A stretch of DNA of 64,000 nt from assembly GCF_002631185.1 (NCBI RefSeq), contig NZ_PDNU01000021.1, forward strand, positions 1-64,000, read 5' to 3'. The DNA is from Teichococcus rhizosphaerae (GTDB lineage: Bacteria; Pseudomonadota; Alphaproteobacteria; Acetobacterales; Acetobacteraceae). Below the pieces are notes generated by a model that was given only the letters and a program-made list of their open reading frames with translations, did no database searches and was not told the origin of the DNA. A program made the translations under genes and the position numbers. This document shows, piece after piece, positions 1-64,000 of this stretch. Position 1 is the stretch's first letter. Every line of letters begins with the position of its first letter.

Positions 1-1
1 A

Positions 2-595
2 AGAAGCCTTATCGATACACGGTTAAAAGTTAAATTGTCTGAGGATTCCGACTGGGATCGAATAGAAGATAATAGTCTTATGCGAGGTTCTCAGAAGAAA
101 TGGGATCATATTTTGGCTAGAACTTTTTTAAGACCGCGCGACGTCATTAGTTTTTTAAACTCTAGTCTTGATGAATTTAAAAAAAGAAATCAAAATGACA
201 ATGCCCTTACGAATAAAGATATTGTTAATTCAAGAAACGAATACTCTCTTTATCTGAAAAGAGAATTAGATGACGAAATAGTTCCTCATTGGCCTCTCTG
301 GGAAGAAGCTCTGCAAGCTTGCTCGGCGATTTCGACGCTTACTTTTGATAGATCAGATTTTGTCAAAGAATACGACAGAAGAAAAACGAAAAAAAATGAG
401 ATAAACTCAGCTGAAGCACTTGCCTTGCTCTATAGATTTTCAGTGATCGGATATGAGAGACGTAGTGGATATGGAGGCTCTTCGTGGGCTTTCCAATACA
501 CAGACCCAGAAGCGGGTTGGGATAATGGAGCAGCAAGATTTAAGGTGCATTTGGGACTCAAAGAATATGCTAAGTTGCGGGAGGTAAGGCAGTAG
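2..595 (+). CDS. C-terminal part of a P-loop ATPase, Sll1717-like (partial)
   Basis: The frame is open to the left edge, so only the last ~197 residues are visible. The segment with key residues RPRDVISFLNSS resembles the RPRD motif near the C-terminus of Sll1717-family P-loop ATPases, where it follows the nucleotide-binding domain. The Walker motifs would lie upstream, outside the window, so ATPase function is inferred from this resemblance alone. The gene is very AT-rich and lysine/asparagine-rich, unlike the GC-rich genes that follow, which suggests recent horizontal acquisition. Proteins of this kind are often found among accessory or defence genes. A TTG at 35 could serve as an internal start, but the frame stays open before it. 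Confidence 0.5.
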   Translation, partial: RSLIDTRLKVKLSEDSDWDRIEDNSLMRGSQKKWDHILARTFLRPRDVISFLNSSLDEFKKRNQNDNALTNKDIVNSRNEYSLYLKRELDDEIVPHWPLWEEALQACSAISTLTFDRSDFVKEYDRRKTKKNEINSAEALALLYRFSVIGYERRSGYGGSSWAFQYTDPEAGWDNGAARFKVHLGLKEYAKLREVRQ

Positions 596-609
596 AATTA
601 AAATATTAT

Positions 610-641
610 GCAGCGCAAATAACAATAAATACTTGCGCTGC
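610..641. terminator. Hairpin between convergent genes, possible bidirectional terminator
   Basis: A perfect 9-bp stem (GCAGCGCAA at 610-618 with TTGCGCTGC at 633-641) has a 14-nt AT-rich loop. It lies between the stop of the AT-rich gene at 595 and the stop of the minus-strand binding-protein gene at 650, with a T-rich stretch to its right. Position and shape suit a terminator for both convergent genes. Confidence 0.45.
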
Positions 642-649
642 AACAAGTT

Positions 650-2260
650 CTATTTATTTTTCACATTCATCGCCACCGTATATTCATCCGCCCGCGCCTC
701 GTAGGTTAGCCCGCCGCGCATCGCCCAGATGTTCTTCTGCATGTGCAGCGTGATCAGCCCCACATCCTCCATGGCCACGCGCATCGCCTGCTTGAAGATG
801 TCCTCGCGCTTCTCGTCATCCGCCGTGCGCAGGCCCTCCTCCACCAGCCGGTCCACCTCCTTGTTGGAGTAGCCGCTGAAGTTGACGGTGCCGAACCCCT
901 TCTCGGGGATGCGCGTCGTCAGGTTGCCGCGCAGCGCCGAGGAGGGCTCGCCTGAGGTCGCCCAGCCGATCAGCATCGCCGACATGTCGTTCCGCGCCTG
1001 GCGCTGCGCCAGCACGGAGAAGGGCATGGCGTCCACCGTGGTCTTCACCCCGATGCGCTGCCACATCTGGCCGATGGCCTGGATGATCTGCGCGTCGTTC
1101 ACGTAGCGGTTGTTCGGCCCGATCAGCGTGATGCTGAAGCCGTTGGGGAAGCCCGCCTCGGCCAGCAGGGCGCGGGCGCGGTCGGGCTCGTAGGGCGGCG
1201 CCTTGATGTCCTCGGCCCAGCCATTGGCGCCGGGCGGCATCATCTGGCCGGAGGGCGTGCCGGCCCCCTGCATGATGCGGTCCACGATGGCCTGGCGGTT
1301 GATGCCGAGCGAGAGCGCCCGGCGCACCCGCACGTCGCGCAGCGGGTTGCGGTCCAGCTTCTCGCCGTTCGGCCCGGTCAGGTAGGGCGAGACGTCGTGC
1401 GCCGTGTCGATCTTGAGGTAGATGGCGCGCAGGCTCGGGATCTCGGAGAAGGCGATGCCCTGGGTGGCGCGCAGGCGCGGCGTGTCGGCCGGCGGCACCA
1501 CGTCGATCAGCTGCACGTCGCCCGAGAGCAGCGCCGCCACGCGCACGCCGTCATTGCTGATGAAGCGGTAGGTCACCTGGCGCCAGTCCGGCTTCTCGCC
1601 CCAGTACTCCTCGTTGCGGGTCATCACCACGCGGTCGTCGGGGGTGAAGCTCTGCAGCCGGAACGGGCCGGTGCCGACGATCGCGCGGCCGTTGTTGAAG
1701 TCGCCCGTGCCGGCGGTCTCCATCGTCTTGGAGATGATGAAGACGTTGTTCAGGTCCTGCGGCAGCAGCGGATAGACCGAGGCGGTCTTGAAGCGGATGG
1801 TGTGCGGGTCCACCACCTCGTGCCCGATGATGGCGCGGGTGTAGATGGAGAAGGAGCCCGGGCTGTTCACCACGGCGGGGATGCGCTTGAGGGTGGCCAC
1901 CACGTCCTCGGCGGTGAACTCGTGCCCGTCGCTGAACTTCACGCCCTTCCGCAGCTTGAACTCCCAGGTCGTGTCGTCGAGCATCGACCAGGATTCGGCA
2001 AGGCCCGGCTCCAGCTGCGCCTTGGCGTTGCGGGAGACGAGCTTATCGAAGAAGTGCTCGGCCACCATGTTGTTGGGGGAGAGCGTGTGGTAGTGCGGGT
2101 CCAGCGAGCTGGGCGGGGCGGCGACGGCCAGGCTCAGCGTGTCCGCCCCTTGGGCGGCGGCGGGGGTGGCGCCGGGCAGGGCGCCGCCGGCCAGGGCCAG
2201 GGCCGTGCCGGCCAGCAGGGCCCGGCGGCGCAGGAAGGCGCGGTTGGCTGTGCTTTGCAT
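650..2260 (-). CDS. ABC transporter substrate-binding protein, family 5 (peptide/nickel type)
   Basis: A 536-residue periplasmic solute receptor of the SBP_bac_5 (DppA/OppA-like) family, which delivers oligopeptides or related solutes to an ABC importer. The N-terminus has an arginine-rich n-region (FLRRRALLAG), a hydrophobic core and an AQG cleavage region, so export by Sec or Tat is likely. The family pattern is clear: LAESWSMLDDTTWEFKLRKGVKFSDG, then TAEDVV, then GTGPFRL. The start at 2260 puts a GGAGAG ribosome site about 8 nt upstream; frames opening further upstream would add an untypical Pro/Ser-rich leader. No permease or ATPase gene is adjacent, so the partner transporter is elsewhere. 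It is clearly paralogous to the product at 18494-20080. The true substrate cannot be read from the sequence. Confidence 0.9.
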   Translation of the reverse strand: MQSTANRAFLRRRALLAGTALALAGGALPGATPAAAQGADTLSLAVAAPPSSLDPHYHTLSPNNMVAEHFFDKLVSRNAKAQLEPGLAESWSMLDDTTWEFKLRKGVKFSDGHEFTAEDVVATLKRIPAVVNSPGSFSIYTRAIIGHEVVDPHTIRFKTASVYPLLPQDLNNVFIISKTMETAGTGDFNNGRAIVGTGPFRLQSFTPDDRVVMTRNEEYWGEKPDWRQVTYRFISNDGVRVAALLSGDVQLIDVVPPADTPRLRATQGIAFSEIPSLRAIYLKIDTAHDVSPYLTGPNGEKLDRNPLRDVRVRRALSLGINRQAIVDRIMQGAGTPSGQMMPPGANGWAEDIKAPPYEPDRARALLAEAGFPNGFSITLIGPNNRYVNDAQIIQAIGQMWQRIGVKTTVDAMPFSVLAQRQARNDMSAMLIGWATSGEPSSALRGNLTTRIPEKGFGTVNFSGYSNKEVDRLVEEGLRTADDEKREDIFKQAMRVAMEDVGLITLHMQKNIWAMRGGLTYEARADEYTVAMNVKNK

Positions 2261-2443
2261 GTCAGGCGTCTCTCCAGAGGAAGCGGTGGCCATGGGAGGT
2301 GGTGACGTGGTGGCGGGCAGTCCCTGTGCGTCGCCTTGTGGCCGGCGATCGGCCATGATTGCCGCATGCCGGGAAGGGATGCGTCAACGCCTTCCTGGCC
2401 AGGATGCCGACATTCCGCGCGGCCGCCGCCGGACGGGGAGAGG

Positions 2444-3058
2444 ATGAGCAACGTCAACGCCTTCGAGGGCCGGCCGGAGAAGCTGGCCCGCTGGGACACG
2501 CGCTATATCGGCCTGGCGCACCACATCGCGCAGTGGTCGAAGGACCCGCGCGCCAAGGTGGGGGCGGTGCTGGTGAACCAGCCGCGGGCGCGCATCGTCG
2601 CCACCGGCTTCAACGGCTTCCCCTCCAATGTGGAGGACAGCGCCGAGCGGCTGCAGGACAAGGCCACCAAGCTGCGCATGATGGTGCATGCCGAGCAGAA
2701 CGCGCTGCTCCACGCCGGCCACGACGCGCGCGGCTGCGATGCCTATGTGGTGGGCAAGCCGGTGTGCAACACCTGCGCCACGCTGCTGATCCAGGCGGGG
2801 GTGAGGCGCGTGGTGGCCGCCGCCCCGCGCGAGGGCACCGCCTCCTACTGGGACCGGGTGGGGCTGCTTTCCATCGCCATGCTGCGGGAGGCGGGGGTGG
2901 AGTTCACCCCCATCAGCGGCGACCAGCTCGACGCGCTGGGCCTCAACCGGGAGGAGGCGCGCGCGGCGGAGGACCCGCTTGCCACCCTCCAGGCGGAGTT
3001 CGATTTCGGCGCGGGGGTGGCCTTCCCGCGGCCGGGCGGCGGGGAGGGCGGCGGCTGA
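2444..3058 (+). CDS. Zinc-dependent cytidine/deoxycytidylate deaminase family protein
   Basis: A 204-residue CMP/dCMP deaminase-fold protein. The zinc site is visible: HAE at residues 82-84 (VHAEQNALL) and a CxxC at 108-111 (KPVCNTC), the His-Glu...Cys-Cys arrangement of nucleotide deaminases. The N-terminal stretch (YIGLAHHIAQWSKDPRAKVGAV, with FNGFP after it) matches dCMP/ComEB-type deaminases. The likely role is deamination of a (deoxy)cytidylate, feeding dUMP/dTMP synthesis, though a related nucleotide substrate is possible. The ATG at 2444 follows GGGGAGAGG closely and was preferred to longer frames. The stop is immediately next to the convergent stop of the PRC-barrel gene (3058/3059), with no gap. 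The C-terminal ~25 residues are Gly/Pro-rich and poorly conserved. Confidence 0.85.
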   Translation: MSNVNAFEGRPEKLARWDTRYIGLAHHIAQWSKDPRAKVGAVLVNQPRARIVATGFNGFPSNVEDSAERLQDKATKLRMMVHAEQNALLHAGHDARGCDAYVVGKPVCNTCATLLIQAGVRRVVAAAPREGTASYWDRVGLLSIAMLREAGVEFTPISGDQLDALGLNREEARAAEDPLATLQAEFDFGAGVAFPRPGGGEGGG

Positions 3059-3700
3059 TCAGTCGTGGCGGAACTCGGGCATCTGCCGCAGCGTCTCCTC
3101 CGTCGCCCCCGGCAGCACCCAGCGCTCGCTGTGCTGCAGGCGGCTGAAGGGCACGGCCACCAGCCGCTCCCCCATGCCGAGGAAGCCGCCCGTCCCGATG
3201 ACGACGGTGATGCCGCCTTCGGGGGTGAAGATCAGGTCCTCCACCTTGCCGAGGACGTTGTTCTCCGAGCTGGCGATGTCGGCGCCCAGGAGGCGGCTGG
3301 CGCGCCAGCGCCCGCCATCGAGGGAGCGGGTGGCGTTGCCCGGCAGGGGCACGCTCCGCTCCGGCGTCATGTCGCCGGGCGCCACGCTGGCGGCGGGGTT
3401 GACGCGGCCGCCGGGGCCTTCCGTTTCCGGGCCCTGGGTGCGGCTGTCCCGCGTGTGGGGGCCCTGGGGCTGGCCGCCCTGCGGCTCGCCGGTCCCGCTC
3501 TGGCCGCTGGGGGCCTGGGGGCTTTGGTTGCCCTGGCCGGCCGGGGGCTGGCCAGGCTGTTCCGGCGCGGCGGCCGGAGCCGGAGCGGGAGCCGGAGCCG
3601 GGGAGGGCGTTGGAGCGGGGGCCGGAGCCTGGGCGAAAGCGGGGGCGGCGCCCAGCAGCGCGAGGGTGGCCAGCAGCGGAAGCGGAGAGCGGGGGGTCAT
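3059..3700 (-). CDS. Secreted PRC-barrel domain protein
   Basis: A 213-residue protein with a signal peptide (hydrophobic segment ending APAFAQ, about residue 24), then a low-complexity Ala/Pro linker and a Gln/Gly/Pro-rich region to about residue 120. A C-terminal PRC-barrel-like domain follows, with the pattern LLGADIASSENNVLGKVEDL and GFLGMGERLVAVPF. PRC barrels occur in RimM, in photosynthetic reaction-centre subunit H and in many stand-alone exported proteins of alphaproteobacteria whose function is unknown. The ATG at 3700 is the first Met giving a proper signal peptide; the frame stays open upstream only because of GC bias. It is convergent with the deaminase gene. No partner is evident nearby. 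Confidence 0.75.
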   Translation of the reverse strand: MTPRSPLPLLATLALLGAAPAFAQAPAPAPTPSPAPAPAPAPAAAPEQPGQPPAGQGNQSPQAPSGQSGTGEPQGGQPQGPHTRDSRTQGPETEGPGGRVNPAASVAPGDMTPERSVPLPGNATRSLDGGRWRASRLLGADIASSENNVLGKVEDLIFTPEGGITVVIGTGGFLGMGERLVAVPFSRLQHSERWVLPGATEETLRQMPEFRHD

Positions 3701-3715
3701 GCCTCTAGCCTCTGT

Positions 3716-3770
3716 GTCGCGGAATTCGGGGGTCGCGGAATTCGGGGGTCGCGGAGTTCGGGGGTCGCGG
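3716..3770. repeat. 16-bp tandem repeat, about 3.4 copies
   Basis: The unit GTCGCGGAATTCGGGG starts at 3716, 3732 and 3748 (third copy with one change), with a partial copy from 3764. It lies in the noncoding gap just upstream of the PRC-barrel gene start at 3700, where it could affect expression through copy-number change. Confidence 0.8.
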
Positions 3771-3923
3771 GTGTCCGGGCGGGGGATGGCTCCACAACCC
3801 GGCGGGGCGGCCCCGGGTTTCGGGCCGGCGCGCTCCCCGCGGGCGGCGCGTGGCAGGGCTGCGCCGGGTAGGTTTTGTCGCAGGCGCGCGCTATATGCGC
3901 TTTTTTCGCCAGGGGTTGATCGA

Positions 3924-5567
3924 GTGAGCGCGTCGGAGCAGATGGAAACCGTGGCCAGCGAGACCGCCACCGAGGCCGGGCGCCGGCGCACCTTTGCCAT
4001 CATCGCCCACCCCGATGCCGGCAAGACCACCCTGACCGAGCAGCTCCTGCTGCTGGGCGGCGCCATCCAGATCGCGGGCGCCGTGCGCGCCAAGGGCGAG
4101 CGGCGGCGGACCCGCTCGGACTGGATGAAGATCGAGCAGGACCGCGGCATCTCGGTCGCGACCTCGGTGATGACCTTCGAATATGCCGGCCAGGTGTTCA
4201 ACCTGCTGGACACGCCGGGCCACGAGGACTTCTCCGAGGACACCTACCGCACCCTCTCGGCGGTGGACGCGGCGGTGATGGTGATCGACGCCGCCAAGGG
4301 CATCGAGGCGCAGACCCGCAAGCTGTTCGAGGTCTGCCGGATGCGCGACATCCCCATCGTCACCTTCATCAACAAGATGGACCGCGAGGCCAGAGAGCCG
4401 CTGGAGCTGCTCGACGAGATCGAGAAGACGCTCGCGCTCGACGTGACGCCGGCCACCTGGCCGGTGGGCTCGGGCGGCACCTTCGCGGGCGTCTATGACC
4501 GGCACGACAACAGCCTGCGCCTGATCGCCGAGGGCGGCGAGCGGCGCGAGGCGCTGGAGGGGCCGGAGGATGCGCGCATCGACGCGCTGCTGCCGCACGG
4601 CCAGGGCGACGTGCTGCGGGAAGGCATGGAGCTGGCCTCCGTCTATCCCGAGTTCGCGCTGGAAAGCTTCCGCGAGGGGCACCTGACGCCGGTCTATTTC
4701 GGCTCGGCACTGCGCGGCTTCGGGGTGCGCCACCTGCTGGACGGCCTCGCCCAGTTCGCGCCCCCCCCCTCCGCCCGCCGCGCCGACACGCGGGTGGTGG
4801 CGCCGGAGGAGGAGAAGCTCACCGGCTTCGTCTTCAAGATCCAGGCCAACACCGACCTCAACCACCGCGACCGCGTGGCCTTCCTGCGCATCTGCTCGGG
4901 CAAGCTGCGCAAGGGCGCCCGGCTGAGGCAGGTGCGCACCGGCAAGAGCATCCCCGTCAACGCGCCGCTGTTCTTCTTCGCCAAGGAGCGGCAGGTGGCG
5001 GAGGAGGCCTGGCCGGGCGACGTGGTGGGCATCGCCAACCACGGCGTGCTGCGCATCGGCGACACGCTGACCGATGGCGAGGCGCTGAACTTCCGCGGCG
5101 TGCCCTCCTTCGCGCCCGAGATCCTGCGCCGCGTGCGGCTCGACGACCCGATGCTGGCCAAGAAGCTGCGCAAGGCGCTCGACCAGCTCGCCGATGAGGG
5201 CGTGGTGCAGGTGTTCCGCCCGCTGGACGGCAGCCAGCCGGTGGTGGGCGTGGTCGGCCAGCTCCAGCTCGACGTGCTGAGCAGCCGCATCCAGGCGGAA
5301 TACGGGGTGCACATCACCTTCGAGAGCACCTCCTGGTCCACCATGCGCTGGGTGGCGCCGAAGGAGGACGGGCCGCAGGACCGCGCGGCGCTGGACCGCT
5401 TCCTGCGCACCGCGCCGAGCCAGATGGCCGAGGACCACGACAATGAGCCCGTGGCCTTCTTCAGCTCGGAATGGGGCCGCAAGCGCGCCGAGGAGGAGTG
5501 GCCGCAGCTGAGGTTCCTGGCGCTGCGCGAGCAGCACGGGGTGGAGCAGGCCGCCCCCGCCGCCTGA
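3924..5567 (+). CDS. prfC: Peptide chain release factor 3 (RF3)
   Basis: A 547-residue translational GTPase that recycles RF1/RF2 from the ribosome after termination. The G1 motif is AHPDAGKTT, followed by the RF3-type switch region (RSDWMKIEQDRGISV), the G3 motif DTPGHEDFSEDTYR and the G4 motif NKMDRE. The insertion between GKTT and the switch region is characteristic of RF3 rather than EF-G. Domains II and III follow, ending near AEDHDNEPVAFF. The GTG at 3924 is favoured by AGGGG 8 nt upstream; an ATG at 3942 is the alternative, six residues shorter. The length agrees with the family (about 525-545). It appears to be a single-gene unit. Confidence 0.95.
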   Translation: MSASEQMETVASETATEAGRRRTFAIIAHPDAGKTTLTEQLLLLGGAIQIAGAVRAKGERRRTRSDWMKIEQDRGISVATSVMTFEYAGQVFNLLDTPGHEDFSEDTYRTLSAVDAAVMVIDAAKGIEAQTRKLFEVCRMRDIPIVTFINKMDREAREPLELLDEIEKTLALDVTPATWPVGSGGTFAGVYDRHDNSLRLIAEGGERREALEGPEDARIDALLPHGQGDVLREGMELASVYPEFALESFREGHLTPVYFGSALRGFGVRHLLDGLAQFAPPPSARRADTRVVAPEEEKLTGFVFKIQANTDLNHRDRVAFLRICSGKLRKGARLRQVRTGKSIPVNAPLFFFAKERQVAEEAWPGDVVGIANHGVLRIGDTLTDGEALNFRGVPSFAPEILRRVRLDDPMLAKKLRKALDQLADEGVVQVFRPLDGSQPVVGVVGQLQLDVLSSRIQAEYGVHITFESTSWSTMRWVAPKEDGPQDRAALDRFLRTAPSQMAEDHDNEPVAFFSSEWGRKRAEEEWPQLRFLALREQHGVEQAAPAA

Positions 5568-5715
5568 GCCGGCGCCGGCGCGCCGGCCTTTCCGGCCGCT
5601 CTCCCGCGCCCGGCCCGCCAGAGGAGCGGCCGAGGCGCAGCTTCATGTTTCGAATCCGGAACGAGACATGCTATGTCCCACCCGGTGGAGGCGCGCTGAC
5701 GGGAGGGCGGGCGGC

Positions 5716-6525
5716 ATGGTGGCGCGGGAGGGCGGGACCGACAGGCTGTGGGCGGTGGCCGAGGCCTATGAGCCCTATGTCGGACGCTGGAGCCGGCGGG
5801 TCGCGGCGGTGTTTCTCGACCAGCTCGGCGTCGCGCCGGGTGCCCGCTGGGTGGATGTCGGCTGCGGCACCGGGGCGCTCACCGGCGCCATCCTCGGCCG
5901 CTGCGACCCGCTCTCGGTGGTGGGGATCGACCGGTCGGAGGCCTTCCTGGCCTATGCCCGGCACCGGCTGCCCGATCCGCGCCTCACCTTCCGCCAGGGC
6001 GATGCCCAGGCGCTGCCGGTCCCCGATGCGGGCTGCGACGCGGTGGTGAGCGGGCTGGCGCTGAACTTCGTGCCGGACCAGCCGCGGGCGGTGGCGGAGA
6101 TGCGCCGCGTCCTGCCGCCGGGCGGGCGCGGCGCCGCCTATGTCTGGGACTATGCCGAGGGCATGCAGATGATGCGCCGGTTCTGGGACGCCGCCGCCGC
6201 GCTGGACCCGGCGGGCGCCAGCGAGCGGGACGAGGCGCTGCGCTTCGCGCTCTGCCGCCCGGAGCCGCTGCGGACGCTGTTCGAGGGGGGCGGGTTCCAT
6301 GGCGTGTCGGTGGCGGCCATCGAGGTGCCGACCGTGTTCCGCGACTTCGAGGACTACTGGACGCCGTTTCTCGGCGGGGGCGCGCCCGCGCCGGCCTATT
6401 GCCTGTCGCTCGGCGAGGGGCGCCGGGCGGCGCTGCGGGAGCGGCTGCGCGCTTCCCTGCCCGTGGCGCCCGATGGCAGCATCCGCCTCTCGGCCCGCGC
6501 CTGGATGGTGCGGGGGACCGCCTGA
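5716..6525 (+). CDS. Class I SAM-dependent methyltransferase (UbiE/COQ5-like fold)
   Basis: A 269-residue protein with a Methyltransf_11-type domain. Motif I (VDVGCGTGAL) binds S-adenosylmethionine, the acidic residue after it sits in VVGIDRSE, and motif II lies in FRQGDAQALPVPD. The sequence AVAEMRRVLPPGGRGA is the usual post-motif III region. The ATG at 5716 has GGGAGGG upstream and starts directly before the conserved part. The substrate cannot be deduced; the neighbours (prfC and a small protein) do not form an obvious pathway. It probably has its own promoter in the ~150-bp gap after prfC. Confidence 0.8.
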   Translation: MVAREGGTDRLWAVAEAYEPYVGRWSRRVAAVFLDQLGVAPGARWVDVGCGTGALTGAILGRCDPLSVVGIDRSEAFLAYARHRLPDPRLTFRQGDAQALPVPDAGCDAVVSGLALNFVPDQPRAVAEMRRVLPPGGRGAAYVWDYAEGMQMMRRFWDAAAALDPAGASERDEALRFALCRPEPLRTLFEGGGFHGVSVAAIEVPTVFRDFEDYWTPFLGGGAPAPAYCLSLGEGRRAALRERLRASLPVAPDGSIRLSARAWMVRGTA

Positions 6526-6591
6526 GCGGCCGCCCCCTCCCGGGCCGGGATGGGCGGCCCCGCCGGGCCGCTTCCCCGCTGGCGCCCGCTC

Positions 6592-6843
6592 TCAGCCAGT
6601 GGCGGCGGCGCCGGCCGTGGCGGGCGGCGCGGCGTCCCGCGGGAGGCGGTTCATCCGCCATTGCCGCTGCACCTCCTCGTTCACCGCCCCCGCCGTCTGG
6701 CCCGGGGAAACGACGACCACCGCGCCGTTCAGGCGGAAGCGGTAGGGCACGTTGTGGCGGTTCGCCTTTTCCACGCAGCGGTTGATGATGTGGGGCAGGT
6801 AGTCGGTTTCCGCCGTGGGGTAGTCCTCCACATGGTCGCCCAT
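6592..6843 (-). CDS. Small hypothetical protein (83 aa)
   Basis: A short protein with the core HIINRCVEKANRHNVPYRFRLNGAVVVVSPGQTAG and a C-terminus rich in Ala/Gly. I do not recognise a named family. An AAAGGGAGG ribosome site sits 6-7 nt before the ATG at 6843, the codon bias matches the surroundings and the gene follows the co-directional glutathione peroxidase gene by 29 bp (6844-6872 lies between). These points make a real gene likely. No signal peptide or membrane segment is seen. Confidence 0.6.
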   Translation of the reverse strand: MGDHVEDYPTAETDYLPHIINRCVEKANRHNVPYRFRLNGAVVVVSPGQTAGAVNEEVQRQWRMNRLPRDAAPPATAGAAATG

Positions 6844-6872
6844 GGCCGCCTCCCTTTGTTGCGGCGGACAGC

Positions 6873-7406
6873 CTAGCCAGGCGCGGCGGCGGGGCCGTTC
6901 AGATCTTGGCGAGCATCGGCCGCGAGCAGCCTCTCGATCTCGCTCCGCAGCTTCTCCGGCGCCGTGGCGGGGGCGAAGCGGCCCGCCACCCGGCCCTGGC
7001 GGTCGATCAGGAACTTGGTGAAGTTCCACTTGATGGCCTCGGTGCCCAGCACCCCCGGCTTCTGCGCCTTGAGGTGGCGGAACAGCGGGTGCGCGCCCTC
7101 GCCATTCACCTCCACCTTGGCGAAAAGGGGGAAGGTGGCGTTGAAGCGCGTCTCGCAGAACTGCGCGATGCTGGCCTCGTCGCCCGGCTCCTGGCCGCCG
7201 AACTGGTTGCAGGGGAAGGCCAGCACGCTGAAGCCGCGCGGCCCGTAGTCGCGCTGCAGCGCCTCCAGCCCCGCATATTGCGGCGTGAAGCCGCAGGCGC
7301 TGGCGGTGTTGACCACCAGCAGCACCTGGCCCGCGAACTCGGCGAGCGGCGTTTCGCGCCCATCGGCCCGGCGCGCGGAAAAGGCGGAAAGGGGCGGTGC
7401 GGCCAT
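6873..7406 (-). CDS. Glutathione peroxidase-family thiol peroxidase
   Basis: A 177-residue GPx-fold protein that reduces hydroperoxides using thiols. The signature motifs are in order: NTASACGFTPQY with the peroxidatic Cys at residue 38 (Cys, not selenocysteine), LAFPCNQFGGQEPG with the catalytic Gln, and KWNFTKFLID with the catalytic Trp. In bacteria, Cys-type enzymes of this family usually take electrons from thioredoxin rather than glutathione. The ATG at 7406 has AGGAGA 8 nt upstream. There is no signal peptide, so it is cytoplasmic. It probably forms a short transcription unit with the small gene downstream at 6592-6843. Confidence 0.9.
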   Translation of the reverse strand: MAAPPLSAFSARRADGRETPLAEFAGQVLLVVNTASACGFTPQYAGLEALQRDYGPRGFSVLAFPCNQFGGQEPGDEASIAQFCETRFNATFPLFAKVEVNGEGAHPLFRHLKAQKPGVLGTEAIKWNFTKFLIDRQGRVAGRFAPATAPEKLRSEIERLLAADARQDLNGPAAAPG

Positions 7407-7513
7407 GCGCGGTGTCTCCTGGAGCGGGATGATCGTCGGGCGCTCATATATGGCGCCGGCGCCGGCGCGCATCCCGGCCTTCCGCTTCCCCAGGCCTTCT
7501 GCTTCCCCGTGGC

Positions 7514-8386
7514 CTACTTCCCTCCCTGCCGGGTGATGTAGATGGCGCTGCCCACGATCAGCGCGGCCCCCGCCAGCAGCCAGCCATCGACCGCCTCGGC
7601 GAAGAGCAGCGCGCCGGCCGCGGCGGCGAAGATCAGCCGCACATAGGAGATGGGCGCCACCGCCGAGGCATCGGCCAGGCGCAGCGCGTTGATCCAGAGG
7701 TGCATCCCCGCCGGGCCGAGCAGCCCCGCCCCCACCAGGAGGAGGAAGTTGGTCCAGCCCGGCCAGGCGAGGCCCGGCAGCGCCAGGGGCAGCGTGCCGG
7801 CCGTGGCGATCAGGCCGATATAGAGCATGATCGTCTCGGTGCGCTCGGTGCGGGCCAGGGCCTTGGTGGTCAGCACGATGCCGGCGCCGAACAGCGCCGA
7901 GCCGAGCGAGGCGGCCAGCGGCCAGCCGATGGGCAGCACGCCCGGCCGCACCACCAGCAGCACGCCGAGGAAGCCCGCCAGCGTGGCCATCCAGCGCCGG
8001 CGGCCCACGCGCTCGCGCAGCAGCGGGCCGGCCAGGGCGGTGACGAACAGCACGGAGGTGAAGGACAGCACCGTGGCGGTGGCCAGCGGCAGCCGCGCGA
8101 AGCCCACATAGTAGAGCCCCCAGCTGACGAAGCTGAGCACGCCGCGCAGCCCCTGCATCAGCGGCTGGCGGGTGCGCAGCAGCCCCATCCCCTCGCGGCT
8201 CCAGGCGGGCAGCACCCAGGCGACCTGCCCCAGCGTGCGCGCCAGCAGGATGGTGGCGACGGGCACCTCCGTCATGAGCTTCACCAGCACCGTCTCCAGG
8301 TTGAAGACGAAGGCGGCGATGGTGGCGAGCAGCGCGGCGCGCAGCAGCGGGGAGGGCGGTGCCGCGGCCAGGGGCGGCGGGCTCAC
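7514..8386 (-). CDS. EamA/DMT-superfamily transporter, second of a tandem pair
   Basis: A 290-residue inner-membrane protein with about ten hydrophobic segments in two EamA repeats. Typical signatures are LSFVSWGLYYVGFARLPLATATVLSFTS in the first half and ADASAVAPISYVRLIFAAAAG in the second. Such transporters export metabolites or amino acids; the substrate is unknown. The GTG start at 8386 overlaps the stop of the upstream homologue by 4 bp (GTGA), so translation is probably coupled. The frame extends further upstream but would run through the neighbouring gene, so this start is preferred. Confidence 0.85.
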   Translation of the reverse strand: MSPPPLAAAPPSPLLRAALLATIAAFVFNLETVLVKLMTEVPVATILLARTLGQVAWVLPAWSREGMGLLRTRQPLMQGLRGVLSFVSWGLYYVGFARLPLATATVLSFTSVLFVTALAGPLLRERVGRRRWMATLAGFLGVLLVVRPGVLPIGWPLAASLGSALFGAGIVLTTKALARTERTETIMLYIGLIATAGTLPLALPGLAWPGWTNFLLLVGAGLLGPAGMHLWINALRLADASAVAPISYVRLIFAAAAGALLFAEAVDGWLLAGAALIVGSAIYITRQGGK

Positions 8387-9255
8387 CGGCGGCGCGCCTC
8401 GGCCACGCTCACCAGCACGGCGCCGGCCAGCACCACGGCGGCGCCCGCCCAGGCCATGCCGTCCGGCGCCTCGGCGTAGAGCAGCCAGCCGGCGCCCGCC
8501 AGCACCGGCAGCCGCAGGTACTGGAAGGGCGCGACGGCCGAGGCCTCGCCGGCGCGGAAGGCCTCGGTGGTCAGCCACAGGATGCCGGGCGTCACCAGCC
8601 CCAGCAGCGCCAGCCCCGCCAGGTCCACGCCGCCGAGCGGCCGCCACTGCCACAGCGCCAGCGGCAGGGTGCCGATCGAGGTGATGATGCCGACCCAGCC
8701 GATGATGGTGAGCGTGCCCTCGGAGCGCGTCAGCACGCGCGAGGAGAGGGTGATGCCGCACCAGGTGGCCGCCGCCCCCAGCGCCACCGCGACACCGGGG
8801 AGGGAGGTTCCCGCCCCCGTCCCTTCCCACGGCCGCAGCATCGCCGCGATGCCGGCCAGCCCCACCAGCGTGCCCGCCCAGCGCGCGGCGCCCACCCGCT
8901 CGCGCAGCACGGGGCCGGCCAGCAGGGTGGTGAACATGACGTTGGTGAAGGACAGCACCGTGGCGGTGGCGAGGTCGAGCAGCGTCAGCGAGACATAGTA
9001 GAGGCCCCAGGTGAGCAGCGAGCAGACGCCGCGCAGCGCGTGCAGCGCGGGCCGCGCCGTGCGCAGCACGCCGGGGCCGGCGGCCAGCAGCGCCGGCGCC
9101 ACCCAGACGACCTGCCCCAGGCAGCGGAACAGCAATTGCGTGGAGAGGGGGATGCCGCGGGCGGTGAGCCAGCGGATCATCAATGCCTCATAGGCGAAGA
9201 GCAGCGCCGCGCCGGCCATCAGGGCGGCGCCGCGCAAATTGCCGGGCAGGGTCAT
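8383..9255 (-). CDS. EamA/DMT-superfamily transporter, first of a tandem pair
   Basis: Also 290 residues, with the same ten-segment EamA layout: LLTWGLYYVSLTLLDLATATVLSFTNVMF in the first repeat and AGEASAVAPFQYLRLPVLAGAGW in the second. The two genes share motifs at the same positions and have the same length, which suggests a tandem duplication followed by divergence. They may act as a heteromeric pair, as some paired small DMT exporters do, or as separate exporters. The start at 9255 begins directly before the first membrane segment; no strong ribosome site is visible. Confidence 0.85.
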   Translation of the reverse strand: MTLPGNLRGAALMAGAALLFAYEALMIRWLTARGIPLSTQLLFRCLGQVVWVAPALLAAGPGVLRTARPALHALRGVCSLLTWGLYYVSLTLLDLATATVLSFTNVMFTTLLAGPVLRERVGAARWAGTLVGLAGIAAMLRPWEGTGAGTSLPGVAVALGAAATWCGITLSSRVLTRSEGTLTIIGWVGIITSIGTLPLALWQWRPLGGVDLAGLALLGLVTPGILWLTTEAFRAGEASAVAPFQYLRLPVLAGAGWLLYAEAPDGMAWAGAAVVLAGAVLVSVAEARRR

Positions 9256-9433
9256 GACGCGGGCCACAATGGCCGCAAGTGGCGGGCGCCAAAAGGGGCG
9301 GGGCGCGGGAATCCGCCAGGGCGGCGCCTGCCGCGCGCCGGGAAGCGGGGGCGGGGGGCGGGTTGACGCCTCCCGGCGCCGCGCCCAGCTTGCCCGGCTG
9401 GCAGCCCGGCGGGCGGAAGAAGGGGAATCGGTC

Positions 9434-10501
9434 ATGGCCCTCAAGCAGGCCCTCAAGCAGGACAGCGCGGCGGCGGACGGGATGGCGGGGCCGGTCCTGG
9501 TGTGGGGGGCGGGCGCCATCGGCGGCACGGTGGGGGCGGCGCTGGTGCGCGCCGGCCATGCCGTGGTGTTCGTGGACATCGAGGCGGAACATGTGGCCGC
9601 CATCCGCGACCCGGCGCGCGGCCTGGCGATCGAGGGGCCGCTGGAGAACTACACGGTCCACGCGCCCGCCTTCACGCCCGAGGCGCTGCGCGGCCGCTTC
9701 CGCCGCGTGCTGCTCTGCGTCAAGGCGCAGCACACCGAGGCCGCGGCGCGCGCCCTGCTGCCGCACCTGGCCGAGGACGGCTTCGTGGTGTCCCTGCAGA
9801 ACGGGCTGTGCGAGCCGATCATCGCCCACGTGGTGGGGGAGGCGCGCACCGTCGGCGCCTTCGTCAACTTCAGCGCGGACTGGCTGGGGCCGGGGCGGGT
9901 GCTGTATGGCGGGCGCGGCGCCGTGGTGCTGGGCGAGCTGGACGGCACGGAAACGCCGCGGCTGGAGGCGCTGCACCGGCTGCTGCGGGTGTTCGAGCCC
10001 GACGCCATCACCACCCCCAACCTCGCGGGCTATCTCTGGGGCAAGCTCGGCTATGGCGCGCTGCTCTTCGCCCAGGCGGTGGGGGAGAAGGGCATCGCCG
10101 ACTGCCTGGAGCGCGCGGAGCTGCTGCCGCTGTGGCGGGCGCTCGGCGGCGAGGTGATGCGCGTGGCGGCGGCCGAGGGCGTGGTGCCGCGCGGCTTCAA
10201 CGGCTTCGACCCCGCGGCCTTCGCCCCCGGCGGGACGGAGGCGGCGGCGCGGGCCAGCGTGGCGGCGATGGTCGCCTTCAACCGCCCCAACGCCAAGACC
10301 CATTCCGGCATCTGGCGCGACCTGTGGGTGCGCCGCCGCACCACCGAGGTGGACGCGCAGCTCGCCCCCGTGGCCGAGGCGGGGCGCCGCCACGGCATCC
10401 CCACCCCCGCGCTGGACCGGCTGATCGGCCAGGTCCACGAATGCGAGCGCGGCACCCGCGCCATGAGCGACGCCAACCTGCTGGAGATGCTGCCCGCATG
10501 A
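9434..10501 (+). CDS. Ketopantoate reductase (ApbA/PanE) family oxidoreductase
   Basis: A 355-residue NAD(P)-dependent reductase. The N-terminal Rossmann motif is VWGAGAIGGTVG, followed by LLCVKAQHTE and VVSLQNGL, all typical of the ApbA/PanE family. The C-terminal helical domain carries LWGKLGYGALLFAQA, matching the family's catalytic Lys region. The length exceeds that of E. coli PanE (about 300), and the neighbour is an SDR oxidoreductase rather than pantothenate genes, so a catabolic role on a different 2-oxo acid is quite possible. AGGGG precedes the ATG. The stop overlaps the next gene's start (ATGA), showing a two-gene operon. Confidence 0.8.
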   Translation: MALKQALKQDSAAADGMAGPVLVWGAGAIGGTVGAALVRAGHAVVFVDIEAEHVAAIRDPARGLAIEGPLENYTVHAPAFTPEALRGRFRRVLLCVKAQHTEAAARALLPHLAEDGFVVSLQNGLCEPIIAHVVGEARTVGAFVNFSADWLGPGRVLYGGRGAVVLGELDGTETPRLEALHRLLRVFEPDAITTPNLAGYLWGKLGYGALLFAQAVGEKGIADCLERAELLPLWRALGGEVMRVAAAEGVVPRGFNGFDPAAFAPGGTEAAARASVAAMVAFNRPNAKTHSGIWRDLWVRRRTTEVDAQLAPVAEAGRRHGIPTPALDRLIGQVHECERGTRAMSDANLLEMLPA

Positions 10502-11253
10502 ACATCCGCTTCGACAATGTGGTGGTCGCCGTCACCGGCGCCGGCCACGGCTTCGGCCGCGTCATCGCGCGGGACTTCGCGGCGATGGGCGCGCGCGTCT
10601 TCGCCTGCGACCTCTCGGCCGGGGAGCTGGCCGAGACCGCCGGCGCGCGCGGCATCGCGACCGAGGCCTTCGACCTCACCGCCCCCGGCGCCGCGCGCGA
10701 CTGGATCGGCCGCGTCTCGGCGGCGGCGGGTGCCCCCGTGGGCGTGCTGGTGGCCAATGCGGGCGGCGTGCGCGGCCAGGTGATGCGCCCTGTGGACGAG
10801 GTGCCGGAAGCCGACTGGCACGCCATCTTCGACATCAACCTGCATGCCTGCTTCAACCTCTGCGCCGCCGCCGCGCCGGGGATGAAGCAGGCCGGGCGGG
10901 GCGCCATCGTCACCATCTCCTCGGGCGCCGGGCTGCAGCGCAGCCTGACCGGCATCCAGGCCTATTGCGCCGCCAAGCACGGGCTGGTGGGGCTGACGCG
11001 GCAGCTGGCGCATGAGCTCGGGCCGCACGGCATCCGGGTCAACTCGGTGGCGCCGGGCTTCATCCCCTCCAACCCCGCCTCCATCGCCCAGTTCGAGAGC
11101 TATGGCGCCGAGGGGCAGCGGCGGCTGGTGGAGGGCATCGCGCTGCGCCGGCTCGGCGAGGCGCAGGACATCGCCGACGCCGTGACCTTCCTGGCCAGCG
11201 ACCGCGCCAAGTGGATCAGCGGCCAGATCCTCAGCGTGGATGGCGGAAAATAG
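10498..11253 (+). CDS. Short-chain dehydrogenase/reductase (SDR), classical type
   Basis: A 251-residue NAD(P)H-dependent oxidoreductase. The cofactor motif is TGAGHGFGR, followed by NAGG, the catalytic Ser in TISSGAG and the YCAAK motif (Tyr and Lys). The C-terminus ends FLASDRAKWISGQILSVDGGK, standard for classical SDRs. It overlaps the upstream ApbA/PanE-like gene by four bases (ATGA) and is therefore co-translated, so both probably act on the same pathway, reducing or oxidising a small keto/hydroxy compound. The substrate cannot be deduced. Confidence 0.85.
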   Translation: MNIRFDNVVVAVTGAGHGFGRVIARDFAAMGARVFACDLSAGELAETAGARGIATEAFDLTAPGAARDWIGRVSAAAGAPVGVLVANAGGVRGQVMRPVDEVPEADWHAIFDINLHACFNLCAAAAPGMKQAGRGAIVTISSGAGLQRSLTGIQAYCAAKHGLVGLTRQLAHELGPHGIRVNSVAPGFIPSNPASIAQFESYGAEGQRRLVEGIALRRLGEAQDIADAVTFLASDRAKWISGQILSVDGGK

Positions 11254-11447
11254 GCCGGAGCGCCGCCGCGCCTCGCATTTAATGAGGCCTGTCACGAAAA
11301 CTTGGCATTAAGCCGCGTTAATGACCGATATAGAAGCTGATGCTGCCCGGCGGCCGGCGCCAGGGGCATCTCTCCTCCTGGCCTGTCCCCTGGTTCCGGG
11401 CGGCGAAAGGCGCCCGGCAAGCATCATGGAAAGGAGCGGCGAACCTG

Positions 11448-12869
11448 ATGAGATCGGCGAGGAACGGCGCGGCCAGGGGGATCCGCTTCGCGGATTTCGA
11501 CCATACCCTGTTTGCCTGCAACAGCACCGAGCTGTTCATCGCCTCCTGCAAGCCGGTCCTGCTGGTGGCCGTGCTGGACCTGCTCATCCGCCGCTGCGTG
11601 CCCTGGCAGCTGGTCGGGCTCCAGCAGTGGTTCCGGCTGCGGGACTTCGCCTGCTGCTTCTGCATCCTGCTGCTGATGCCCTGGAACCTGCTGATCTGGC
11701 GGCGCGCCGCGCCCGGGCTGTATGCGCGGCTGGAAAGCGCCGCGGTGGCGGAGCGGCTGCGCCGGGCCGACCCGCGCGACGTCGTCATCGTCTCCTTCGG
11801 CATGACCTTCGTGATCCGCCACCTGCTGCGCGGCAGCCCCTGGCAGGATTGCCGGCTGATCGCCACGCCATGGCTGCCGGGGTGGCGCCACTTCCGCAGC
11901 GGCAAGCTGCACCTGGTGGCGCCGCATTTCAGCGCGGCCGAGATCGCCCGCGCCTGGTTCATCACCGATTCCCGCGATGACGGCGACCTGCTGGCGGCGG
12001 TGGGGGAGGGGGAGCTGATCACCCCCCAGGGCGAGCCCTTCCGCGCCTCGGAGCGGCTCTACCTGCCGCTGCGCTACACCGCCGCGGCCAAGTACACGCG
12101 CTCCTATGTGCTCGACCAGATCCTGCTGGTGGACATCCTGCTGCTGGCGCTCAGCCTCGGCACCAGCCCGGATGCGCTGCTGGCGGCGCTGTGCTGCGTG
12201 CCCTTCCTGACCCTGTCGCTGATGTGCGTCTACGAGATCGGCTACTACGAGAACGACATGGTGGCCGCGCGAAAGGAGAAGTCGCCGACGCTGCGGTGCG
12301 AGGCGGCGAACTTCCGCGACTTCCCGATCGAGCCCAATGCCTGGATCTGGGCGGCGGCGAGCGGCGCGGCGGGGCTGGCCATGGCGCATGGGATGGGGCT
12401 GCTCGGGCCGCTCGGCCTCGGCCTCGGCGGGGCGTGCTGGGCCGCCATGCTGCTGGCGCAGCGCGCGGTCTTCTACCTCTACAACCGCCGCACGCCGAAA
12501 TCCCGGATGCTGCTCTATCCGGTGCTCAACATGCTGAAGTTCGCGCCGGTCTTCGTGCTGATGCCGCCCACCAAGCTGGGCGTGGTGCTGGCCCTCAGCC
12601 AGGTGATGACGATGTGGGCTGTCTACATCACCTACCGCCATGGCGGCGACCACACCAAGATCCGCAAGGAAAGCCTGCGGCTGGTGCTGTTCGGCATCGG
12701 CGTCGTGCTGCTGCTCAGCAGCGCCCCCCTTGCCGGTCTGGGCGGCGGGTTCCAGCTCGGCATGATCACGGCCTGGCTGCTGCTGCGGCTGGGCAAGGCA
12801 CCGATCCTGGCGGCGCGGGCCCGCCGCCGGCCGGAAGGGTCGCTGCTGGTGGCCCGCCAGGGCTCCTGA
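11448..12869 (+). CDS. HAD-like phosphatase fused to a UbiA-like membrane domain
   Basis: A 473-residue two-part protein. The N-terminal part (roughly residues 10-190) carries all HAD phosphatase motifs: DFDHT (motif I), SFGMT (motif II) and DSRDDGDLL (motif IV), as in SerB-like enzymes. The remainder has six to eight hydrophobic segments resembling UbiA-type polyprenyl transferases, with an acidic loop YEIGYYENDMVAARKEKSP where those enzymes carry their Asp-rich motif. Known fusions of this type make decaprenyl-phosphate-linked sugars. A role in lipid-linked sugar or prenyl phosphate metabolism is therefore inferred, not shown. AAGGAG lies 11 nt before the ATG. It stands alone, with no glycosyltransferase next to it. 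Confidence 0.6.
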   Translation: MRSARNGAARGIRFADFDHTLFACNSTELFIASCKPVLLVAVLDLLIRRCVPWQLVGLQQWFRLRDFACCFCILLLMPWNLLIWRRAAPGLYARLESAAVAERLRRADPRDVVIVSFGMTFVIRHLLRGSPWQDCRLIATPWLPGWRHFRSGKLHLVAPHFSAAEIARAWFITDSRDDGDLLAAVGEGELITPQGEPFRASERLYLPLRYTAAAKYTRSYVLDQILLVDILLLALSLGTSPDALLAALCCVPFLTLSLMCVYEIGYYENDMVAARKEKSPTLRCEAANFRDFPIEPNAWIWAAASGAAGLAMAHGMGLLGPLGLGLGGACWAAMLLAQRAVFYLYNRRTPKSRMLLYPVLNMLKFAPVFVLMPPTKLGVVLALSQVMTMWAVYITYRHGGDHTKIRKESLRLVLFGIGVVLLLSSAPLAGLGGGFQLGMITAWLLLRLGKAPILAARARRRPEGSLLVARQGS

Positions 12870-12977
12870 TCGGCGCTCCTGATCCGGGCTCCGGATCGGG
12901 GCTCCAGAGCCGCGCGGCGCTTCCGGATCTCCCCGAAGGGCTCCCCCGGAAGCCCGCCCTCCGGGGAAGGGGCTGCC

Positions 12978-14147
12978 TCAGACGCTGGCCAGCAGCCCGG
13001 CGAAGAGCCGCGCGCGCGGCACCAGGCTGTCGATCAGCAGGTGCTCCTGCAGGGTGTGGATGCCCGCCCCCCGAACGCCGAGCCCGTCCAGCGTGGGGAT
13101 GCCCATGGCGCCGGTGAAGTTGCCGTCCGAGCCGCCGCCGGCGCTCTGGTGGCTGATCGCGAAGCCGAGCTTCGCCGCCAGCCCCTGGGCGGTGCGATAG
13201 AGGCCCATGGTGCTGGCATCCGGCTCCCAGACCGGCCGGGTGACGCCGCGGCGCACCTCGAGCCGCACGTCGTCGGCGCTGGCGGACAGGGCCAGCATCC
13301 GCTCCACCGCATGGTCGAGGTCCTCCTGCCGCTTGGCCATGGTCAGCGCCTCGGCGTCGCAATGGGTGGCGACGCAGTTGACCCATTGCCCGCCATGCAG
13401 CACGCCCACCGAGAAGGTGCAGGCCTCGGTGGTCATCGCCTCGATGGCCAGCACCTGGCGGCACATCTCGCGGATCGCGCTGCGCCCGTCGGACAGGGCG
13501 GAGCCCGCGTGGCTCGGGCGGCCCGTGGTGCGGAGGTTGAAGCGGGCGATGGCGTAGCGCCCCGTCACCACCCCGCCATCGGGGCGGGCGGGCTCGGGCA
13601 CCAGCACCACCTCGTGCCGTGCCGCCTCGGCCTCGATCAGGTCGCGCGTCGAGGGGCTGCCGATCTCCTCGTCGCTGGTCAGCAGGAAGGTGACGGGCCG
13701 GCGCGTCGCGATGCCGGCCTGCATCATCGCCGCCACGGCCTGCAGGGCGATGAAGGTGCCGCCCTTCATGTCGCAGATGCCGGGGCCGAAGGCGCGGTCG
13801 CCCTCGACGCGGAAGGGCAGGGCGCCCAGCGTGCCGACGGGGTGGACGGTGTCGAGATGCGCCAGCACCAGGATGCCGCCCTCCATCTCGCCATCGGGGT
13901 GCGGGAAGCGGGCGCGCACGCAGTCGCCGAGGCCCATCCGGCCGGGAATGCGCTCGACCCGCGCGCCGAGCACGGCGAGGTCGCGCGCCGCCAGCGACAT
14001 CATGCGGTTGACGGCAGCGGCGTCGAAGGTCGGGCTTTCGCACTCCACCCAGGGGCGCAGCCCCTCCAGCAGGGACGCGGCCTCGAAGGGCAGCGCCAGG
14101 GCGCGCTGCGCCTCGGGCTGGTCGGCGTGGGTCTCGGTGGCGTCCAT
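12978..14147 (-). CDS. M20-family zinc peptidase (glutamate carboxypeptidase/ArgE-like)
   Basis: A 389-residue metallopeptidase of the M20 family. Zinc ligands and catalytic residues are visible: LAHLDTVHPVG (His, catalytic Asp), GPGICDMKGG (bridging Asp), TSDEEIGS (catalytic Glu and ligand Glu) and a final His in AGIHTLQEH. The insert from about residue 190 to 300 is the dimerisation domain. The best match is the CPG2/ArgE-like group that removes C-terminal glutamate or N-acyl groups. There is no signal peptide. The start at 14147 has GGGAGAG upstream. It is divergent from the TauD-like gene. Confidence 0.85.
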   Translation of the reverse strand: MDATETHADQPEAQRALALPFEAASLLEGLRPWVECESPTFDAAAVNRMMSLAARDLAVLGARVERIPGRMGLGDCVRARFPHPDGEMEGGILVLAHLDTVHPVGTLGALPFRVEGDRAFGPGICDMKGGTFIALQAVAAMMQAGIATRRPVTFLLTSDEEIGSPSTRDLIEAEAARHEVVLVPEPARPDGGVVTGRYAIARFNLRTTGRPSHAGSALSDGRSAIREMCRQVLAIEAMTTEACTFSVGVLHGGQWVNCVATHCDAEALTMAKRQEDLDHAVERMLALSASADDVRLEVRRGVTRPVWEPDASTMGLYRTAQGLAAKLGFAISHQSAGGGSDGNFTGAMGIPTLDGLGVRGAGIHTLQEHLLIDSLVPRARLFAGLLASV

Positions 14148-14305
14148 GGGGCGGATCTCTCCCGGCTGCGTGGGGCATGAAGGGCCGGGCAGGGTGCGGT
14201 GGGGTGGGAAAGGTGGCAAGGGGGGAGACGGCCGGGCGCGGCGCCCCCGCCGCCTCCACCGCGCCATGATGCATCCCGCGCCGTCCCTGCTAAACATGGC
14301 CGCCG

Positions 14306-15223
14306 ATGACCGAACCTTCTCCCCCCCGCCGGATCGCCCCGCAGACCGGCCCGCATCTGTGGCTCGGCAGCAGCCTGAGCCCGGCCGACTGGATGCTGCC
14401 GCTCGGCGGCGGCATCGCGGCCGAGATCGAGGCGGCGCTCGCCATTCCGGGCACGCCCCTGACGCGGCTGGACCCGCTGCTGGCGCAGCTGGCCGAGCGG
14501 CTGGCGCATGGGCTGGGCTTCGCGCTGCTGCGCGGGCTGCCGCTGCCGGCCGGGCCGGCGGCGCTGCTTGGCCTGCTGGGCAGCCGCATGGGCCGCGCCG
14601 TGCACGCCCCGCTGCCCGCCGGCCCCGCCGCCGGCCCTTGGCACACCGAGCCCTGCGACGCGCTGCTGCTGCTGTGCCGCGAGGCGGTGGAGGTGACGCT
14701 GCTTTCCGCCGCCGCCCTGCACAACGCGCTGCTGAAGAACGACCGCGCCGCGCTGGAGGTGCTCTACCGCCCCCTTCCTCACGCGCTGCCCTCCGCGCGG
14801 CCTGGCGCGCCGCCCGCGGGGCCGGAGCCTGGCGGGGCGCAGGGTGCGGTGCCCCCGGGAGAGCAGGGAGGGGAGCGGGAAGACCGCGGGGAGGAAGCGC
14901 CGGAGGAGGCCGACCTGTCGCCCGGGGTCGCGGAGGGGAGCCTGCCGGTCTTTGCCGTGACGGGCGGCGTGTTCGCCGCCCGCTGCGACCGCGCGGCGCT
15001 GGACGAGCGGGCCTGTGGCGGCGCGCTCGCGGCGCTCGACGATGCGGCGGCGACGCCCGGCCTGGCGCTGCGGCTGCCGCTGCGGCCGGGCGACCTGCTT
15101 TGCGTCAACCCCTTCCTGGTCTGGGCGTCCCGCATGCCCGGCCTTTCGGCGCTGCCCCTGGTGATGCCGAGCTCGCGCCTGTCGGACGGCCCCTTCATGG
15201 CGCTGCGCGACGCGGAGGCGTGA
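14306..15223 (+). CDS. TauD/TfdA-like protein with a degenerate iron site
   Basis: A 305-residue protein resembling TauD/TfdA alpha-ketoglutarate dioxygenases. Family-like features are GFALLRGLPLP, WHTEPCD at the place of the first HxD/E ligand pair, VFAVTGGVFAARCDRAALDE and the C-terminal RPGDLLCVNPFLVWASR. In active family members that last region usually carries the distal His and an Arg for 2-oxoglutarate. Here the His seems replaced, while an Arg remains. A low-complexity acidic/Pro-Gly insert spans roughly residues 155-215. It may be a structural homologue without oxygenase activity. I have no substrate to propose. Confidence 0.5.
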   Translation: MTEPSPPRRIAPQTGPHLWLGSSLSPADWMLPLGGGIAAEIEAALAIPGTPLTRLDPLLAQLAERLAHGLGFALLRGLPLPAGPAALLGLLGSRMGRAVHAPLPAGPAAGPWHTEPCDALLLLCREAVEVTLLSAAALHNALLKNDRAALEVLYRPLPHALPSARPGAPPAGPEPGGAQGAVPPGEQGGEREDRGEEAPEEADLSPGVAEGSLPVFAVTGGVFAARCDRAALDERACGGALAALDDAAATPGLALRLPLRPGDLLCVNPFLVWASRMPGLSALPLVMPSSRLSDGPFMALRDAEA

Positions 15224-15325
15224 GGCGCCCGCGCGGCGCGGCGTGGCGGGCGGTGGGCCGCCTTAGGGCTTTGTTCACCGCCGCCACGGCACAAGGAACG
15301 CACCACCGTCGTGCCGGAGCCCCTG

Positions 15326-16087
15326 ATGAACGCCCAGGCCCATCCCGCCTCCGGCAGAGCCGCGCCGGAAAGCCCCGTGCCGGAAGGCCCCATGCCGGAA
15401 ATTCCCGCCGGCGGTTCGGACCCTGACCTGCGCGCGGCGTTGCGCGCGGCCCTGCGCGAGGAGATGGGAGCGCCGCTCCGGGAGCTGCGCGCCTTTGTCG
15501 ACCGCCGCATCGCCGAGCTGAGCGCCGAGCTCGCCGCCACCTCCGACATGGCCGACATGGCGGAGGAGAAGATCTCGCGCAGGCTCGCCCTGGTGCACGA
15601 GCAGATCGCCAAGCTCGTCGCCATTCCCGCCGCCAGCACCCGCAACAGCGGGCTGGAGCTGGAGGCGGTGGTGCAGGCGACCGAGGCGGCGGCCAACACC
15701 ATCATGGAGGCCACCGAGGCGATCCAGGCCTGGATCAGCGGCGGGCAGAAGGACCAGGCCTCGATCGAGGCGCTGTCGGCCAGGGTGAACTCGATCTTCG
15801 AGGCCTGCAGCTTCCAGGACATCACCGGCCAGCGCATCCGCCGCGCCATCCAGCACCTGCAGCAGGTGGAGACGATGCTGGAGCAGATCGTGCCGGGGGT
15901 GGGCGCCGCCGGCGCGGCGGTGGAGCAGGTCGCGGTGCCGACGCGGATCTGCACCACCAGCGCTGCCGCCCAGGCGGGGCCGGACCTGTCCCAGGAGGCC
16001 ATCGACGCGCTGCTGGCAGGCGCCGCGCCCGCGCCGGCCGCCGCGCCGATGTCGCAGGCGGAGATCGACGCGCTGCTGAACGGCTGA
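15326..16087 (+). CDS. cheZ: CheZ-like protein phosphatase with two C-terminal FliM-type peptides
   Basis: A 253-residue, largely helical protein. The segment ACSFQDITGQRIRRAI at residues 160-175 matches the CheZ active site, with Asp165 and Gln169 in the positions of the catalytic pair (Gln acts on CheY-P). Long amphipathic helices precede it, as in the CheZ four-helix bundle. The C-terminus carries two repeats, LSQEAIDALLAG (221-232) and MSQAEIDALLNG (242-253), joined by an Ala/Pro linker. Both look like the CheY-binding N-terminus of FliM/FliN. The ATG at 15326 has GGAG 7 nt upstream; a GTG at 15311 is the alternative. No other chemotaxis genes are in the window. Confidence 0.75.
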   Translation: MNAQAHPASGRAAPESPVPEGPMPEIPAGGSDPDLRAALRAALREEMGAPLRELRAFVDRRIAELSAELAATSDMADMAEEKISRRLALVHEQIAKLVAIPAASTRNSGLELEAVVQATEAAANTIMEATEAIQAWISGGQKDQASIEALSARVNSIFEACSFQDITGQRIRRAIQHLQQVETMLEQIVPGVGAAGAAVEQVAVPTRICTTSAAAQAGPDLSQEAIDALLAGAAPAPAAAPMSQAEIDALLNG

Positions 16088-16194
16088 GCCCGGCGCAGCG
16101 CGCCGTGGCAAGGGGAGGGAGGCAGGGGCGCCATCCCGCCGCCCTGTGGCGGCGGGGGTGCGGCGCGCGGCCTGGAGGCCGGCGCCGCTTCGCC

Positions 16195-17166
16195 TCAGTC
16201 CAGCCGCGCGCCGGAGACGCGGACCACTTCCTTCCACTTGACGTTCTCCGCCTGGATGAAGGCGGAGAATTCCTGCGGGCCCATCGGGCGCGGCTCGCTG
16301 CCCAGGTCGCGCAGCTTGGCCAGCACCTCGGGCTCCTTGAGGATCTCGGCCACATGGCCGGAAACCCGCTCCAGGACCGGGCGCGGCGTGCGGGCCGGGG
16401 CCTGCAGGCCGAACCAGGCCTCGGCCTCGAAGCCCTCCACGCCCAGCTCCGCCACGGTCGGCACGTCCGGCAGGGCGAACCAGCGCGCCTTGCTGGTCAC
16501 CGCCAGCGCCCGCAGCCGGCCCTCGTTGATGTGCGGCAGGTAGGGGGGGAGGTTGTCGATCGCCATGTCGAGGCGGCCGGCCAGCAGGTCGGGGATCACC
16601 GCCGCGCTGCCGCGATAGGGCACGTGGATGATGTCGGTGCCGGTGCGGTGCTTGATCAGCTCGCCGCACATGTGGCCGGAGGTGCCGTTGCCCGGCGTGC
16701 CGTAGGTGAGGGTGCCCTTCTCGGCCTTCGCCTTCTCCAGCAGGTCCTTGAAGGTCTTGAGCGGGCTGCTGGCCGGCACGGCGATGACGTTGGCGAGCGA
16801 GTTCACCAGCGCCAGCTCGGTCAGCGCCGAGACCTGGTAGGGCATGTTGGAGTAGAGGTACTGGTTGATGCTGGCGGTGCCGATGGTGCACATCAGCAGC
16901 GTGTGGCCGTCCGGCTCGGCCTTGGCCACCATGTCGGAGCCCAGCATGCCGCCGGCGCCGGGGCGGTTGTCCACCACCACCGGCTGGCCCAGCATGGCCG
17001 AGAGGCGCTCGGCCACCAGCCGGGCCGTCACGTCGGTGGCGCCGCCGCCGGGGAAGGGCACCACGAGGCGCACGGGGCGGTTGGGAAAGGCGGGCTGGGC
17101 GCGCAGCAGCGCGGGCGCGGCGATCAGCCCGGCACCAGCCAGCACGAGGCGGCGAGACAGCGTCAT
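16195..17166 (-). CDS. Bug-family tripartite tricarboxylate transporter receptor
   Basis: A 323-residue periplasmic receptor of the TctC/Bug family, which binds carboxylates, often with a free carboxylate or amide group. A signal peptide (TLSRRLVLAGAGLIAAPALLRAQ) precedes the signature FPNRPVRLVVPFPGGGATDVTAR, then VVVDNRPGAGG, then YRGSAAVIPDLLAGRLDMAID. No TctA or TctB membrane gene is adjacent, which is common for this expanded family. It lies 184 bp downstream of a second Bug gene on the same strand. The ligand cannot be predicted. Confidence 0.9.
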   Translation of the reverse strand: MTLSRRLVLAGAGLIAAPALLRAQPAFPNRPVRLVVPFPGGGATDVTARLVAERLSAMLGQPVVVDNRPGAGGMLGSDMVAKAEPDGHTLLMCTIGTASINQYLYSNMPYQVSALTELALVNSLANVIAVPASSPLKTFKDLLEKAKAEKGTLTYGTPGNGTSGHMCGELIKHRTGTDIIHVPYRGSAAVIPDLLAGRLDMAIDNLPPYLPHINEGRLRALAVTSKARWFALPDVPTVAELGVEGFEAEAWFGLQAPARTPRPVLERVSGHVAEILKEPEVLAKLRDLGSEPRPMGPQEFSAFIQAENVKWKEVVRVSGARLD

Positions 17167-17298
17167 GGCGCTTCCTCCGAGAACGTTTCCGGGGCCAGCT
17201 AGACCAGCGGAGGCGCAGTGGCAAGCTGGGGCTGGGAGAAAGGCGGCGGGAAGATGCGCCCCGCCTCTCCCCTCGCCTCCCGTCCCTCGGGGGCGCCG

Positions 17299-17340
17299 CC
17301 CCGTTCCCGCCGCCCCGTTCCCGCCGCCCCGTTCCCGCCG
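17299..17340. repeat. 14-bp tandem repeat, three copies
   Basis: Three exact copies of CCCCGTTCCCGCCG begin at 17299, 17313 and 17327. They fill part of the gap between the two Bug receptor genes, close to the 3' end of the upstream one. Confidence 0.85.
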
Positions 17341-17350
17341 CCGGCCGCCC

Positions 17351-18367
17351 TCAGTCCACCTTGGCGCCGGAGCGGCGCACCACCTCGGCCCATTTCTTCA
17401 CCTCGGCCGCCACGAAGGCCTCGTAGGCCTCGGGGCTGGTGCCGCCGCCGGGGATCAGGTTGGGCTTCATTCCACCGAGATCGGCAAGCTTGGCCCAGGT
17501 TTCCGGCTCGCCCACGATGGCGTTGATCTCGGCGCCGAGCTTCTGGACGATGGGCCTGGGCGTGCGGGCCGGCGCCTGCACGCCGAACCAGCCGGTGGCC
17601 TCCACGCCGGGATAGCCCGCCTCGGCGGTGGTCGGCACGTCGGGCAGGGCCTCGGAGCGGGTGGCGGTGGTGACGGCCAGCGCCCGCAGCCGCCCCTCGC
17701 GGATGTGGCCGATGGCGGAGGGGAGGTTGTCCACGCCCACCTCGATGCGGCCGGCCATGATCTCGGCCAGCATGGGCCCCGCGCCGCGGAAGGGGACGTG
17801 CGTCATCTGGATGCCGGCCTCCAGCTTCAGCAGCTCGCCCGTCATGTGCAGCGAGGTGCCGGCGCCGGAGGAGCCGTGGTTGAGCTCGCCGGGCTTCGAC
17901 TTGGCGAGCGCCACCAGCTCCGCCAGCGTCTTCACCGGCAGCGAGTTGGTGACGAAGATGACGTTGGGCACGCGGATCAGCAGCCCGACATTGGCGAGGT
18001 CGGACGGCTTGTAGGGGATCTGCCCCTCATACAGCGCGTAGTTGATGGCGCCGGAGGAGACCGTCTGCATCAGCAGGGTGTAGCCGTCCGGATCCGCCTT
18101 GGCGACGACGTCCGAGCCGATGTTGCCGCCGGCGCCCGCGCGGTTCTCCACGGGAAAGGGCTGGCCCAGGCGCTGCTGGAGGCGGGCGGCCAGGATGCGC
18201 GCGGCGATGTCGGTGGTGCCGGCGGGCACGAAGGGCACGACCAGCCGCACGGAGCGGTTCGGCCAGTCGCCGGCATCCTGCGCGCGGGCGGCGCGGCCCA
18301 GAAGGGGGGCGGCGATGGGCAGGCTGGCGGCGGCGCCCATCAGGGCGCGGCGGTGCAGGTGCGGCAT
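17351..18367 (-). CDS. Bug-family tripartite tricarboxylate transporter receptor (second copy)
   Basis: A 338-residue homologue of the product at 16195-17166. It has a signal peptide with RRALMGAAASLPIAAP, the binding-site stretch WPNRSVRLVVPFVPAGTTDIAAR, FPVENRAGAGGNIGSDVVAKADPDG, and FRGAGPMLAEIMAGRIEVGVD. The two proteins share layout but differ enough to bind different ligands. Both belong to a same-strand block that begins with an M20 amidohydrolase and a peptide-type binding protein, so joint use of an amide or peptide-like compound is possible but speculative. Confidence 0.9.
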   Translation of the reverse strand: MPHLHRRALMGAAASLPIAAPLLGRAARAQDAGDWPNRSVRLVVPFVPAGTTDIAARILAARLQQRLGQPFPVENRAGAGGNIGSDVVAKADPDGYTLLMQTVSSGAINYALYEGQIPYKPSDLANVGLLIRVPNVIFVTNSLPVKTLAELVALAKSKPGELNHGSSGAGTSLHMTGELLKLEAGIQMTHVPFRGAGPMLAEIMAGRIEVGVDNLPSAIGHIREGRLRALAVTTATRSEALPDVPTTAEAGYPGVEATGWFGVQAPARTPRPIVQKLGAEINAIVGEPETWAKLADLGGMKPNLIPGGGTSPEAYEAFVAAEVKKWAEVVRRSGAKVD

Positions 18368-18493
18368 GATCGTCTCCTCGCGGTGGCCGGCATCCCGTGC
18401 GCCGGCCTTGTCCGCCTCGGTTCATGTCGCATTCCGATCGGCCGGGGCAAGCCCTTAAGGCCACGCCCCGGCCGGATTGTCCCGGCGCGCGGC

Positions 18494-20080
18494 TCAGCGC
18501 GCGCTGCGCACCTCGGTGGCCACGGTCTGCTCGTCCACGCGCGGGGTGTAGGTCAGGCCGCGGCGCAGGCCCCACACGCTCTTCTGGGTGTGCAGCGGGA
18601 CGATCGCCACGTCCTCCATGGCCAGCTTCATCGCCTGGCGGTGCAGCCGCTCGCGCTCGCCCTCGTCGAGCGTGGCGAGGCCCTGCGCCGTCAGCCGGTC
18701 CATCTCCGGGTTGGAGTAGCGGCCATAGTTGGAAAGGCCGAGGCCCTTCTCCGGCGCGCGGGTGCCGAGGATGGCGCGCAGCGAGGTGGAGGGCTCGCCC
18801 AGGCTGTTGCTCCAGCCGAGCAGGTAGGCGGAGGCTTCGTTGCGGCTCAGCCGGCCGATCAGCGTGGCCAGCGGCTGCGCGTCCACCTGCGTGCGCACGC
18901 CGATGCGGGTCCACATCTGCGCCACCACCTGCAGGATCTGCGCGTCGTTGACGTAGCGGTCGTTCGGGCCGCGCAGGGTGACGGTGAAGCCCTTCGGGTA
19001 GCCGGCCTCGGCCAGCAGGGCGCGGGCGCGGTTCACGTCATAGGCGGGCACGGGGATGGCGGGCTCGTAGCCGAAGGCGCCCTCGGGCATGAACTGCCCG
19101 GCCGGCACGGCGGCCCCCTCCATCACCCGCTGCGCGATGGCGGGGCGGTTGATGGCGATGGAGAGCGCCTCGCGCACCCGCCGGTCCTGCAGCGGGTTCC
19201 TGGCCAGCGCCTCGCCGTCGGGGCCGGTGATGTCGGGGGTGGCGCCGTCGCGGAACACGTCGAGGCCGAGGAAGATCAGCCGCAGGCTGGTGCCCTCCAC
19301 CAGCGTCACGCGGTTGTCCGAGCGCAGCTTGGCGATGTCGGGGGTGGGCACGTTGTCGATCATCGCGACGTCCCCCGACAGCAGGGCGGCGACGCGGGGG
19401 CCGTTGTTGGTGATGATGCGGTAGTCGACCTTCTCCCATTCGGGCTTGTCGCCCCAGTAGGCGTCGTTGCGCACCATCTCCACCCGGTCGTTCGGCGCGT
19501 AGCGGACGAAGCGGAACGGGCCCGTGCCGATCGCCACCTGGTCGCTGTTGAAGGCGGCCGAGGCGACGTTCTCGCCCAGGCTGCGCGGGATGATGAAGAT
19601 CTGCGACAGGTCGTTGGGCAGCAGCGGGTAGGGGCTGGCGGTCTTGAGGCGGATGGTGCGGTCGTCCACCACCTCCATGCCGGTGATGGCGCGGGTGTAG
19701 ACGGCGAAGGAGCTCGGGCTCTGCACCGTGGGCACGCGGCGGATGGAATAGGCCACGTCCTCCGCGGTGAGCGCCTCGCCATTGTGGAACCGCACCCCCT
19801 GGCGGAGCGTGAACTCCCAGGTCGTGTCGTCCACCAGCCGCCAGGATTCGGCCAGGGCGGGGCGGATGCGCGCATTCTCGTCGCGCCGGGTCAGCCCCTC
19901 GAACATGTGCGCCGAGAGCATGATGCTCGGCGTCAGCGTGTAGTATTGCGGGTCGATGCTGGCGGGGGGCGCCGAGACGCCCATGCTCAGCGTCTGCGCG
20001 CCGAGCGGCGCGGCGCCGAGGCCGAGCAGCGCCGCCGCGCCCAGCAGCGCGGCCCGGAAGCGGGAAGGAAGGGTGGTCAT
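18494..20080 (-). CDS. ABC transporter substrate-binding protein, family 5
   Basis: A 528-residue periplasmic receptor, paralogous to the product at 650-2260: LSMGVSAPPASIDPQYYTLTPS, LAESWRLVDDTTWEFTLRQGV and LLSGDVAMIDNVPTPD all have close counterparts there. The signal peptide spans about residues 1-28 (ending APLGAQ). Its start overlaps the stop of the M20 amidohydrolase by four bases (ATGA), so the two are translated together. This suggests that the imported compound is a substrate of the hydrolase. Permease and ATPase genes are not in the window. Confidence 0.9.
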   Translation of the reverse strand: MTTLPSRFRAALLGAAALLGLGAAPLGAQTLSMGVSAPPASIDPQYYTLTPSIMLSAHMFEGLTRRDENARIRPALAESWRLVDDTTWEFTLRQGVRFHNGEALTAEDVAYSIRRVPTVQSPSSFAVYTRAITGMEVVDDRTIRLKTASPYPLLPNDLSQIFIIPRSLGENVASAAFNSDQVAIGTGPFRFVRYAPNDRVEMVRNDAYWGDKPEWEKVDYRIITNNGPRVAALLSGDVAMIDNVPTPDIAKLRSDNRVTLVEGTSLRLIFLGLDVFRDGATPDITGPDGEALARNPLQDRRVREALSIAINRPAIAQRVMEGAAVPAGQFMPEGAFGYEPAIPVPAYDVNRARALLAEAGYPKGFTVTLRGPNDRYVNDAQILQVVAQMWTRIGVRTQVDAQPLATLIGRLSRNEASAYLLGWSNSLGEPSTSLRAILGTRAPEKGLGLSNYGRYSNPEMDRLTAQGLATLDEGERERLHRQAMKLAMEDVAIVPLHTQKSVWGLRRGLTYTPRVDEQTVATEVRSAR

Positions 20081-21294
20081 GCGCGGTCCTCCGCGTTGGC
20101 GCCGAGCTCCTGCCGCACCAGGCTCGCCCAGTAGGCGGCGCCGAGGGCCAGGATCCCGTCATTGAAGTCATATTGCGGCGTGTGGACGTTGTGGAAGCTG
20201 CCATCGGCGTTCACGCCGTTGCCGATGCGCATGAACACGCCGGGCTTCTCCTGCAGCATGAAGGCGAAGTCCTCGCCGCCCGTGCTCATCGGGAACTCGC
20301 CCACATTGGCCTCGCCCACCAGCGCGGCGGCTGCGGCATTGGCCACCGGCACCTTCTCCGGCGCGTTGACGGTGGGCGGGCAGAGCGCCTCGTAGGTGAA
20401 CTCGGCCGTGCAGCCATGCGCCGCGGCCAGCGTCTCGGCCAGCTCCTTCAGGCGCCGCTGGATCACCGCCTGCGCCTCGGGGCGGAAGTAGCGCGCCGTG
20501 CCGCGCACCGTCACCTTGGCCGGCATCACGTTGGGCGAGCCGAAGGTGCCGCCATTGACGTGGCCGACGGAGAGCGCGGCGCTCTCGGTGGGCTTGAGGT
20601 TGCGCGGCAGGATGGTGTGGACGGCCAGCAGGAAGTGGCCCAGCACCACCGTCACGTCGGTGGCGAGGTGGGGGGCGGCACCGCCATGCCCGCCCGTGCC
20701 GTGGAAGCTGACGCCCCAGAAATCGGCGCCGGCCAGGATCGGGCCGGGGCGGGTGGCGAACTCGCCCACGGCCATGCCCGGCGTGTTGTGCATGCCATAG
20801 ACGGCATCGACGGGGAAGCGCTCGAACAGCCCGTCCCGGATCATCGCCGGGGCGCCGGTGCCGGCCTCCTCGGCGGGCTGGAAGATGAAGTGGACGGTGC
20901 CGGCGAAGTCCGGCTTGCGGGCGAGGTACTTGGCGGCGCCGAGCAGCATGGCGGTGTGGCCGTCATGGCCGCAGGCATGCATCTTGCCGGGTACGGTGGA
21001 GGCGTGGGCGAAGCTGTTCTCCTCCTGGATGAACAGCGCGTCCATGTCGGCGCGCAGGCCGATGGCGCGGGGCTGGTTGCTGCCCGCCCCCGCCGTGCCG
21101 CGCAGCGTGCCGACGACACCGGTGCCGCCGATGCCCTCCGCCACCTCCAGCCCCCATTCGCGCAGCTTGGCGGCCACCAGGGCGGCGGTGCGGTGCTCCT
21201 CGAAGCGGGTCTCGGGGTGGCGGTGGATGTCGCGGCGGATCTCCGTCAGCTCCGGCTCATAGGCCTTGATCTCGTCGAGGATGTCCTGCCGCAT
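20077..21294 (-). CDS. M20D-family amidohydrolase (hippurate/N-acyl amino acid hydrolase-like)
   Basis: A 405-residue metallo-amidohydrolase. The M20D pattern is clear: IHRHPETRFEEHRTA, LRADMDAL, KMHACGHDGHTAMLLGAA (Cys and His ligands), FQPAEEAGTGA (Glu pair) and a final His in SFHNVHTPQYDFND. Members hydrolyse N-acyl amino acids, hippurate or indole-3-acetyl conjugates in the cytoplasm. The start at 21294 has GGGAAGG upstream. It is translationally coupled to the binding protein at 18494-20080. It is the first gene of the minus-strand uptake block and is divergent from the GNAT gene. Confidence 0.9.
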   Translation of the reverse strand: MRQDILDEIKAYEPELTEIRRDIHRHPETRFEEHRTAALVAAKLREWGLEVAEGIGGTGVVGTLRGTAGAGSNQPRAIGLRADMDALFIQEENSFAHASTVPGKMHACGHDGHTAMLLGAAKYLARKPDFAGTVHFIFQPAEEAGTGAPAMIRDGLFERFPVDAVYGMHNTPGMAVGEFATRPGPILAGADFWGVSFHGTGGHGGAAPHLATDVTVVLGHFLLAVHTILPRNLKPTESAALSVGHVNGGTFGSPNVMPAKVTVRGTARYFRPEAQAVIQRRLKELAETLAAAHGCTAEFTYEALCPPTVNAPEKVPVANAAAAALVGEANVGEFPMSTGGEDFAFMLQEKPGVFMRIGNGVNADGSFHNVHTPQYDFNDGILALGAAYWASLVRQELGANAEDRA

Positions 21295-21451
21295 GGTGCC
21301 TGCCTTCCCTGGCTGCGCTCGAAAGGCCGGCAAACTGGGCCGAGCCCCCCGCGCGGTCAACCGGGGCTGCGCGGATAGAGGCGCCTTCCGTGGACGATTG
21401 TCCAGCATGGTGGAAGAATGCCCCCGCTTCCGCAGCAGGACCCACCCGACC

Positions 21452-21943
21452 ATGCCCGAGATCCGCGACGCCACCGAGGCCGACCTGCCCGCCCTCCTGG
21501 CCATCCTGAACCAGGCCATCCGCGAGACCACCGCCATCTGGCACACCGCCGAGGCGACGCTGGAGGCGCGGCAGGCCTGGCTGCGCGAGCGGCAGGGGCG
21601 CGGGCTGCCGGTGCTGGTGGCGGTGGATGGCGGGGTGGTGCGCGGCTTCGCCAGCTATGGCGACTTCCGCCCCTTCGCCGGCTTCGCGGCGACGGCGGAG
21701 CATTCGGTCTATGTGGACCCGGCGGCGCAGGGGCGGGGCGTGGGGCTGGCGCTGCTGGAGGCGCTGGTGGCCCGTGGCCGGGCGGCCGGGCTGCATGTGA
21801 TGGTGGGCGCCATCGAGGCGGGCAACGCCGCCTCCGTGGCCCTGCACCGCAAGGCCGGGTTCGAGGAGGCGGGGCTGCTGCGCGAGGTGGGCCGCAAGTT
21901 CGACCGCTGGCTGGACCTGCTGTTCATGACGCGCCGGCTGTAG
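21452..21943 (+). CDS. GNAT acetyltransferase, phosphinothricin N-acetyltransferase-like
   Basis: A 163-residue acetyl-CoA-dependent N-acetyltransferase. The start IRDATEADLPALLAILNQAI, the middle EHSVYVDPAAQGRGVG (the acetyl-CoA loop QxxGxG/A) and the end AGNAASVALHRKAGFEEAGLLREVGRKFDRW match the Pat/MddA/YncA group. Those enzymes acetylate phosphinothricin, methionine sulfoximine or similar amino acid analogues. The start ATG at 21452 immediately precedes the domain. It is divergent from the M20D hydrolase. Confidence 0.85.
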   Translation: MPEIRDATEADLPALLAILNQAIRETTAIWHTAEATLEARQAWLRERQGRGLPVLVAVDGGVVRGFASYGDFRPFAGFAATAEHSVYVDPAAQGRGVGLALLEALVARGRAAGLHVMVGAIEAGNAASVALHRKAGFEEAGLLREVGRKFDRWLDLLFMTRRL

Positions 21944-22001
21944 GGCGGCGCGCCCTGCGGCAGGACGCCCAGGCCGGGGGGCACCCGGCCCGGGGCGGCG
22001 T

Positions 22002-22916
22002 TCAGCCCTGCGGCGCGGCGGCGGCGCCGGCCTGCCGCTCCAGATGCGCGGCCAGCCCCTCGGGCAGCTTCAGCCGGTGCGCCAGCGCCTCGAGATAGGC
22101 GCGCTCGGCCGGCTCGTCCGGGTCCGCCGCGAGGCAGGAGACGAGGTAGATCTCGGCCGCCTGCTCCGGCGTCCGCGCCGCGGCGGCGACCTCGCTGACC
22201 CCGATCGGCGCGTCCAGCGTGTCGAAGACGAAGGCCTTGGCCTCGGCGTCCAGCCCCGCCTTCTCCACCTGCCCGAAGATGCGCGCCCGCTCTTCCGCGT
22301 CGATATGCCCGTCGGCCCGGGCGGCGCCGATCATGGCGCGGATCAGGGACAGCTCGAAGGCCTCGCCCCCCGCCGCCGGCGTGGCACCGGGCAGGAAGCG
22401 GGGCTCCACCGCCTCCACGTCGCGCGCCGTGGCGACGGGCGCGGCCTGGGGCGCCTGCCCGGCCTGCCAGTTCTGCCACGCCCGGTGGGCCAGGGCGCCG
22501 AGCAGCGCCGCGCCGCCATGGCTCATCAGCCCGCCGCCGCCGCGCTTGCCCGCCTTCTTGCCCATCATGGTGCCGAGCAGGCCGCCGGCGGCGGTGATGC
22601 CCGCCAGCCCGCCGAGGCCGCCCAGGCCGCCGCTGCCGCCACGGCCGAGCACCTGCTGCGCGGCCTGGGCCAGGCCGCCGGCCAGCGAGCCGCCGCCCAG
22701 CAGGTTGCCTCCCAGCGGATTCCCGCCCGTCGGGCTGCCGCCCGGAAAGGCGCCGCCGGGTTGCTGCGGCACGCCCCAGGGAGAGGCCGGGGGAGAGGCC
22801 GGGGGAGAGGCCGGGGGGGAGGCCGGGCTGGAGGAGGGAGGGGCGCCAGGCTGGCCGGGCAGGCCCGCTCCGCCGGCACCGAGGAAGCGGTCGAGGAGGG
22901 CTTTGGCGTCGATCAT
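22002..22916 (-). CDS. DUF533 (YebE/TerB-like) protein
   Basis: A 304-residue protein starting IDAKALLDRFLG, then a Pro/Ser/Ala repeat and a Gly-rich hydrophobic region (residues ~70-145) with LAGITAAGGLLGTMMGKKAG. The C-terminal helical domain (ELSLIRAMIGAARADGHIDAEERARIFGQ) is the TerB-like fold of DUF533 proteins such as E. coli YebE. The function is unknown; the Gly-rich region may associate with the membrane. The start at 22916 begins directly at the conserved N-terminus. A 12-bp tandem repeat encodes its SPPA repeats. Confidence 0.8.
   Translation of the reverse strand: MIDAKALLDRFLGAGGAGLPGQPGAPPSSSPASPPASPPASPPASPWGVPQQPGGAFPGGSPTGGNPLGGNLLGGGSLAGGLAQAAQQVLGRGGSGGLGGLGGLAGITAAGGLLGTMMGKKAGKRGGGGLMSHGGAALLGALAHRAWQNWQAGQAPQAAPVATARDVEAVEPRFLPGATPAAGGEAFELSLIRAMIGAARADGHIDAEERARIFGQVEKAGLDAEAKAFVFDTLDAPIGVSEVAAAARTPEQAAEIYLVSCLAADPDEPAERAYLEALAHRLKLPEGLAAHLERQAGAAAAPQG
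22780..22827. repeat. 12-bp tandem repeat inside the DUF533 gene, four copies
   Basis: Units of GGAGAGGCCGGG start at 22780, 22792, 22804 and 22816; the last has A to G at its third base. On the minus strand they encode repeated Ser-Pro-Pro-Ala, so copy changes keep the frame and only alter linker length. Confidence 0.85.
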
Positions 22917-23008
22917 GCCGGTGCATGTCGGAAGGCGCGGGGTGGCGCGCAAGGTGACGCGGCGTTCATGAAACGGTGTGCGGGACGCGGCGCGCGGGGC
23001 CTGGCGCC

Positions 23009-23860
23009 CTATGGCGCCGGCCCCCAGGGCTGGTCGGGATAGATGTCGCGATAGGCGTGCCAGGTGGCATGGCCGATCAGCGGCAGCGCCACGACCAGGC
23101 CCAGGAAGAACGGCACCAGCGCGAGCCCGGTGAACAGCACGATCAGCCCGGCCCACAGCGTCATGGCGCGCCAGTTCTCCATCACCCCGCGCCAGGAGGC
23201 GATCACCGCCTCGATGGCGGAGACGTCGCGCGCCACCAGCATCGGGATGGACAGGGCGGAGATGCCGAAGGCCAGCGCCGCCAGCAGGAAGCCCGCCCCC
23301 GTGCCGGCGATGAGGAAGGGCAGCAGCCGCTCGGAGGCCAGCATGTCCAGCGGCAGCCGCTCCAGCGAGGGGGTGGCGCCGGCGCCGAAGCAGAGGGCGA
23401 AGAGCAGCCCGGCCAGCCGCACCCAGAACAGGTGCAGCAGCAGCAGCACGCCGCCCATCATCGCCAGCTGCCCGCCATTGCGGCGGAAGCCGTCCAGCGC
23501 CTGCGGCCAGGAGCTGCCGAGCCCGACGGCGCGGCGGCGCGAGACCTCGTAGAGCCCGGCCGCCAGCAGCGGCGCCACCAGGAAGAAGCCGGCCGTGGCG
23601 GGCAGGATGGCCCAGAGCGTCTGCGTCCGCTGCGCCAGCAGGGCCAGCACCCAGCCGCCCAGCGCGAGCGCCGCGCCATAGGAGAGCCCCAGCACCGGCG
23701 AGGCCCAGAGATCGTTCCAGCCCGCCGCCAGCCAGGCCCAGGGGCGGTCATGCGGCACGGCGCACGGCGCCGGGATGGCGGGCTGCGCGGCCGGCTGGGG
23801 GTCCTGCCTGGGGCTATGCTGGGGGCCGTGTTGGGGGTCGATGGCGTGCGGCCGCGGCAT
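23009..23860 (-). CDS. DUF2189 integral membrane protein
   Basis: A 283-residue protein with a Pro/Gln/His-rich N-terminal tail (about 40 residues) and six hydrophobic segments. The stretch WLAAGWNDLWASPVLGLSYG, the middle AGLYEVSRRRAVG and the end LPLIGHATWHAYRDIY are typical of DUF2189. The function is unknown. In related bacteria such genes are often found near respiratory oxidase genes, and here the gene is divergent from ccoN with an FNR-type box in the shared promoter region. Co-regulation by oxygen is therefore possible. Confidence 0.8.
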   Translation of the reverse strand: MPRPHAIDPQHGPQHSPRQDPQPAAQPAIPAPCAVPHDRPWAWLAAGWNDLWASPVLGLSYGAALALGGWVLALLAQRTQTLWAILPATAGFFLVAPLLAAGLYEVSRRRAVGLGSSWPQALDGFRRNGGQLAMMGGVLLLLHLFWVRLAGLLFALCFGAGATPSLERLPLDMLASERLLPFLIAGTGAGFLLAALAFGISALSIPMLVARDVSAIEAVIASWRGVMENWRAMTLWAGLIVLFTGLALVPFFLGLVVALPLIGHATWHAYRDIYPDQPWGPAP

Positions 23861-23914
23861 CGGCGTGCTCCCTGTGTTGCCGGCGCACCATAGCGGCGGG
23901 GGGCGCGTGCGGAG

Positions 23915-23928
23915 TTGATGCGGATCAA
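23915..23928. promoter_or_regulatory. FNR/FixK/Anr-type binding site
   Basis: TTGATGCGGATCAA is a perfect match to the TTGAT-N4-ATCAA consensus. Its centre lies 119.5 bp before the ccoN ATG and about 61 bp before the start of the divergent DUF2189 gene. If it acts at -41.5, transcription would start near 23963, with TACCTG (23951-23956) as a weak -10. It fits low-oxygen activation of the cbb3 operon. Confidence 0.75.
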
Positions 23929-24040
23929 GGACTCGCGAGGGGGCGGGCGCTACCTGCACTCCGAACCCGCGCGGGCCCTGGCAGGCCGGCGCGGCCGCAC
24001 CGGGGGCGGCCTCCCCCGCAGACGACCGGAGATCTCGACC

Positions 24041-25522
24041 ATGCCCGAAGGAGGCCACGCCGCGCGCCTCGCCGCACTCAGCGGCACGTGGCGGCAGGAG
24101 AGCTATGTGGACGGCCCCATCCGGGCCATGGCGGTGGCCACGCTGTTCTGGGGCATCGTGGGCTTCCTGGCCGGCGTGGTCATCGCGGCCCAGCTCGCCT
24201 TCCCGCTGCTGAACCTCGATCTGGAGTGGACCACCTTCGGCCGGCTGCGGCCGGTGCACACCAGCGCCGTCATCTTCGCCTTCGGCGGCAACGCGCTGCT
24301 CTGCACCAGCCTCTACGTCGTGCAGCGCACCTGCCGCGCGCGCCTCTTCGGCGGCGAGGAGATGGGCTGGTTCCTGTTCGCCGGCTACCAGTTCTTCATC
24401 GTCATGGCGGCGCTGGGCTATGTGCTGGGCGTGACCCAGGGCAAGGAATACGCCGAGCCCGAATGGTATGTGGACCTGTGGCTGACGGTGGTGTGGGTGG
24501 CCTACCTGGTCGCCTTCGGCGGCACCATCGTGAAGCGCGAGGAGCCGCACATCTATGTCGCCAACTGGTTCTTCCTCGCCTTCATCATCACGGTGGCGAT
24601 GCTGCACATCGGCAACAACATCGCGCTGCCGCTGACCCTCGGCCACGCCAAGTCCTATGGCGCCGCCTCCGGCGTGCAGGACGCGATGATCCAGTGGTGG
24701 TACGGCCACAACGCGGTGGGCTTCTTCCTGACCGCGGGCTTCCTCGGCATCATGTACTACTTCATCCCGAAGCAGGCCGAGCGTCCGGTCTATTCCTACC
24801 GGCTGTCGATCATCCACTTCTGGTCGCTGATCTTCCTCTACATCTGGGCAGGCCCGCACCACCTGCACTACACCGCGCTGCCGGACTGGGCGCAGACGCT
24901 CGGCATGGTGTTCTCGATCATGCTGTGGATGCCCTCCTGGGGCGGCATGATCAACGGGCTGATGACGCTCTCCGGCGCCTGGGACAAGCTGCGCACCGAT
25001 CCGGGCCTGCGCTTCTCCGTCGCCGCCGTGGGCTTCTACGCCATGGCCACCTTCGAGGGGCCGGTGATGTCGATCAAGGCGGTGAACGCGCTGTCGCACT
25101 ACACCGACTGGACCATCGGCCATGTGCATTCCGGCGCGCTGGGCTGGAACGGCTTCATCACCTTCGGCGCGCTCTACTGGCTGGTGCCGCGCCTGTGGGG
25201 CAAGACCGAGCTGTACTCCAAGAAGCTGGCCGAGTGGCACTTCTGGATCGCGACGCTGGGCATCGTCCTCTACATCACCGCCATGTGGGTGTCGGGCATC
25301 ATGCAGGGGCTGATGTGGCGCTCCTATGACGAGCTCGGCTTCCTCCAGTACTCCTTCGTGGAGACGGTGGCGGCGATGCACCCCTACTACGTCATCCGCA
25401 TGCTGGGCGGCGTGCTCTACCTCACCGGCGCCATCCTGATGGCCTACAACCTCTGGCGCACCGTGCGCGACGTGCCGGAGGCGCGCCCCGCCATCCTTCC
25501 CCTGTCCGCGCCCGCCGAATAA
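24041..25522 (+). CDS. ccoN: cbb3-type cytochrome c oxidase subunit I
   Basis: The 493-residue catalytic heme-copper subunit of the high-affinity oxidase, with about 12 membrane helices. It binds the low-spin heme and the heme b3/CuB centre. Visible ligands include [28 protein letters not shown] (CuB His), GPHHLHYT (CuB His pair) and [13 protein letters not shown]. The ATG at 24041 follows CCGGAG. The N-terminal tail of about 20 residues before the first helix is normal. It is first in the ccoNOQPGHIS operon, 14 bp before ccoO, downstream of the FNR-type box. Confidence 0.97.
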
Positions 25523-25535
25523 GGAACTGAGAGAA

Positions 25536-26267
25536 ATGTTCCGTCGTCTCAGCCACGCGCTGGTCGAGAAGAACCTGATCCTGATGGGGGTGCTCACCCT
25601 CATCACGGTCTCGATCGGCGGCCTGGTGCAGATCATCCCGCTCTTCGCGGTCGAGACCACGATCGAGCGCGTGGACGGCATCCGCCCCTACACGCCGCTC
25701 GAGCTGATGGGGCGCGACATCTATGTGCGCGAGGGCTGCTACACCTGCCACAGCCAGATGATCCGCCCGTTCCGCGACGAGCTGGAGCGTTATGGCCACT
25801 ACAGCCTCGCCGCCGAGAGCCTCTACGACCATCCCTTCCAGTGGGGCAGCAAGCGCACGGGCCCCGATCTCGCCCGCGTCGGCGGCCGCTACTCGGATGA
25901 CTGGCACGCAGCCCATCTGCGCAGCCCGCGCGAGGTGGTGCCGGAGAGCGTGATGCCGCCCTACGCCTTCCTCGACCGCAGGCTCGACTACCGCGACATC
26001 GCCGACCACCTGCGCGGCCAGCGCGCGGTGGGCGTGCCCTACACCGACGCGATGATCGCCAACGCCCGCGCCGACCTCGAGGCGCAGGCCCGGCCCGACG
26101 AGGACCCCTCCGGCTTCCAGGGCCGCTATGCCCGCGCGCGCCAGGGCGCCTTCGACGGCAATGGCCGCGACATCACCGAGATGGACGCCGTGGTGGCCTA
26201 TCTGCAGATGCTCGGCACGCTGGTGACGTTCAGCGACGTCACCCCCGACCGCGTGCGGCAGCAGTGA
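25536..26267 (+). CDS. ccoO: cbb3-type cytochrome c oxidase subunit II (mono-heme)
   Basis: A 243-residue membrane-anchored cytochrome c. One N-terminal helix ([24 protein letters not shown]) is followed by a CYTCHSQ heme-binding site in the context [18 protein letters not shown], characteristic of CcoO/FixO. The distal heme Met lies in [11 protein letters not shown]. It passes electrons from CcoP to CcoN. Its stop overlaps a GTG that could start ccoQ. Confidence 0.97.
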
Positions 26268-26281
26268 GCGGGGAGGGGGCG

Positions 26282-26458
26282 ATGCTCGCGATCTACCCGA
26301 TGCTGAAGGCCGCCTGGGTGGTGTGGTTCTTCCTGATGTTCGGCTTCATCATCGCCTGGGTGCTGCGGCCGGGCCGGCGCCGGTCCTACGAGGCGCTGGC
26401 CGACATTCCCCTGCGTGACGAGCTTCCGCGCGCGCCGCGCGCGAACCGGAGCATCTGA
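26282..26458 (+). CDS. ccoQ: cbb3-type oxidase small subunit CcoQ
   Basis: A 58-residue single-helix protein (VVWFFLMFGFIIAWVLRPGRR) that stabilises the CcoNOP complex. The ATG at 26282 has GGGAGG 5 nt before it. An alternative GTG at 26264 would overlap the ccoO stop (GTGA) and add six residues. Its size and its place between ccoO and ccoP are typical. Confidence 0.9.
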   Translation: MLAIYPMLKAAWVVWFFLMFGFIIAWVLRPGRRRSYEALADIPLRDELPRAPRANRSI

Positions 26459-26460
26459 CG

Positions 26461-27336
26461 ATGCCGACCAAGATCGAGAAGGATGCCGTCAGCGGCCGGG
26501 ACACCACCGGCCATGAATGGGACGGCATCAAGGAACTCAACACGCCGCTGCCGCGGTGGTGGCTCTACACCTTCTACGCCACCATCGTCTTCGCGCTGGT
26601 CTGGGTGGTGCTCTACCCCGCGCTGCCCATCCGCGGCGCCACCGGCCTGACGGGCTGGACGGCGCGCGGCGCGATCGTGGGCGAGATGGCCGAGCGCGCC
26701 AACCAGCAGGCGCCGATGCTGGACGCGCTGCGCGCCGCGACGCCGCAGCAGATCCTGGCCGACGCCAACCTGCGCGGCTTCGCCCTCGCCGGCGGGCGCA
26801 TGGCCTTCGCCAACAACTGCGCCGGCTGCCATGGCGCGGGCGGGCAGGGCGCGCCGGGCGGCTTCCCCAGCCTGGCCGACGACGACTGGGTGTGGGGCGG
26901 CAAGCTGGAGGAGATCCGCCACACCATCCGCCACGGCATCCGCAACACCGAGGACGAGGCGGCGCGCGCCACCATGATGCCGCGCTTCCTGGCCGACGGG
27001 CTGCTGAAGCCGGCGCAGGTGAACGACGTGGCCGAGCACGTGCTCTCGCTCTCCGGCCGCGCCGCCGACCAGGCGGCCGCCGCGCGCGGCGCCGCGGTCT
27101 TCGCCGAGAACTGCGCGAGCTGCCATGGCGAGGCGGGCCGCGGCAACCGCGAGATGGGCGCGCCCGACCTCGGCGACCAGGTCTGGCTCTATGGCGGCGA
27201 CAAGGCGGCGGTGGTGCACAGCATCGCCTATTCCCGCGCCGGCGTGATGCCCTCCTGGAACACCCGGCTGGACCCGGCGGTGGTGAACATGCTCACCGTC
27301 TATGTCCATGCCCTCGGCGGCGGCGAGGCGGAGTAG
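26461..27336 (+). CDS. ccoP: cbb3-type cytochrome c oxidase subunit III (di-heme)
   Basis: A 291-residue di-heme cytochrome c that receives electrons from soluble or membrane cytochrome c. The N-terminal signature HEWDGIKELNTPLPRWW precedes one membrane helix (WLYTFYATIVFALVWVVLYP). Two heme sites follow, NNCAGCH and ENCASCH, with Met ligands in TMMPRF and GVMPSW. All expected family features are present. It starts 2 bp after the ccoQ stop. Confidence 0.97.
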   Translation: MPTKIEKDAVSGRDTTGHEWDGIKELNTPLPRWWLYTFYATIVFALVWVVLYPALPIRGATGLTGWTARGAIVGEMAERANQQAPMLDALRAATPQQILADANLRGFALAGGRMAFANNCAGCHGAGGQGAPGGFPSLADDDWVWGGKLEEIRHTIRHGIRNTEDEAARATMMPRFLADGLLKPAQVNDVAEHVLSLSGRAADQAAAARGAAVFAENCASCHGEAGRGNREMGAPDLGDQVWLYGGDKAAVVHSIAYSRAGVMPSWNTRLDPAVVNMLTVYVHALGGGEAE

Positions 27337-27342
27337 CGCGCC

Positions 27343-28824
27343 ATGAGCCGGATCGACCCGCCGGGCGCCGCCCCGCAGCCCCAGGCCTCGCTCTATGCCA
27401 CCCGGCAGAAGGTCTATCCGCGCGCCGTGCGTGGGCGGGTGCGGCAGGCCAAGTGGGCGATCCTGGCGCTGTGCCTCGCCCTCTACTACCTGGTGCCCTG
27501 GCTGCGCTGGGACCGCGGGCCGGGGATGCCCGGCCAGGCGGTGCTGGTGGATGTGGCCAATGCCCGCATCTTCCTGTTCGGCATCGAGATCTGGCCGCAG
27601 GAGATCTACTTCATCACCGGCCTGCTGGTGCTGGGCGCGATCGGGCTGTTCGCCGCCACCTCGCTGTTCGGCCGCGTCTGGTGCGGCTTCGCCTGCCCGC
27701 AGACGGTGTGGACCGACCTGTTCATGTGGGTGGAGCGCCGCATCGAGGGCGACCGCAACGCCCGCATGAGGCTCGACGCCCTGCCCTGGAGCCGCGGCAA
27801 GCTGCTGCGCAAGGCGGCCAAGCACGCGGCGTGGCTGCTCATCGCCGCCGCCACGGGCGGTGCCTGGATCATGTACTTCCAGGACGCGCCGACGCTGCTG
27901 GGCGAGCTGTTCACCGGCCGCGCCAGCCTGGAGACCTACTTCTTCTTCGGCCTGTTCACCCTCACCACCTACGGCCTCGCCGGCTGGGCGCGCGAGCAGG
28001 TCTGCACCTACATGTGCCCCTGGCCGCGCTTCCAGGCGGCGATGCTCGACGAGAACTCGCTCGTCGTCACCTACCGCGCCTGGCGCGGCGAGCCGCGCGG
28101 CAAGGCCAAGGCCGAGGGCATCGGCGACTGCATCGACTGCCGCGCCTGCGTGCATGTCTGCCCCACCGGCATCGACATCCGCGACGGCCAGCAGCTCGAA
28201 TGCATCGGCTGCGGCCTGTGCATCGACGCCTGCGACGATGTGATGGGCCGGATCGGCCGCCCCAAGGGCCTGGTCGCCTTCGAGACGCTGGCCAACCTCG
28301 CCGCCAGCGAGGCCGCCGCGGCGCATCTGGCGCCCGGCCCCGTGCGGCAGGTCTGCGGCATGAAGGCCCGCCAGCCGGTGCGCTTCTCGCGCCCGCGCAT
28401 CTGGCTCTATGCCGGCGTGCTGGGGGCGGTGGCGCTGCTCATGCTGGGCGCCTTCCTGCTGCGCGACACGGCGACGCTCACCGTGCTGCGCGACCGCGCG
28501 CCGCTCTATGTCCGCCTGTCCGACGGCGGCACCCGCAACGCCTACACGCTGAAGCTGGAGAACCGCCTGCGCGGCGAGCCGGCCCTGGCGCTCGCGCTGG
28601 ACGCGCCGCAGGGCTTCCGCCTCGTGGTGCAGGACAGCGACGCCGATGCCGATGGGCGCCCGCTGCTGACGCTGCGGCCCGATGCCGTGACGCAGTGGCG
28701 CGCCCTGGTCACCGCGCCGCCCGGCCTGCGGCTGCAGGAGAGCACGCCCGTGCGCTTCCGCCTGCTGGACGCCGCCGGCCGCACGGTGCTGTCCGAGCGC
28801 AGCGTCTTTCTCGGCCCGAAGTAA
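27343..28824 (+). CDS. ccoG: cbb3 oxidase assembly protein CcoG (FixG/RdxA), 4Fe-4S cupric reductase
   Basis: A 493-residue membrane protein with about five helices and a polyferredoxin-type domain. The sequence RVWCGFACPQTVWTDLF is the CcoG/NapH-like signature, followed by two 4Fe-4S motifs (CIDCRACVHVCP and CIGCGLCIDACDD). An Ig-like C-terminal periplasmic domain contains LRDRAPLYVRLSDG. CcoG reduces Cu(II) to Cu(I) for delivery by CcoI. It starts 6 bp after ccoP and is part of the same operon. Confidence 0.95.
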   Translation: MSRIDPPGAAPQPQASLYATRQKVYPRAVRGRVRQAKWAILALCLALYYLVPWLRWDRGPGMPGQAVLVDVANARIFLFGIEIWPQEIYFITGLLVLGAIGLFAATSLFGRVWCGFACPQTVWTDLFMWVERRIEGDRNARMRLDALPWSRGKLLRKAAKHAAWLLIAAATGGAWIMYFQDAPTLLGELFTGRASLETYFFFGLFTLTTYGLAGWAREQVCTYMCPWPRFQAAMLDENSLVVTYRAWRGEPRGKAKAEGIGDCIDCRACVHVCPTGIDIRDGQQLECIGCGLCIDACDDVMGRIGRPKGLVAFETLANLAASEAAAAHLAPGPVRQVCGMKARQPVRFSRPRIWLYAGVLGAVALLMLGAFLLRDTATLTVLRDRAPLYVRLSDGGTRNAYTLKLENRLRGEPALALALDAPQGFRLVVQDSDADADGRPLLTLRPDAVTQWRALVTAPPGLRLQESTPVRFRLLDAAGRTVLSERSVFLGPK

Positions 28825-28837
28825 GGGAGTTCCCGCC

Positions 28838-29380
28838 ATGGATGGCATGACCGCCGCCGCCCCGCTTCCCGCCGCCCCGCTTCCCAACGCCCCGCTTCCC
28901 AACGCCGGCCCCCGGCCCCGCCGCAGCGGCTGGATCCCCTGGGTGTTCGTGGGCGGCATGGCGCTGGTGATCGCGGTGAACGGCGTGCTGATCTGGGCCG
29001 CGCTGTCCAGCTTCACCGGCGTCACCGTGGGCCGCGCCTATGACCGCGGCCTCGCCTACAACGACGTCCTGGCCGAGAGCGCGCGGCAGCGGGCGCTCGG
29101 CTGGCGCGCCACGTTGCGGCTGGAGGAGGGGGTGCTCGCCCTGTCCGCCGAGGACGCCGAAGGCCGCCCCCTGCCTGGCGGCGTGCAGGGCGTGCTGATG
29201 CGCCCGCTGACGGGCGAGACGGTGGCGCTGCGCTTCGTCGCCACCGCGCCGGGCCGCTTCATCGCCGAGGCCAATCCGCCGCATCCGGGCCAGTGGGAGG
29301 CGCGGCTGGTGCTGACCGGCCCGGGCGGGCGGGCGCTCGACATCCGCCAGCGGCTGGTGGCGGGGGGGAGCGCGAGATGA
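28838..29380 (+). CDS. ccoH: CcoH/FixH family oxidase assembly protein
   Basis: A 180-residue protein with one membrane helix (WIPWVFVGGMALVIAVNGVLIWAAL) and the FixH signature GRAYDRGLAYNDVLAESARQRALGWR. It helps cbb3 assembly and copper delivery. The N-terminal 25 residues are three APLPx repeats encoded by a 15-bp tandem repeat (28859-28903). Its stop overlaps the start of ccoI (ATGA). Confidence 0.92.
   Translation: MDGMTAAAPLPAAPLPNAPLPNAGPRPRRSGWIPWVFVGGMALVIAVNGVLIWAALSSFTGVTVGRAYDRGLAYNDVLAESARQRALGWRATLRLEEGVLALSAEDAEGRPLPGGVQGVLMRPLTGETVALRFVATAPGRFIAEANPPHPGQWEARLVLTGPGGRALDIRQRLVAGGSAR
28859..28903. repeat. 15-bp tandem repeat at the 5' end of ccoH, three copies
   Basis: Copies start at 28859, 28874 and 28889, each GCCCCGCTTCCC plus a variable triplet (GCC, AAC, AAC). 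They encode APLPA, APLPN, APLPN in frame, so gain or loss of a unit would not disrupt ccoH. Confidence 0.85.
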
Positions 29381-31767
29381 GCGCGCTGCTGGCCGAGGCC
29401 GCCGCCCCCGCCGCCGAATCCCCCCACGCGGCGCCGGCCGGCTGCGCCCATTGCGGGGCGCCGCTGCCGCGGGGCGAGGCGCGCTTCTGCTGCACCGGCT
29501 GCGCGGGCGCGCACGCGCTGGTGGCCGGCCTCGGGCTCGATGCCTTCTACCGCCGGCAGGAAACCGCCGCCGGCACGCTGCGCCCGGCCGAGGGGGCGCC
29601 GGAGACCGACTTCGCCGCCCTGGCGGCACCCGGCAAGGGCGGCACCCACCGGCTGGAGCTGATGGTCTCGGGCCTCACCTGCGGCGCCTGCGTGTGGCTG
29701 CTGGAGCAGGCGCTGGCGCGGGAGCCGGACGTGCTGCGGGCGCGGGCGAGCCTGTCCGCCCGCCGGCTCACCGTGGAATGGCGGGGCGAGGCGGCGCGGG
29801 CCAACGCCCTGGCGGCGCTGGTCGCGCGGCTCGGCTTCCGCGCCGCGCCCTGGTCCCCCGCCTGCCTGCGCGCCACGGAGGACGCCGAGGGGCGGGCGCT
29901 GCTGCGCGCGCTCGGCATCGCCGCCTTCGGCATGATGAACGTCATGCTGGTCTCGGTGGCGGTGTGGGCGGGCGGCGACATGGGCGAGGCCACGCGCCAC
30001 CTGATGCACTGGCTGGCGGCGCTGATCGGCCTGCCCGTGGTGCTGGTGGCGGGCATGCCCTTCTACCGCTCCGCCTGGCGCTCGGTGCGGGCGGGGCGGC
30101 CCAACATGGACCTCGCCGTCTCGCTCGGCATCGTCGCCACCACGGCGATGAGCCTGTCCGAGACGCTGCGCAACGGCGAATACACCTGGTTCGACGGCGC
30201 CACCGCCCTGCTGGCGCTGCTGCTGGCCGGCCGCGTGCTGGACCGCGCCGCGCGCCGCCGCGCCCGCCAGGCGGTGGCCGAGCTGCTGGCGCTGCAGGAG
30301 GGCACGGTGCAGCGCCTGCGCCCGGAGGGCGGGGCGGAAGCCTGCCCCGCCGCCGCCATCCGCGCCGGCGACCGCATCCTGCTGGCGCATGGCGAGCGGC
30401 TGCGGCTGGACGGCGTGCTGGAAAGCGCCGAGGCGCTGGTGGACACCGCCGCCACCTCCGGCGAGAGCCTGCCGCGCCTGGTCCATCAGGGGGAGGCGCT
30501 GGCCGCCGGCGCGGTGAATCTCGGCGACCCCTTCACCCTGCGCGTCACCGCCGCCGCGGCCGACGGCTCGCTCGCCGCCATGGCGCGGCTGCTGGAGCGG
30601 GCGGAGCAGGCGCGCGGCCGCTTCGTCTCGATCGCCGACAAGGCGGCGCGCTTCTATGTGCCGGCCGCGCATGCGGTGGCGCTGGCCACCTTCCTCGGCT
30701 GGTGGCTGTGGGTGGGCGTGTCCTGGCAGGCGGCGCTGGTGCCGGCGGTGGCGGCGCTGATCATCACCTGCCCCTGCGGCCTCGCCATCGCCGTGCCGGC
30801 GGTGCAGGTGGCGGCCAGCGGCGCGCTGTTCCGCCGCGGCGTGCTGGTGGCCTCGGCCACCGCGCTGGAGCGGCTGGCCAGCGCCGGCCATGTGGTGCTG
30901 GACAAGACCGGCACGCTGACGGAAGGCCGGCCCGCGCTGCTGGAGGAGCCGGGCCGCCCGGCCTCCGCGCTGCGGCGGGCGGCCTCCCTGGCGCGGGCCT
31001 CGCGCCACCCGCTGGCGCGCGCCCTGGTGGCCGCCTGCCCCGACGCGCCGCCGGCGCCGGAGGGCGTGGTGGAGGTGCCGGGGCAGGGGCTGCGCCTGGC
31101 CGCCGCCGAAGGCGAGATCCGCCTGGGCAGCGCCCCCTTCATCGGGCTGGCGCAGGAGGATGAGGGGCTGACGATGTGGCTGGCCCGCCCCGGCCTTTCG
31201 CCCGTGCCCTTCCGCTTCGCCGACCGGCTGCGCGGGGATGCCGCGCCCACCGTGGCGGCGCTGCGGGGGCTGGGGCTGGAGGCGGAGCTGCTTTCGGGCG
31301 ACGCGCCGCCGGCGGTGGAGGCGGCCGCGCGGGCCGCCGGCATCGGGCCCTGGCAGGCGCGCGCAACGCCGGAGGGCAAGGCGGAGCGGATCGCCGCGCT
31401 CAGCGTGGACGGGCACCGGCCGCTGATGGTGGGGGACGGCATCAACGACGCCGCCGCCCTGGCGCTGGCGCATGTCTCGGCCACGCCCGAGGGCGCCACC
31501 GACCTGGCGCAGACGGCGGCCGACCTGGTGCTGCGCGGCGAGGGGCTGGGGGCGCTGCCCTATGCCATCCGCGTGGCGCGGCGGGCGCAGCGGCTGGCGC
31601 GGCAAAATATCGCCTTCGCCTTGATCTACAACATGGTCGCGGTGCCCTGCGCGGTGCTGGGATACGCCACGCCGCTGATCGCGGCGCTGGTGATGGCCTC
31701 CTCCTCCATCATCGTCATCCTCAACGCGCTGCGGGCCGGCCAGGTGAAGACACAGGTGAAGACATGA
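29377..31767 (+). CDS. ccoI: Copper-exporting P1B-type ATPase for cbb3 oxidase assembly
   Basis: A 796-residue FixI/CopA2-type ATPase that moves Cu(I) across the inner membrane for the CcoN copper centre. The N-terminus has a zinc-ribbon-like cluster (CAHC near residues 23-26, CCTGC near 38-42), then a heavy-metal domain (VSGLTCGACVW). The intramembrane metal site is CPC (TCPCGLA), the phosphorylation site DKTGTLTEG and the hinge GDGIND. The start ATG at 29377 overlaps the ccoH stop, and its stop overlaps the ccoS start. Both overlaps support co-translation. Confidence 0.95.
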   Translation: MSALLAEAAAPAAESPHAAPAGCAHCGAPLPRGEARFCCTGCAGAHALVAGLGLDAFYRRQETAAGTLRPAEGAPETDFAALAAPGKGGTHRLELMVSGLTCGACVWLLEQALAREPDVLRARASLSARRLTVEWRGEAARANALAALVARLGFRAAPWSPACLRATEDAEGRALLRALGIAAFGMMNVMLVSVAVWAGGDMGEATRHLMHWLAALIGLPVVLVAGMPFYRSAWRSVRAGRPNMDLAVSLGIVATTAMSLSETLRNGEYTWFDGATALLALLLAGRVLDRAARRRARQAVAELLALQEGTVQRLRPEGGAEACPAAAIRAGDRILLAHGERLRLDGVLESAEALVDTAATSGESLPRLVHQGEALAAGAVNLGDPFTLRVTAAAADGSLAAMARLLERAEQARGRFVSIADKAARFYVPAAHAVALATFLGWWLWVGVSWQAALVPAVAALIITCPCGLAIAVPAVQVAASGALFRRGVLVASATALERLASAGHVVLDKTGTLTEGRPALLEEPGRPASALRRAASLARASRHPLARALVAACPDAPPAPEGVVEVPGQGLRLAAAEGEIRLGSAPFIGLAQEDEGLTMWLARPGLSPVPFRFADRLRGDAAPTVAALRGLGLEAELLSGDAPPAVEAAARAAGIGPWQARATPEGKAERIAALSVDGHRPLMVGDGINDAAALALAHVSATPEGATDLAQTAADLVLRGEGLGALPYAIRVARRAQRLARQNIAFALIYNMVAVPCAVLGYATPLIAALVMASSSIIVILNALRAGQVKTQVKT

Positions 31768-31928
31768 GTGCCCTGCTGCTTCTGGTGCCGCTGGCGCTGT
31801 TCCTGGGCGGGCTGGCCCTGCTGCTGTTCCTCTGGACGCTGCGGAGCCGCCAGTATGACGACCTGGACGGCGCCGCCGCGCGCATCCTCTACGACGACCT
31901 CCCCTCCCAGCCGCGAGACCCCGCATGA
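31764..31928 (+). CDS. ccoS: cbb3 oxidase assembly protein CcoS
   Basis: A 54-residue protein with one membrane helix (LLLVPLALFLGGLALLLFLW) and the typical tail RSRQYDDLDGAAARILYDD. CcoS is needed for cofactor insertion into the cbb3 oxidase. It overlaps ccoI (ATGA) and the next small gene (ATGA). Confidence 0.9.
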   Translation: MSALLLLVPLALFLGGLALLLFLWTLRSRQYDDLDGAAARILYDDLPSQPRDPA

Positions 31929-32110
31929 GCCCGACGCGCATCTTCTTCCTGCTGTTCTCCGCCCTGATCGCGCTGGCCGGCCTGCTGGCCGCCGGCGCCT
32001 CGGTGGACGGGCCGCTGACGCTGTTCGGCCTCGGCCTGTTCCTGTTCGGCGTGTTCTTCGCGCTGTTCCTGGTCAAGCGCACCTATGACGAGGCGGACGG
32101 AGAGGCCTGA
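31925..32110 (+). CDS. Small membrane protein ending the cco operon (unknown)
   Basis: A 61-residue protein with two hydrophobic helices (IFFLLFSALIALAGLLAAG and LTLFGLGLFLFGVFFALFLV) and an acidic tail. It begins within the ccoS stop (ATGA), so it is translated with the oxidase assembly genes. I do not recognise a named family. Its position suggests a part in cbb3 biogenesis or stability. Confidence 0.7.
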   Translation: MSPTRIFFLLFSALIALAGLLAAGASVDGPLTLFGLGLFLFGVFFALFLVKRTYDEADGEA

Positions 32111-32123
32111 GCGCCAGAGGGCG

Positions 32124-32146
32124 GTGGCCCCAGGGGCCGGGGCCAC
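32124..32146 (+). terminator. Hairpin after the cco operon
   Basis: GTGGCCCC (32124-32131) pairs perfectly with GGGGCCAC (32139-32146) across a 7-nt loop, 13 bp after the last gene of the operon. There is no T-run, so it may be a weak or Rho-assisted terminator. Confidence 0.4.
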
Positions 32147-32253
32147 GCCCGCGCCCTTTCACCGCCTGTCAACCCATTAGCCGTTGACGCGCTGCGCCCG
32201 CGCGCTCATGGTCCGGCGCCGTTTTTCCGCCAAACCTTGGGAATGTACTTCCG

Positions 32254-34209
32254 ATGCCTGCGATCACGCTGCCCGACCAGTCCGTCCGCGTCTTCGACGA
32301 GGCGGTGACGGGCACCACCGTGGCCGCCGCCATCGGACCGGGCCTCGCCAAGGCGGCGCTGGCCATGCAGGTCGATGGGGTGCTCCGCGACCTGTCCCAC
32401 CGGATCGAGGCGGACGCCGCCGTGCGCTTCATCACGCGCCGCGACCCCGAGGCGCTGGAGATGATCCGGCACGACGCGGCGCATGTGCTGGCGGAAGCCG
32501 TGCAGGAGCTGTTCCCCGGCACCCAGGTGACCATCGGGCCGGCCATCGAGGGCGGCTTCTACTACGACTTCGCCCGCAACGAGCCCTTCACGCCCGAGGA
32601 CTTCCCGGCGATCGAGGCCAAGATGCGGGAGATCATCGCCCGCAACGCCGCCTTCGTGCGCGAGGAATGGCCGCCCGAGGAGGCCATCGCCTTCTTCGAG
32701 GGCAAGGGCGAGCGCTACAAGGCCGAGCTGATCCGCGACCTGCCGGCCGACGTGCCGATCAGCATCTACCGCCAGGGCGAGTGGCTCGACCTTTGCCGCG
32801 GCCCGCACATGCGCTCCACCGGCGACATCGGCTCCGCCTTCAAGCTGATGAAGGTGGCCGGCGCCTATTGGCGGGGCGACCACCGCAACGCCATGCTCTC
32901 CCGCATCTACGCCACCGCCTGGCGGGACCAGAAGGAGCTGGACGCCCATCTCCACCAGCTGGAGGAGGCCGAGCGCCGCGACCACCGCAAGATCGGCCGC
33001 GAGATGGGCCTGTTCCACCTCCAGGAGGAGGCGGTGGGCTCCATCTTCTGGCACCCCAAGGGCTGGCGCCTCTACAGCCGCGTGCAGGACTACATGCGCC
33101 GCCGGCTGGACGCCGCCCTCTACCAGGAGGTCAAGACCCCGCAGCTCGTGGACCGCAGGCTGTGGGAGGCCTCGGGCCACTGGGAGAAGTTCCGCGAGAA
33201 CATGTTCCTGGCCTCGGTGGACGACGAGTCCGAGAAGGACCGCGTGCTGGCCCTGAAGCCGATGAACTGCCCCTGCCACGTGCAGATCTTCAACCAGGGC
33301 CTCCGCTCCTACCGCGAGCTGCCGCTGCGCATGGCCGAGTTCGGCGCCTGCCACCGCTACGAGCCCTCCGGCGCGCTGCACGGCATCATGCGCGTGCGCG
33401 CCTTCACGCAGGACGACGCGCACATCTTCTGCTTGGAGGACCAGATCGCCGCCGAGACGGTGGAGTTCGTGGCGCTGCTCTCCTCCGTCTACCGCGACTT
33501 CGGCTTCGAGAGCTTCCGCGTGAAGTTCTCCGACCGGCCGGCCAAGCGCGCGGGCACGGACGAGACCTGGGACCGCTCGGAGGGCGCGCTGAAGGAGGCC
33601 TGCCGCATCGCCGGCGTGGAATACGAGCTGAACCCGGGCGAGGGCGCCTTCTACGGCCCGAAGCTGGAGTTCGTGCTGCGCGACGCCATCGGCCGCGACT
33701 GGCAGTGCGGCACGCTGCAGGTGGACTTCGTGCTGCCCGAGCGGCTCGACGCGCAATATGTGGGCGAGGACGGCAACCGCCACCGCCCCGTCATGCTGCA
33801 CCGCGCCATCCTGGGCTCCTTCGAGCGCTTCCTCGGCATCCTGATCGAGGAGCATGCGGGGCGCTTCCCGCTCTGGCTGGCCCCGGTCCAGGTGGCGGTC
33901 GCCACCATCGTGGACGAGGCGGCGCCGTTTGCCCGCGAGGTGGCAGCCGCGCTGCAGAAGGCCGGGCTGTCGGTCGAGCTCGACCTGCGCAACGAGAAGA
34001 TCAACCGCAAGGTGGTGGACCATATCGACCAGCGCGTGCCCGTGCTGGCCGTGATCGGCCGGCGCGAGGCGGAGGAGGGCAAGGTGGTGCTGCGCCGCCT
34101 GCCCGGCCGCGAGCAGGTGACCGTGACCCTGGCGGAAGCGGTGGCCACCCTTGCGGCGGAGGCGACGCCTCCCGATCTGAAACCGCAGGCAACGGTTGCG
34201 GCGGCGTGA
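32254..34209 (+). CDS. thrS: Threonine-tRNA ligase
   Basis: A 651-residue class II synthetase charging tRNA-Thr. The domain order is normal: N-terminal TGS domain (residues ~1-65), editing domain with [16 protein letters not shown] and the second-shell DLCRGPHM, catalytic core with [10 protein letters not shown] (zinc Cys), [34 protein letters not shown], and a C-terminal anticodon-binding domain from about residue 545. It ends 53 bp before infC, the usual thrS-infC order. No leader peptide or T-box was identified upstream. Confidence 0.97.
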
Positions 34210-34251
34210 CCGCTGCACCATAAGACTCATTCGAGACGTTTCAACAGCGAC

Positions 34252-34265
34252 AGGAGCCGACTCTG
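34252..34265 (+). promoter_or_regulatory. Ribosome site and non-canonical CTG start of infC
   Basis: AGGAG at 34252-34256 lies 6 nt before the codon CTG at 34263. Reading from that CTG gives (M)[16 protein letters not shown], the expected N-terminus of IF-3. No ATG, GTG or TTG lies at a comparable distance; the TTG at 34290 falls after the conserved start. Rare start codons in infC are known to let IF-3 limit its own translation. Confidence 0.7.
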
Positions 34266-34802
34266 GCCCGAGGCCCTATTCCGAACCAATTGCCCGCCCG
34301 CGACGGACCGCGTGTGAACGAGGATATCCGCGTCCCTCAGGTTCGCCTGATCGACCAGGACGGCGAGATGCTCGGCGTGATGAGCGCGCGCGAAGCCCTG
34401 CTGCGCGCCTATGAGGTTGGCATGGATCTCCTGGAGATCAGCCCCAACGCCGTGCCGCCGGTCTGCAAGATCCTCGACTACGGCAAGTACAAGTACGAGC
34501 AGCAGAAGAAGGCCAACGAGGCCCGCAAGAAGCAGAAGATCGTCGAGATCAAGGAAATCAAGGTTCGCCCGAACATTGACGACCATGATTACGAAGTGAA
34601 GATGCGGGCGGCCAAGTCCTTCATCGAGGAAGGCGACAAGGTGAAGGTCACGCTCCGCTTCCGCGGCCGCGAGATGGCCCACCAGGACCTCGGCGTGAAG
34701 GTTCTGGAGCGCATCCGCACCGAGCTGGCCGAGATGGCCAAGGTGGAGCAGATGCCGCGCCTCGAGAACCGCCAGATGATCATGGTGCTGGCGCCGCGTT
34801 GA
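34263..34802 (+). CDS. infC: Translation initiation factor IF-3
   Basis: A 179-residue protein binding the 30S subunit, preventing premature 50S joining and checking the start codon. The N-domain signature is [22 protein letters not shown], the linker contains KYKYEQQKK, and the C-domain includes [17 protein letters not shown]. The proposed start is a CTG (see the entry at 34252). From the TTG at 34290 the protein would be 170 residues and lack the IF-3 N-terminus. It sits downstream of thrS and is followed by a strong terminator at 34862-34894. Confidence 0.95.
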
Positions 34803-34861
34803 GCGGCTTCCGCCGGGAAGGGCGGCCTCCGGGCCGGCCGTTCCGGCACCGTGCCGGCCTG

Positions 34862-34894
34862 AAAGGCCCGGGGGCTGCCGCCCCTGGGCCTTTT
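34862..34894 (+). terminator. Intrinsic terminator after infC
   Basis: AAAGGCCCGGGGG pairs with CCCCTGGGCCTTT around a short loop (arms 34862-34874 and 34881-34893, one bulge/mismatch), ending in TTTT at 34891-34894. It lies 60 bp downstream of the infC stop. Confidence 0.75.
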
Positions 34895-34912
34895 CGCGTT
34901 TCTCGGTGCCGT

Positions 34913-34968
34913 GGAATCAGCGCGGCGGAATCAGCGCCGTGGGATCAGCGCCCTGGAATCAGCGACGC
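34913..34968. repeat. 14-bp tandem repeat, four copies
   Basis: Copies built on GGAATCAGCG start at 34913, 34927, 34941 and 34955, an exact 14-bp period with minor changes. The array overlaps the 3' end of the minus-strand DUF1028 gene (stop at 34959) and follows the infC terminator. Confidence 0.8.
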
Positions 34969-35681
34969 GGGAAGCGCAGGTCGAGGCCCCGGGCGCGCCA
35001 GCCGGCCTCGATCATCGCCTTGTCGATCAGCCCCGAGGGGTCCGCCTTGCGCGGCGCCGTGGCGAGGGAGGGGGCGCGCTCGCGCCGCCAGATGCCGAGC
35101 AGCCGGCGCAGCTCCACCAGCGGCGTCGGGTGGTCGTCCACCCGCAGGTCGAGGTCGGGGAAGTCCTCCGTGGTCACCAGCTTCATGGCGGCGGACTGGC
35201 GGCCGCGCCGGTCGCCCCCCGCCGCCTCCCCCGCGTCGAGCGCCAGCACCAGCCGCTCCGCCAGGGGCAGGCCGGTGCCGGCGCGGAAGGTGGCGGTGGT
35301 CTCCCCCACCACGGCGGGGTTGGCCAGCATGTTGCCGGCCACGCTGAAGCCAGGGCCGGATTGCGAGCCGGCCCATTCCACGCAGCTCTCGCCCGTCCAG
35401 GCGGCGCTGCGGCCATGGCGGTCCACGGCGTGGATCTGCCGCAGCGCGCGGCCCTCGTCGCCGGCCAGCGCCCCCTCGATGGCGGCGGCGGGGGACAGGC
35501 CGCGCGCCAGCCCGTCCAGCACGGCGGGGCCGAGATAGCGGTTGGTGAAGGACTGGGTCGAGACCGCGCCCACGCCCGCCCGGACAAAGGGACAGGAGGC
35601 GCCGACCGCGAAGGCGCAGGTGGCGACGGCCACCGCGAAGGCGCCGGTTGCGGGATCGTGCGCCACGATCGACCATGTCAT
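34959..35681 (-). CDS. DUF1028 family protein (Ntn-hydrolase-like)
   Basis: A 240-residue protein whose start [36 protein letters not shown] is the DUF1028 signature. [15 protein letters not shown] and [20 protein letters not shown] also match. The family has an Ntn-hydrolase fold; the function is unproven, with suggested peptidase activity. The start at 35681 is set by the conserved N-terminus, and the open frame upstream is not conserved. The C-terminus lies partly over a tandem repeat. It is divergent from guaA. Confidence 0.85.
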
Positions 35682-35838
35682 CGGAGTTGTCGTCCCGTTG
35701 CGAAGTTCGCGCCCAGCGTGCCGGCTGGTCCGGTGGCGATCAAGGGGGGCGTCCGCCCCGCCGCGCATGCCGGTGCCGCAACCCCGCCGCGCCGCGCAAG
35801 AGCCTTGCCTCGGCCTTGCGGTTGTGGTGGAAGCCCCC

Positions 35839-37401
35839 ATGGCCGACCTGTCCTCCCACGACCGCATCCTCATCCTCGATTTCGGCAGCCAGGTGACGCA
35901 GCTGATTGCGCGGCGCCTGCGGGAATCGGGCGTCTATTGCGAGATCTGGCCGTTCACGGCCGAGCCCGCGCGCATCCAGGGCTTCGCGCCAAAGGGGATC
36001 ATCCTCTCCGGCGGCCCCGCCAGCACCGTGGACGAGGGCAGCCCGCGCGCCGCCCAGGTGGTGTTCGAGATGGACATCCCCGTGCTCGGCATCTGCTACG
36101 GCCAGCAGACCATGTGCATGCAGCTCGGCGGGCTGGTGGAGAAGAGCGACCACCAGGAATACGGCCGCGCCTATGTCGAGGTGCAGGAGGATTGCGCGCT
36201 GACCAAGGGCCTCTGGTCCCCCGGCGCGCGCGAGCAGGTGTGGATGAGCCATGGCGACCGCGTGGCGCGGCTGCCGGAGGGCTTCCGCGTCGTCGCCACC
36301 AGCCCCGGCGCCCCCTTCGCCATGGTGGCCGATGACAGCCGCCACTTCTACGGCATCCAGTTCCACCCCGAGGTGGTGCACACGCCGCATGGCGCGCAGC
36401 TGCTGCGCAACTTCACCCACGAGGTCTGCGGCTGCCAGGGCGACTGGACCATGGCCGCCTTCCGCGCCGAGGCCATCGCCCGCATCCGCGAGCAGGTGGG
36501 CGGCGGCCGCGTGATCTGCGGCCTTTCGGGCGGCGTCGATTCCTCCGTGGCGGCGGTGCTGATCCACGAGGCGATCGGCGACCAGCTCACCTGCATCTAT
36601 GTCGATCACGGCGTGATGCGGGCGGGCGAGACCGAGCAGGTGGTGCAGACCTTCCGCGACCGCTTCAACATCAAGCTGGTCCACCGCGACGCCTCCGACC
36701 TGTTCCTCGGCGCCCTGGAAGGCGTCACCGACCCGGAGGTGAAGCGCAAGACCATCGGCCGGCTGTTCATCGAGGTGTTCGAGGAGGAGCAGGAGAAGAT
36801 CGGCGGTGCCGACTTCCTGGCCCAGGGCACGCTCTACCCGGACGTGATCGAGAGCGTCTCGGCCACCGGCGGGCCGTCGGTCACCATCAAGTCGCACCAC
36901 AATGTCGGCGGCCTGCCCGAGGACATGCGCATGAAGCTCGTCGAGCCGCTGCGCGACCTGTTCAAGGACGAGGTGCGGGCGCTGGGCCGCGAGCTGGGCC
37001 TGCCGGAGGAGATCGTCGGCCGCCACCCCTTCCCCGGCCCGGGGCTGGCCATCCGCATCCCCGGCGAGGTGACGCGCGAGCGCGTGCAGATCCTGCAGAA
37101 GGCGGACACGATCTATCTGGAGGAGATCCGCGCGGCGGGCCTCTACGACGCCATCTGGCAGGCCTTCGCCGTGCTGCTGCCGGTCAAGACCGTGGGCGTG
37201 ATGGGCGACGGCCGCACCTATGACAGCGTCTGCGCGCTGCGCGCCGTGACCTCGACCGACGGCATGACGGCCGATGTGTATCCCTTCACCATGGAATTCC
37301 TGACGCGGGTGGCGGGGCGCATCGTCAACGAGGTGCGCGGCATCAACCGCGTGACCTACGACATCACCTCCAAGCCCCCCGGCACGATCGAGTGGGAATA
37401 A
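35839..37401 (+). CDS. guaA: GMP synthase (glutamine-hydrolysing)
   Basis: A 520-residue enzyme converting XMP to GMP. The class I glutamine amidotransferase domain has [10 protein letters not shown] (nucleophile Cys) and FHPEVVHT (His, Glu). The ATP-pyrophosphatase P-loop is [11 protein letters not shown]. The C-terminal dimerisation domain ends [10 protein letters not shown]. The gene is intact even though the mobile element begins immediately after it. This fits integrases that recombine in the 3' end of guaA and restore its last codons. Confidence 0.97.
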
Positions 37402-37410
37402 TTTTTGCCC
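37376..37410. other. Putative element/chromosome junction (attL) at the guaA 3' end
   Basis: The last codons of guaA, its stop and the following AT-rich TTTTTGCCC mark an abrupt change from very GC-rich chromosome to lower-GC element sequence, with an integrase gene 294 bp away. The exact crossover cannot be fixed because the matching attR lies outside the window. Confidence 0.55.
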
Positions 37411-37565
37411 ATCCGAGGCTATCCGAAACTACGCCAGAATACGACGTAACCACCTGAAAAACAAAAATATTTCATCCGAGACCTATCGAGAGCTATCGGT
37501 GGGCATCAAACGCGTCTGTCGTGCCCGCTGACGGACCCTGCCCCCGTTGATCATCGGGAAAATCG

Positions 37566-37608
37566 AAAGTACCGTCATAGCGATTGAGGCTAATGACGGT
37601 ACTTTTTT
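37566..37608. repeat. 13-bp inverted repeat plus a third copy, near the element end
   Basis: AAAGTACCGTCAT (37566-37578) is perfectly inverted as ATGACGGTACTTT (37593-37605), with a 14-nt loop and six Ts at 37603-37608. A third copy, TGACGGTACTTTT, lies at 37666-37678, 18 bp before the integrase start. The hairpin with T-run could terminate guaA transcription. The triple occurrence could instead mark integrase arm-type or excisionase sites. Confidence 0.7.
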
Positions 37609-37695
37609 CAGCCTAACACGCTGACCATAAACAGATATTCCCGTCAAAAGCCTCCAAATACCGCGTGACGGTACTTTTCCGCGAGGAGGCCCAGA

Positions 37696-38952
37696 ATGTT
37701 GACGGATGCGGCACTCAAGTGCCTGAAACCAAAAGCCAAAATGTACAAGGTGACCGATCGTGACGGCATGTATGTGCGTGTCGCGCCGACAGGCGGCATC
37801 TCGTTCAGGCTCGACTACCGGCTGAACGGCAGGCGGGAGACCGTCCATCTTGGCAAGTACGCCCGAGATGGGATCTCGCTCGCCCGAGCTCGCGAATTGT
37901 GCCTGGACGCGAAACGCATGATTGCCGAGGGGCGGTCCCCCGCCATCGAGAAGCAGCGGGAGAAGCGCCGGATCAAGGAGGCCAAGAGCTTCGGCGAGTT
38001 CGGCGAGAAGTGGCTGACGCGCGCGCCCATGGCGGACAGCACGCGCGCTATGCGCCGCGCCATATTCGAGCGTGAACTCATGCCCGTCTGGCGGAACCGT
38101 TTGCTGACCGAGATCACGCCTGATGACCTGCGCGCCCACTGCGCCAAGATCGTGGAACGGGGCGCGCCCGCGACGGCCATCCATGTGCGGGACATCCTGA
38201 AGCAGATCTACGGCTTCGCCATTCTCCACGGCGAGAAGGTCGCAAACCCGGCCGATGACGTCGGCCCGGCGTCGATCGCCACATTCACGCCCAAGGACCG
38301 GGCGCTTTCGCCGACTGAGATCCGCATCATGCTCAAGCAGCTCGAGCATGTCGCGACGCTGCCGACGATTCGCCTCGGCATGAAGCTCTACCTCCTCACC
38401 ATGGTCCGGAAGAGCGAACTGCAGGACGCGGTCTGGGATGAGGTCGATTTCGAAAACGCCGTCTGGACGATCCCGAAGGAGCGCATGAAGCGATCGAAGC
38501 CGCACAATGTCTACCTGTGCCGGCAGACCCTCGACATCATGATCGCGCTCAAGACCTGCGCCGGTAATTCCCGGTATCTGCTGCCGTCCCGCTACGATGC
38601 GGATGCGCCGATGTCGCGGGCGACCTTCAACCGGGTCACCTACGCGGTCGTCGAACAGGCCAAGAAGGAGGGGCTGCCGCTGGAGCCGTTCACCGTGCAT
38701 GACCTGCGTCGCACTGGTTCGACGCTGCTCAATGAGTTGGGCTTCAACCGCGACTGGATCGAAAAGTGCCTGGCGCACGAGGACGGGCGTTCATCACGCG
38801 GCGTCTACAACAAGGCCGAATACGAGGTTCAGCGTCGCCACATGATGCAGGAATGGGCCGACACCGTCGATGCCTGGGTCGAGGGGCGGAAGTATGTTCC
38901 GACGCTGCTGCCGACAGTCATGCCGTCTATCGCGCTCGATCCTGCCCTTTGA
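37696..38952 (+). CDS. int: Tyrosine recombinase/integrase of the element (P4-like, DUF4102 N-terminus)
   Basis: A 418-residue site-specific recombinase that excises and integrates the element. The N-terminal DUF4102-type arm-binding domain includes DGMYVRVAPTG and FRLDYRLNGRRETVHLGKY. The catalytic pentad is visible: Arg238 (MVRKSEL), His335 and Arg338 (HDLRRTG), His361 (LAHE) and Tyr371 (GVYNKAEY). All active residues are intact. An AGGAGG ribosome site precedes the ATG. The last 36 codons lie inside a direct repeat duplicated at 42915. The 3' end overlaps the antisense alpA remnant. Confidence 0.93.
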   Translation: MLTDAALKCLKPKAKMYKVTDRDGMYVRVAPTGGISFRLDYRLNGRRETVHLGKYARDGISLARARELCLDAKRMIAEGRSPAIEKQREKRRIKEAKSFGEFGEKWLTRAPMADSTRAMRRAIFERELMPVWRNRLLTEITPDDLRAHCAKIVERGAPATAIHVRDILKQIYGFAILHGEKVANPADDVGPASIATFTPKDRALSPTEIRIMLKQLEHVATLPTIRLGMKLYLLTMVRKSELQDAVWDEVDFENAVWTIPKERMKRSKPHNVYLCRQTLDIMIALKTCAGNSRYLLPSRYDADAPMSRATFNRVTYAVVEQAKKEGLPLEPFTVHDLRRTGSTLLNELGFNRDWIEKCLAHEDGRSSRGVYNKAEYEVQRRHMMQEWADTVDAWVEGRKYVPTLLPTVMPSIALDPAL

Positions 38953-39105
38953 CCGGGTGGGGCTTGCGCTTGGTGACGTCGGGATGCTGTGCGCGATGGA
39001 TCGGCTTCGCGCGCCGCGCCAGCAACCAGGCGTGGACTTCGGCGAGATCCCAGACGATGCAGCGCGGTGACAGCGCGAAGCGGCGTGGAATTCGCCGCGC
39101 TGCTC
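38842..39105. repeat. Direct repeat copy 1 (int 3' end plus alpA remnant)
   Basis: 264 bp nearly identical to 42915-43179, with five substitutions and one single-base indel. It starts inside int at codon 383 and ends within alpA. The two copies bracket the metal-resistance cargo. Confidence 0.95.
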
Positions 39106-39127
39106 TATTTGATAGATGACTCTGCTA
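38927..39127 (-). pseudogene. alpA-like remnant, truncated and frameshifted
   Basis: This is the antisense counterpart of the intact alpA gene at 43000-43275. A single missing A in the GGAATTC stretch near 39090 shifts the frame after EQRGEF, and similarity to the intact copy fades at about 39115, so the N-terminal third, including the start codon and ribosome site, is absent. It cannot make a functional regulator. It would have been the original neighbour convergent with int before the cargo arrived. Confidence 0.8.
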
Positions 39128-39281
39128 TGAAGGGCGGTGCCGATTGTCCAAGCGGCGCCCGCACTTGGGCTGTAACTTGTCGGCGACGCGATGAGCGCGA
39201 CTTTCACTATCGACGAAATCAAAATCGGGGAGGCGGTCAAGGCGCCGCTCCTGTACCGGAAGGAAGCGAAATGATGATCGA

Positions 39282-39991
39282 ATGCCTCGGAATGAAAGGG
39301 CTCTGACGGTGGCCGCGCTCAAGTTCTCCTTGATCCCCATGTTTGCGATCATGATTGGTGCGCTTCTCGCGGCGTGGCGCACGCCCGGCGAGAAACAGGT
39401 CGCGGTCGTGCAGCATCTGGCGGCGGGCGTGGTGTTCGCTGCCGCTGCGACGGAGATCCTGCCCCAAGTGATGCACGGCGGTTCTCCGATGGCGACGGTG
39501 ATCGGCGGGGCGCTGGGCGTTGCAGTGATGCTCGGCCTGAAGGCGGCGGAAAGCCGATGGCAGGGTCCGGTGGCGCTGCTTGCTGCGATCGGTCTCGATC
39601 TGGCGATTGACGGCCTGGTCCTCGGCCTTGCCTTCATCGCCGGCGAGAGGGCGGGAATATTGTTGGCCGTCGCGCTGACCTTGGAAGTGTTGTTCCTGGC
39701 CCTGACCCTTACCATCGATCTGGCGGGCCGGTATCCCAAGGCGAAGGCGATCGGCCTGACTTGCGCGTTGGCGCTGCTGGTGCCGATGGGTGCGCTGATC
39801 GCGCAGCCGGTGGCATTACTGCCGCCATATGGATCACCGGGTTCTTGAGCTTCGGCCTGATGGCGTTGCTCTACCTTGTCACCGAAGAACTGCTGGTCGA
39901 GGCGCACGAGAAGCCGGACTCGCCGCTTATCTCCGCGATGTTCTTCGTCGGCTTCCTGGCGATTCTCCTGCTTGAGGAAATCATGGCATGA
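39282..39991 (+). pseudogene. ZIP-family metal transporter, interrupted by a frameshift
   Basis: Two consecutive reading frames together give a ZIP-like transporter of about 230 residues. The first (39282-39848) encodes five or six hydrophobic segments with LAAGVVFAAAATEILPQVMHGG and AAIGLDLAIDGLVLGLAFIAGER, which holds the metal-binding DxxxDG-like helix. The second frame continues with ITGFLSFGLMALLYLVTEELLVEAHE and a final helix ending 39991. The switch falls near 39820-39835 and needs only one inserted or deleted base. It may be a real inactivation or a sequencing error. Its place before a P1B ATPase suggests Zn/Cd/Co handling. A GTG at 39309, after GAAAGGG, is an alternative start. Confidence 0.7.
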
Positions 39992-40209
39992 CGGCTCAGC
40001 CGGAGGCAAAGGTTGCCGCCGAGCGGCGTACGCTCCGGATCGCGGGCAGCAACAGCGTCTTGGTCGATGCGCGGGCTGAAACCAAGATCGGAGCATGTTT
40101 CGACCTGGTGGAACCACCAGACTCGAAAACTATGCGGAAAGACAAGTACATAGAGCGTCCGTTCTGGTGCAATCAGAACGCGACGCCCTCTAGGGCGGAG
40201 ACAGCGTGA
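39988..40209 (+). CDS. Small ORF before the metal ATPase, possibly a remnant (73 aa)
   Basis: It starts inside the ZIP stop (ATGA) and ends overlapping the ATPase start. The beginning, PEAKVAAERRTLRIAGSN, is reminiscent of the start of heavy-metal-binding domains, but the CxxC motif is absent and the rest has no recognisable features. Two inverted repeats lie within it, so the segment may be a regulatory region carrying a decayed coding sequence. Confidence 0.3.
   Translation: MTAQPEAKVAAERRTLRIAGSNSVLVDARAETKIGACFDLVEPPDSKTMRKDKYIERPFWCNQNATPSRAETA
40105..40180. promoter_or_regulatory. Two inverted repeats upstream of the metal ATPase
   Basis: CTGGTGGAACCACCAG (40105-40120) is a perfect palindrome with a 2-nt centre. 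CGTTCTG and CAGAACG (40160-40166, 40174-40180) form a second dyad, ending 25 bp before the ATPase start at 40206. They look like operators for a metal-sensing repressor, although no such regulator is encoded in the cargo. Confidence 0.4.
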
Positions 40210-42746
40210 TGACCGACAAGTTCGAACTGGATATTCCCGTCTTGCTGCCCGAGGTTCCCGACGCGGCCGACGCCTGTGTCGGCCGCCTCGTTTCGACATT
40301 GAGCGCCAAGCCCGGCGTTGAGCGCGCGCACGTTCTGGCCGCCGATGGCGATACGCCGGCAAAGCTGTGCATCCATTTCGACGGCGAAGCGCTGCCGCTG
40401 TCACGCGTGCGCGACATGGTGCGGGCGGCAGGCGCCGAGATTAGCGGGCGATACGGTCATGCGACATGGCAGGTCGAAGGAATCGGCCACGAACGCCGCG
40501 CCCGCACCGTCGGCGAGACCCTGTGCCAGATGCCCGGCGTGCTGCAGGCCGATGCCAGCGCCTCGGGCAGCGTTCGCGTCGAATATGACAAGGAACTAGT
40601 CGACGAGGCAGCGATCGTCGCGGCGCTGGGCAAGCTCAAGGTCAAACCGGGCAAGCGGACGGGCTCCAATCAGGCCGGTGGTCATGCTGGACACGATCAC
40701 GGCGCCGGCGACCATGCCGGCCACGATCACGGGCCTGGCGGCCATGCCGAAGGCGCGGAAAAGCACGGACTGGGCGATGGCCACGATCACGCCCATGCCA
40801 ATTTCCTTGGCCCCAATACGGAGCTGATCTTCGCGCTCGCCTGCGGCGCGCTGCTGGCGATCGGCTTCGCGATCGAAAAGCTGGTTGCGGGTGCCCCCGA
40901 CTGGCTGCCGACCGCCTTCTATGTGGGTGCCTATGTGTTCGGTGGCTTCTTCACGCTGCGCGAGGCGATCGACAATCTGAAGCTCAAGAAATTCGAGATC
41001 GACACGCTGATGCTCGTCGCGGCCGCCGGTGCCGCGGCGCTCGGCGCCTTTGCGGAAGGCGCGCTACTGCTGTTTCTGTTCAGCCTCGGCCATGCGCTCG
41101 AGCATTATGCGATGGGTCGCGCCAAGCGCGCGATCGAGGCGCTGGCCGAGCTCGCGCCCGACAAGGCGACGGTGCGCCGTGGAGGGCAGACCTCGGAAAT
41201 CCCCGTCGAAGAGCTGGTGGTCGGCGACGTCGTGATCGTGCGACCGAACGAGCGCCTGCCCGCTGACGGCTTCCTCATCAAGGGGTCGAGCGCGATCAAC
41301 CAGGCCCCAGTCACCGGCGAGAGCATCCCGGTCGACAAGGAACCCGTCGCAGATGTCGAGACGGCGCGCGCGAAGCCCGATGCCGTTGACGCCGCGTCAC
41401 GGATTTTTGCTGGGACGATCAACGGCGGCGGCGCGATTGAAATCGAAGTGACACGGCGCTCCAACGAAAGCGCGCTCGCCAAGGTCGTGAAGATGGTGAG
41501 CGAAGCGGAGACGCAGAAATCCCCGACCCAGCGGTTCACCGATCGGTTCGAGCGCATCTTCGTGCCGGTGGTGCTGGCGCTGTCGTTTATCCTGCTGTTT
41601 GCCTGGGTCGTCGTCGACGAGCCGTTCCGCGACAGCTTCTACCGGGCGATGGCGGTGCTGGTTGCCGCCAGCCCTTGTGCACTGGCCATCGCCACCCCCA
41701 GCGCGGTTCTATCAGGGGTCGCGCGGGCCGCACGCGGCGGGGTACTGGTCAAAGGCGGCGCGCCGCTCGAGAATCTTGGCTCTCTGAAGGCGATCGCGTT
41801 CGACAAGACCGGTACGCTGACGGAAGGGCGTCCACGCATCACTGATGTCGTCCCGGTCGACGGCGCGAGCGAGGCGGATTTGTTGACGCTCGCCGTCGCC
41901 GTCGAAGCCCTGAGCGATCACCCGCTGGCGCAGGCCATCGTCAAGGACGGTCGCGAACGCCTGGGTGGACGAGAACTGCCTGTCGCAATCGACGTCAAGA
42001 GCCTTACCGGACGCGGCGTCACCGCGACTGTCGACGGCGAAACGGTGTGGATCGGCAAGGCAGAGATGTTCGGCGTGGAGGGCATCCCGTCGCTGAACGC
42101 CGCCGCAACCGATGCCATCGCCCAGCTTCGCGAAGGCGGCCGCACGACAATGGTTGTCCGCAAGGGCGACCGCGACATCGGCGCGATCGGCCTGATGGAC
42201 ACGCCCCGCGAGGCAGCCAAGGTCGCCCTCAGGCGCCTGCGCGACATGGGCATAACTCGCATGATCATGATCTCCGGCGATAACCAGAAGGTCGCCGACG
42301 CCATCGCCCGCGAGGTCGGTCTCGACGAGGCATGGGGCGATCTGATGCCGGAAGACAAGGTCGCCGCGATCAAGAAACTCGCCGGCGAGGACAAGGTCGC
42401 GATGGTCGGCGACGGCGTCAACGACGCCCCTGCGATGGCGTCGGCAACGGTCGGTATTGCAATGGGTGCCGCTGGCTCGGATGTGGCCCTGGAGACAGCA
42501 GACGTCGCGTTGATGGCCGACGATCTCGCGCATCTGCCGTTCGCTGTGGGCTTGAGCCGCCACACCCGCGGCATCATCCGGCAGAATGTGTTCGTCAGCC
42601 TTGGCGTCGTGGCGTTCCTCGTGCCGGCCACCATTCTCGGACTCGGCATCGGCCCGGCGGTGGCGATGCACGAAGGTTCGACGCTGCTCGTTGTCTTCAA
42701 CGCGCTTCGCCTGCTCGCTTTCAAGGATCGGACCGGCGCGGCGTGA
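40206..42746 (+). CDS. P1B-4-type heavy-metal-transporting ATPase
   Basis: An 846-residue metal exporter. The N-terminal ~150 residues resemble two degenerate metal-binding folds without CxxC, followed by a His/Asp/Gly-rich segment (residues ~160-197, repeated HDHG) that could bind Zn, Co or Ni. Transmembrane motif SPC (489-491, AASPCALA) replaces CPC, and HEGST (near 822) is the partner motif of P1B-4 pumps, which move Co, Zn, Cd or Fe. DKTGTLTEG (Asp533) is the phosphorylation site and GDGVND the hinge. Its stop overlaps the next start (GTGA). ATGATG at 40206 leaves a one-codon choice of start. Confidence 0.9.
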   Translation: MMTDKFELDIPVLLPEVPDAADACVGRLVSTLSAKPGVERAHVLAADGDTPAKLCIHFDGEALPLSRVRDMVRAAGAEISGRYGHATWQVEGIGHERRARTVGETLCQMPGVLQADASASGSVRVEYDKELVDEAAIVAALGKLKVKPGKRTGSNQAGGHAGHDHGAGDHAGHDHGPGGHAEGAEKHGLGDGHDHAHANFLGPNTELIFALACGALLAIGFAIEKLVAGAPDWLPTAFYVGAYVFGGFFTLREAIDNLKLKKFEIDTLMLVAAAGAAALGAFAEGALLLFLFSLGHALEHYAMGRAKRAIEALAELAPDKATVRRGGQTSEIPVEELVVGDVVIVRPNERLPADGFLIKGSSAINQAPVTGESIPVDKEPVADVETARAKPDAVDAASRIFAGTINGGGAIEIEVTRRSNESALAKVVKMVSEAETQKSPTQRFTDRFERIFVPVVLALSFILLFAWVVVDEPFRDSFYRAMAVLVAASPCALAIATPSAVLSGVARAARGGVLVKGGAPLENLGSLKAIAFDKTGTLTEGRPRITDVVPVDGASEADLLTLAVAVEALSDHPLAQAIVKDGRERLGGRELPVAIDVKSLTGRGVTATVDGETVWIGKAEMFGVEGIPSLNAAATDAIAQLREGGRTTMVVRKGDRDIGAIGLMDTPREAAKVALRRLRDMGITRMIMISGDNQKVADAIAREVGLDEAWGDLMPEDKVAAIKKLAGEDKVAMVGDGVNDAPAMASATVGIAMGAAGSDVALETADVALMADDLAHLPFAVGLSRHTRGIIRQNVFVSLGVVAFLVPATILGLGIGPAVAMHEGSTLLVVFNALRLLAFKDRTGAA

Positions 42747-42895
42747 AATGGCTGACCGTATTTGACCTCGACGGGACGCTGGGTGAGAGCGAGCAGCCCG
42801 TGTCGGCCGAGATGGCGGCGACGCTCGCATCCCTGCTGGCCGAGATCGATGTCGCGGTGATCTCGGGTGGCAACTGGCCGCAGTTCGCCCGCTAA
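42743..42895 (+). pseudogene. Truncated HAD-superfamily (phosphomannomutase-like) gene
   Basis: A GTG overlapping the ATPase stop begins VKWLTVFDLDGTLGESEQPVS, HAD motif I, and continues to VISGGNWPQF, a feature of eukaryote-type phosphomannomutase/HAD-IIB enzymes. After 50 residues the frame ends at 42895, only 20 bp before direct repeat copy 2. The family is around 240 residues, so about four-fifths are missing. It was probably cut off by the event that made the repeat. Confidence 0.7.
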
Positions 42896-42914
42896 GTCGT
42901 TTCGGAGTCGTCAT

Positions 42915-43179
42915 ATGATGCAGGAATGGGCCGACACCGTCGATGCCTGGGTCGAGGGGCGGAAGTATGTTCCAACGCTGCTGCCGACAGTCATGCCGTC
43001 TATCGCGCTCGATCCTGCCCTTTGACCGGGCGGGACTTGCGCTTGGTGACGTCGGGATGCTGCGCGCGATGGATCGGCTTCGCGCGCCGCGCCAGCAACC
43101 AGGCGTGGACCTCGGCGAGATCCCAGACGATGCAGCGCGGTGACAGCGCGAAGCGGCGTGGAAATTCGCCGCGCTGCTC
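42915..43179. repeat. Direct repeat copy 2 (int 3' fragment plus alpA)
   Basis: 265 bp matching 38842-39105. The plus strand carries the last 36 codons and stop of int (42915-43024), without any catalytic residue. The minus strand is the 3' part of the intact alpA gene. Confidence 0.95.
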
Positions 43180-43275
43180 CATCTCGTAGATTGTGCTGTC
43201 GGCCAGGGGCACCATCTCGCGCAGTTGGTGCCGCCGGATGGTCTTCCTGATCTCCAAAGGCTCGCTCTGACCCAT
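43000..43275 (-). CDS. alpA: AlpA-family DNA-binding regulator/excisionase
   Basis: A 91-residue MerR-like winged-helix protein. The core IRRHQLREMVPLADSTIYEMEQRGEFPRRFALSPRCIVWDLAEVHAWLLARR is the AlpA/phage CP4-57 regulator pattern (helix-turn-helix, then W-x-x-x-E-V). Such proteins act as excisionases or activate the integrase. The start at 43275 has AAGGAG 7 nt upstream. Its last residues overlap, antisense, the int fragment of repeat copy 2. It is the functional partner of the decayed copy at 38927. Confidence 0.85.
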   Translation of the reverse strand: MGQSEPLEIRKTIRRHQLREMVPLADSTIYEMEQRGEFPRRFALSPRCIVWDLAEVHAWLLARRAKPIHRAQHPDVTKRKSRPVKGQDRAR

Positions 43276-43687
43276 ACCCAATCTCCTTAGCGGCTGTCGC
43301 TGGCGATTGAGAACGATAGGTGCCGATGCCGGAAGTCCCTCCCGAGTGGCGTGCGGCAATTTCGGGCTCTGGCGTAGAAATCGGCGGGTCATTTTCAGTC
43401 CTGACAGCGCGGCCGGACATCCGTCAGCCCACAGAATCTGCACGACTCGCCGCACGCGTTCCGCGCCGTAATTGCGCTGTTCAGATCACGCACCATTTAC
43501 TGCTTGCACCGGCGAGATGCGATCCGGAAGTCCGCTAGCGACGTAGCAACAGTCGAATGTGTGACACTTAAGGATTTCGTGGGCGGCGGTAGCGAGGAGA
43601 CGGAGAAGACCCATAATCTGATCGGAACAGTTCTCGGGGGCTGACGGGGCTACGTTTGCAAAGACCTTTGCATCATGGGGAACCATC
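43276..43687. promoter_or_regulatory. Divergent promoter region with a LysR-type palindrome
   Basis: This 412-bp stretch between alpA and the LysR gene shows no convincing gene. At 43657-43672 it contains TGCAAAGACCTTTGCA, a palindrome of T-N11-A form with 7-bp arms, 15 bp before the LysR start. That position suits autorepression by the LysR protein. Confidence 0.6.
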
Positions 43688-44686
43688 GTGCCGAGATCGA
43701 AGATCGAGCTGCGCCATGTGCGCTACATCATCGCTGCCGCGGAAAGCGGCAGCTTCCGGCGCGCGGCGCAAGATCTCGGCGTCGAGCAGTCGGCGATCAG
43801 CCGCCGCATCCGCGATGTCGAGGATGAGATCGGCGCACAGCTGTTCCGCCGTCATCCTGCCGGCGTCGACCTGACGGACATCGGCAAACAATTCCTGAAT
43901 CAGGCCGCCCCTGGGGCTCGCCAGATCGGATCGGCGCTCGACGGCGCAAGAACGGTGGCGAACAGAGGACGGCATCTTCGGATCGGCGTGTTCGGGCCTC
44001 TGACCATGGGCTTTCTGTCTGAGCTCTTCGGGGCCTTTCGGGGTGACCGCCCGGGGGTCAAGCTGCGGTTCAGCGAGGGCAGTTGTCCCGAACTTATCGC
44101 GGCCGTGCGGCGGGGGCAGCTTGATGTCGGTGTCGTCGCCGAAGCATCGCCCGGGAAGGGCTTTGACGTGACGCATTTGTGGGCCGAGCCCGTGTACGCG
44201 GCATTGCCGGACGGCGACCCACTCGCCGATCAGAAGGCGCTCCGGTGGGATGACCTGCGTGATCGGCACTTTGTGGTGACTGATTTACCGACCGGCGATT
44301 TCGCGAAGGGTTACCTGATGCGAAACCTCCAGACTTCGCCCGGAGACCTCCAGATCGAGCAATTGTCCGTCACTCGGGAATCTCTGATGCAGATCGTCGC
44401 GCATGGGGACGGCGTCACCATCGCAGGCAGCGCGCATGTCCGTCACGGTCTGCCAGGCATTGCTTTTCGCCTGATCGAGGATGCTGTTCTCCGCTATGGT
44501 GCTGTCCACCCGCGAGGGGCGCTCCATCGGAACCTCGAGCGCCTGCTGGCGCTGGCAAAGTCTTTCTCGGAGCGAGATGACGCTTGGTTCGCCCGGCAAC
44601 GGCTCATGCGCCCTGAGCATCGGCGCGTGCCGCACGTTGACTGCCATCGCGGCGCGCGCGGGCGAACCCCCGATCGGTTGCAATGA
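43688..44686 (+). CDS. LysR-family transcriptional regulator of the transfer region
   Basis: A 332-residue regulator. The N-terminal winged helix RHVRYIIAAAESGSFRRAAQDLGVEQSAISRRIRDVEDEIGAQLFRR is classical LysR, followed by an effector-binding domain from about residue 95 (LRIGVFGPLTMGFLSELFGAF). LysR genes occupy this same place, after trbI/DUF2274, in related conjugative elements, where they are thought to control transfer genes. The GTG at 43688 follows GGGGA. The last 83 bp overlap the antisense DUF2274 gene. Confidence 0.88.
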   Translation: MPRSKIELRHVRYIIAAAESGSFRRAAQDLGVEQSAISRRIRDVEDEIGAQLFRRHPAGVDLTDIGKQFLNQAAPGARQIGSALDGARTVANRGRHLRIGVFGPLTMGFLSELFGAFRGDRPGVKLRFSEGSCPELIAAVRRGQLDVGVVAEASPGKGFDVTHLWAEPVYAALPDGDPLADQKALRWDDLRDRHFVVTDLPTGDFAKGYLMRNLQTSPGDLQIEQLSVTRESLMQIVAHGDGVTIAGSAHVRHGLPGIAFRLIEDAVLRYGAVHPRGALHRNLERLLALAKSFSERDDAWFARQRLMRPEHRRVPHVDCHRGARGRTPDRLQ

Positions 44687-44858
44687 AGCGCTCGAGCATG
44701 GGCACAATCAGCTTCGTCGGGTCGCCGATGGTCTGGCCTTGTTCGCGGCCGAGTGCTGCGGCGTAGGCGACGAGGTCCCGATGCAGCGGCGCAGGGAGTT
44801 CAATCGTCACCTTGACCGGCTTGTCGTCGATGATCGGGCCGAGCTTCAGCTTGGTCAT
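44604..44858 (-). CDS. DUF2274 protein (last gene of the trb operon)
   Basis: An 84-residue protein, TKLKLGPIIDDKPVKVTIELPAPLHRDLVAYAAALGRE, matching DUF2274, which regularly follows trbI in alphaproteobacterial elements. The fold looks like a ribbon-helix-helix DNA-binding unit. The start overlaps the trbI stop (TGATG). Its 3' end overlaps the 3' end of the convergent LysR gene. Confidence 0.8.
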   Translation of the reverse strand: MTKLKLGPIIDDKPVKVTIELPAPLHRDLVAYAAALGREQGQTIGDPTKLIVPMLERFIATDRGFARARRDGSQRAARADAQGA

Positions 44859-46057
44859 CACAACCCTCCATAAGGTTCGAGCACGAGGTCGCGGGTGACG
44901 ATGACGCGCACGGGGAACCCCGGTCTGATCGTCAGGGTCGGCGCGACATTGAGTTGCCGACGGATGATCTGCTGCCCTGCGTCGTTGATGGTGTCCTGCC
45001 CGCCGTTGCGGATCGCCCGGAGCAGCCGATCCTGATCGTCAACGGCGAGTTCGGCGCCGACCGACAGCAGTGTCGACAGGCCGGCAGCCTTGGCGAGATC
45101 CCACCAGTGATAGTCGACGCCATCCTGGAGACCCGCATAGCCTTGCGCGTCGGCTCCGGGTTGACGTTCCAAGACGATCGAACGGCCATTCGGGAGGATG
45201 AGCCGCTTCCAGACGAGCAGCACCCGGCGCTGACCGAAGCCGACATCGTTGCTGTACTCGCCGATCAGCCGCGTGCCCTGCGGGACGAGCAGGATGCGCC
45301 CGGTCGGGCTGTCGTAGACATGCTCCGTGACCTGCGCGGTGATCTGGCCGGGCAAGTCGGATCGGATGCCGGTGATGAGGGCCGCGGCGATGACGGCGCC
45401 GGTCTGAAGCACATAGGGCGATGCCGGACCCATCACGCGATCTGGCGAGACCGTGCGGCGGTCCACGCCCGCATTCAGGAACGCGAGCTGGCGATCCTGC
45501 GCCGTCGCTGCACCTGGCTGGCCCGGAAGACCTAGCCCAGAGAGGCTCGGGCTGCCTGGTCCACCAACTGTCGCAATCGGAGCTGCGACGCGCGCCTCCG
45601 TCTGGAAGAAGACGCGGCTCGTTCGGGCAGCTTCTTCTTCCGCGCGCCTGCGTTGCTCGACCGGATCGACGGTGGGCGCTGCTGCCATCGGCGGCGTGAC
45701 GGGCTGGCCACGGTTCTGCGCATCGAGGATGGGGCGCCCCAGATCCCCGGGCAGCGGAGGCCCAAGCACCGGACCGGTGTAGTCGCGTGGCAGGCCGGCG
45801 AGCCCGTCCGCAGTTCGCCGATTTTGCGTGGAGTAAAGCTCCTCACTGCCAGGGCCGATACTGCGCGTCTGAAGCGCATAGATGAGCGCGCCACCAACCC
45901 CGAGGGCGGCGACGAGACTGATGCCGCCCAGCACCTTTCGCGACAGTCGGGTGACCCGGGGCGGTTCGGCGCGCAGCCGCATTGGCGCAGCGGCGTCGCC
46001 GGGTTGTGTGCCGACCAGCTGTGCGTCGGCTTCGTTGGGCGTGTCGCGCTCGCTCAT
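44858..46057 (-). CDS. trbI: Conjugal transfer protein TrbI (VirB10-like)
   Basis: A 399-residue core-complex protein spanning the inner and outer membranes. One N-terminal membrane segment (LGGISLVAALGVGGALIYAL) is followed by a Pro-rich periplasmic region. The conserved VirB10 C-terminal domain is visible: AALITGIRSDLPGQITAQVTEHVYDSPTG, LVPQGTRLIGEYS, and GVDYHWWDLAKAAGLSTLL. The ATG at 46057 overlaps the trbG stop (ATGA), which fixes the start against a longer open frame. Confidence 0.95.
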   Translation of the reverse strand: MSERDTPNEADAQLVGTQPGDAAAPMRLRAEPPRVTRLSRKVLGGISLVAALGVGGALIYALQTRSIGPGSEELYSTQNRRTADGLAGLPRDYTGPVLGPPLPGDLGRPILDAQNRGQPVTPPMAAAPTVDPVEQRRRAEEEAARTSRVFFQTEARVAAPIATVGGPGSPSLSGLGLPGQPGAATAQDRQLAFLNAGVDRRTVSPDRVMGPASPYVLQTGAVIAAALITGIRSDLPGQITAQVTEHVYDSPTGRILLVPQGTRLIGEYSNDVGFGQRRVLLVWKRLILPNGRSIVLERQPGADAQGYAGLQDGVDYHWWDLAKAAGLSTLLSVGAELAVDDQDRLLRAIRNGGQDTINDAGQQIIRRQLNVAPTLTIRPGFPVRVIVTRDLVLEPYGGL

Positions 46058-47034
46058 GACGCGGGCCTCCCATCGGTGCGAACGATCCGGACCGTCTGCT
46101 GGCGCTCGCCACTGCCGAGACGGAGCTCGGCGGCGCCGAACAAACGGTCGACGATCAGGATGTTCTGGTGGATCCGGCTGTTGGCGATTTGCGGTTCGCC
46201 ATCTGCGCCGATGACGAAGAGCGGGGGCATCTCGCCCTGAACGATCCCGCGCGGGAACTCGACATAGACGCGGCGCCCGTCGTCGTAGACCGAGATTGGC
46301 CGCCACGGCGGCGTGTTGCCTGTAAGACCGTAGCGATAGTTCCGTGCCGCAACGGCCGGGATCACTGGTGTAGCGGGCACTGCCTGTCTCTGCGAGGCGG
46401 GCGGCTGCGGATAGGCCCAGGCGACGGCCGGCATATAGGGGCGTTCGCCCGAGCGCAGCTCGATCATGTAGATGCGACGGTCGGTGGTGATGACCAGATT
46501 GGTCGTGATGTCTGGCCGTGTCGGCTTCACGAGGACATGGACGCGCCGGGTGATGCCCGAGCCGCTCTCTGTGTCGCCGATGATCCAGCGCGCCGTATCG
46601 CCCGCAGCGATCGGGCCGGCGCCGGTCAGGCTTTCGCCTGGTTCCAACGCGATGTTGGTGATCTGCCCGGGAGCGGCATAGACTTGATAGAGCGCGCCCT
46701 CGCTCCAGGGATAGATCTGTATCGAGTTGTAATACCCCTCGCGGCGCGGTTCGACGCGCGCGGCGGCATTGGCATTCTCCACGCGGCCCGCCGGCGTCCC
46801 CGCGGCAGCGCCACCGCGCGCGGGTGTCCAGGCGGGCGGTGTGTGAAGCGGCCTAGGTGGCGCCTCCGTGACGGCAGCCGGCACAGGGGGAAGTGGCGGC
46901 ACATCGGCGTCATAGCTGATCTGTGGCGGTCGGTTGGTCGCGCAGCCGGCCAGCGCCAATCCCGAGATCAGCAAAAGCGCAGAGCCGGATAGGCGGAAGC
47001 CACGGCTCGCGGGTCGGCGGAGATGATTTCTCAT
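46054..47034 (-). CDS. trbG: Conjugal transfer protein TrbG (VirB9-like)
   Basis: A 326-residue outer-membrane core-complex protein. It has a lipoprotein-type signal (LLISGLALAGC), then a Pro-rich linker. The VirB9/CagX domain includes PWSEGALYQVYAAPGQITNIALEPGE and, near the end, RRVYVEFPRGIVQGEMPPLFVIG. Both ends overlap neighbours by four bases. It works with TrbI and TrbF in the mating channel. Confidence 0.95.
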   Translation of the reverse strand: MRNHLRRPASRGFRLSGSALLLISGLALAGCATNRPPQISYDADVPPLPPVPAAVTEAPPRPLHTPPAWTPARGGAAAGTPAGRVENANAAARVEPRREGYYNSIQIYPWSEGALYQVYAAPGQITNIALEPGESLTGAGPIAAGDTARWIIGDTESGSGITRRVHVLVKPTRPDITTNLVITTDRRIYMIELRSGERPYMPAVAWAYPQPPASQRQAVPATPVIPAVAARNYRYGLTGNTPPWRPISVYDDGRRVYVEFPRGIVQGEMPPLFVIGADGEPQIANSRIHQNILIVDRLFGAAELRLGSGERQQTVRIVRTDGRPAS

Positions 47035-47720
47035 TGCCCCATTTCCCGCGACCAGTTGATGGCGTTGACGTAGATCCCAAGCGGATTGGCCCGCAGCCGC
47101 TCTGCGTCGCGCGGGGGTTGGATCACGATGGTCAAGATGGCTGTCCAGCGCTGTGTCGTGGAGAGCTGGCCGTTCTCGTACTGGCGTTCGGTCCAGGCCA
47201 CGCGGAAGCTGTCAGGCGACGCGCGGATCACGCTCGACACTTCGACCGACACCTGCTGCTTCCCGACGCGGGTGAACGGATCGTTGGCGCGGGCGAAGTC
47301 ATTGAGGGCCGCCGCGCCGCGATCGGTCGTGAACTCGTAGGCGCGCAGCCAATTCTGCCGCACGACGATGGCGTCGGCCGGGATCGAGCGGACCTGCTCG
47401 ATGAACCGCGCCAGATGCCAGGCCACCTGCGGGTCGGTGGGGCGGTAGTCGGCCTGCGCTGGCGCGACCGCCTGCGCCTGGCCGAGATTGTCGACCTGCA
47501 CCACCCACGGGACGATGGTCCCGCGCGCCGACTGCCAGACCAGCGCGGCAGCGAAGCCGGCGGAGAGGATCAGGCAGCCGAAGGCCATGAGCCGCCAGTT
47601 TCGGGCCTGGACACGCGCTGAGCCGATTCGATCATCCCAGATCTGCGCCGCGCGCTGATATGGCGTCTCGGGCTCGGGCGTCTTTCCATAGTGGGTTGCG
47701 GGTCGCTTGAAGAAGCTCAT
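47031..47720 (-). CDS. trbF: Conjugal transfer protein TrbF (VirB8-like)
   Basis: A 229-residue inner-membrane protein with one helix (LMAFGCLILSAGFAAALVW) and a periplasmic VirB8-like domain. Typical pieces are IWDDRIGSARVQARNWR before the helix and VAWHLARFIEQVRSIP and NPLGIYVNAINWSRE after it. The start at 47720 overlaps the trbL stop (ATGA), which decides against the longer open frame. Confidence 0.95.
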   Translation of the reverse strand: MSFFKRPATHYGKTPEPETPYQRAAQIWDDRIGSARVQARNWRLMAFGCLILSAGFAAALVWQSARGTIVPWVVQVDNLGQAQAVAPAQADYRPTDPQVAWHLARFIEQVRSIPADAIVVRQNWLRAYEFTTDRGAAALNDFARANDPFTRVGKQQVSVEVSSVIRASPDSFRVAWTERQYENGQLSTTQRWTAILTIVIQPPRDAERLRANPLGIYVNAINWSREMGQ

Positions 47721-49066
47721 GTGCGGTCGCCTCCGGAGAGATTGATGGAAGAGCCGCCGCCGTGGCTGTCGCCCGATCGGATCGCGTGTGCCGCGAGCGT
47801 GACGCCGTGGCTCATGGTCTGCCCACGTCGCATGCGCTGCGCCCAAGCCGGCGGGCTGGCGGCAGAGCCTGTGGCCGCCGGTGCGGCCGAACCGGCATCA
47901 TTCGCGACCGTTCCCATGCTCGAGGAACCGCCGGTGGCTCCGAAGCCGCTTTTGACGCCGTCGGCGAAGCTCGAGCGAACGCTTTGCGCGGCCCGGCGCA
48001 GCGGAGAGGCTGCCGCGCCGCCGGCCGCTCGTGCGACGCCGCCGAGGCCCGACGCGACGCCGGCGGCGCCCGACTGGCCGAGGGAACCGAGACTGTAGGC
48101 AGCAGAGGCGGCTCCCGCCGCGGTGGCTCCACCGCGCACGGCGGCGGCGCCGCCGGAAATGGCGCTCGCGCCACCGCGCAAGGCGAGCCCGGCCGCGCCG
48201 CCGGCAGCCATGGCTGCGCCGCCCGCGACGAGGCCGGTGCCGATGGCGGAGCCTGCGCCGAGTTGCGGGCCGCCGGAAACGATGCCGTTGGCGATACCCG
48301 GACCAAAGATGCCGAGACCGAGAAGCGACAGCGCCGCCAACACGACGGCCATCGCGTCGTCGATGGTCGGTGGCTGACCGCCGAATCCTGCCGTGAACTG
48401 ACTGAACAGAGTCGAGCCGATGCCGATGATGACGGCGAGCACCAGTACCTTGATCCCTGACGAGATGACGTTTCCCAGCACGCGCTCGGCCATGAAGGCG
48501 GTCTTCCCGAACAGGCCGAACGGGATCAGGACAAAGCCGGCCAGGGTGGTCAGCTTGAATTCGATCAGCGTGATGAAGAGCTGGATGGCCAGGATGAAGA
48601 AGGCGAGCAGCACCAGCGCCCAGGCGAAGAGCAGGCAGGCGATCTGGATGAAGTTTTCGAAGAAGGCGATCCAGCCCATCAGGTTTGAGATGGATTCGAG
48701 CAGCGGCCTCGCCGCATCGAGACCCGTCTGCGCGACCCGGCCCGGGCGCATCAGGTCCTGGATGGAAAACCCGGTGCCGGACGCCTGAAGTCCGAGGCCG
48801 GCGAAGCTTTCGAAGACGATCCGCGCGAGGTTGTTCCAGTTGCCGATGATGTAGGCAAAGACGCCCACAAACAGCGTCTTCTTCACAAGGCGTGCGATGA
48901 TGTCGTCGTCCGCGCCCCAGCTCCAGAACAGGGCGGCCAGCGTGACGTCGATGACGATCAGCGTCGTCGCGATGAACGCCACCTCGCCGCCGAGCAGGCC
49001 GAATCCGCTGTCGATGTAGGAGGTGAAGACCCCGAGGAAATTGTCGATGACGCCGCTGCCGCCCAT
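47717..49066 (-). CDS. trbL: Conjugal transfer protein TrbL (VirB6-like)
   Basis: A 449-residue polytopic membrane protein. Residues 1-270 hold six or more helices, with GGSGVIDNFLGVFTSYIDSGFGLL at the start and DDAMAVVLAALSLLGLGIFGPG near the end of the block. The C-terminal third is Gly/Ala-rich and low in complexity (repeated GGAAxAxGG), then hydrophilic; this tail varies widely between elements. TrbL forms part of the inner-membrane pore. Confidence 0.93.
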   Translation of the reverse strand: MGGSGVIDNFLGVFTSYIDSGFGLLGGEVAFIATTLIVIDVTLAALFWSWGADDDIIARLVKKTLFVGVFAYIIGNWNNLARIVFESFAGLGLQASGTGFSIQDLMRPGRVAQTGLDAARPLLESISNLMGWIAFFENFIQIACLLFAWALVLLAFFILAIQLFITLIEFKLTTLAGFVLIPFGLFGKTAFMAERVLGNVISSGIKVLVLAVIIGIGSTLFSQFTAGFGGQPPTIDDAMAVVLAALSLLGLGIFGPGIANGIVSGGPQLGAGSAIGTGLVAGGAAMAAGGAAGLALRGGASAISGGAAAVRGGATAAGAASAAYSLGSLGQSGAAGVASGLGGVARAAGGAAASPLRRAAQSVRSSFADGVKSGFGATGGSSSMGTVANDAGSAAPAATGSAASPPAWAQRMRRGQTMSHGVTLAAHAIRSGDSHGGGSSINLSGGDRT

Positions 49067-49069
49067 GGC

Positions 49070-49351
49070 TCACCGCCCTTCGTCGGCGCGTCGCGGCGCG
49101 GTGCGGGTGCCAAGGAAACGGTCGCGGGTTTCGGCCCAGATGCGCAGACACTCGCCGTCCCTTGCGGCGGCTTCCCCCATCTGCTGGCACCGACGCTGGC
49201 CCTCGCGCAGCGGGTCCGGCGCCTCCTCAAGCACGGGCGTCGGCCGAGCCGCTGGCCTTTCCTCTTTCCGGGTCATCTCGATCGCCGTTGCCGTGATTGC
49301 GACGGAGACGAAGATGATTGCGCCCACGCGGGCCAGCGTCTTGCCGTCCAT
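49070..49351 (-). CDS. trbK: TrbK-like (TrbK-alt) putative entry-exclusion protein
   Basis: A 93-residue protein with one N-terminal membrane segment (LARVGAIIFVSVAITATAIEM) and a C-terminal motif with RRCQQMGEAAARDGECLRIWAETRDRFLG, including two Cys. This pattern is the TrbK-alt type found between trbJ and trbL. It is thought to block entry of related elements. It starts 10 bp after trbJ and ends 3 bp before trbL. Confidence 0.85.
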   Translation of the reverse strand: MDGKTLARVGAIIFVSVAITATAIEMTRKEERPAARPTPVLEEAPDPLREGQRRCQQMGEAAARDGECLRIWAETRDRFLGTRTAPRRADEGR

Positions 49352-49361
49352 CCTGCTGTCC

Positions 49362-50123
49362 TCAGTTGCCGTTCGGGAACATCCGGGCGTTGCCGGGCTG
49401 ATAGCCGGAGCCGGGCGTCAGGAACCGGCGGCGCTGTTCACGGCCTTGTTCGGCGGCTGCGGCGCGCTCGGCATCGACAAGCGCCTGCGCTCGGCCGTTC
49501 GCAGCGACCACAGCGACCAGGTCTGCGAGTTGCTGCGCCTGCAATGCGAGCAACTGGTTGCCGGCCTGGGTTGCCTGAAGCGCGCCGGTCGCACCCTGGC
49601 TCTGCCCGACCAGAGCCGCCATCTCGGCGCGGTTGGTGTCGATGTTGCCGACGACACCGGCCTGCACGCGCAGCGCGTCCTGAAGGCCGCCGACCGTGTT
49701 CTGCCAGCGCGATCGTGCATCGGAGACGAGACGCTGATCCGAAGTGGACAGCGAGATGTTGCTGTACTGGCTCTGAAAGGCTTGGTCGATCTGCTGCACG
49801 TCGAAGGCGATGCGCTGTGCCTGACCCAGAAGCGCTTGCGTGCGCTGCACCGATTGCTGGAGCTGCTGAAGCGAGGAGTAGGGCAGGCTCGCGAGATTGC
49901 GGGCCTGGTTGATCAGCATCTGCGCTTCGTTCTGGAGGCTCTGGATCTGGTTGTTGATCTGCTCGAGCGCCCGCGCGGCCGATAGGACATTCTGGACGTA
50001 GTTGGTCGGATCATAAACGACCCACTGCGCCGCTGCCGGGGTGACGAACACGGGCGATAAGGCGACGGGCAGCGACAGGATGGTTGCGGCGAACAGCGCC
50101 GCGCGAGAGCGTCGGATCATCAT
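49362..50123 (-). CDS. trbJ: Conjugal transfer protein TrbJ (VirB5-like)
   Basis: A 253-residue periplasmic protein with a signal peptide (cleavage near TPAAAQW) and the typical start of the mature part, VVYDPTNYVQNVLSAARALEQINNQI. The remainder is Gln-rich coiled coil (residues ~45-120 and ~180-230). TrbJ is needed for pilus tip or mating-pair formation. The ATG at 50123 overlaps the trbE stop (ATGA). Confidence 0.93.
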   Translation of the reverse strand: MMIRRSRAALFAATILSLPVALSPVFVTPAAAQWVVYDPTNYVQNVLSAARALEQINNQIQSLQNEAQMLINQARNLASLPYSSLQQLQQSVQRTQALLGQAQRIAFDVQQIDQAFQSQYSNISLSTSDQRLVSDARSRWQNTVGGLQDALRVQAGVVGNIDTNRAEMAALVGQSQGATGALQATQAGNQLLALQAQQLADLVAVVAANGRAQALVDAERAAAAEQGREQRRRFLTPGSGYQPGNARMFPNGN

Positions 50124-52558
50124 GGCTTGGGCTCCAGGTTGGCGAGATCGGGAATGAGGTCGGCGGCCCATCCGACATCGCGGGCGCGCAGCCAGGCGGA
50201 CAGGAAGCCGTCGCGGCCATGCTCGGCGAGGATCGCCTCGATGGCGGCCTGATCAGTTTTCGAGGATGCCGCGCAGAGCGCGAGGGCGACTTCGGAGAGC
50301 CCCAGCTCGAACAGCCGGTTGCCGCGCCGCGACTGGCAGTAATAGTCGCGCTTGGGTGTGGCCCGGCTGAGGATCTCGATCTGGCGGTCGTTCAAGCCGA
50401 AGCGCCGGTAGATGGCGGTGATCTGCGGTTCGATCGCGCGTTCGTTCGGCAGCAAAAGGCGCGTCTGGCAGCTTTCGATGATGGCCGGAGCGATCGCGCT
50501 CCCATCGATGTCAGCCAGCGATTGCGTGGCGAAGACGACGGACGCGTTCTTCTTGCGCAGCGTCTTCAGCCATTCGCGCAGTTGCGCCGAGAAGCCTTCA
50601 TCGTCGAGCGCGAGCCAGCCTTCGTCGACGATCAGGAGCGTGGGCCGTCCATCCAGACGGTCGCCGATCCGATGGAAGAGATAGGCGAGGACCGCCGGCG
50701 CCGCGCCGCCGCCGATCAGCCCCTCGGTTTCAAAGGCCTGGACCGCAGCTTCCCCTAGCTGCTCGCCTTCGGCGTCCAGCAGCCGTCCGTATGCACCGCC
50801 CACGCAAAAGGGTCGCAGCGCCTGTTTGAGATCATTCGACTGGAGGAGGACGGCGAGGCCCGTCAGCGTGCGCTCAGGGACCGGCGCGGACGCCAGCGAG
50901 GTCAGCGCCGTCCAGAGATGTTCTTTCACCTCCGGCGTGATCGTGACGCCCTCGCGGGCAAGGATGGCGGCAATCCAGTCGGCTGCCCAGCCACGCTCAT
51001 GGGTTTCGTGAACGCGTGCGAGTGGCTGGAGGGAGACCGACGACGCGGCGCCTTCCGTCAGGCTGCCGCCGAGGTCGTGCCAATCGCCTCCCATGGCGAG
51101 CGCGGCTGCGCGGATCGAGCCGCCAAAGTCGAAGGCGAAGACTTGGGCACCCGGATAGCGCCGGAACTGAAGCGCGATAAGCGCGAGCAGGACGGACTTG
51201 CCCGCGCCGGTCGGTCCGACGACCAGTGTGTGGCCGACGTCGCCGACATGCAGCGAAAAGCGAAACGGCGTGCTGCCCTCCGTCTTGCCATAAAGCAGGG
51301 GCGGCGCACCAAAATGCTCGTCCCCTTCCGGCCCGGCCCAGACTGCGGAGAGCGGAATCATGTGGGCGAGGTTCAGGGTGGAGATCGGTGGCTGGCGGAC
51401 GTTGGCGTAGACATGGCCGGGCAGCGAACCGAGCCAGGCATCGACGGCATTGATGGTCTCGGACATCGCGGTGAAGTCGCGGCCCTGGATCACCTTTTCC
51501 ACGAGGCGCAACTTCTCGTCGGCGGTGCGCGGATCGGCATCCCAAACGGTGACCGTGGCGGTCACATAGGCCTGACCGGCATAGTCGGCCCCAAGCTCCT
51601 GCAGGGCCATATCGGCATCGGCGGCCTTGTTCGCAGCGTCAGTATCGACGAGCGCGGATGCCTCGTTGGTCATCACCTCCTTCAGGATCGCGGCGATCGA
51701 CTTGCGCTTGGCGAACCACTGCCGCCGGATGCGCGTCAGCAACTTCGTGGCGTCCGTCTTGTCGAGGAGGATCGCCCGCGTGGACCAGCGGTAGGGAAAG
51801 GCGAGCCGGTTGAGATCGTCGAGAATCCCTGGCGTCGTCGCGGTTGGAAAGCCGTTGATCGTCAGCACGCGCAGATGAGCGGCGCCGAGCCGCGGCTCGA
51901 GGCCGCCGGTCAGCGGCTCATCGGCGAGCAGCGCATCGAGGTAGATCGGTGTTTCGGGCACGCGGACGCGGTGGCGCTTCGTCGAGACAGTCGAGTGCAG
52001 GTAGGTCAGGGTCTCGCCGTCATCGAGCCACCGGCATTCCGGCATGAACCCGTCGACGAGCTGGAGGACGCGGTTTGTGCGGTCAATGAAGGCCGCGAGG
52101 GCTTCATGGGGATCAACGCCGGACTGTTGGCGACCCTCGTAGAGCCAGGTTTCCGCCCGCGCGGCGTCCTCGGCAGGCGGGAGATAGAGAAAGGTCAAGA
52201 AGTAGCTCGACTCGTAATGCGCGTCCGCTTCCTCGAAGTCGGCCTTGCGCTCCGCATCAACGAGGGCGGAGGCGGCGTCCGCGAAGCGGCTTGCCGGATA
52301 GGAGGCGGCTTCGTGGCGCTGCGCTTCGACGAAGATCGCCCAGCCCGAGCCCAGACGCCGGAAGGCGTTGTTGAGGCGACTGGCGACGGCCACCAGTTCA
52401 GCGGCCACAGCTGAGTCGAGATCGGGACCACGAAAGCGCGCGGTGCGCTGGAAGCTGCCATCCTTGTTGAGCACGACCCCTTCGCCGACCAGCGCCGCCC
52501 AGGGCAGGAAATCTGCAAGGCGGGTCGCGGTTCGGCGATATTCGGCGAGGTTCATCAT
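50120..52558 (-). CDS. trbE: Conjugal transfer ATPase TrbE (VirB4-like)
   Basis: An 812-residue cytoplasmic ATPase powering pilus biogenesis and substrate transfer. The N-terminal CagE/VirB4 domain ends near residue 410. The ATPase domain carries Walker A GPTGAGKS (448-455) and Walker B LLIVDE (641-646), and SVVFATQSLADIDGS is the following conserved Gln/Ser region. ATGATG at 52558 leaves a one-codon uncertainty. It lies 9 bp after trbD. Confidence 0.96.
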   Translation of the reverse strand: MMNLAEYRRTATRLADFLPWAALVGEGVVLNKDGSFQRTARFRGPDLDSAVAAELVAVASRLNNAFRRLGSGWAIFVEAQRHEAASYPASRFADAASALVDAERKADFEEADAHYESSYFLTFLYLPPAEDAARAETWLYEGRQQSGVDPHEALAAFIDRTNRVLQLVDGFMPECRWLDDGETLTYLHSTVSTKRHRVRVPETPIYLDALLADEPLTGGLEPRLGAAHLRVLTINGFPTATTPGILDDLNRLAFPYRWSTRAILLDKTDATKLLTRIRRQWFAKRKSIAAILKEVMTNEASALVDTDAANKAADADMALQELGADYAGQAYVTATVTVWDADPRTADEKLRLVEKVIQGRDFTAMSETINAVDAWLGSLPGHVYANVRQPPISTLNLAHMIPLSAVWAGPEGDEHFGAPPLLYGKTEGSTPFRFSLHVGDVGHTLVVGPTGAGKSVLLALIALQFRRYPGAQVFAFDFGGSIRAAALAMGGDWHDLGGSLTEGAASSVSLQPLARVHETHERGWAADWIAAILAREGVTITPEVKEHLWTALTSLASAPVPERTLTGLAVLLQSNDLKQALRPFCVGGAYGRLLDAEGEQLGEAAVQAFETEGLIGGGAAPAVLAYLFHRIGDRLDGRPTLLIVDEGWLALDDEGFSAQLREWLKTLRKKNASVVFATQSLADIDGSAIAPAIIESCQTRLLLPNERAIEPQITAIYRRFGLNDRQIEILSRATPKRDYYCQSRRGNRLFELGLSEVALALCAASSKTDQAAIEAILAEHGRDGFLSAWLRARDVGWAADLIPDLANLEPKP

Positions 52559-52567
52559 GGCCGCGCC

Positions 52568-52849
52568 TCAGACCGAGAGATGGCCCGGAATGCGCAGATG
52601 CCGGCGGCCCACTTCGACAAAAAGCGGATCGCGCTTTGCTGCCCAAACGGCGGCGAAATGGCCGATCGCCCAGATGAGGAGACCGACCAGCCATAGCCGC
52701 AATCCGAGACCGACAGCGCCGGCGAGTGTGCCGTTCATGATGGCGATGCTGCGCGGTGCGCCGCCCAGCAGAATATGCTCGGTCAGCGCGCGGTGGACCG
52801 GAACCGAGAAGCCCGCGACCTCATCGGGATGATGCAGGAGGCCCGTCAT
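52568..52849 (-). CDS. trbD: Conjugal transfer protein TrbD (VirB3-like)
   Basis: A 93-residue inner-membrane protein. The segment GFSVPVHRALTEHILLGGAPRSIAIMNGTLA is the TrbD/VirB3 signature, followed by a hydrophobic stretch (LGLRLWLVGLLIWAIGHFAAVW). It works closely with TrbE, and in some systems the two are fused. Its start overlaps the trbC stop (TGATG). Confidence 0.93.
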   Translation of the reverse strand: MTGLLHHPDEVAGFSVPVHRALTEHILLGGAPRSIAIMNGTLAGAVGLGLRLWLVGLLIWAIGHFAAVWAAKRDPLFVEVGRRHLRIPGHLSV

Positions 52850-53181
52850 CAGACGAGCGCCCCGCCGCCGAACGAGAAGAACGACAGGAAGAAGCTGGAC
52901 GCCGCGAAGGCGATCGACAGGCCGAAGACGATCTGGATGAGGCGCCGAAATCCTCCGCTCGTGTCGCCGAACGCCAGCGTCAGGCCGGTGACGATGATGA
53001 TGATCACCGCGATGATCTTGGCGACCGGCCCCTCGATCGACTGGAGGATGGACTGCAGCGGCGCTTCCCAGGGCATCGAGGAGCCGGATGCGTGGGCGGC
53101 GGGCGCCAGAAGAAAGCTCAGGGTCAGCGCCGTGGCGGCGGTTGCGAGGCGCTGATGGCCGCGCGCAATGTGTCGGATCAT
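52849..53181 (-). CDS. trbC: Conjugal transfer pilin TrbC (VirB2-like)
   Basis: A 110-residue prepilin. The signal peptide ends near AAHASGSSMPWEAPL; two hydrophobic helices follow (VAKIIAVIIIIVTGLTLAFG and IQIVFGLSIAFAASSFFLSF). TrbC-type pilins are trimmed and cyclised by a TraF-type peptidase, and such an S26 peptidase is encoded at 62380. The start overlaps the trbB stop (ATGA). Confidence 0.93.
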   Translation of the reverse strand: MIRHIARGHQRLATAATALTLSFLLAPAAHASGSSMPWEAPLQSILQSIEGPVAKIIAVIIIIVTGLTLAFGDTSGGFRRLIQIVFGLSIAFAASSFFLSFFSFGGGALV

Positions 53182-54167
53182 GCGGGTTCTCCTTGTGGGT
53201 CGGGAGGCTGGGTTGCGGGGGAAAGGTGGTAGTCGGTGTCCGTCCCGAGCCCTTCGACGCGGGCGAGTTCGGCGAGACGCCGCGCAGCGCCGCGGCCGGA
53301 GAGCACGGCCACCAGATCGATGGTCTCGGCGATCAGCGCCCGCGGGACGGTGACGACAGCTTCCTGGATGAGCTGCTCGAGGCGGCGCAGCGCGCCGAGC
53401 GCGCTGCCCGCGTGGATCGTGCCGATCCCGCCGGGATGGCCGGTGCCCCAGGCCTTCAGGAGATCGAGCGCCTCAGCCCCACGCACCTCGCCGATCGGGA
53501 TCCGATCCGGCCGCAGCCGCAGCGAGGAACGCACCAGGTCGGACAGGGTCGCGACGCCGTCCTTGGTGCGCATGGCGATGATGTTCTGCGCCCGGCATTG
53601 CAGCTCGCGGGTGTCTTCGATGACGATGACGCGGTCGGTTGTCTTCGCGACCTCGGCCAGCAGGGCATTGGTCAGCGTGGTCTTGCCGGTGCTGGTTCCG
53701 CCGGCGACGAGGATGTTGGCGCGCGCTGCGACCGCCTGCCGGAGGATGGCAGCCTGGTCGGCCGTCATGATGCCCGCGGCGACATAGTCGTCGAGCGTGA
53801 AGACGGCGACGGCAGGCTTGCGAATCGCAAAGACCGGAGCCGTCACGACCGGCGGCAGCAGGCCTTCGAAGCGCTCGCCGGTTTCGGGAAGCTCGGCCGA
53901 GACGCGCGGGCGACGGTCATGCACCTCGGCGCCGACATGATGGGCGACGAGGCGGACGATGCGTTCGCCATCGGCCGCCGAAAGCCGTTCCCCCGTATCG
54001 GACAGGCCGTCAGAGTGCCGGTCGACCCAGAGCCGCCCATCGGGGTTGAGCATGACCTCGACGATCGCGGGGTCTTCCAGGAATCGGGCGACAGCAGGAC
54101 CCAGCGCGGTGCGCAGCATGCGTGCGCCGCGTGAAGCTGCTTCCGATCGCTGATGGTTGACCGCCAC
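53178..54167 (-). CDS. trbB: Conjugal transfer ATPase TrbB (VirB11-like)
   Basis: A 329-residue hexameric traffic ATPase. The Walker A motif is GGTSTGKT (156-163), followed by [11 protein letters not shown] (Asp box), [12 protein letters not shown] (Walker B) and [15 protein letters not shown] (His box). The proposed start is GTG at 54167, behind ACGGGGAC; the frame stays open upstream, but an extension would reach into the hipB control region. It is the first gene of the trb operon, and a promoter is expected in the gap to hipB. Confidence 0.94.
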
Positions 54168-54350
54168 GTCGTCCCCGTTCGCTTGCGGGCCCGCGCGACG
54201 CGCGGCCCTGGATCGGGGATGAGTAAGAAAGGCAGGAATTGGGGCGTTGCAACAACGCTCAGGGGGTCGTCGTACTGTGGCGAAGAAAGACAGGTAATCG
54301 GCGGACCGGCGTCGAGCCACGGCAGCGTCTGAGGCTGCCGATCGGCTCGT

Positions 54351-54465
54351 TTTCCCGAGCGGGAATAATTCAGGCCCGGGAGCTACCCCGAGGCGCAGGA
54401 TTTCCCGAGCGGGAAATTCTTATAGACATTCTTCAGAAATCCATGATACTTTCCCGTTCGGTAAA
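54351..54465. promoter_or_regulatory. Three evenly spaced operator-like palindromes before hipB
   Basis: TTTCCCGAGCGGGAAT at 54351, TTTCCCGAGCGGGAAA at 54401 and TTTCCCGTTCGGTAAA at 54450 share the dyad TTTCCCG-N2-CGGGAAA. They are 50 and 49 bp apart, close to five helical turns. The third ends 4 bp before the hipB ATG. Autoregulation by HipB, and possibly control of trbB to the left, is likely. Confidence 0.75.
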
Positions 54466-54469
54466 TATC

Positions 54470-54727
54470 ATGGTCAGACGCAACCTCACCACCGCCGAGA
54501 TCGGCGACATCGTGCGAACCACCCGCAAGGCCGCTGGCCTGCGGCAGGACGAGCTTGCCGGCGCAGCTGGCGTCGGCCTGCGCTTCATCGTCGATCTCGA
54601 AGCGGGCAAGCCGACCGCGCAGATAGGCAAGACACTTCAGGTCCTGGCAGCGTTGGGCTGCTCGCTCGATATCACACCGCCGCCCGACACCAAAGGAGCG
54701 CGGCCAAAAGATCCTCAGAAGCCATGA
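54470..54727 (+). CDS. hipB: HipB-like antitoxin, Xre-type helix-turn-helix
   Basis: An 85-residue DNA-binding protein. The HTH spans about residues 8-62: TTAEIGDIVRTTRKAAGLRQDELAGAAGVGLRFIVDLEAGKPTAQIGKTLQVLAALGCSLDI. That pattern is typical for HipB partners of HipA kinases. The ATG at 54470 was chosen because it directly follows the third operator; an ATG at 54443 would place the operator within the gene. The stop overlaps the hipA start (ATGA). It is on the strand opposite to the transfer genes. Confidence 0.85.
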   Translation: MVRRNLTTAEIGDIVRTTRKAAGLRQDELAGAAGVGLRFIVDLEAGKPTAQIGKTLQVLAALGCSLDITPPPDTKGARPKDPQKP

Positions 54728-55992
54728 CGCGCACCCTCGATATCTGGTGGGACGGGCGCCTGGTGGGCCAGCTGACGCAAGACAAGCATGGTGAACTCGG
54801 CTTCGCCTATGCGCCGGCTTGGCTCGACGACGAGGCGGCGCAGCCGTTGTCCGCTTCGCTGCCAAAGCGGGCGGAGCCGTTCAGTCGTCGCGAGTGCAGA
54901 CCGTTTTTCGGCGGTCTCCTGCCAGAGGAAAGCCAGCGCGACGCGGCGGCTCAGGCACTCGGCGTGTCGCGCGCCAATGATTTCGCCCTTCTTGATCGCC
55001 TCGGCGGCGATGTGGCAGGTGCGCTCCAGCTTCTGCCGCCCGGCGAAGGTCCGACCGCTCCTGCCCCCGATCAACGGCCAACCCCGCTTGCAGATGCAGG
55101 CTTGATCCGGGTGCTGGACGCGCTGCCCGTCCGCCCATTGCTCGCGGGCGAGGAAGGCTTGCGGCTCTCTCTCGCTGGCGCCCAATCCAAGGTGCCGGTG
55201 GTTCTGGTGGATGGCGCGGTGGCGTTGCCTGCGCCGGGCCAGCCCACGACGCATATTCTGAAACCGCCGATATCGCGGTTCGCGGCGACGACCGAGAACG
55301 AGGCGTTCGTGATGCGCCTTGCTGCCGCAATCGGTCTCGATGTCGCGCCGGTAGAAGCGCGCATCGTTCAGGATCGAACATTTCTGCTGGTCCAGCGCTA
55401 TGACCGCGTCATTGGCAACGATGGCTTTGTGCGCCGGATCCATCAGGAGGATTTCTGCCAGGCGCTCGGGGTGCCACCGGAGACCAAATACGCGAGCGAA
55501 GGCGGCCCGACCTTCAAGGATTGCTTCGCGCTGCTTCGCCGCGTCGCCGCCAGGCCCGCTGTCGATGTGCTGAAGCTTCTCGATGCGGTGATCTTCAATG
55601 CGATCGCCGGGAACGCCGACGCACACGGCAAGAATTTCTCGATCCTATATGACACAGAAGGCCCACGCATCGCCCCGCTGTATGATTTGCTTGCGACCGT
55701 TGCCTATCCCGATCTCTCACCGAAATTCGCCATGAAGATCGGAAAGCGAGGAACGCTAGCGGAACTGGACGCCAAGGGCTGGGCAGCGTTTGCGGCGGAC
55801 GCCGGCCTCGGCTTGCCGCTGATACGCAGGCGGGTCGCGGAGATCAGCAAAGGCGTTCGCGACAAGGCAACAGGCGTCGCGGCGGAGCTTTCGCGTGCCG
55901 AGTTAGACAGAACAGCTATTGAGCAGTTTGCCGATATGGTCCGCGACCGCGCCGAGCGCTGCGCTTTGACATTTGCGGGAACTGCTCGGTGA
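54724..55992 (+). CDS. hipA: HipA-family Ser/Thr kinase toxin
   Basis: A 422-residue kinase with the HipA N-terminal domain (couple_hipA, residues ~1-105) and the HipA_C kinase domain. Visible motifs are SLAGAQSKVPV (P-loop-like), HILKPP (catalytic Lys), VQRYDR, RIHQEDFCQ, GNADAHGKNFS (catalytic Asp and Asn) and IAPLYDLLAT (metal-binding Asp). E. coli HipA phosphorylates glutamyl-tRNA synthetase and slows growth; the target here is unknown. All catalytic residues appear present, so an active toxin is likely. The module probably stabilises the element or gives persistence. Confidence 0.92.
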   Translation: MTRTLDIWWDGRLVGQLTQDKHGELGFAYAPAWLDDEAAQPLSASLPKRAEPFSRRECRPFFGGLLPEESQRDAAAQALGVSRANDFALLDRLGGDVAGALQLLPPGEGPTAPAPDQRPTPLADAGLIRVLDALPVRPLLAGEEGLRLSLAGAQSKVPVVLVDGAVALPAPGQPTTHILKPPISRFAATTENEAFVMRLAAAIGLDVAPVEARIVQDRTFLLVQRYDRVIGNDGFVRRIHQEDFCQALGVPPETKYASEGGPTFKDCFALLRRVAARPAVDVLKLLDAVIFNAIAGNADAHGKNFSILYDTEGPRIAPLYDLLATVAYPDLSPKFAMKIGKRGTLAELDAKGWAAFAADAGLGLPLIRRRVAEISKGVRDKATGVAAELSRAELDRTAIEQFADMVRDRAERCALTFAGTAR

Positions 55993-56032
55993 CGCGTACC
56001 TTTCAGCAGCGTTAATATAATCGCGAGGTAGT

Positions 56033-56728
56033 ATGAGAAAGATCTCCCCAGAAGCAGTCAGGGATGACTTTCGGCAGCAGTTGCAGGACCTCGCGGCATT
56101 TCATCAGACCGGTTTCGCCGCGTTCACCACGGAGGCCGACCAGTCTACCCAAACCGAACGTAGTCTCTTGGCTGCTGCGGTCAGTTGGGAGGGGTTCGTG
56201 AGCGACATGTTCATCGCATATATCAACCGCGATGCAACTCGCTTCAAGCAGCATCTGACACAATCGTTTAATGATCACCTTGACACGGCAGCTAAGCCGC
56301 GTCGTGTTTTCGATTCATTTGGGAAGCTGGACTTCCCAAAGCATCTCAAGAAGGCTGATGTTCAGGCCTTAGCGGACAACGTCGGCAACAATATCACGTT
56401 TCCGAATTACGCGGAGCTCGAGCGGCGGGCGGGCATTTGGCTTATTCCTGCCCACGCCGCAAAGTTTAGTGGCCTGACCGCACAGCAAAAAGCAGTGATC
56501 GACTCCGTAATTGCGCTTCGTAACCATATCGCTCACCGCAGTCAGCGATCGCTTGATGCGATGAACAACACGTTGGCGGCTGGCGCTTTATACCCTACCG
56601 GTATCCAGCGCGGCCCGAACCGCTTCCACATGGTGGGTGCTTGGCTGAAGGCGAGGCCGGTTGGATCGCCGAACACGCGGTTTGATCTGGTCATGCGTAT
56701 TCTGGATTCAGTAGCTGCGACCTTCTAG
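56033..56728 (+). CDS. HEPN-domain protein, candidate RNase toxin (RiboL-PSP-HEPN-like)
   Basis: A 231-residue soluble, helical protein. The N-terminal helix ERSLLAAAVSWEGFVSDMFIAYIN and the motif ALRNHIAHRS resemble RiboL-PSP-type HEPN proteins. R163-NHIA-H168 is a perfect RX4H motif, the catalytic core of HEPN ribonucleases. Such domains act in toxin-antitoxin and abortive-infection defence. The gene lies 40 bp after hipA on the same strand, has more AT-rich codons than its neighbours and lacks an obvious antitoxin. Family assignment rests on motif reading only. Confidence 0.55.
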   Translation: MRKISPEAVRDDFRQQLQDLAAFHQTGFAAFTTEADQSTQTERSLLAAAVSWEGFVSDMFIAYINRDATRFKQHLTQSFNDHLDTAAKPRRVFDSFGKLDFPKHLKKADVQALADNVGNNITFPNYAELERRAGIWLIPAHAAKFSGLTAQQKAVIDSVIALRNHIAHRSQRSLDAMNNTLAAGALYPTGIQRGPNRFHMVGAWLKARPVGSPNTRFDLVMRILDSVAATF

Positions 56729-56770
56729 GTCCTATGGAATGGGGCGAATGTGCAGCTCCGAAAGTTGGCC

Positions 56771-57193
56771 CTAGCCGTCTGGAATGCCTTTGCCGCTGAC
56801 GTCTTCGGGAATCTCTCTCAAGAAACTCTGGCCCTTCTGCAGGCGCCGCCCCAGCGTCTCGATAAAGCCTTCGTAGCGCTCCCGCCCTTTGGCCTGTGCT
56901 GACGCTTGAGCATCGTTCGGCAAGGGCGGCGTGATCGTCAGCCAGAACCGGACGAAGAGGGCCAGTGTCTCTGCGGTGACGCCGAGGTCGCGCTCCAAGC
57001 GCTGGACCTGGCGCGACAGGCGATCGAGGCGGCGCGCGAACGCGGCCTCGCGCTTGTCCGCGCCATCAGGTGACAGGAATGACGCAACCGCCGCTTCGAC
57101 GATCGCGGAGCGGGAGAGCTTCTTGCGGTCGGCGAGATCGGCGATCTGGCGGAGCATCTCGGGCGGGAAATAAACGTTCATCCGGTCGCGCAT
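56771..57193 (-). CDS. CopG-like ribbon-helix-helix protein of the transfer operon
   Basis: A 140-residue protein. The N-terminal part, RMNVYFPPEMLRQIADLADRKKLSRSAIVEAAVASFL, is a ribbon-helix-helix DNA-binding domain. A coiled coil (RRLDRLSRQVQRLERDLG) and a region with ALFVRFWLTITPP follow. Proteins like this regularly sit between traG and trbB in trb-type elements and are probably accessory transfer or regulatory proteins. The start at 57193 lies 7 bp after the traG stop. Confidence 0.85.
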   Translation of the reverse strand: MRDRMNVYFPPEMLRQIADLADRKKLSRSAIVEAAVASFLSPDGADKREAAFARRLDRLSRQVQRLERDLGVTAETLALFVRFWLTITPPLPNDAQASAQAKGRERYEGFIETLGRRLQKGQSFLREIPEDVSGKGIPDG

Positions 57194-57200
57194 GGTTGCC

Positions 57201-59189
57201 TCACAGATCGATGCCGTCATTGGGATCGAGCGCGACCTGTCTCGCTACGCCGCGCATCTGCTGGCGCAGCGCCTGACGCTGCCGCGCCGCGTCTTCCGGC
57301 TCATCGTCCAGCATGATGGAAAACTCGTCGGCCGCGGCAGGTCCGGTTGTTTCCTTGGCGATCGCGACATGGTCGGGCAGCTCCGGCTCGCGCCTCAGCC
57401 CGCCATTGGCTGTGTCCTCCGCCTTGTCGAGCTCAGCCGCCAGCAATGCGTCGGGTCGCTGCGGCTTCAACTCGGACCAGGCGTCCCTTCGGGCCGAACG
57501 CCCGCATTTCGCCGGGTCGGGTGACGGCAGGATGCGCTCCTTGAAGCGGCGATCCTCGAAGTAACGGGCCTTCTTGGCTCGGATGGGATGGACACCGGCG
57601 GCCATGACGATCTCGTCTGTGGCCGGCAGCTGCATCACCTCGCCGGGTGTGAGGAGCGGCCGCGCCGTCTCCGAGCGCGAGACCATCAGATGACCGAGCC
57701 AGGGGCTGAGCCGATGCCCGGCATAGTTCCGCATCGCCTTCATCTCGGTCGCCGTACCGAGGGCGTCGCTCACGCGCTTGGCGGTGCGTTCGTCATTGGT
57801 GGCGAAGCTCACGCGCACATGGCAGTTGTCGAGGATCGCGTTGTTTGGGCCGTAGGCCTTTTCGATCTGGTTCAATGACTGGGCGATGAGGAACGACTTC
57901 AGGCCGTAACCCGCCATGAAGGCGAGCGCGCTCTCGAAGAAGTCGAGGCGGCCGAGCGCCGGGAACTCGTCGAGCATCATCAGCACGCGATGCCGCCGGT
58001 CTCGCGCATGCAGATCCTCAGTCAGGCGTCGGCCGATCTGGTTGAGCACGAGCCGGATCAACGGCTTCGTCCGGGAGATGTCGGATGGCGGAACCACGAG
58101 GTAGAGCGTTGCTGGCTTCTCATCGGCGATGAGGTCGGCGATCCGCCAGTCGCAGCGGCGCGTCACTTCCGCCACCACCGGGTCGCGATAGAGGCCCAAG
58201 AAGGACATGGCGGTGGACAGGACGCCTGAGCGCTCGTTGTCGCTCTTGTTGAGGAGTTCGCGCGCCGTCGACGCCACCACGGGATGAGGGCCGCCAGGGC
58301 CGAGATGCGGCGTCGTCATCATCGCCTTCAGCGTCGCCTCGATCGGACGGCGCGGATCCGACAGGAAGGCGGCGACACCGGCGAGCGTCTTCTCCTCTTC
58401 CGCGTACAGCACATGCAGGATGGCGCCGACGAGCAAAGAATGGCTCGTCTTCTCCCAGTGATTGCGCTTGTCGAGCGAGCCCTCGGGGTCGACGAGAACG
58501 TCGGCGACATTCTGCACGTCGCGGACTTCCCACTCGCCGCGTCGCACTTCCAGGAGCGGGTTGTAGGCGGCCGACTTGGCGTTGGTGGGATCGAACAGCA
58601 GGACGCGGCCGTGCCTCGCGCGGAAGCCGGCGGTCAGCTGCCAGTTCTCGCCCTTGATGTCGTGGACGATGGCGGAGCCCGGCCAGGTGAGGAGCGTGGG
58701 AACGACGAGGCCGACACCCTTGCCCGATCGGGTCGGTGCGAAGCACAGGACATGCTCCGGTCCATCGTGCCGGAGATAGGCGTCGCCGAGCTTGCCGAGG
58801 ACGACTCCATCGGGTCCGAGCAGGCCCGCTGCCTTCACCTCCCGGAGTTCAGCCCAGCGGGCCGAGCCATAGGTCTCCACATTCTTCGCCTCACGGGCAC
58901 GCCATACCGACATCGCTATGGCGACGGCGATGGAGATGAAGCCGCCTGAGGCGGCGATCATTGCGCCTTCAACAAAGATCGGCGGGGCATAGGCGTCGTA
59001 GAAGTACCACCACCAGAAGAAGGCGGGTGGATAGTAGACCGGCCAACCCGCCAGCTCGAACCACGGCGTGCCGAGCTGCGCCTGAAAGCCGAGCCGCCAG
59101 GCGGTCCATTGGGTCGCGCCCCAGGTCGTGAGCAGCACGATGAGGAACACGGTGGTGATTTGGCCCCAGAGGATTTTCGTCGCGGACAT
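57201..59189 (-). CDS. traG: Type IV coupling protein TraG (VirD4-like)
   Basis: A 662-residue inner-membrane ATPase that brings the relaxase-DNA complex to the mating channel. Two membrane regions lie in the first 95 residues. The P-loop is APTRSGKG (151-158), the Walker B region is HRVLMMLDEFPALGR, and FLIAQSLNQIEKAYG is the usual conserved follow-up. The C-terminal tail (from about 590) is acidic and variable. It forms an operon with the relaxase upstream (27 bp between the genes) and copG downstream. Confidence 0.95.
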   Translation of the reverse strand: MSATKILWGQITTVFLIVLLTTWGATQWTAWRLGFQAQLGTPWFELAGWPVYYPPAFFWWWYFYDAYAPPIFVEGAMIAASGGFISIAVAIAMSVWRAREAKNVETYGSARWAELREVKAAGLLGPDGVVLGKLGDAYLRHDGPEHVLCFAPTRSGKGVGLVVPTLLTWPGSAIVHDIKGENWQLTAGFRARHGRVLLFDPTNAKSAAYNPLLEVRRGEWEVRDVQNVADVLVDPEGSLDKRNHWEKTSHSLLVGAILHVLYAEEEKTLAGVAAFLSDPRRPIEATLKAMMTTPHLGPGGPHPVVASTARELLNKSDNERSGVLSTAMSFLGLYRDPVVAEVTRRCDWRIADLIADEKPATLYLVVPPSDISRTKPLIRLVLNQIGRRLTEDLHARDRRHRVLMMLDEFPALGRLDFFESALAFMAGYGLKSFLIAQSLNQIEKAYGPNNAILDNCHVRVSFATNDERTAKRVSDALGTATEMKAMRNYAGHRLSPWLGHLMVSRSETARPLLTPGEVMQLPATDEIVMAAGVHPIRAKKARYFEDRRFKERILPSPDPAKCGRSARRDAWSELKPQRPDALLAAELDKAEDTANGGLRREPELPDHVAIAKETTGPAAADEFSIMLDDEPEDAARQRQALRQQMRGVARQVALDPNDGIDL

Positions 59190-59216
59190 CGGTGGCGGTG
59201 CTTTCTTCCTTGCTGG

Positions 59217-60980
59217 CTAGAGGGCGAGCCCGCGCTTGCGGCCGAGGCCCCATTCGATGCCGCCGCCATCCTTCACGGCGCCAGCGACATGCTGGCCGAG
59301 CTTGCGTTCGATCTCGCCGGACCAGGGTACAAGCTGGAAGCCGAGGCCGTTGTCGATCATCGCGAACCGGCCGGAGGAGAGGTCGAGACGCTGGCGATAG
59401 ACGCCCGCGACCTGATCACCGGCGGTCGGCTTCATGTGCGCCAGACCGGTCTCGGCGGAGAGGCGCGCCCCGACCGCATCCAGTTCGCGCCGCCGCAGCG
59501 TGGCGAGGAGGTCGCGTTGCAGGATGATCCGCTGGCCTTGGCGTCGACCGAGGCCTTGGTCGGCGAGATGCTCGGCCCGTGCCTGCAGGGCTTCGCGCAC
59601 CTCTCGCCCGAAGCCTCCCATCGACAGCGGCATGGGGTCCGCCTCCACAAGCCGATGGTCCAGCCAGGTGGCCCCCGGCGCCTTGATCTGCTGGCCGAGT
59701 TCGAGGTCTGACCGGCTCGCGAGAACAAGCGTCGGGCGCGGCTCATCGGCTCGGCCAAAGCGCCGAACCTCCACGATGCCGCCGATCGCAGGCGCATGCT
59801 CGAAGGCCTCGACACCGCGGAACCGGACATGGTGGGCGCGACCGTCGGTGCCGTCGATCACCGCATAGGCTTCGCCCGTCAGCTCGTCGTGCAGGCCGCG
59901 ATCGACCAGCCGCCCGATGATCGGCGCCTGTCCGCTGCCGCCTTCGATGACATAGTCAGCGACGGCGCGATCCTCACCGCGCTCGGCGAAGACGCGGTGC
60001 ATGGTCTTGATGATGTCCCCGCGAAGCCCGAGGTCGCGCAGGTGGCGTTCAGCGTCGAGCCCGACCATCCACTCGCCGGGGGCGGCGGATGACGCGAGGC
60101 CCATCTTCTCCAGGTGCTGGAGCCGGCCGATCATGAGCCGGCGGGTCTGGGGATCACCGGCACCGGATTGCTCGGGACGAAGATCGATGAATCCGGTCTC
60201 GTCGGCGGCTATGCGAATCTCGACATCGAGGCGCGTCCAGCGCTCGGCCGTGATTTCGCGCTCGAGCGCCGTCTTGATCTCGTGCTCCGGCTTCGGGCCG
60301 AGTTCGATCGACACGAGATCCTCGGCCCGGGATCGCAAGCCGCGGCTGATGTAGTCGCGTGAGATGACGAGGTCGGCGCCCTGGGCGTCAACGCCTCGCA
60401 CCAGCAGGTGGACGTGGGGATTGTCGGTGTTCCAGTGATCGACCGCGACCCAGTCGAGCCGGGTCCCGAGGTCGGCTTCCATTTGGCGCGCGAGGTCGCG
60501 CGTGAAGGCGCGCAGGTCCGTCATCTCGCCGGCGTCCTCGGGCGAGATGATGAAGCGGAAATGGTGCCGGTCGTCCTTCGAGCGCGCGGCGAAACCAGCG
60601 TCATCGGCGCGGTCGCTGTCGGCATCGAACATCACGGCCTTTTCGCCGTCGCGCGTGACGCCGTCGCGCTTGAGATAGGATAGGTGGGCATGGAGCGGCG
60701 CGGACCGGAAGGCCCGGCCCTGGTGGCGGGCGATCCGCGCCTTGACGACGACGCGGCGCGACGAGCTGAAAAGCCGCGCGCGGCTGAAGGCAATCCGTCC
60801 TCGCCCGAAGGTCGAACGGCCATAGCCGGACGCCCTGCGCCCCGGACCGCCGCCGGTGCCGACATGCCCCGAGCGCTTGGCGGCGCGCAGGACTTGGTTG
60901 ATGAAGCTCTTGGCTTTCGGCGCCCGCGTCGAACCGATGCGGCCCGGCCGGACCCGGAAGTCGCTGTCGCCGTCGCTCAT
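59217..60980 (-). CDS. VirD2-like relaxase with DUF3363 C-terminal domain
   Basis: A 587-residue DNA-nicking enzyme that starts conjugative transfer. The N-terminal half has the HUH site NPHVHLLVRG (His189, His191) with HHFRFIISPEDA before it; Tyr102 in HLSYLKRDGV is the best candidate for the nicking Tyr. From about residue 300 the DUF3363 region follows, including RHLRDLGLRGDIIKTMHRVF and TWLDHRLV. GGAGG precedes the ATG at 60980; the longer open frame was rejected because it runs through the inverted repeat at 61006-61066. Confidence 0.92.
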   Translation of the reverse strand: MSDGDSDFRVRPGRIGSTRAPKAKSFINQVLRAAKRSGHVGTGGGPGRRASGYGRSTFGRGRIAFSRARLFSSSRRVVVKARIARHQGRAFRSAPLHAHLSYLKRDGVTRDGEKAVMFDADSDRADDAGFAARSKDDRHHFRFIISPEDAGEMTDLRAFTRDLARQMEADLGTRLDWVAVDHWNTDNPHVHLLVRGVDAQGADLVISRDYISRGLRSRAEDLVSIELGPKPEHEIKTALEREITAERWTRLDVEIRIAADETGFIDLRPEQSGAGDPQTRRLMIGRLQHLEKMGLASSAAPGEWMVGLDAERHLRDLGLRGDIIKTMHRVFAERGEDRAVADYVIEGGSGQAPIIGRLVDRGLHDELTGEAYAVIDGTDGRAHHVRFRGVEAFEHAPAIGGIVEVRRFGRADEPRPTLVLASRSDLELGQQIKAPGATWLDHRLVEADPMPLSMGGFGREVREALQARAEHLADQGLGRRQGQRIILQRDLLATLRRRELDAVGARLSAETGLAHMKPTAGDQVAGVYRQRLDLSSGRFAMIDNGLGFQLVPWSGEIERKLGQHVAGAVKDGGGIEWGLGRKRGLAL

Positions 60981-61005
60981 CGCCGGCCTCCGGCGGGCCA
61001 AACGC

Positions 61006-61066
61006 GGGGCAGTGCCGGCAATGTCCTTGAAATAGCGTGTATAATAGCCGAAACCGGCACTGCCCC
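61006..61066. other. Candidate origin of transfer: 13-bp inverted repeat upstream of the relaxase
   Basis: GGGGCAGTGCCGG (61006-61018) is perfectly inverted at 61054-61066, separated by 35 nt that are AT-rich and include TATAAT. It lies 25 bp before the relaxase start within a 247-bp gap lacking genes. Inverted repeats next to relaxase genes are typical of oriT regions. No RP4-type nic consensus was recognised, so this may instead be a promoter operator. Confidence 0.5.
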
Positions 61067-61227
61067 CGACCGACCGGCACGTGAAAAGCCATGCGAAAGC
61101 AATGGCTTGCACGCGAGTGGCGAGCCGCTTTTATCTCGCCGTCTGTTGGTCGTGTCTGCCTCGCCCCAACCGCCCGACGCCGCCTCTTTTCGGGAGATCG
61201 CTACACCGCGCCGGAGTGCGATTCTGG

Positions 61228-61992
61228 TCATGGGCGCCCCCCATCATCTGCGCGGGTCACGAAGATGCCTGCCGTTTGCGTCGAAGCGGCGATTGGGGGT
61301 TGCTGCGGATCCGCGGTTCGGCTGCCATTCCTTTGACGATCAGGCTGCGATCGTTCTGCTGCAACGCTGCCGTTGGGGCGCGCGACGAACAACGGAGACC
61401 GAGTCCACGCGAGCGGGTCGGCGGTCGCGACAGCGACGCCGGCAGCGAGCGGCTCACTGCCGATCAACGGCGCGATCGCGGCCACGTAGGCGATGGTCTC
61501 GGCGGGCAGCGCGCGGCCAGCCGAGAGATAGTCATCGTAGCGCCCGGGCCCGGCATTGTAGGCCGCAAGGAAGCCCGGCGCGCCGTAGCGGTCGTGCATT
61601 TCGCGCAGATAGGCTGCACCAGCCAGGATGTTATCGCGCGGGTCAAAGGGATTGGCCCCCAGACCGTGGCGCGCCCGCAGATCCGCCCAGGTCGCGGGCA
61701 TGATCTGCATGAGTCCCATCGCGCCTTTGGGTGAGACCGCGCGGACACGACCGCCGCTCTCGACGCGCATGACTGCCCAGATCCAGCGTTCGGGAATGCC
61801 GAACCGCTGCGCTGCCTCGGCGACCGCTCGTGTGTAAGCCGAGCCTGCCGCGGGTAGCTCGATGACCGAGGCCTGCGCCAGAGACGGCGCGGGCATCGCG
61901 CCGGCAAAGGCCAGGCCGGAAAGGAGAAGGAAGGGCAGTCGGCGGGCGGCCCCTTTCGCTCCGGCAGCGGGCTGGCGACGGGAGACGCGCAT
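61228..61992 (-). CDS. Lytic transglycosylase (VirB1/SLT-like)
   Basis: A 254-residue secreted murein hydrolase with a signal peptide (ending near PSLAQ). The SLT domain includes IWAVMRVESGGRVRAVSPKGAMGLMQIMPATW, with Glu of VESGG as catalytic residue, and FLAAYNAGPGRYDDYL. It opens the peptidoglycan for the transfer channel. The C-terminal ~60 residues are unstructured. It starts 3 bp after the DUF736 stop. Confidence 0.92.
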   Translation of the reverse strand: MRVSRRQPAAGAKGAARRLPFLLLSGLAFAGAMPAPSLAQASVIELPAAGSAYTRAVAEAAQRFGIPERWIWAVMRVESGGRVRAVSPKGAMGLMQIMPATWADLRARHGLGANPFDPRDNILAGAAYLREMHDRYGAPGFLAAYNAGPGRYDDYLSAGRALPAETIAYVAAIAPLIGSEPLAAGVAVATADPLAWTRSPLFVARPNGSVAAERSQPDRQRNGSRTADPQQPPIAASTQTAGIFVTRADDGGRP

Positions 61993-61995
61993 CGA

Positions 61996-62334
61996 TCAGT
62001 CCCGCTCGTTGCGCTTGGTCGGCCGGTTCCAGTAGAGACCCCATGCTGATTTGTTGTCGGCCGACTGGAACAGGTTGGCTCGGATTGGCTGCGCGAAGGT
62101 CGGATCGTCGAACTGCAACGATACATATTCGCCGGCCTTCTCGCCGGTGCGCTTCCATCCCGCCCCCACTTCCGGCCCATCGGCATCATCGCCGAGGTGA
62201 ACGCGATAGTCGGGCGCGTTCTCGGCGTCGGAGTGCTCCGCCGGCACCAGCACCAGAGCGGCGTCGAGGGCGAGCGTGCGGATGCGGCCGCCATAGCCGC
62301 TTTTGGTGCGGGTGAATTCTCCGATCAGACTCAT
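61996..62334 (-). CDS. DUF736 protein
   Basis: A 112-residue protein starting SLIGEFTRTKSGYGGRIRTL and ending SAWGLYWNRPTKRNERD, the DUF736 pattern. The family is widespread in alphaproteobacterial plasmids and ICEs, next to relaxase and parA genes, without an established function. A role in regulation or stability of the element is often assumed. Confidence 0.9.
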   Translation of the reverse strand: MSLIGEFTRTKSGYGGRIRTLALDAALVLVPAEHSDAENAPDYRVHLGDDADGPEVGAGWKRTGEKAGEYVSLQFDDPTFAQPIRANLFQSADNKSAWGLYWNRPTKRNERD

Positions 62335-62379
62335 GGCAACCTCCTTGGCGATGCGGTGGAACGGGTCATGGCTGCGCCG

Positions 62380-62925
62380 TCACCGCGTCGGCGCGCGCCA
62401 GACGAAGCGACCGTCGCCGTCTTCGTCGGTGTAGAGAGGCGTGGCCCGGCCGATCACGGTGTTGACGGCGAGAGGCCCGAAGTAGCGGCCGTCCAGGCTG
62501 TCCCGGACGCCGATGTTCATGAGGAAGAGTTCGCTCGCGCCGATCCGGTGGCAGCCGCTCCAGATAGGCAGCGTGCGTCCAAGACGGTCGCGGTCGAGCG
62601 CATTGCCGACGGTGATTCCGTCGACGGTAATGTCGCCACCCGAACGGCAGACCGTCTGCCCGGGAACTGCGGCAACGCGCTTCAAGAGCGGCACGCCGCG
62701 CGGGAGATAACCCCGGTCCTCGAGGAAGGCGGCAAGCGGCTCTGGCGCATTGACCGCAACAAGGTCGGTGACCTCGAGCGGCGTAGCCGAACCGATCTCA
62801 TAGAGGCCGACCGGGACGCTGGCCGATGCGTTCCAGACGAGCCGCGGTGCAACGTGCACCATCGCCAGCGTGATCAGCAGGAGCGCGGCGCCCGTGGCCG
62901 TCAGCAGGTAGCCGGCGCGCGTCAT
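62380..62925 (-). CDS. traF: S26-family signal peptidase, TraF-type pilin maturase
   Basis: A 181-residue membrane-anchored peptidase. After one helix (LTATGAALLLITLAMVHV), SASVPVGLYEIG carries the catalytic Ser and PLLKRVAAVPG the catalytic Lys. SELFLMNIGVRDSLDGRYFGPL is the later conserved stretch. In RP4, TraF processes and cyclises the TrbC pilin; trbC is encoded at 52849. It overlaps the DUF2840 stop (ATGA). Confidence 0.9.
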   Translation of the reverse strand: MTRAGYLLTATGAALLLITLAMVHVAPRLVWNASASVPVGLYEIGSATPLEVTDLVAVNAPEPLAAFLEDRGYLPRGVPLLKRVAAVPGQTVCRSGGDITVDGITVGNALDRDRLGRTLPIWSGCHRIGASELFLMNIGVRDSLDGRYFGPLAVNTVIGRATPLYTDEDGDGRFVWRAPTR

Positions 62926-63437
62926 GGCTCGGCCCTCTGTCGCAAGCGCCAGGCGCGGTGCTGCTGACGGGAGTAGGATCGCGGGGCGTCCCCGGCGGCG
63001 AGCCGGTTATGGACATGGCGCCAATAGTCAGGCGCAGCTTCGGCGGGATCGATGTCGAGCGCTTCGATCGCGTCGATCAGAAGCAGCACCTGCTCGACGC
63101 TCGGCCAGCCGCTCGTTTGCAGCAGGATTTCACCACCGGGCCGCACCGAGGGCAGCGTCTGATAACCTTCGCCCGCGCTGACGGCGCGCAGGATGTCGAT
63201 GCGCGAGACGACGGTGCCAAAGCCATTCGACGCCCAGCGGACGAAGGCGAAGACAGCGCCGGCGGGGAAGCCGAGGACGCGGCGCCGTCGGTCGAGGATC
63301 TGTTCGTGAACCGCATGGCCGAAGCGGATCCAGTGCTCGATCTCCTTCTCGCGCCAAACCAATTCGACCTCGGTGAGCCGACCGGGGGGTGATGACGGCC
63401 GAACGCCCGCTGCGCTATGAAATGCCGGTACGCTCAT
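62922..63437 (-). CDS. DUF2840 protein
   Basis: A 171-residue protein with the signature LTEVELVWREKEIEHWIRFGHAVHEQILDRRRRVLGF and FAFVRWASNGFGTVVSRIDILRA. DUF2840 genes are a regular part of this ICE backbone, between the ParA-associated gene and the S26 peptidase. The function is unknown. Both ends overlap neighbours by four bases (ATGA), so it is translated in a chain with parA. Confidence 0.9.
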   Translation of the reverse strand: MSVPAFHSAAGVRPSSPPGRLTEVELVWREKEIEHWIRFGHAVHEQILDRRRRVLGFPAGAVFAFVRWASNGFGTVVSRIDILRAVSAGEGYQTLPSVRPGGEILLQTSGWPSVEQVLLLIDAIEALDIDPAEAAPDYWRHVHNRLAAGDAPRSYSRQQHRAWRLRQRAEP

Positions 63438-63673
63438 GGCGCGTCCCCTTCGGCAGGAAACGCGCCCGCGAGGAGCTCGCGCAGCATGTCCGCGACGGTT
63501 TGGCCGCGCTGGAACGCGGTGACCTTGATCCGGCCGCGCAGGTCCGGTGTGACGTCGATCGTGAGGCGCGCTGTGTAGGCGATGGCGTCAGCCCTGCGGC
63601 CGCGCGGATCGTCGGCGGCCTTGATCCAGGCGTCCGGGTCGCCGGGCCGCGCGGCGAAGCTGCGCCTGGTCAT
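63434..63673 (-). CDS. Small ribbon-helix-helix protein next to parA
   Basis: A 79-residue protein with basic N-terminus and YTARLTIDVTPDLRGRIKVTAFQRGQTVADMLRELLAGAF, a ribbon-helix-helix fold as in small centromere-binding partners of ParA (often annotated as ParB-like). It overlaps the parA stop by four bases. It probably binds a partition or control site of the element. Confidence 0.8.
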   Translation of the reverse strand: MTRRSFAARPGDPDAWIKAADDPRGRRADAIAYTARLTIDVTPDLRGRIKVTAFQRGQTVADMLRELLAGAFPAEGDAP

Positions 63674-64000
63674 GGTGCGAGCCTTCCAACTTCGGCGCAG
63701 AGCGCTGCGATCTCGCGCGCACCGGCGCGCTGGCCATCGAGTTCGGAGATCAGGCGGCCCGATTGCGCTGCATCCGCGAAGCCGACGCGTTGGCCGATGG
63801 CGCTCGCCAGCACCGGCGGATCGTGTTCAGCGAGCGACTTGGCGGTTTCGCGTGCGATGACGGTGCGCGCGCCGCAGCGGTTGAGCACGAAACGCGCGAC
63901 AAGCGACGGGCGGAACAGGCGTGCTTCGCGGAGCAGCGCCAGCATCTCGGCCGACGCCCATCCGTCGAAGGGCGACGGCTGAACCGGGATCAGGATGAGA
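63670..64000 (-). CDS. parA: ParA-family partition ATPase, C-terminal part (partial)
   Basis: The frame runs off the right edge, so only the C-terminal ~109 residues are seen. LIPVQPSPFDGWASAEML and ARFVLNRCGARTVIARETAKSL match the later part of MinD/ParA-type ATPases of conjugative elements. The Walker A motif lies beyond the window. It heads the chain parA, RHH protein, DUF2840, S26 peptidase. Confidence 0.85.
   Translation of the reverse strand, partial: LILIPVQPSPFDGWASAEMLALLREARLFRPSLVARFVLNRCGARTVIARETAKSLAEHDPPVLASAIGQRVGFADAAQSGRLISELDGQRAGAREIAALCAEVGRLAP

Follow-up and report, generated by a model that had tools for sequence, protein, structure and literature searches.

As described in the available parts of the cited papers, several elements resemble the one analysed here. 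ICERspD18B, an integrative conjugative element (ICE) of Rheinheimera, lies at the 3' end of guaA, contains the octamer GAGTGGGA, the reported core of guaA islands, in its end repeat, and has a P4-type integrase gene with alpA next to it as well as arsenic resistance within its cargo (PMC7775301). GIsul2 also occupies a guaA 3' site with GAGTGGGA and has a related integrase and an AlpA-family gene beside int; according to its authors, expressed AlpA supplied circular intermediates, and a deletion including alpA left integration unchanged in the assay used (PMC9376610). Trb-type conjugation genes are found in the guaA ICEs of Mesorhizobium and in tripartite ICEs with IntG, for which guaA is a reported ICE site, the excision factor in these being rdfS (PMC8627217). 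In the available part of PMC10732049, guaA occurs only as an MLST gene. Our literature searches returned no paper uniting ICE, direct repeats, gene conversion, integrase gene and cargo, and nothing relevant on Roseomonas together with ICE as judged by titles and abstract openings.

The locus described here lies in a 64,000-bp stretch of the draft genome of Teichococcus rhizosphaerae (positions 1 to 64,000 of contig NZ_PDNU01000021.1), called the window below. It has the features of a guaA-integrated P4-type ICE, namely the guaA site, a tyrosine integrase gene, alpA, and type IV secretion and coupling protein genes, but alpA is set apart from int by cargo, and a segment made of parts of both genes stands on either side of that cargo. 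ICERspD18B, by comparison, is 28.5 kb long, and the available text of PMC7775301 makes no mention of any duplication of an int/alpA segment. An element in plasmid R485, which we read as GIsul2, has the int-alpA-repA-repC order of GIsul2 and an int 58% identical; in it, alpA follows int on the same strand after a gap of 147 bp, whereas int and alpA of the window's type converge and overlap.

An ICE at guaA with cargo between int and alpA

The features of the locus, in window coordinates unless stated otherwise, are as follows.

37390..37397, + strand: att core GAGTGGGA, which marks the element's left boundary at the guaA 3' end; the same octamer recurs at contig position 103413
37696..38952, + strand: int, tyrosine integrase gene, intact, 418 aa (PF00589, PF13356, PF22022)
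38828..39117, + strand: repeat copy 1, the last 41 int codons and a broken antisense alpA fragment
39118..42900, + strand: cargo, a piece of a metal cluster known from sphingomonad plasmids, left end uncertain by ~15 bp
39282..39991, + strand: ZIP-like transporter gene, frameshifted in the window (PF02535 just under the Pfam cutoff)
40043..40194, no strand: site of a CDF transporter gene, gene absent; ~150 bp where plasmids carry the CDF gene
40206..42746, + strand: heavy-metal P-type ATPase gene, intact, 846 aa (TIGR01525, TIGR01512)
42743..42899, + strand: remnant of a HAD-IIB gene, truncated by copy 2; homology to an intact plasmid gene stops at 42899
42901..43191, + strand: repeat copy 2, an int stub and the 3' part of intact alpA
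43000..43275, - strand: alpA, complete at 91 aa, encoding the probable excision factor (PF05930, E 4.5e-12; translation)
44858..61112, - strand: conjugation genes for TrbI, CagX/TrbG, TrbL, a TraG-type P-loop protein, a T2SSE ATPase, a coupling protein and a DUF3363 protein, with other ORFs interspersed (Pfam on seven ORFs)

Judged by this gene content, the host element is a predicted ICE at the 3' end of guaA. Because GAGTGGGA occurs at both 37390 and 103413, and because the match of the window's contig to that of a second genome (G372) stops at 103439, near the right octamer, the element is taken to be ~66 kb long and to reach past the window; 1.46 occurrences of the octamer are expected by chance in the window. 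Between 37398 and 58527 there is no GAGTGGGA on either strand, and an internal att core could have been deleted. Our relaxase check gave the DUF3363 match at 59220-61112 alone. Relatives of int that adjoin guaA reach 99% identity, and its match to NCBIfam NF007246 is below the cutoff of that model, the label ‘P4’ being the wording of papers. We grade AlpA of this element as only a probable excision factor because the deletion including alpA in GIsul2 left integration unchanged (PMC9376610, in the part available).

int and alpA overlap tail to tail in most relatives

By scanning genome contigs for int relatives, we obtained at least 513, of which the best 80 were kept. Among these 80, guaA lies beside int in 77 and alpA in 79, the one without alpA (L079) ending at int. 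The two genes overlap tail to tail by 17-83 bp, counted from stop codon to stop codon, in 75 of the best 80; the other five are L079, L123, in which int is frameshifted and not scorable, and three interrupted loci (L065, L119 and L125). The uninterrupted int-alpA junction that the earlier note expected in relatives is the usual state, and the lack of such junctions, which it had named as evidence against its reading, was not what we found.

In a search of 397 genomes of the family, 77 had some match, many of them weak, with, on our reading of the results, 24 genomes giving one continuous match to the int end plus alpA and three giving two (the window's own genome, G372 and G003). Thirteen loci were fetched, 11 of which have a single copy, with guaA, int and alpA adjoining one another. 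In G237, sequences matching window positions 35850-39105 and 42901-48000 are joined across one copy, and both this locus and that of G072, also single-copy, are collinear with the window up to 48000. Loss of the cargo as a circle, which the earlier note considered possible through recombination between the repeats, was not observed, and the cargo-free relatives look ancestral rather than derived. Two copies were found in one of 17 genomes of the window's genus (its own) and in two of 15 genomes of the genus of G372 (G372 and G003). The int protein was present in nine of 385 genomes of the class sample, where sampling is thin, and viral contigs gave one int relative.

The two copies of the repeat

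Local alignment places the direct repeats at 38828-39117 and 42901-43191, with a BLAST core of 279 bp (38828-39105 and 42901-43179, 96.4% identity, E 2.6e-129), and a search of all 113 contigs of the draft genome at E <= 0.001 detected no third copy. The arrangement is unlikely to be an assembly artefact, given that the same structure is present in G372, on a 5.47-Mb contig, and in G003. The direct repeat of ~265 bp reported in the earlier note is thus real, slightly longer than was stated and shared with two other genomes; the part of int that it includes amounts to 41 codons, not 36. The assignment of a working int and broken alpA to copy 1, and of a working alpA and int stub to copy 2, agrees with the intact 418-aa and 91-aa reading frames. 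In copy 1 the alpA fragment is truncated and has a 1-bp gap relative to copy 2. At 39105, within this broken alpA, G372 (locus L033) has two bases more than the window.

The count of five substitutions and one indel between the copies fits the middle of the repeat (six differences in 259 columns, one of them an indel) but omits the outer 17 and 15 bp, which hold eight further substitutions. Edge and middle divergence in the window thus stand at 8/32 against 6/259 columns (Fisher p 2e-5, for edges picked once the alignment was known). In G003 the copies differ at 46 of 292 columns, or at 36 of 260 in the middle alone. When the edges are compared between the window and G003, those of copy 1 differ at 0/17 and 0/15 positions and those of copy 2 at 1/17 and 1/15, so that in both elements the copies differ from each other at the edges while each edge matches across elements. 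Because of this agreement, the edge differences predate the split of the window and G003. The middle of the window's repeat, in turn, was homogenised, either by conversion of one copy by the other or through incoming DNA. Copy 1 diverges from the close lineage at its right edge too.

The cargo is a metal-cluster fragment

The cargo shares 86-87% DNA identity with clusters on the sphingomonad plasmids pTSSC1 and pBAR4, in which transporter, ATPase and HAD genes follow the same order. Unlike the cargo, the plasmid clusters retain the CDF gene and have complete end genes: the insert begins inside an MliC-like gene and ends inside the HAD gene, both of which continue in the plasmids. The ~150 bp that replaces the CDF gene at 40043-40194 is common to the window and G003. 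The truncation of the HAD gene before copy 2, read earlier from the sequence, is borne out by the plasmid gene, to which homology ends at 42899, and the ZIP frameshift is likewise present in the window, the gene being intact in G003 (236 aa). Using positions 41600-42900 at E <= 1e-150, we found matches in five of 397 family genomes, namely the three carriers and two genomes at 73%, and the cargo looks foreign to the Acetobacteraceae, the family of the host. As the earlier note had remarked, no transposase is apparent: Pfam searches of nine of the other ORFs of at least 60 aa between or overlapping the repeats gave Zip only, and int, alpA and the ATPase gene gave no transposase either.

Three carriers and a mosaic right side

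The end points of the junctions are identical in the window's genome, G372 and G003, that is, in three genomes of two genera. G372, which belongs to a genus other than the window's, differs from the window at three positions in 10,598 bp and is 99.975% identical across a further 27.7 kb, whereas the flanking guaA is 69-95% identical per 100 bp (mean 82%). This near-identity of the element beside a guaA flank at ~82% therefore points to recent transfer with the cargo aboard, and most likely the element moved between genera with its cargo already in place. The cargo-bearing ICE apparently still moves, as its near-identical copies in two genera indicate.

Compared with G003, the window is 98-100% identical over 38403-41802, 79-92% over the rest of the ATPase gene to 42702 and 82-84% in the HAD stub, then 77-96% over 42901-43800 and 92-99% beyond; at the right junction itself there are six mismatches in 55 bp, two of them in the inner 48. 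From ~41803 the window's ATPase gene is an allele other than that of G003. Over this right part the window's allele differs from that of G003 by 15% and takes another position on the tree, while G003 is 8-10% from both plasmids throughout, and this part of the window's ATPase gene was probably exchanged with another cluster. The same region bears on an oxidoreductase gene that is extra in the cargo of G003 and annotated in pBAR4. In pTSSC1 the annotated gene is absent and only its ends are left, which means that deletions of it do happen; for the window, the distant ATPase 3' part weakens, and does no more than weaken, a simple deletion as a candidate. In the NX02 cluster the ATPase gene lies directly beside the HAD gene, an arrangement free of the oxidoreductase, and a swap with such a cluster would be the likelier source of the window's state than a deletion.

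Recombination with clusters holding an intact HAD gene on one side, and with intact int-alpA loci on the other, may have overwritten the flanks up to the right junction. Because both flanks of this junction were later replaced, the divergence between the copies is unusable as a clock, and we rejected it as one given the mosaic; the same caution applies to other such repeats, in which recombination rewrites both sides of a junction. Outside the three carriers, the right junction was found in none of the 385 genomes of the class sample (eight with any match at E <= 1e-8), in none of the 395 of the order sample (19 with any match at E <= 1e-20) and in no plasmid among the matches listed (40 of 56 records), none of which covered 80% of the query. 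The family, order and class samples overlap, each being a partial draw from a larger group. A founding intermediate was likewise found neither in the class and order samples nor among the plasmid matches listed.

Interrupted junctions in other loci

Since the 3' ends of int and alpA overlap, both genes can stay whole around an insert only if the overlap is present on either side of it. In the window, int is whole to the left of the cargo and alpA is whole to its right, and the repeat is the duplicated overlap with its neighbourhood (~290 bp), flanking the cargo. It follows from the overlap that cargo between an intact int and an intact alpA is predicted to come with a duplicated overlap. At L065 (Sandarakinorhabdus cyanobacteriorum), a hipB-like HTH gene and hipA (HipA_C) separate int from alpA (10258-12120), and the overlap is repeated as 46 bp at 83% identity. 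At the Mesorhizobium loci L119 (10258-11040) and L125 (10258-11190), an HTH, antitoxin-like gene lies between int and alpA, called from a protein domain test in L119 and from sequence likeness to L119 in L125. Self-comparison of these two loci resolved no overlap repeat, though the alpA end necessarily contains the overlap sequence; they support recurrent cargo entry more than clear duplication.

One wider reading, which we regard as doubtful, is that the int/alpA tail overlap acts as a recurrent, transposase-free cassette port. Entry would duplicate the overlap and uncouple the antisense-overlapping genes, and the duplicated arms would then let guaA ICEs exchange or lose cargo with int and alpA staying whole.

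Origin of the arrangement

The explanation that we prefer, and consider likely though well short of certain, is that a guaA ICE received a single cargo insertion between int and alpA, that the repeat is the surviving scar of that event, and that the element stayed mobile while its flanks were later rewritten. The metal-cluster fragment would have entered a single time, in a common ancestor of all three carriers, most likely through illegitimate joining of cargo with guaA ICE DNA. Without a duplication of the overlap, an insertion would have cut int or alpA and been lost, leaving the repeat as a scar that bears no transposition signature. Mobility would have been kept with copy 1 supplying Int and copy 2 supplying AlpA, both presumed active, while homologous exchange with other guaA ICEs and with other metal clusters would have rewritten the sequence on both sides as far as the right junction. 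The junction itself would have persisted for want of a homologue to recombine with. An ICE could, on this account, gain cargo within a highly constrained locus with no transposase involved. The earlier suggestion that cargo was captured at the int-alpA locus, with function divided between the copies, gains support from the two genes being whole on separate sides. Against this explanation stand the failure to find a founding intermediate in the class and order samples or among the plasmid matches listed, the duplicated part in the other interrupted loci, which is short (L065) or not resolved (L119 and L125), and the unchanged integration of GIsul2 after the deletion including alpA.

The duplicated segment would derive from two related copies, which is slightly favoured, or from one copy by staggered or template-switched duplication. 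If two related guaA elements were joined at birth, the left one would have contributed int, part of alpA and the cargo, and the right one an int stub, alpA and the backbone, for example by tandem guaA integration and later deletion of the middle. We hold this to be quite possible, if somewhat short of probable. The 46 differences between the G003 copies speak for it, as do the copies of L065, which differ too (38 of 46 positions identical), and the copy-2 int stub of G003, where 29 of 125 sites differ from the close-lineage consensus and 12 of those 29 carry states common (at least 20%) in other lineages, against a chance expectation of 15% for random alternatives (binomial 0.0004) or 20% for random transitions (0.007). 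These counts favour copy 2 of G003 holding other-lineage DNA together with some decay, and they give no date. The remaining 17 of the 29 stub differences, however, have states that are not common in other lineages, a pattern that fits a decaying stub, and the divergence may be secondary, since the right flank was later replaced in either G003 or the window. No internal att core is left, and the right edge of copy 1 lies off the close lineage as if both copies had started in one other lineage. The proposal in the earlier note that two related elements recombined thus has the G003 copies and the other-lineage states of the stub on its side, but with the right-junction flanks replaced, an origin from one element is only somewhat less likely.

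Such an origin, which we entertain only tentatively, would have the cargo entering at a break or stalled fork in a single event, with a staggered or template-switched duplication of ~290 bp and copies identical at birth. Duplications of tens to hundreds of base pairs that cost no target sequence (46 bp in L065, ~290 bp here) would fit events of this kind, and the window copies are indeed 96.4% identical, but the divergence of the G003 copies would then require later overwriting. Entry of a circle that carried the cargo together with a segment of int and alpA, through one homologous crossover that could be reversed for exit, is unlikely: direct repeats would follow directly, and a 3,975-bp circular guaA-int-alpA record is known in Sphingomonas parapaucimobilis, but no plasmid with the cargo junction was seen among the matches listed (40 of 56). 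A composite transposon or IS-borne insertion, to which the direct repeats flanking the cargo might point, is highly improbable and was rejected, since no transposase family turned up in the tested ORFs lying between the repeats or overlapping them, the sequence shows no IS ends at the junctions, the repeats consist of int and alpA parts, and both cargo ends fall inside genes.

Further observations on the element and its relatives

No Rfam family matched the window at the gathering threshold, and its one tRNA gene is far from the locus. In the right part of the element, outside the window, there are genes for a Strawberry-notch-like helicase, a type III restriction-like protein and a HerA-like (DUF87) protein (L150 and L151). 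Also outside the window, ~1.27 kb at 74476-75740 of its contig (C28) with an rve-type transposase ORF is missing from G372, G003 and G237, and is probably a recent IS insertion. The guaA integrase was also seen at locus L084 of a Myxococcota bin (92% identity) and at locus L102 of a Xanthomonas record (89%); its range may extend beyond Alphaproteobacteria, and the Myxococcota bin could be contaminated. The circular record of S. parapaucimobilis (L196, NZ_CP155767.1) carries annotations for guaA, int and alpA alone, the last converging with int and overlapping it by 23 bp; it is either a guaA-int-alpA circle in minimal form or a product of the assembly.
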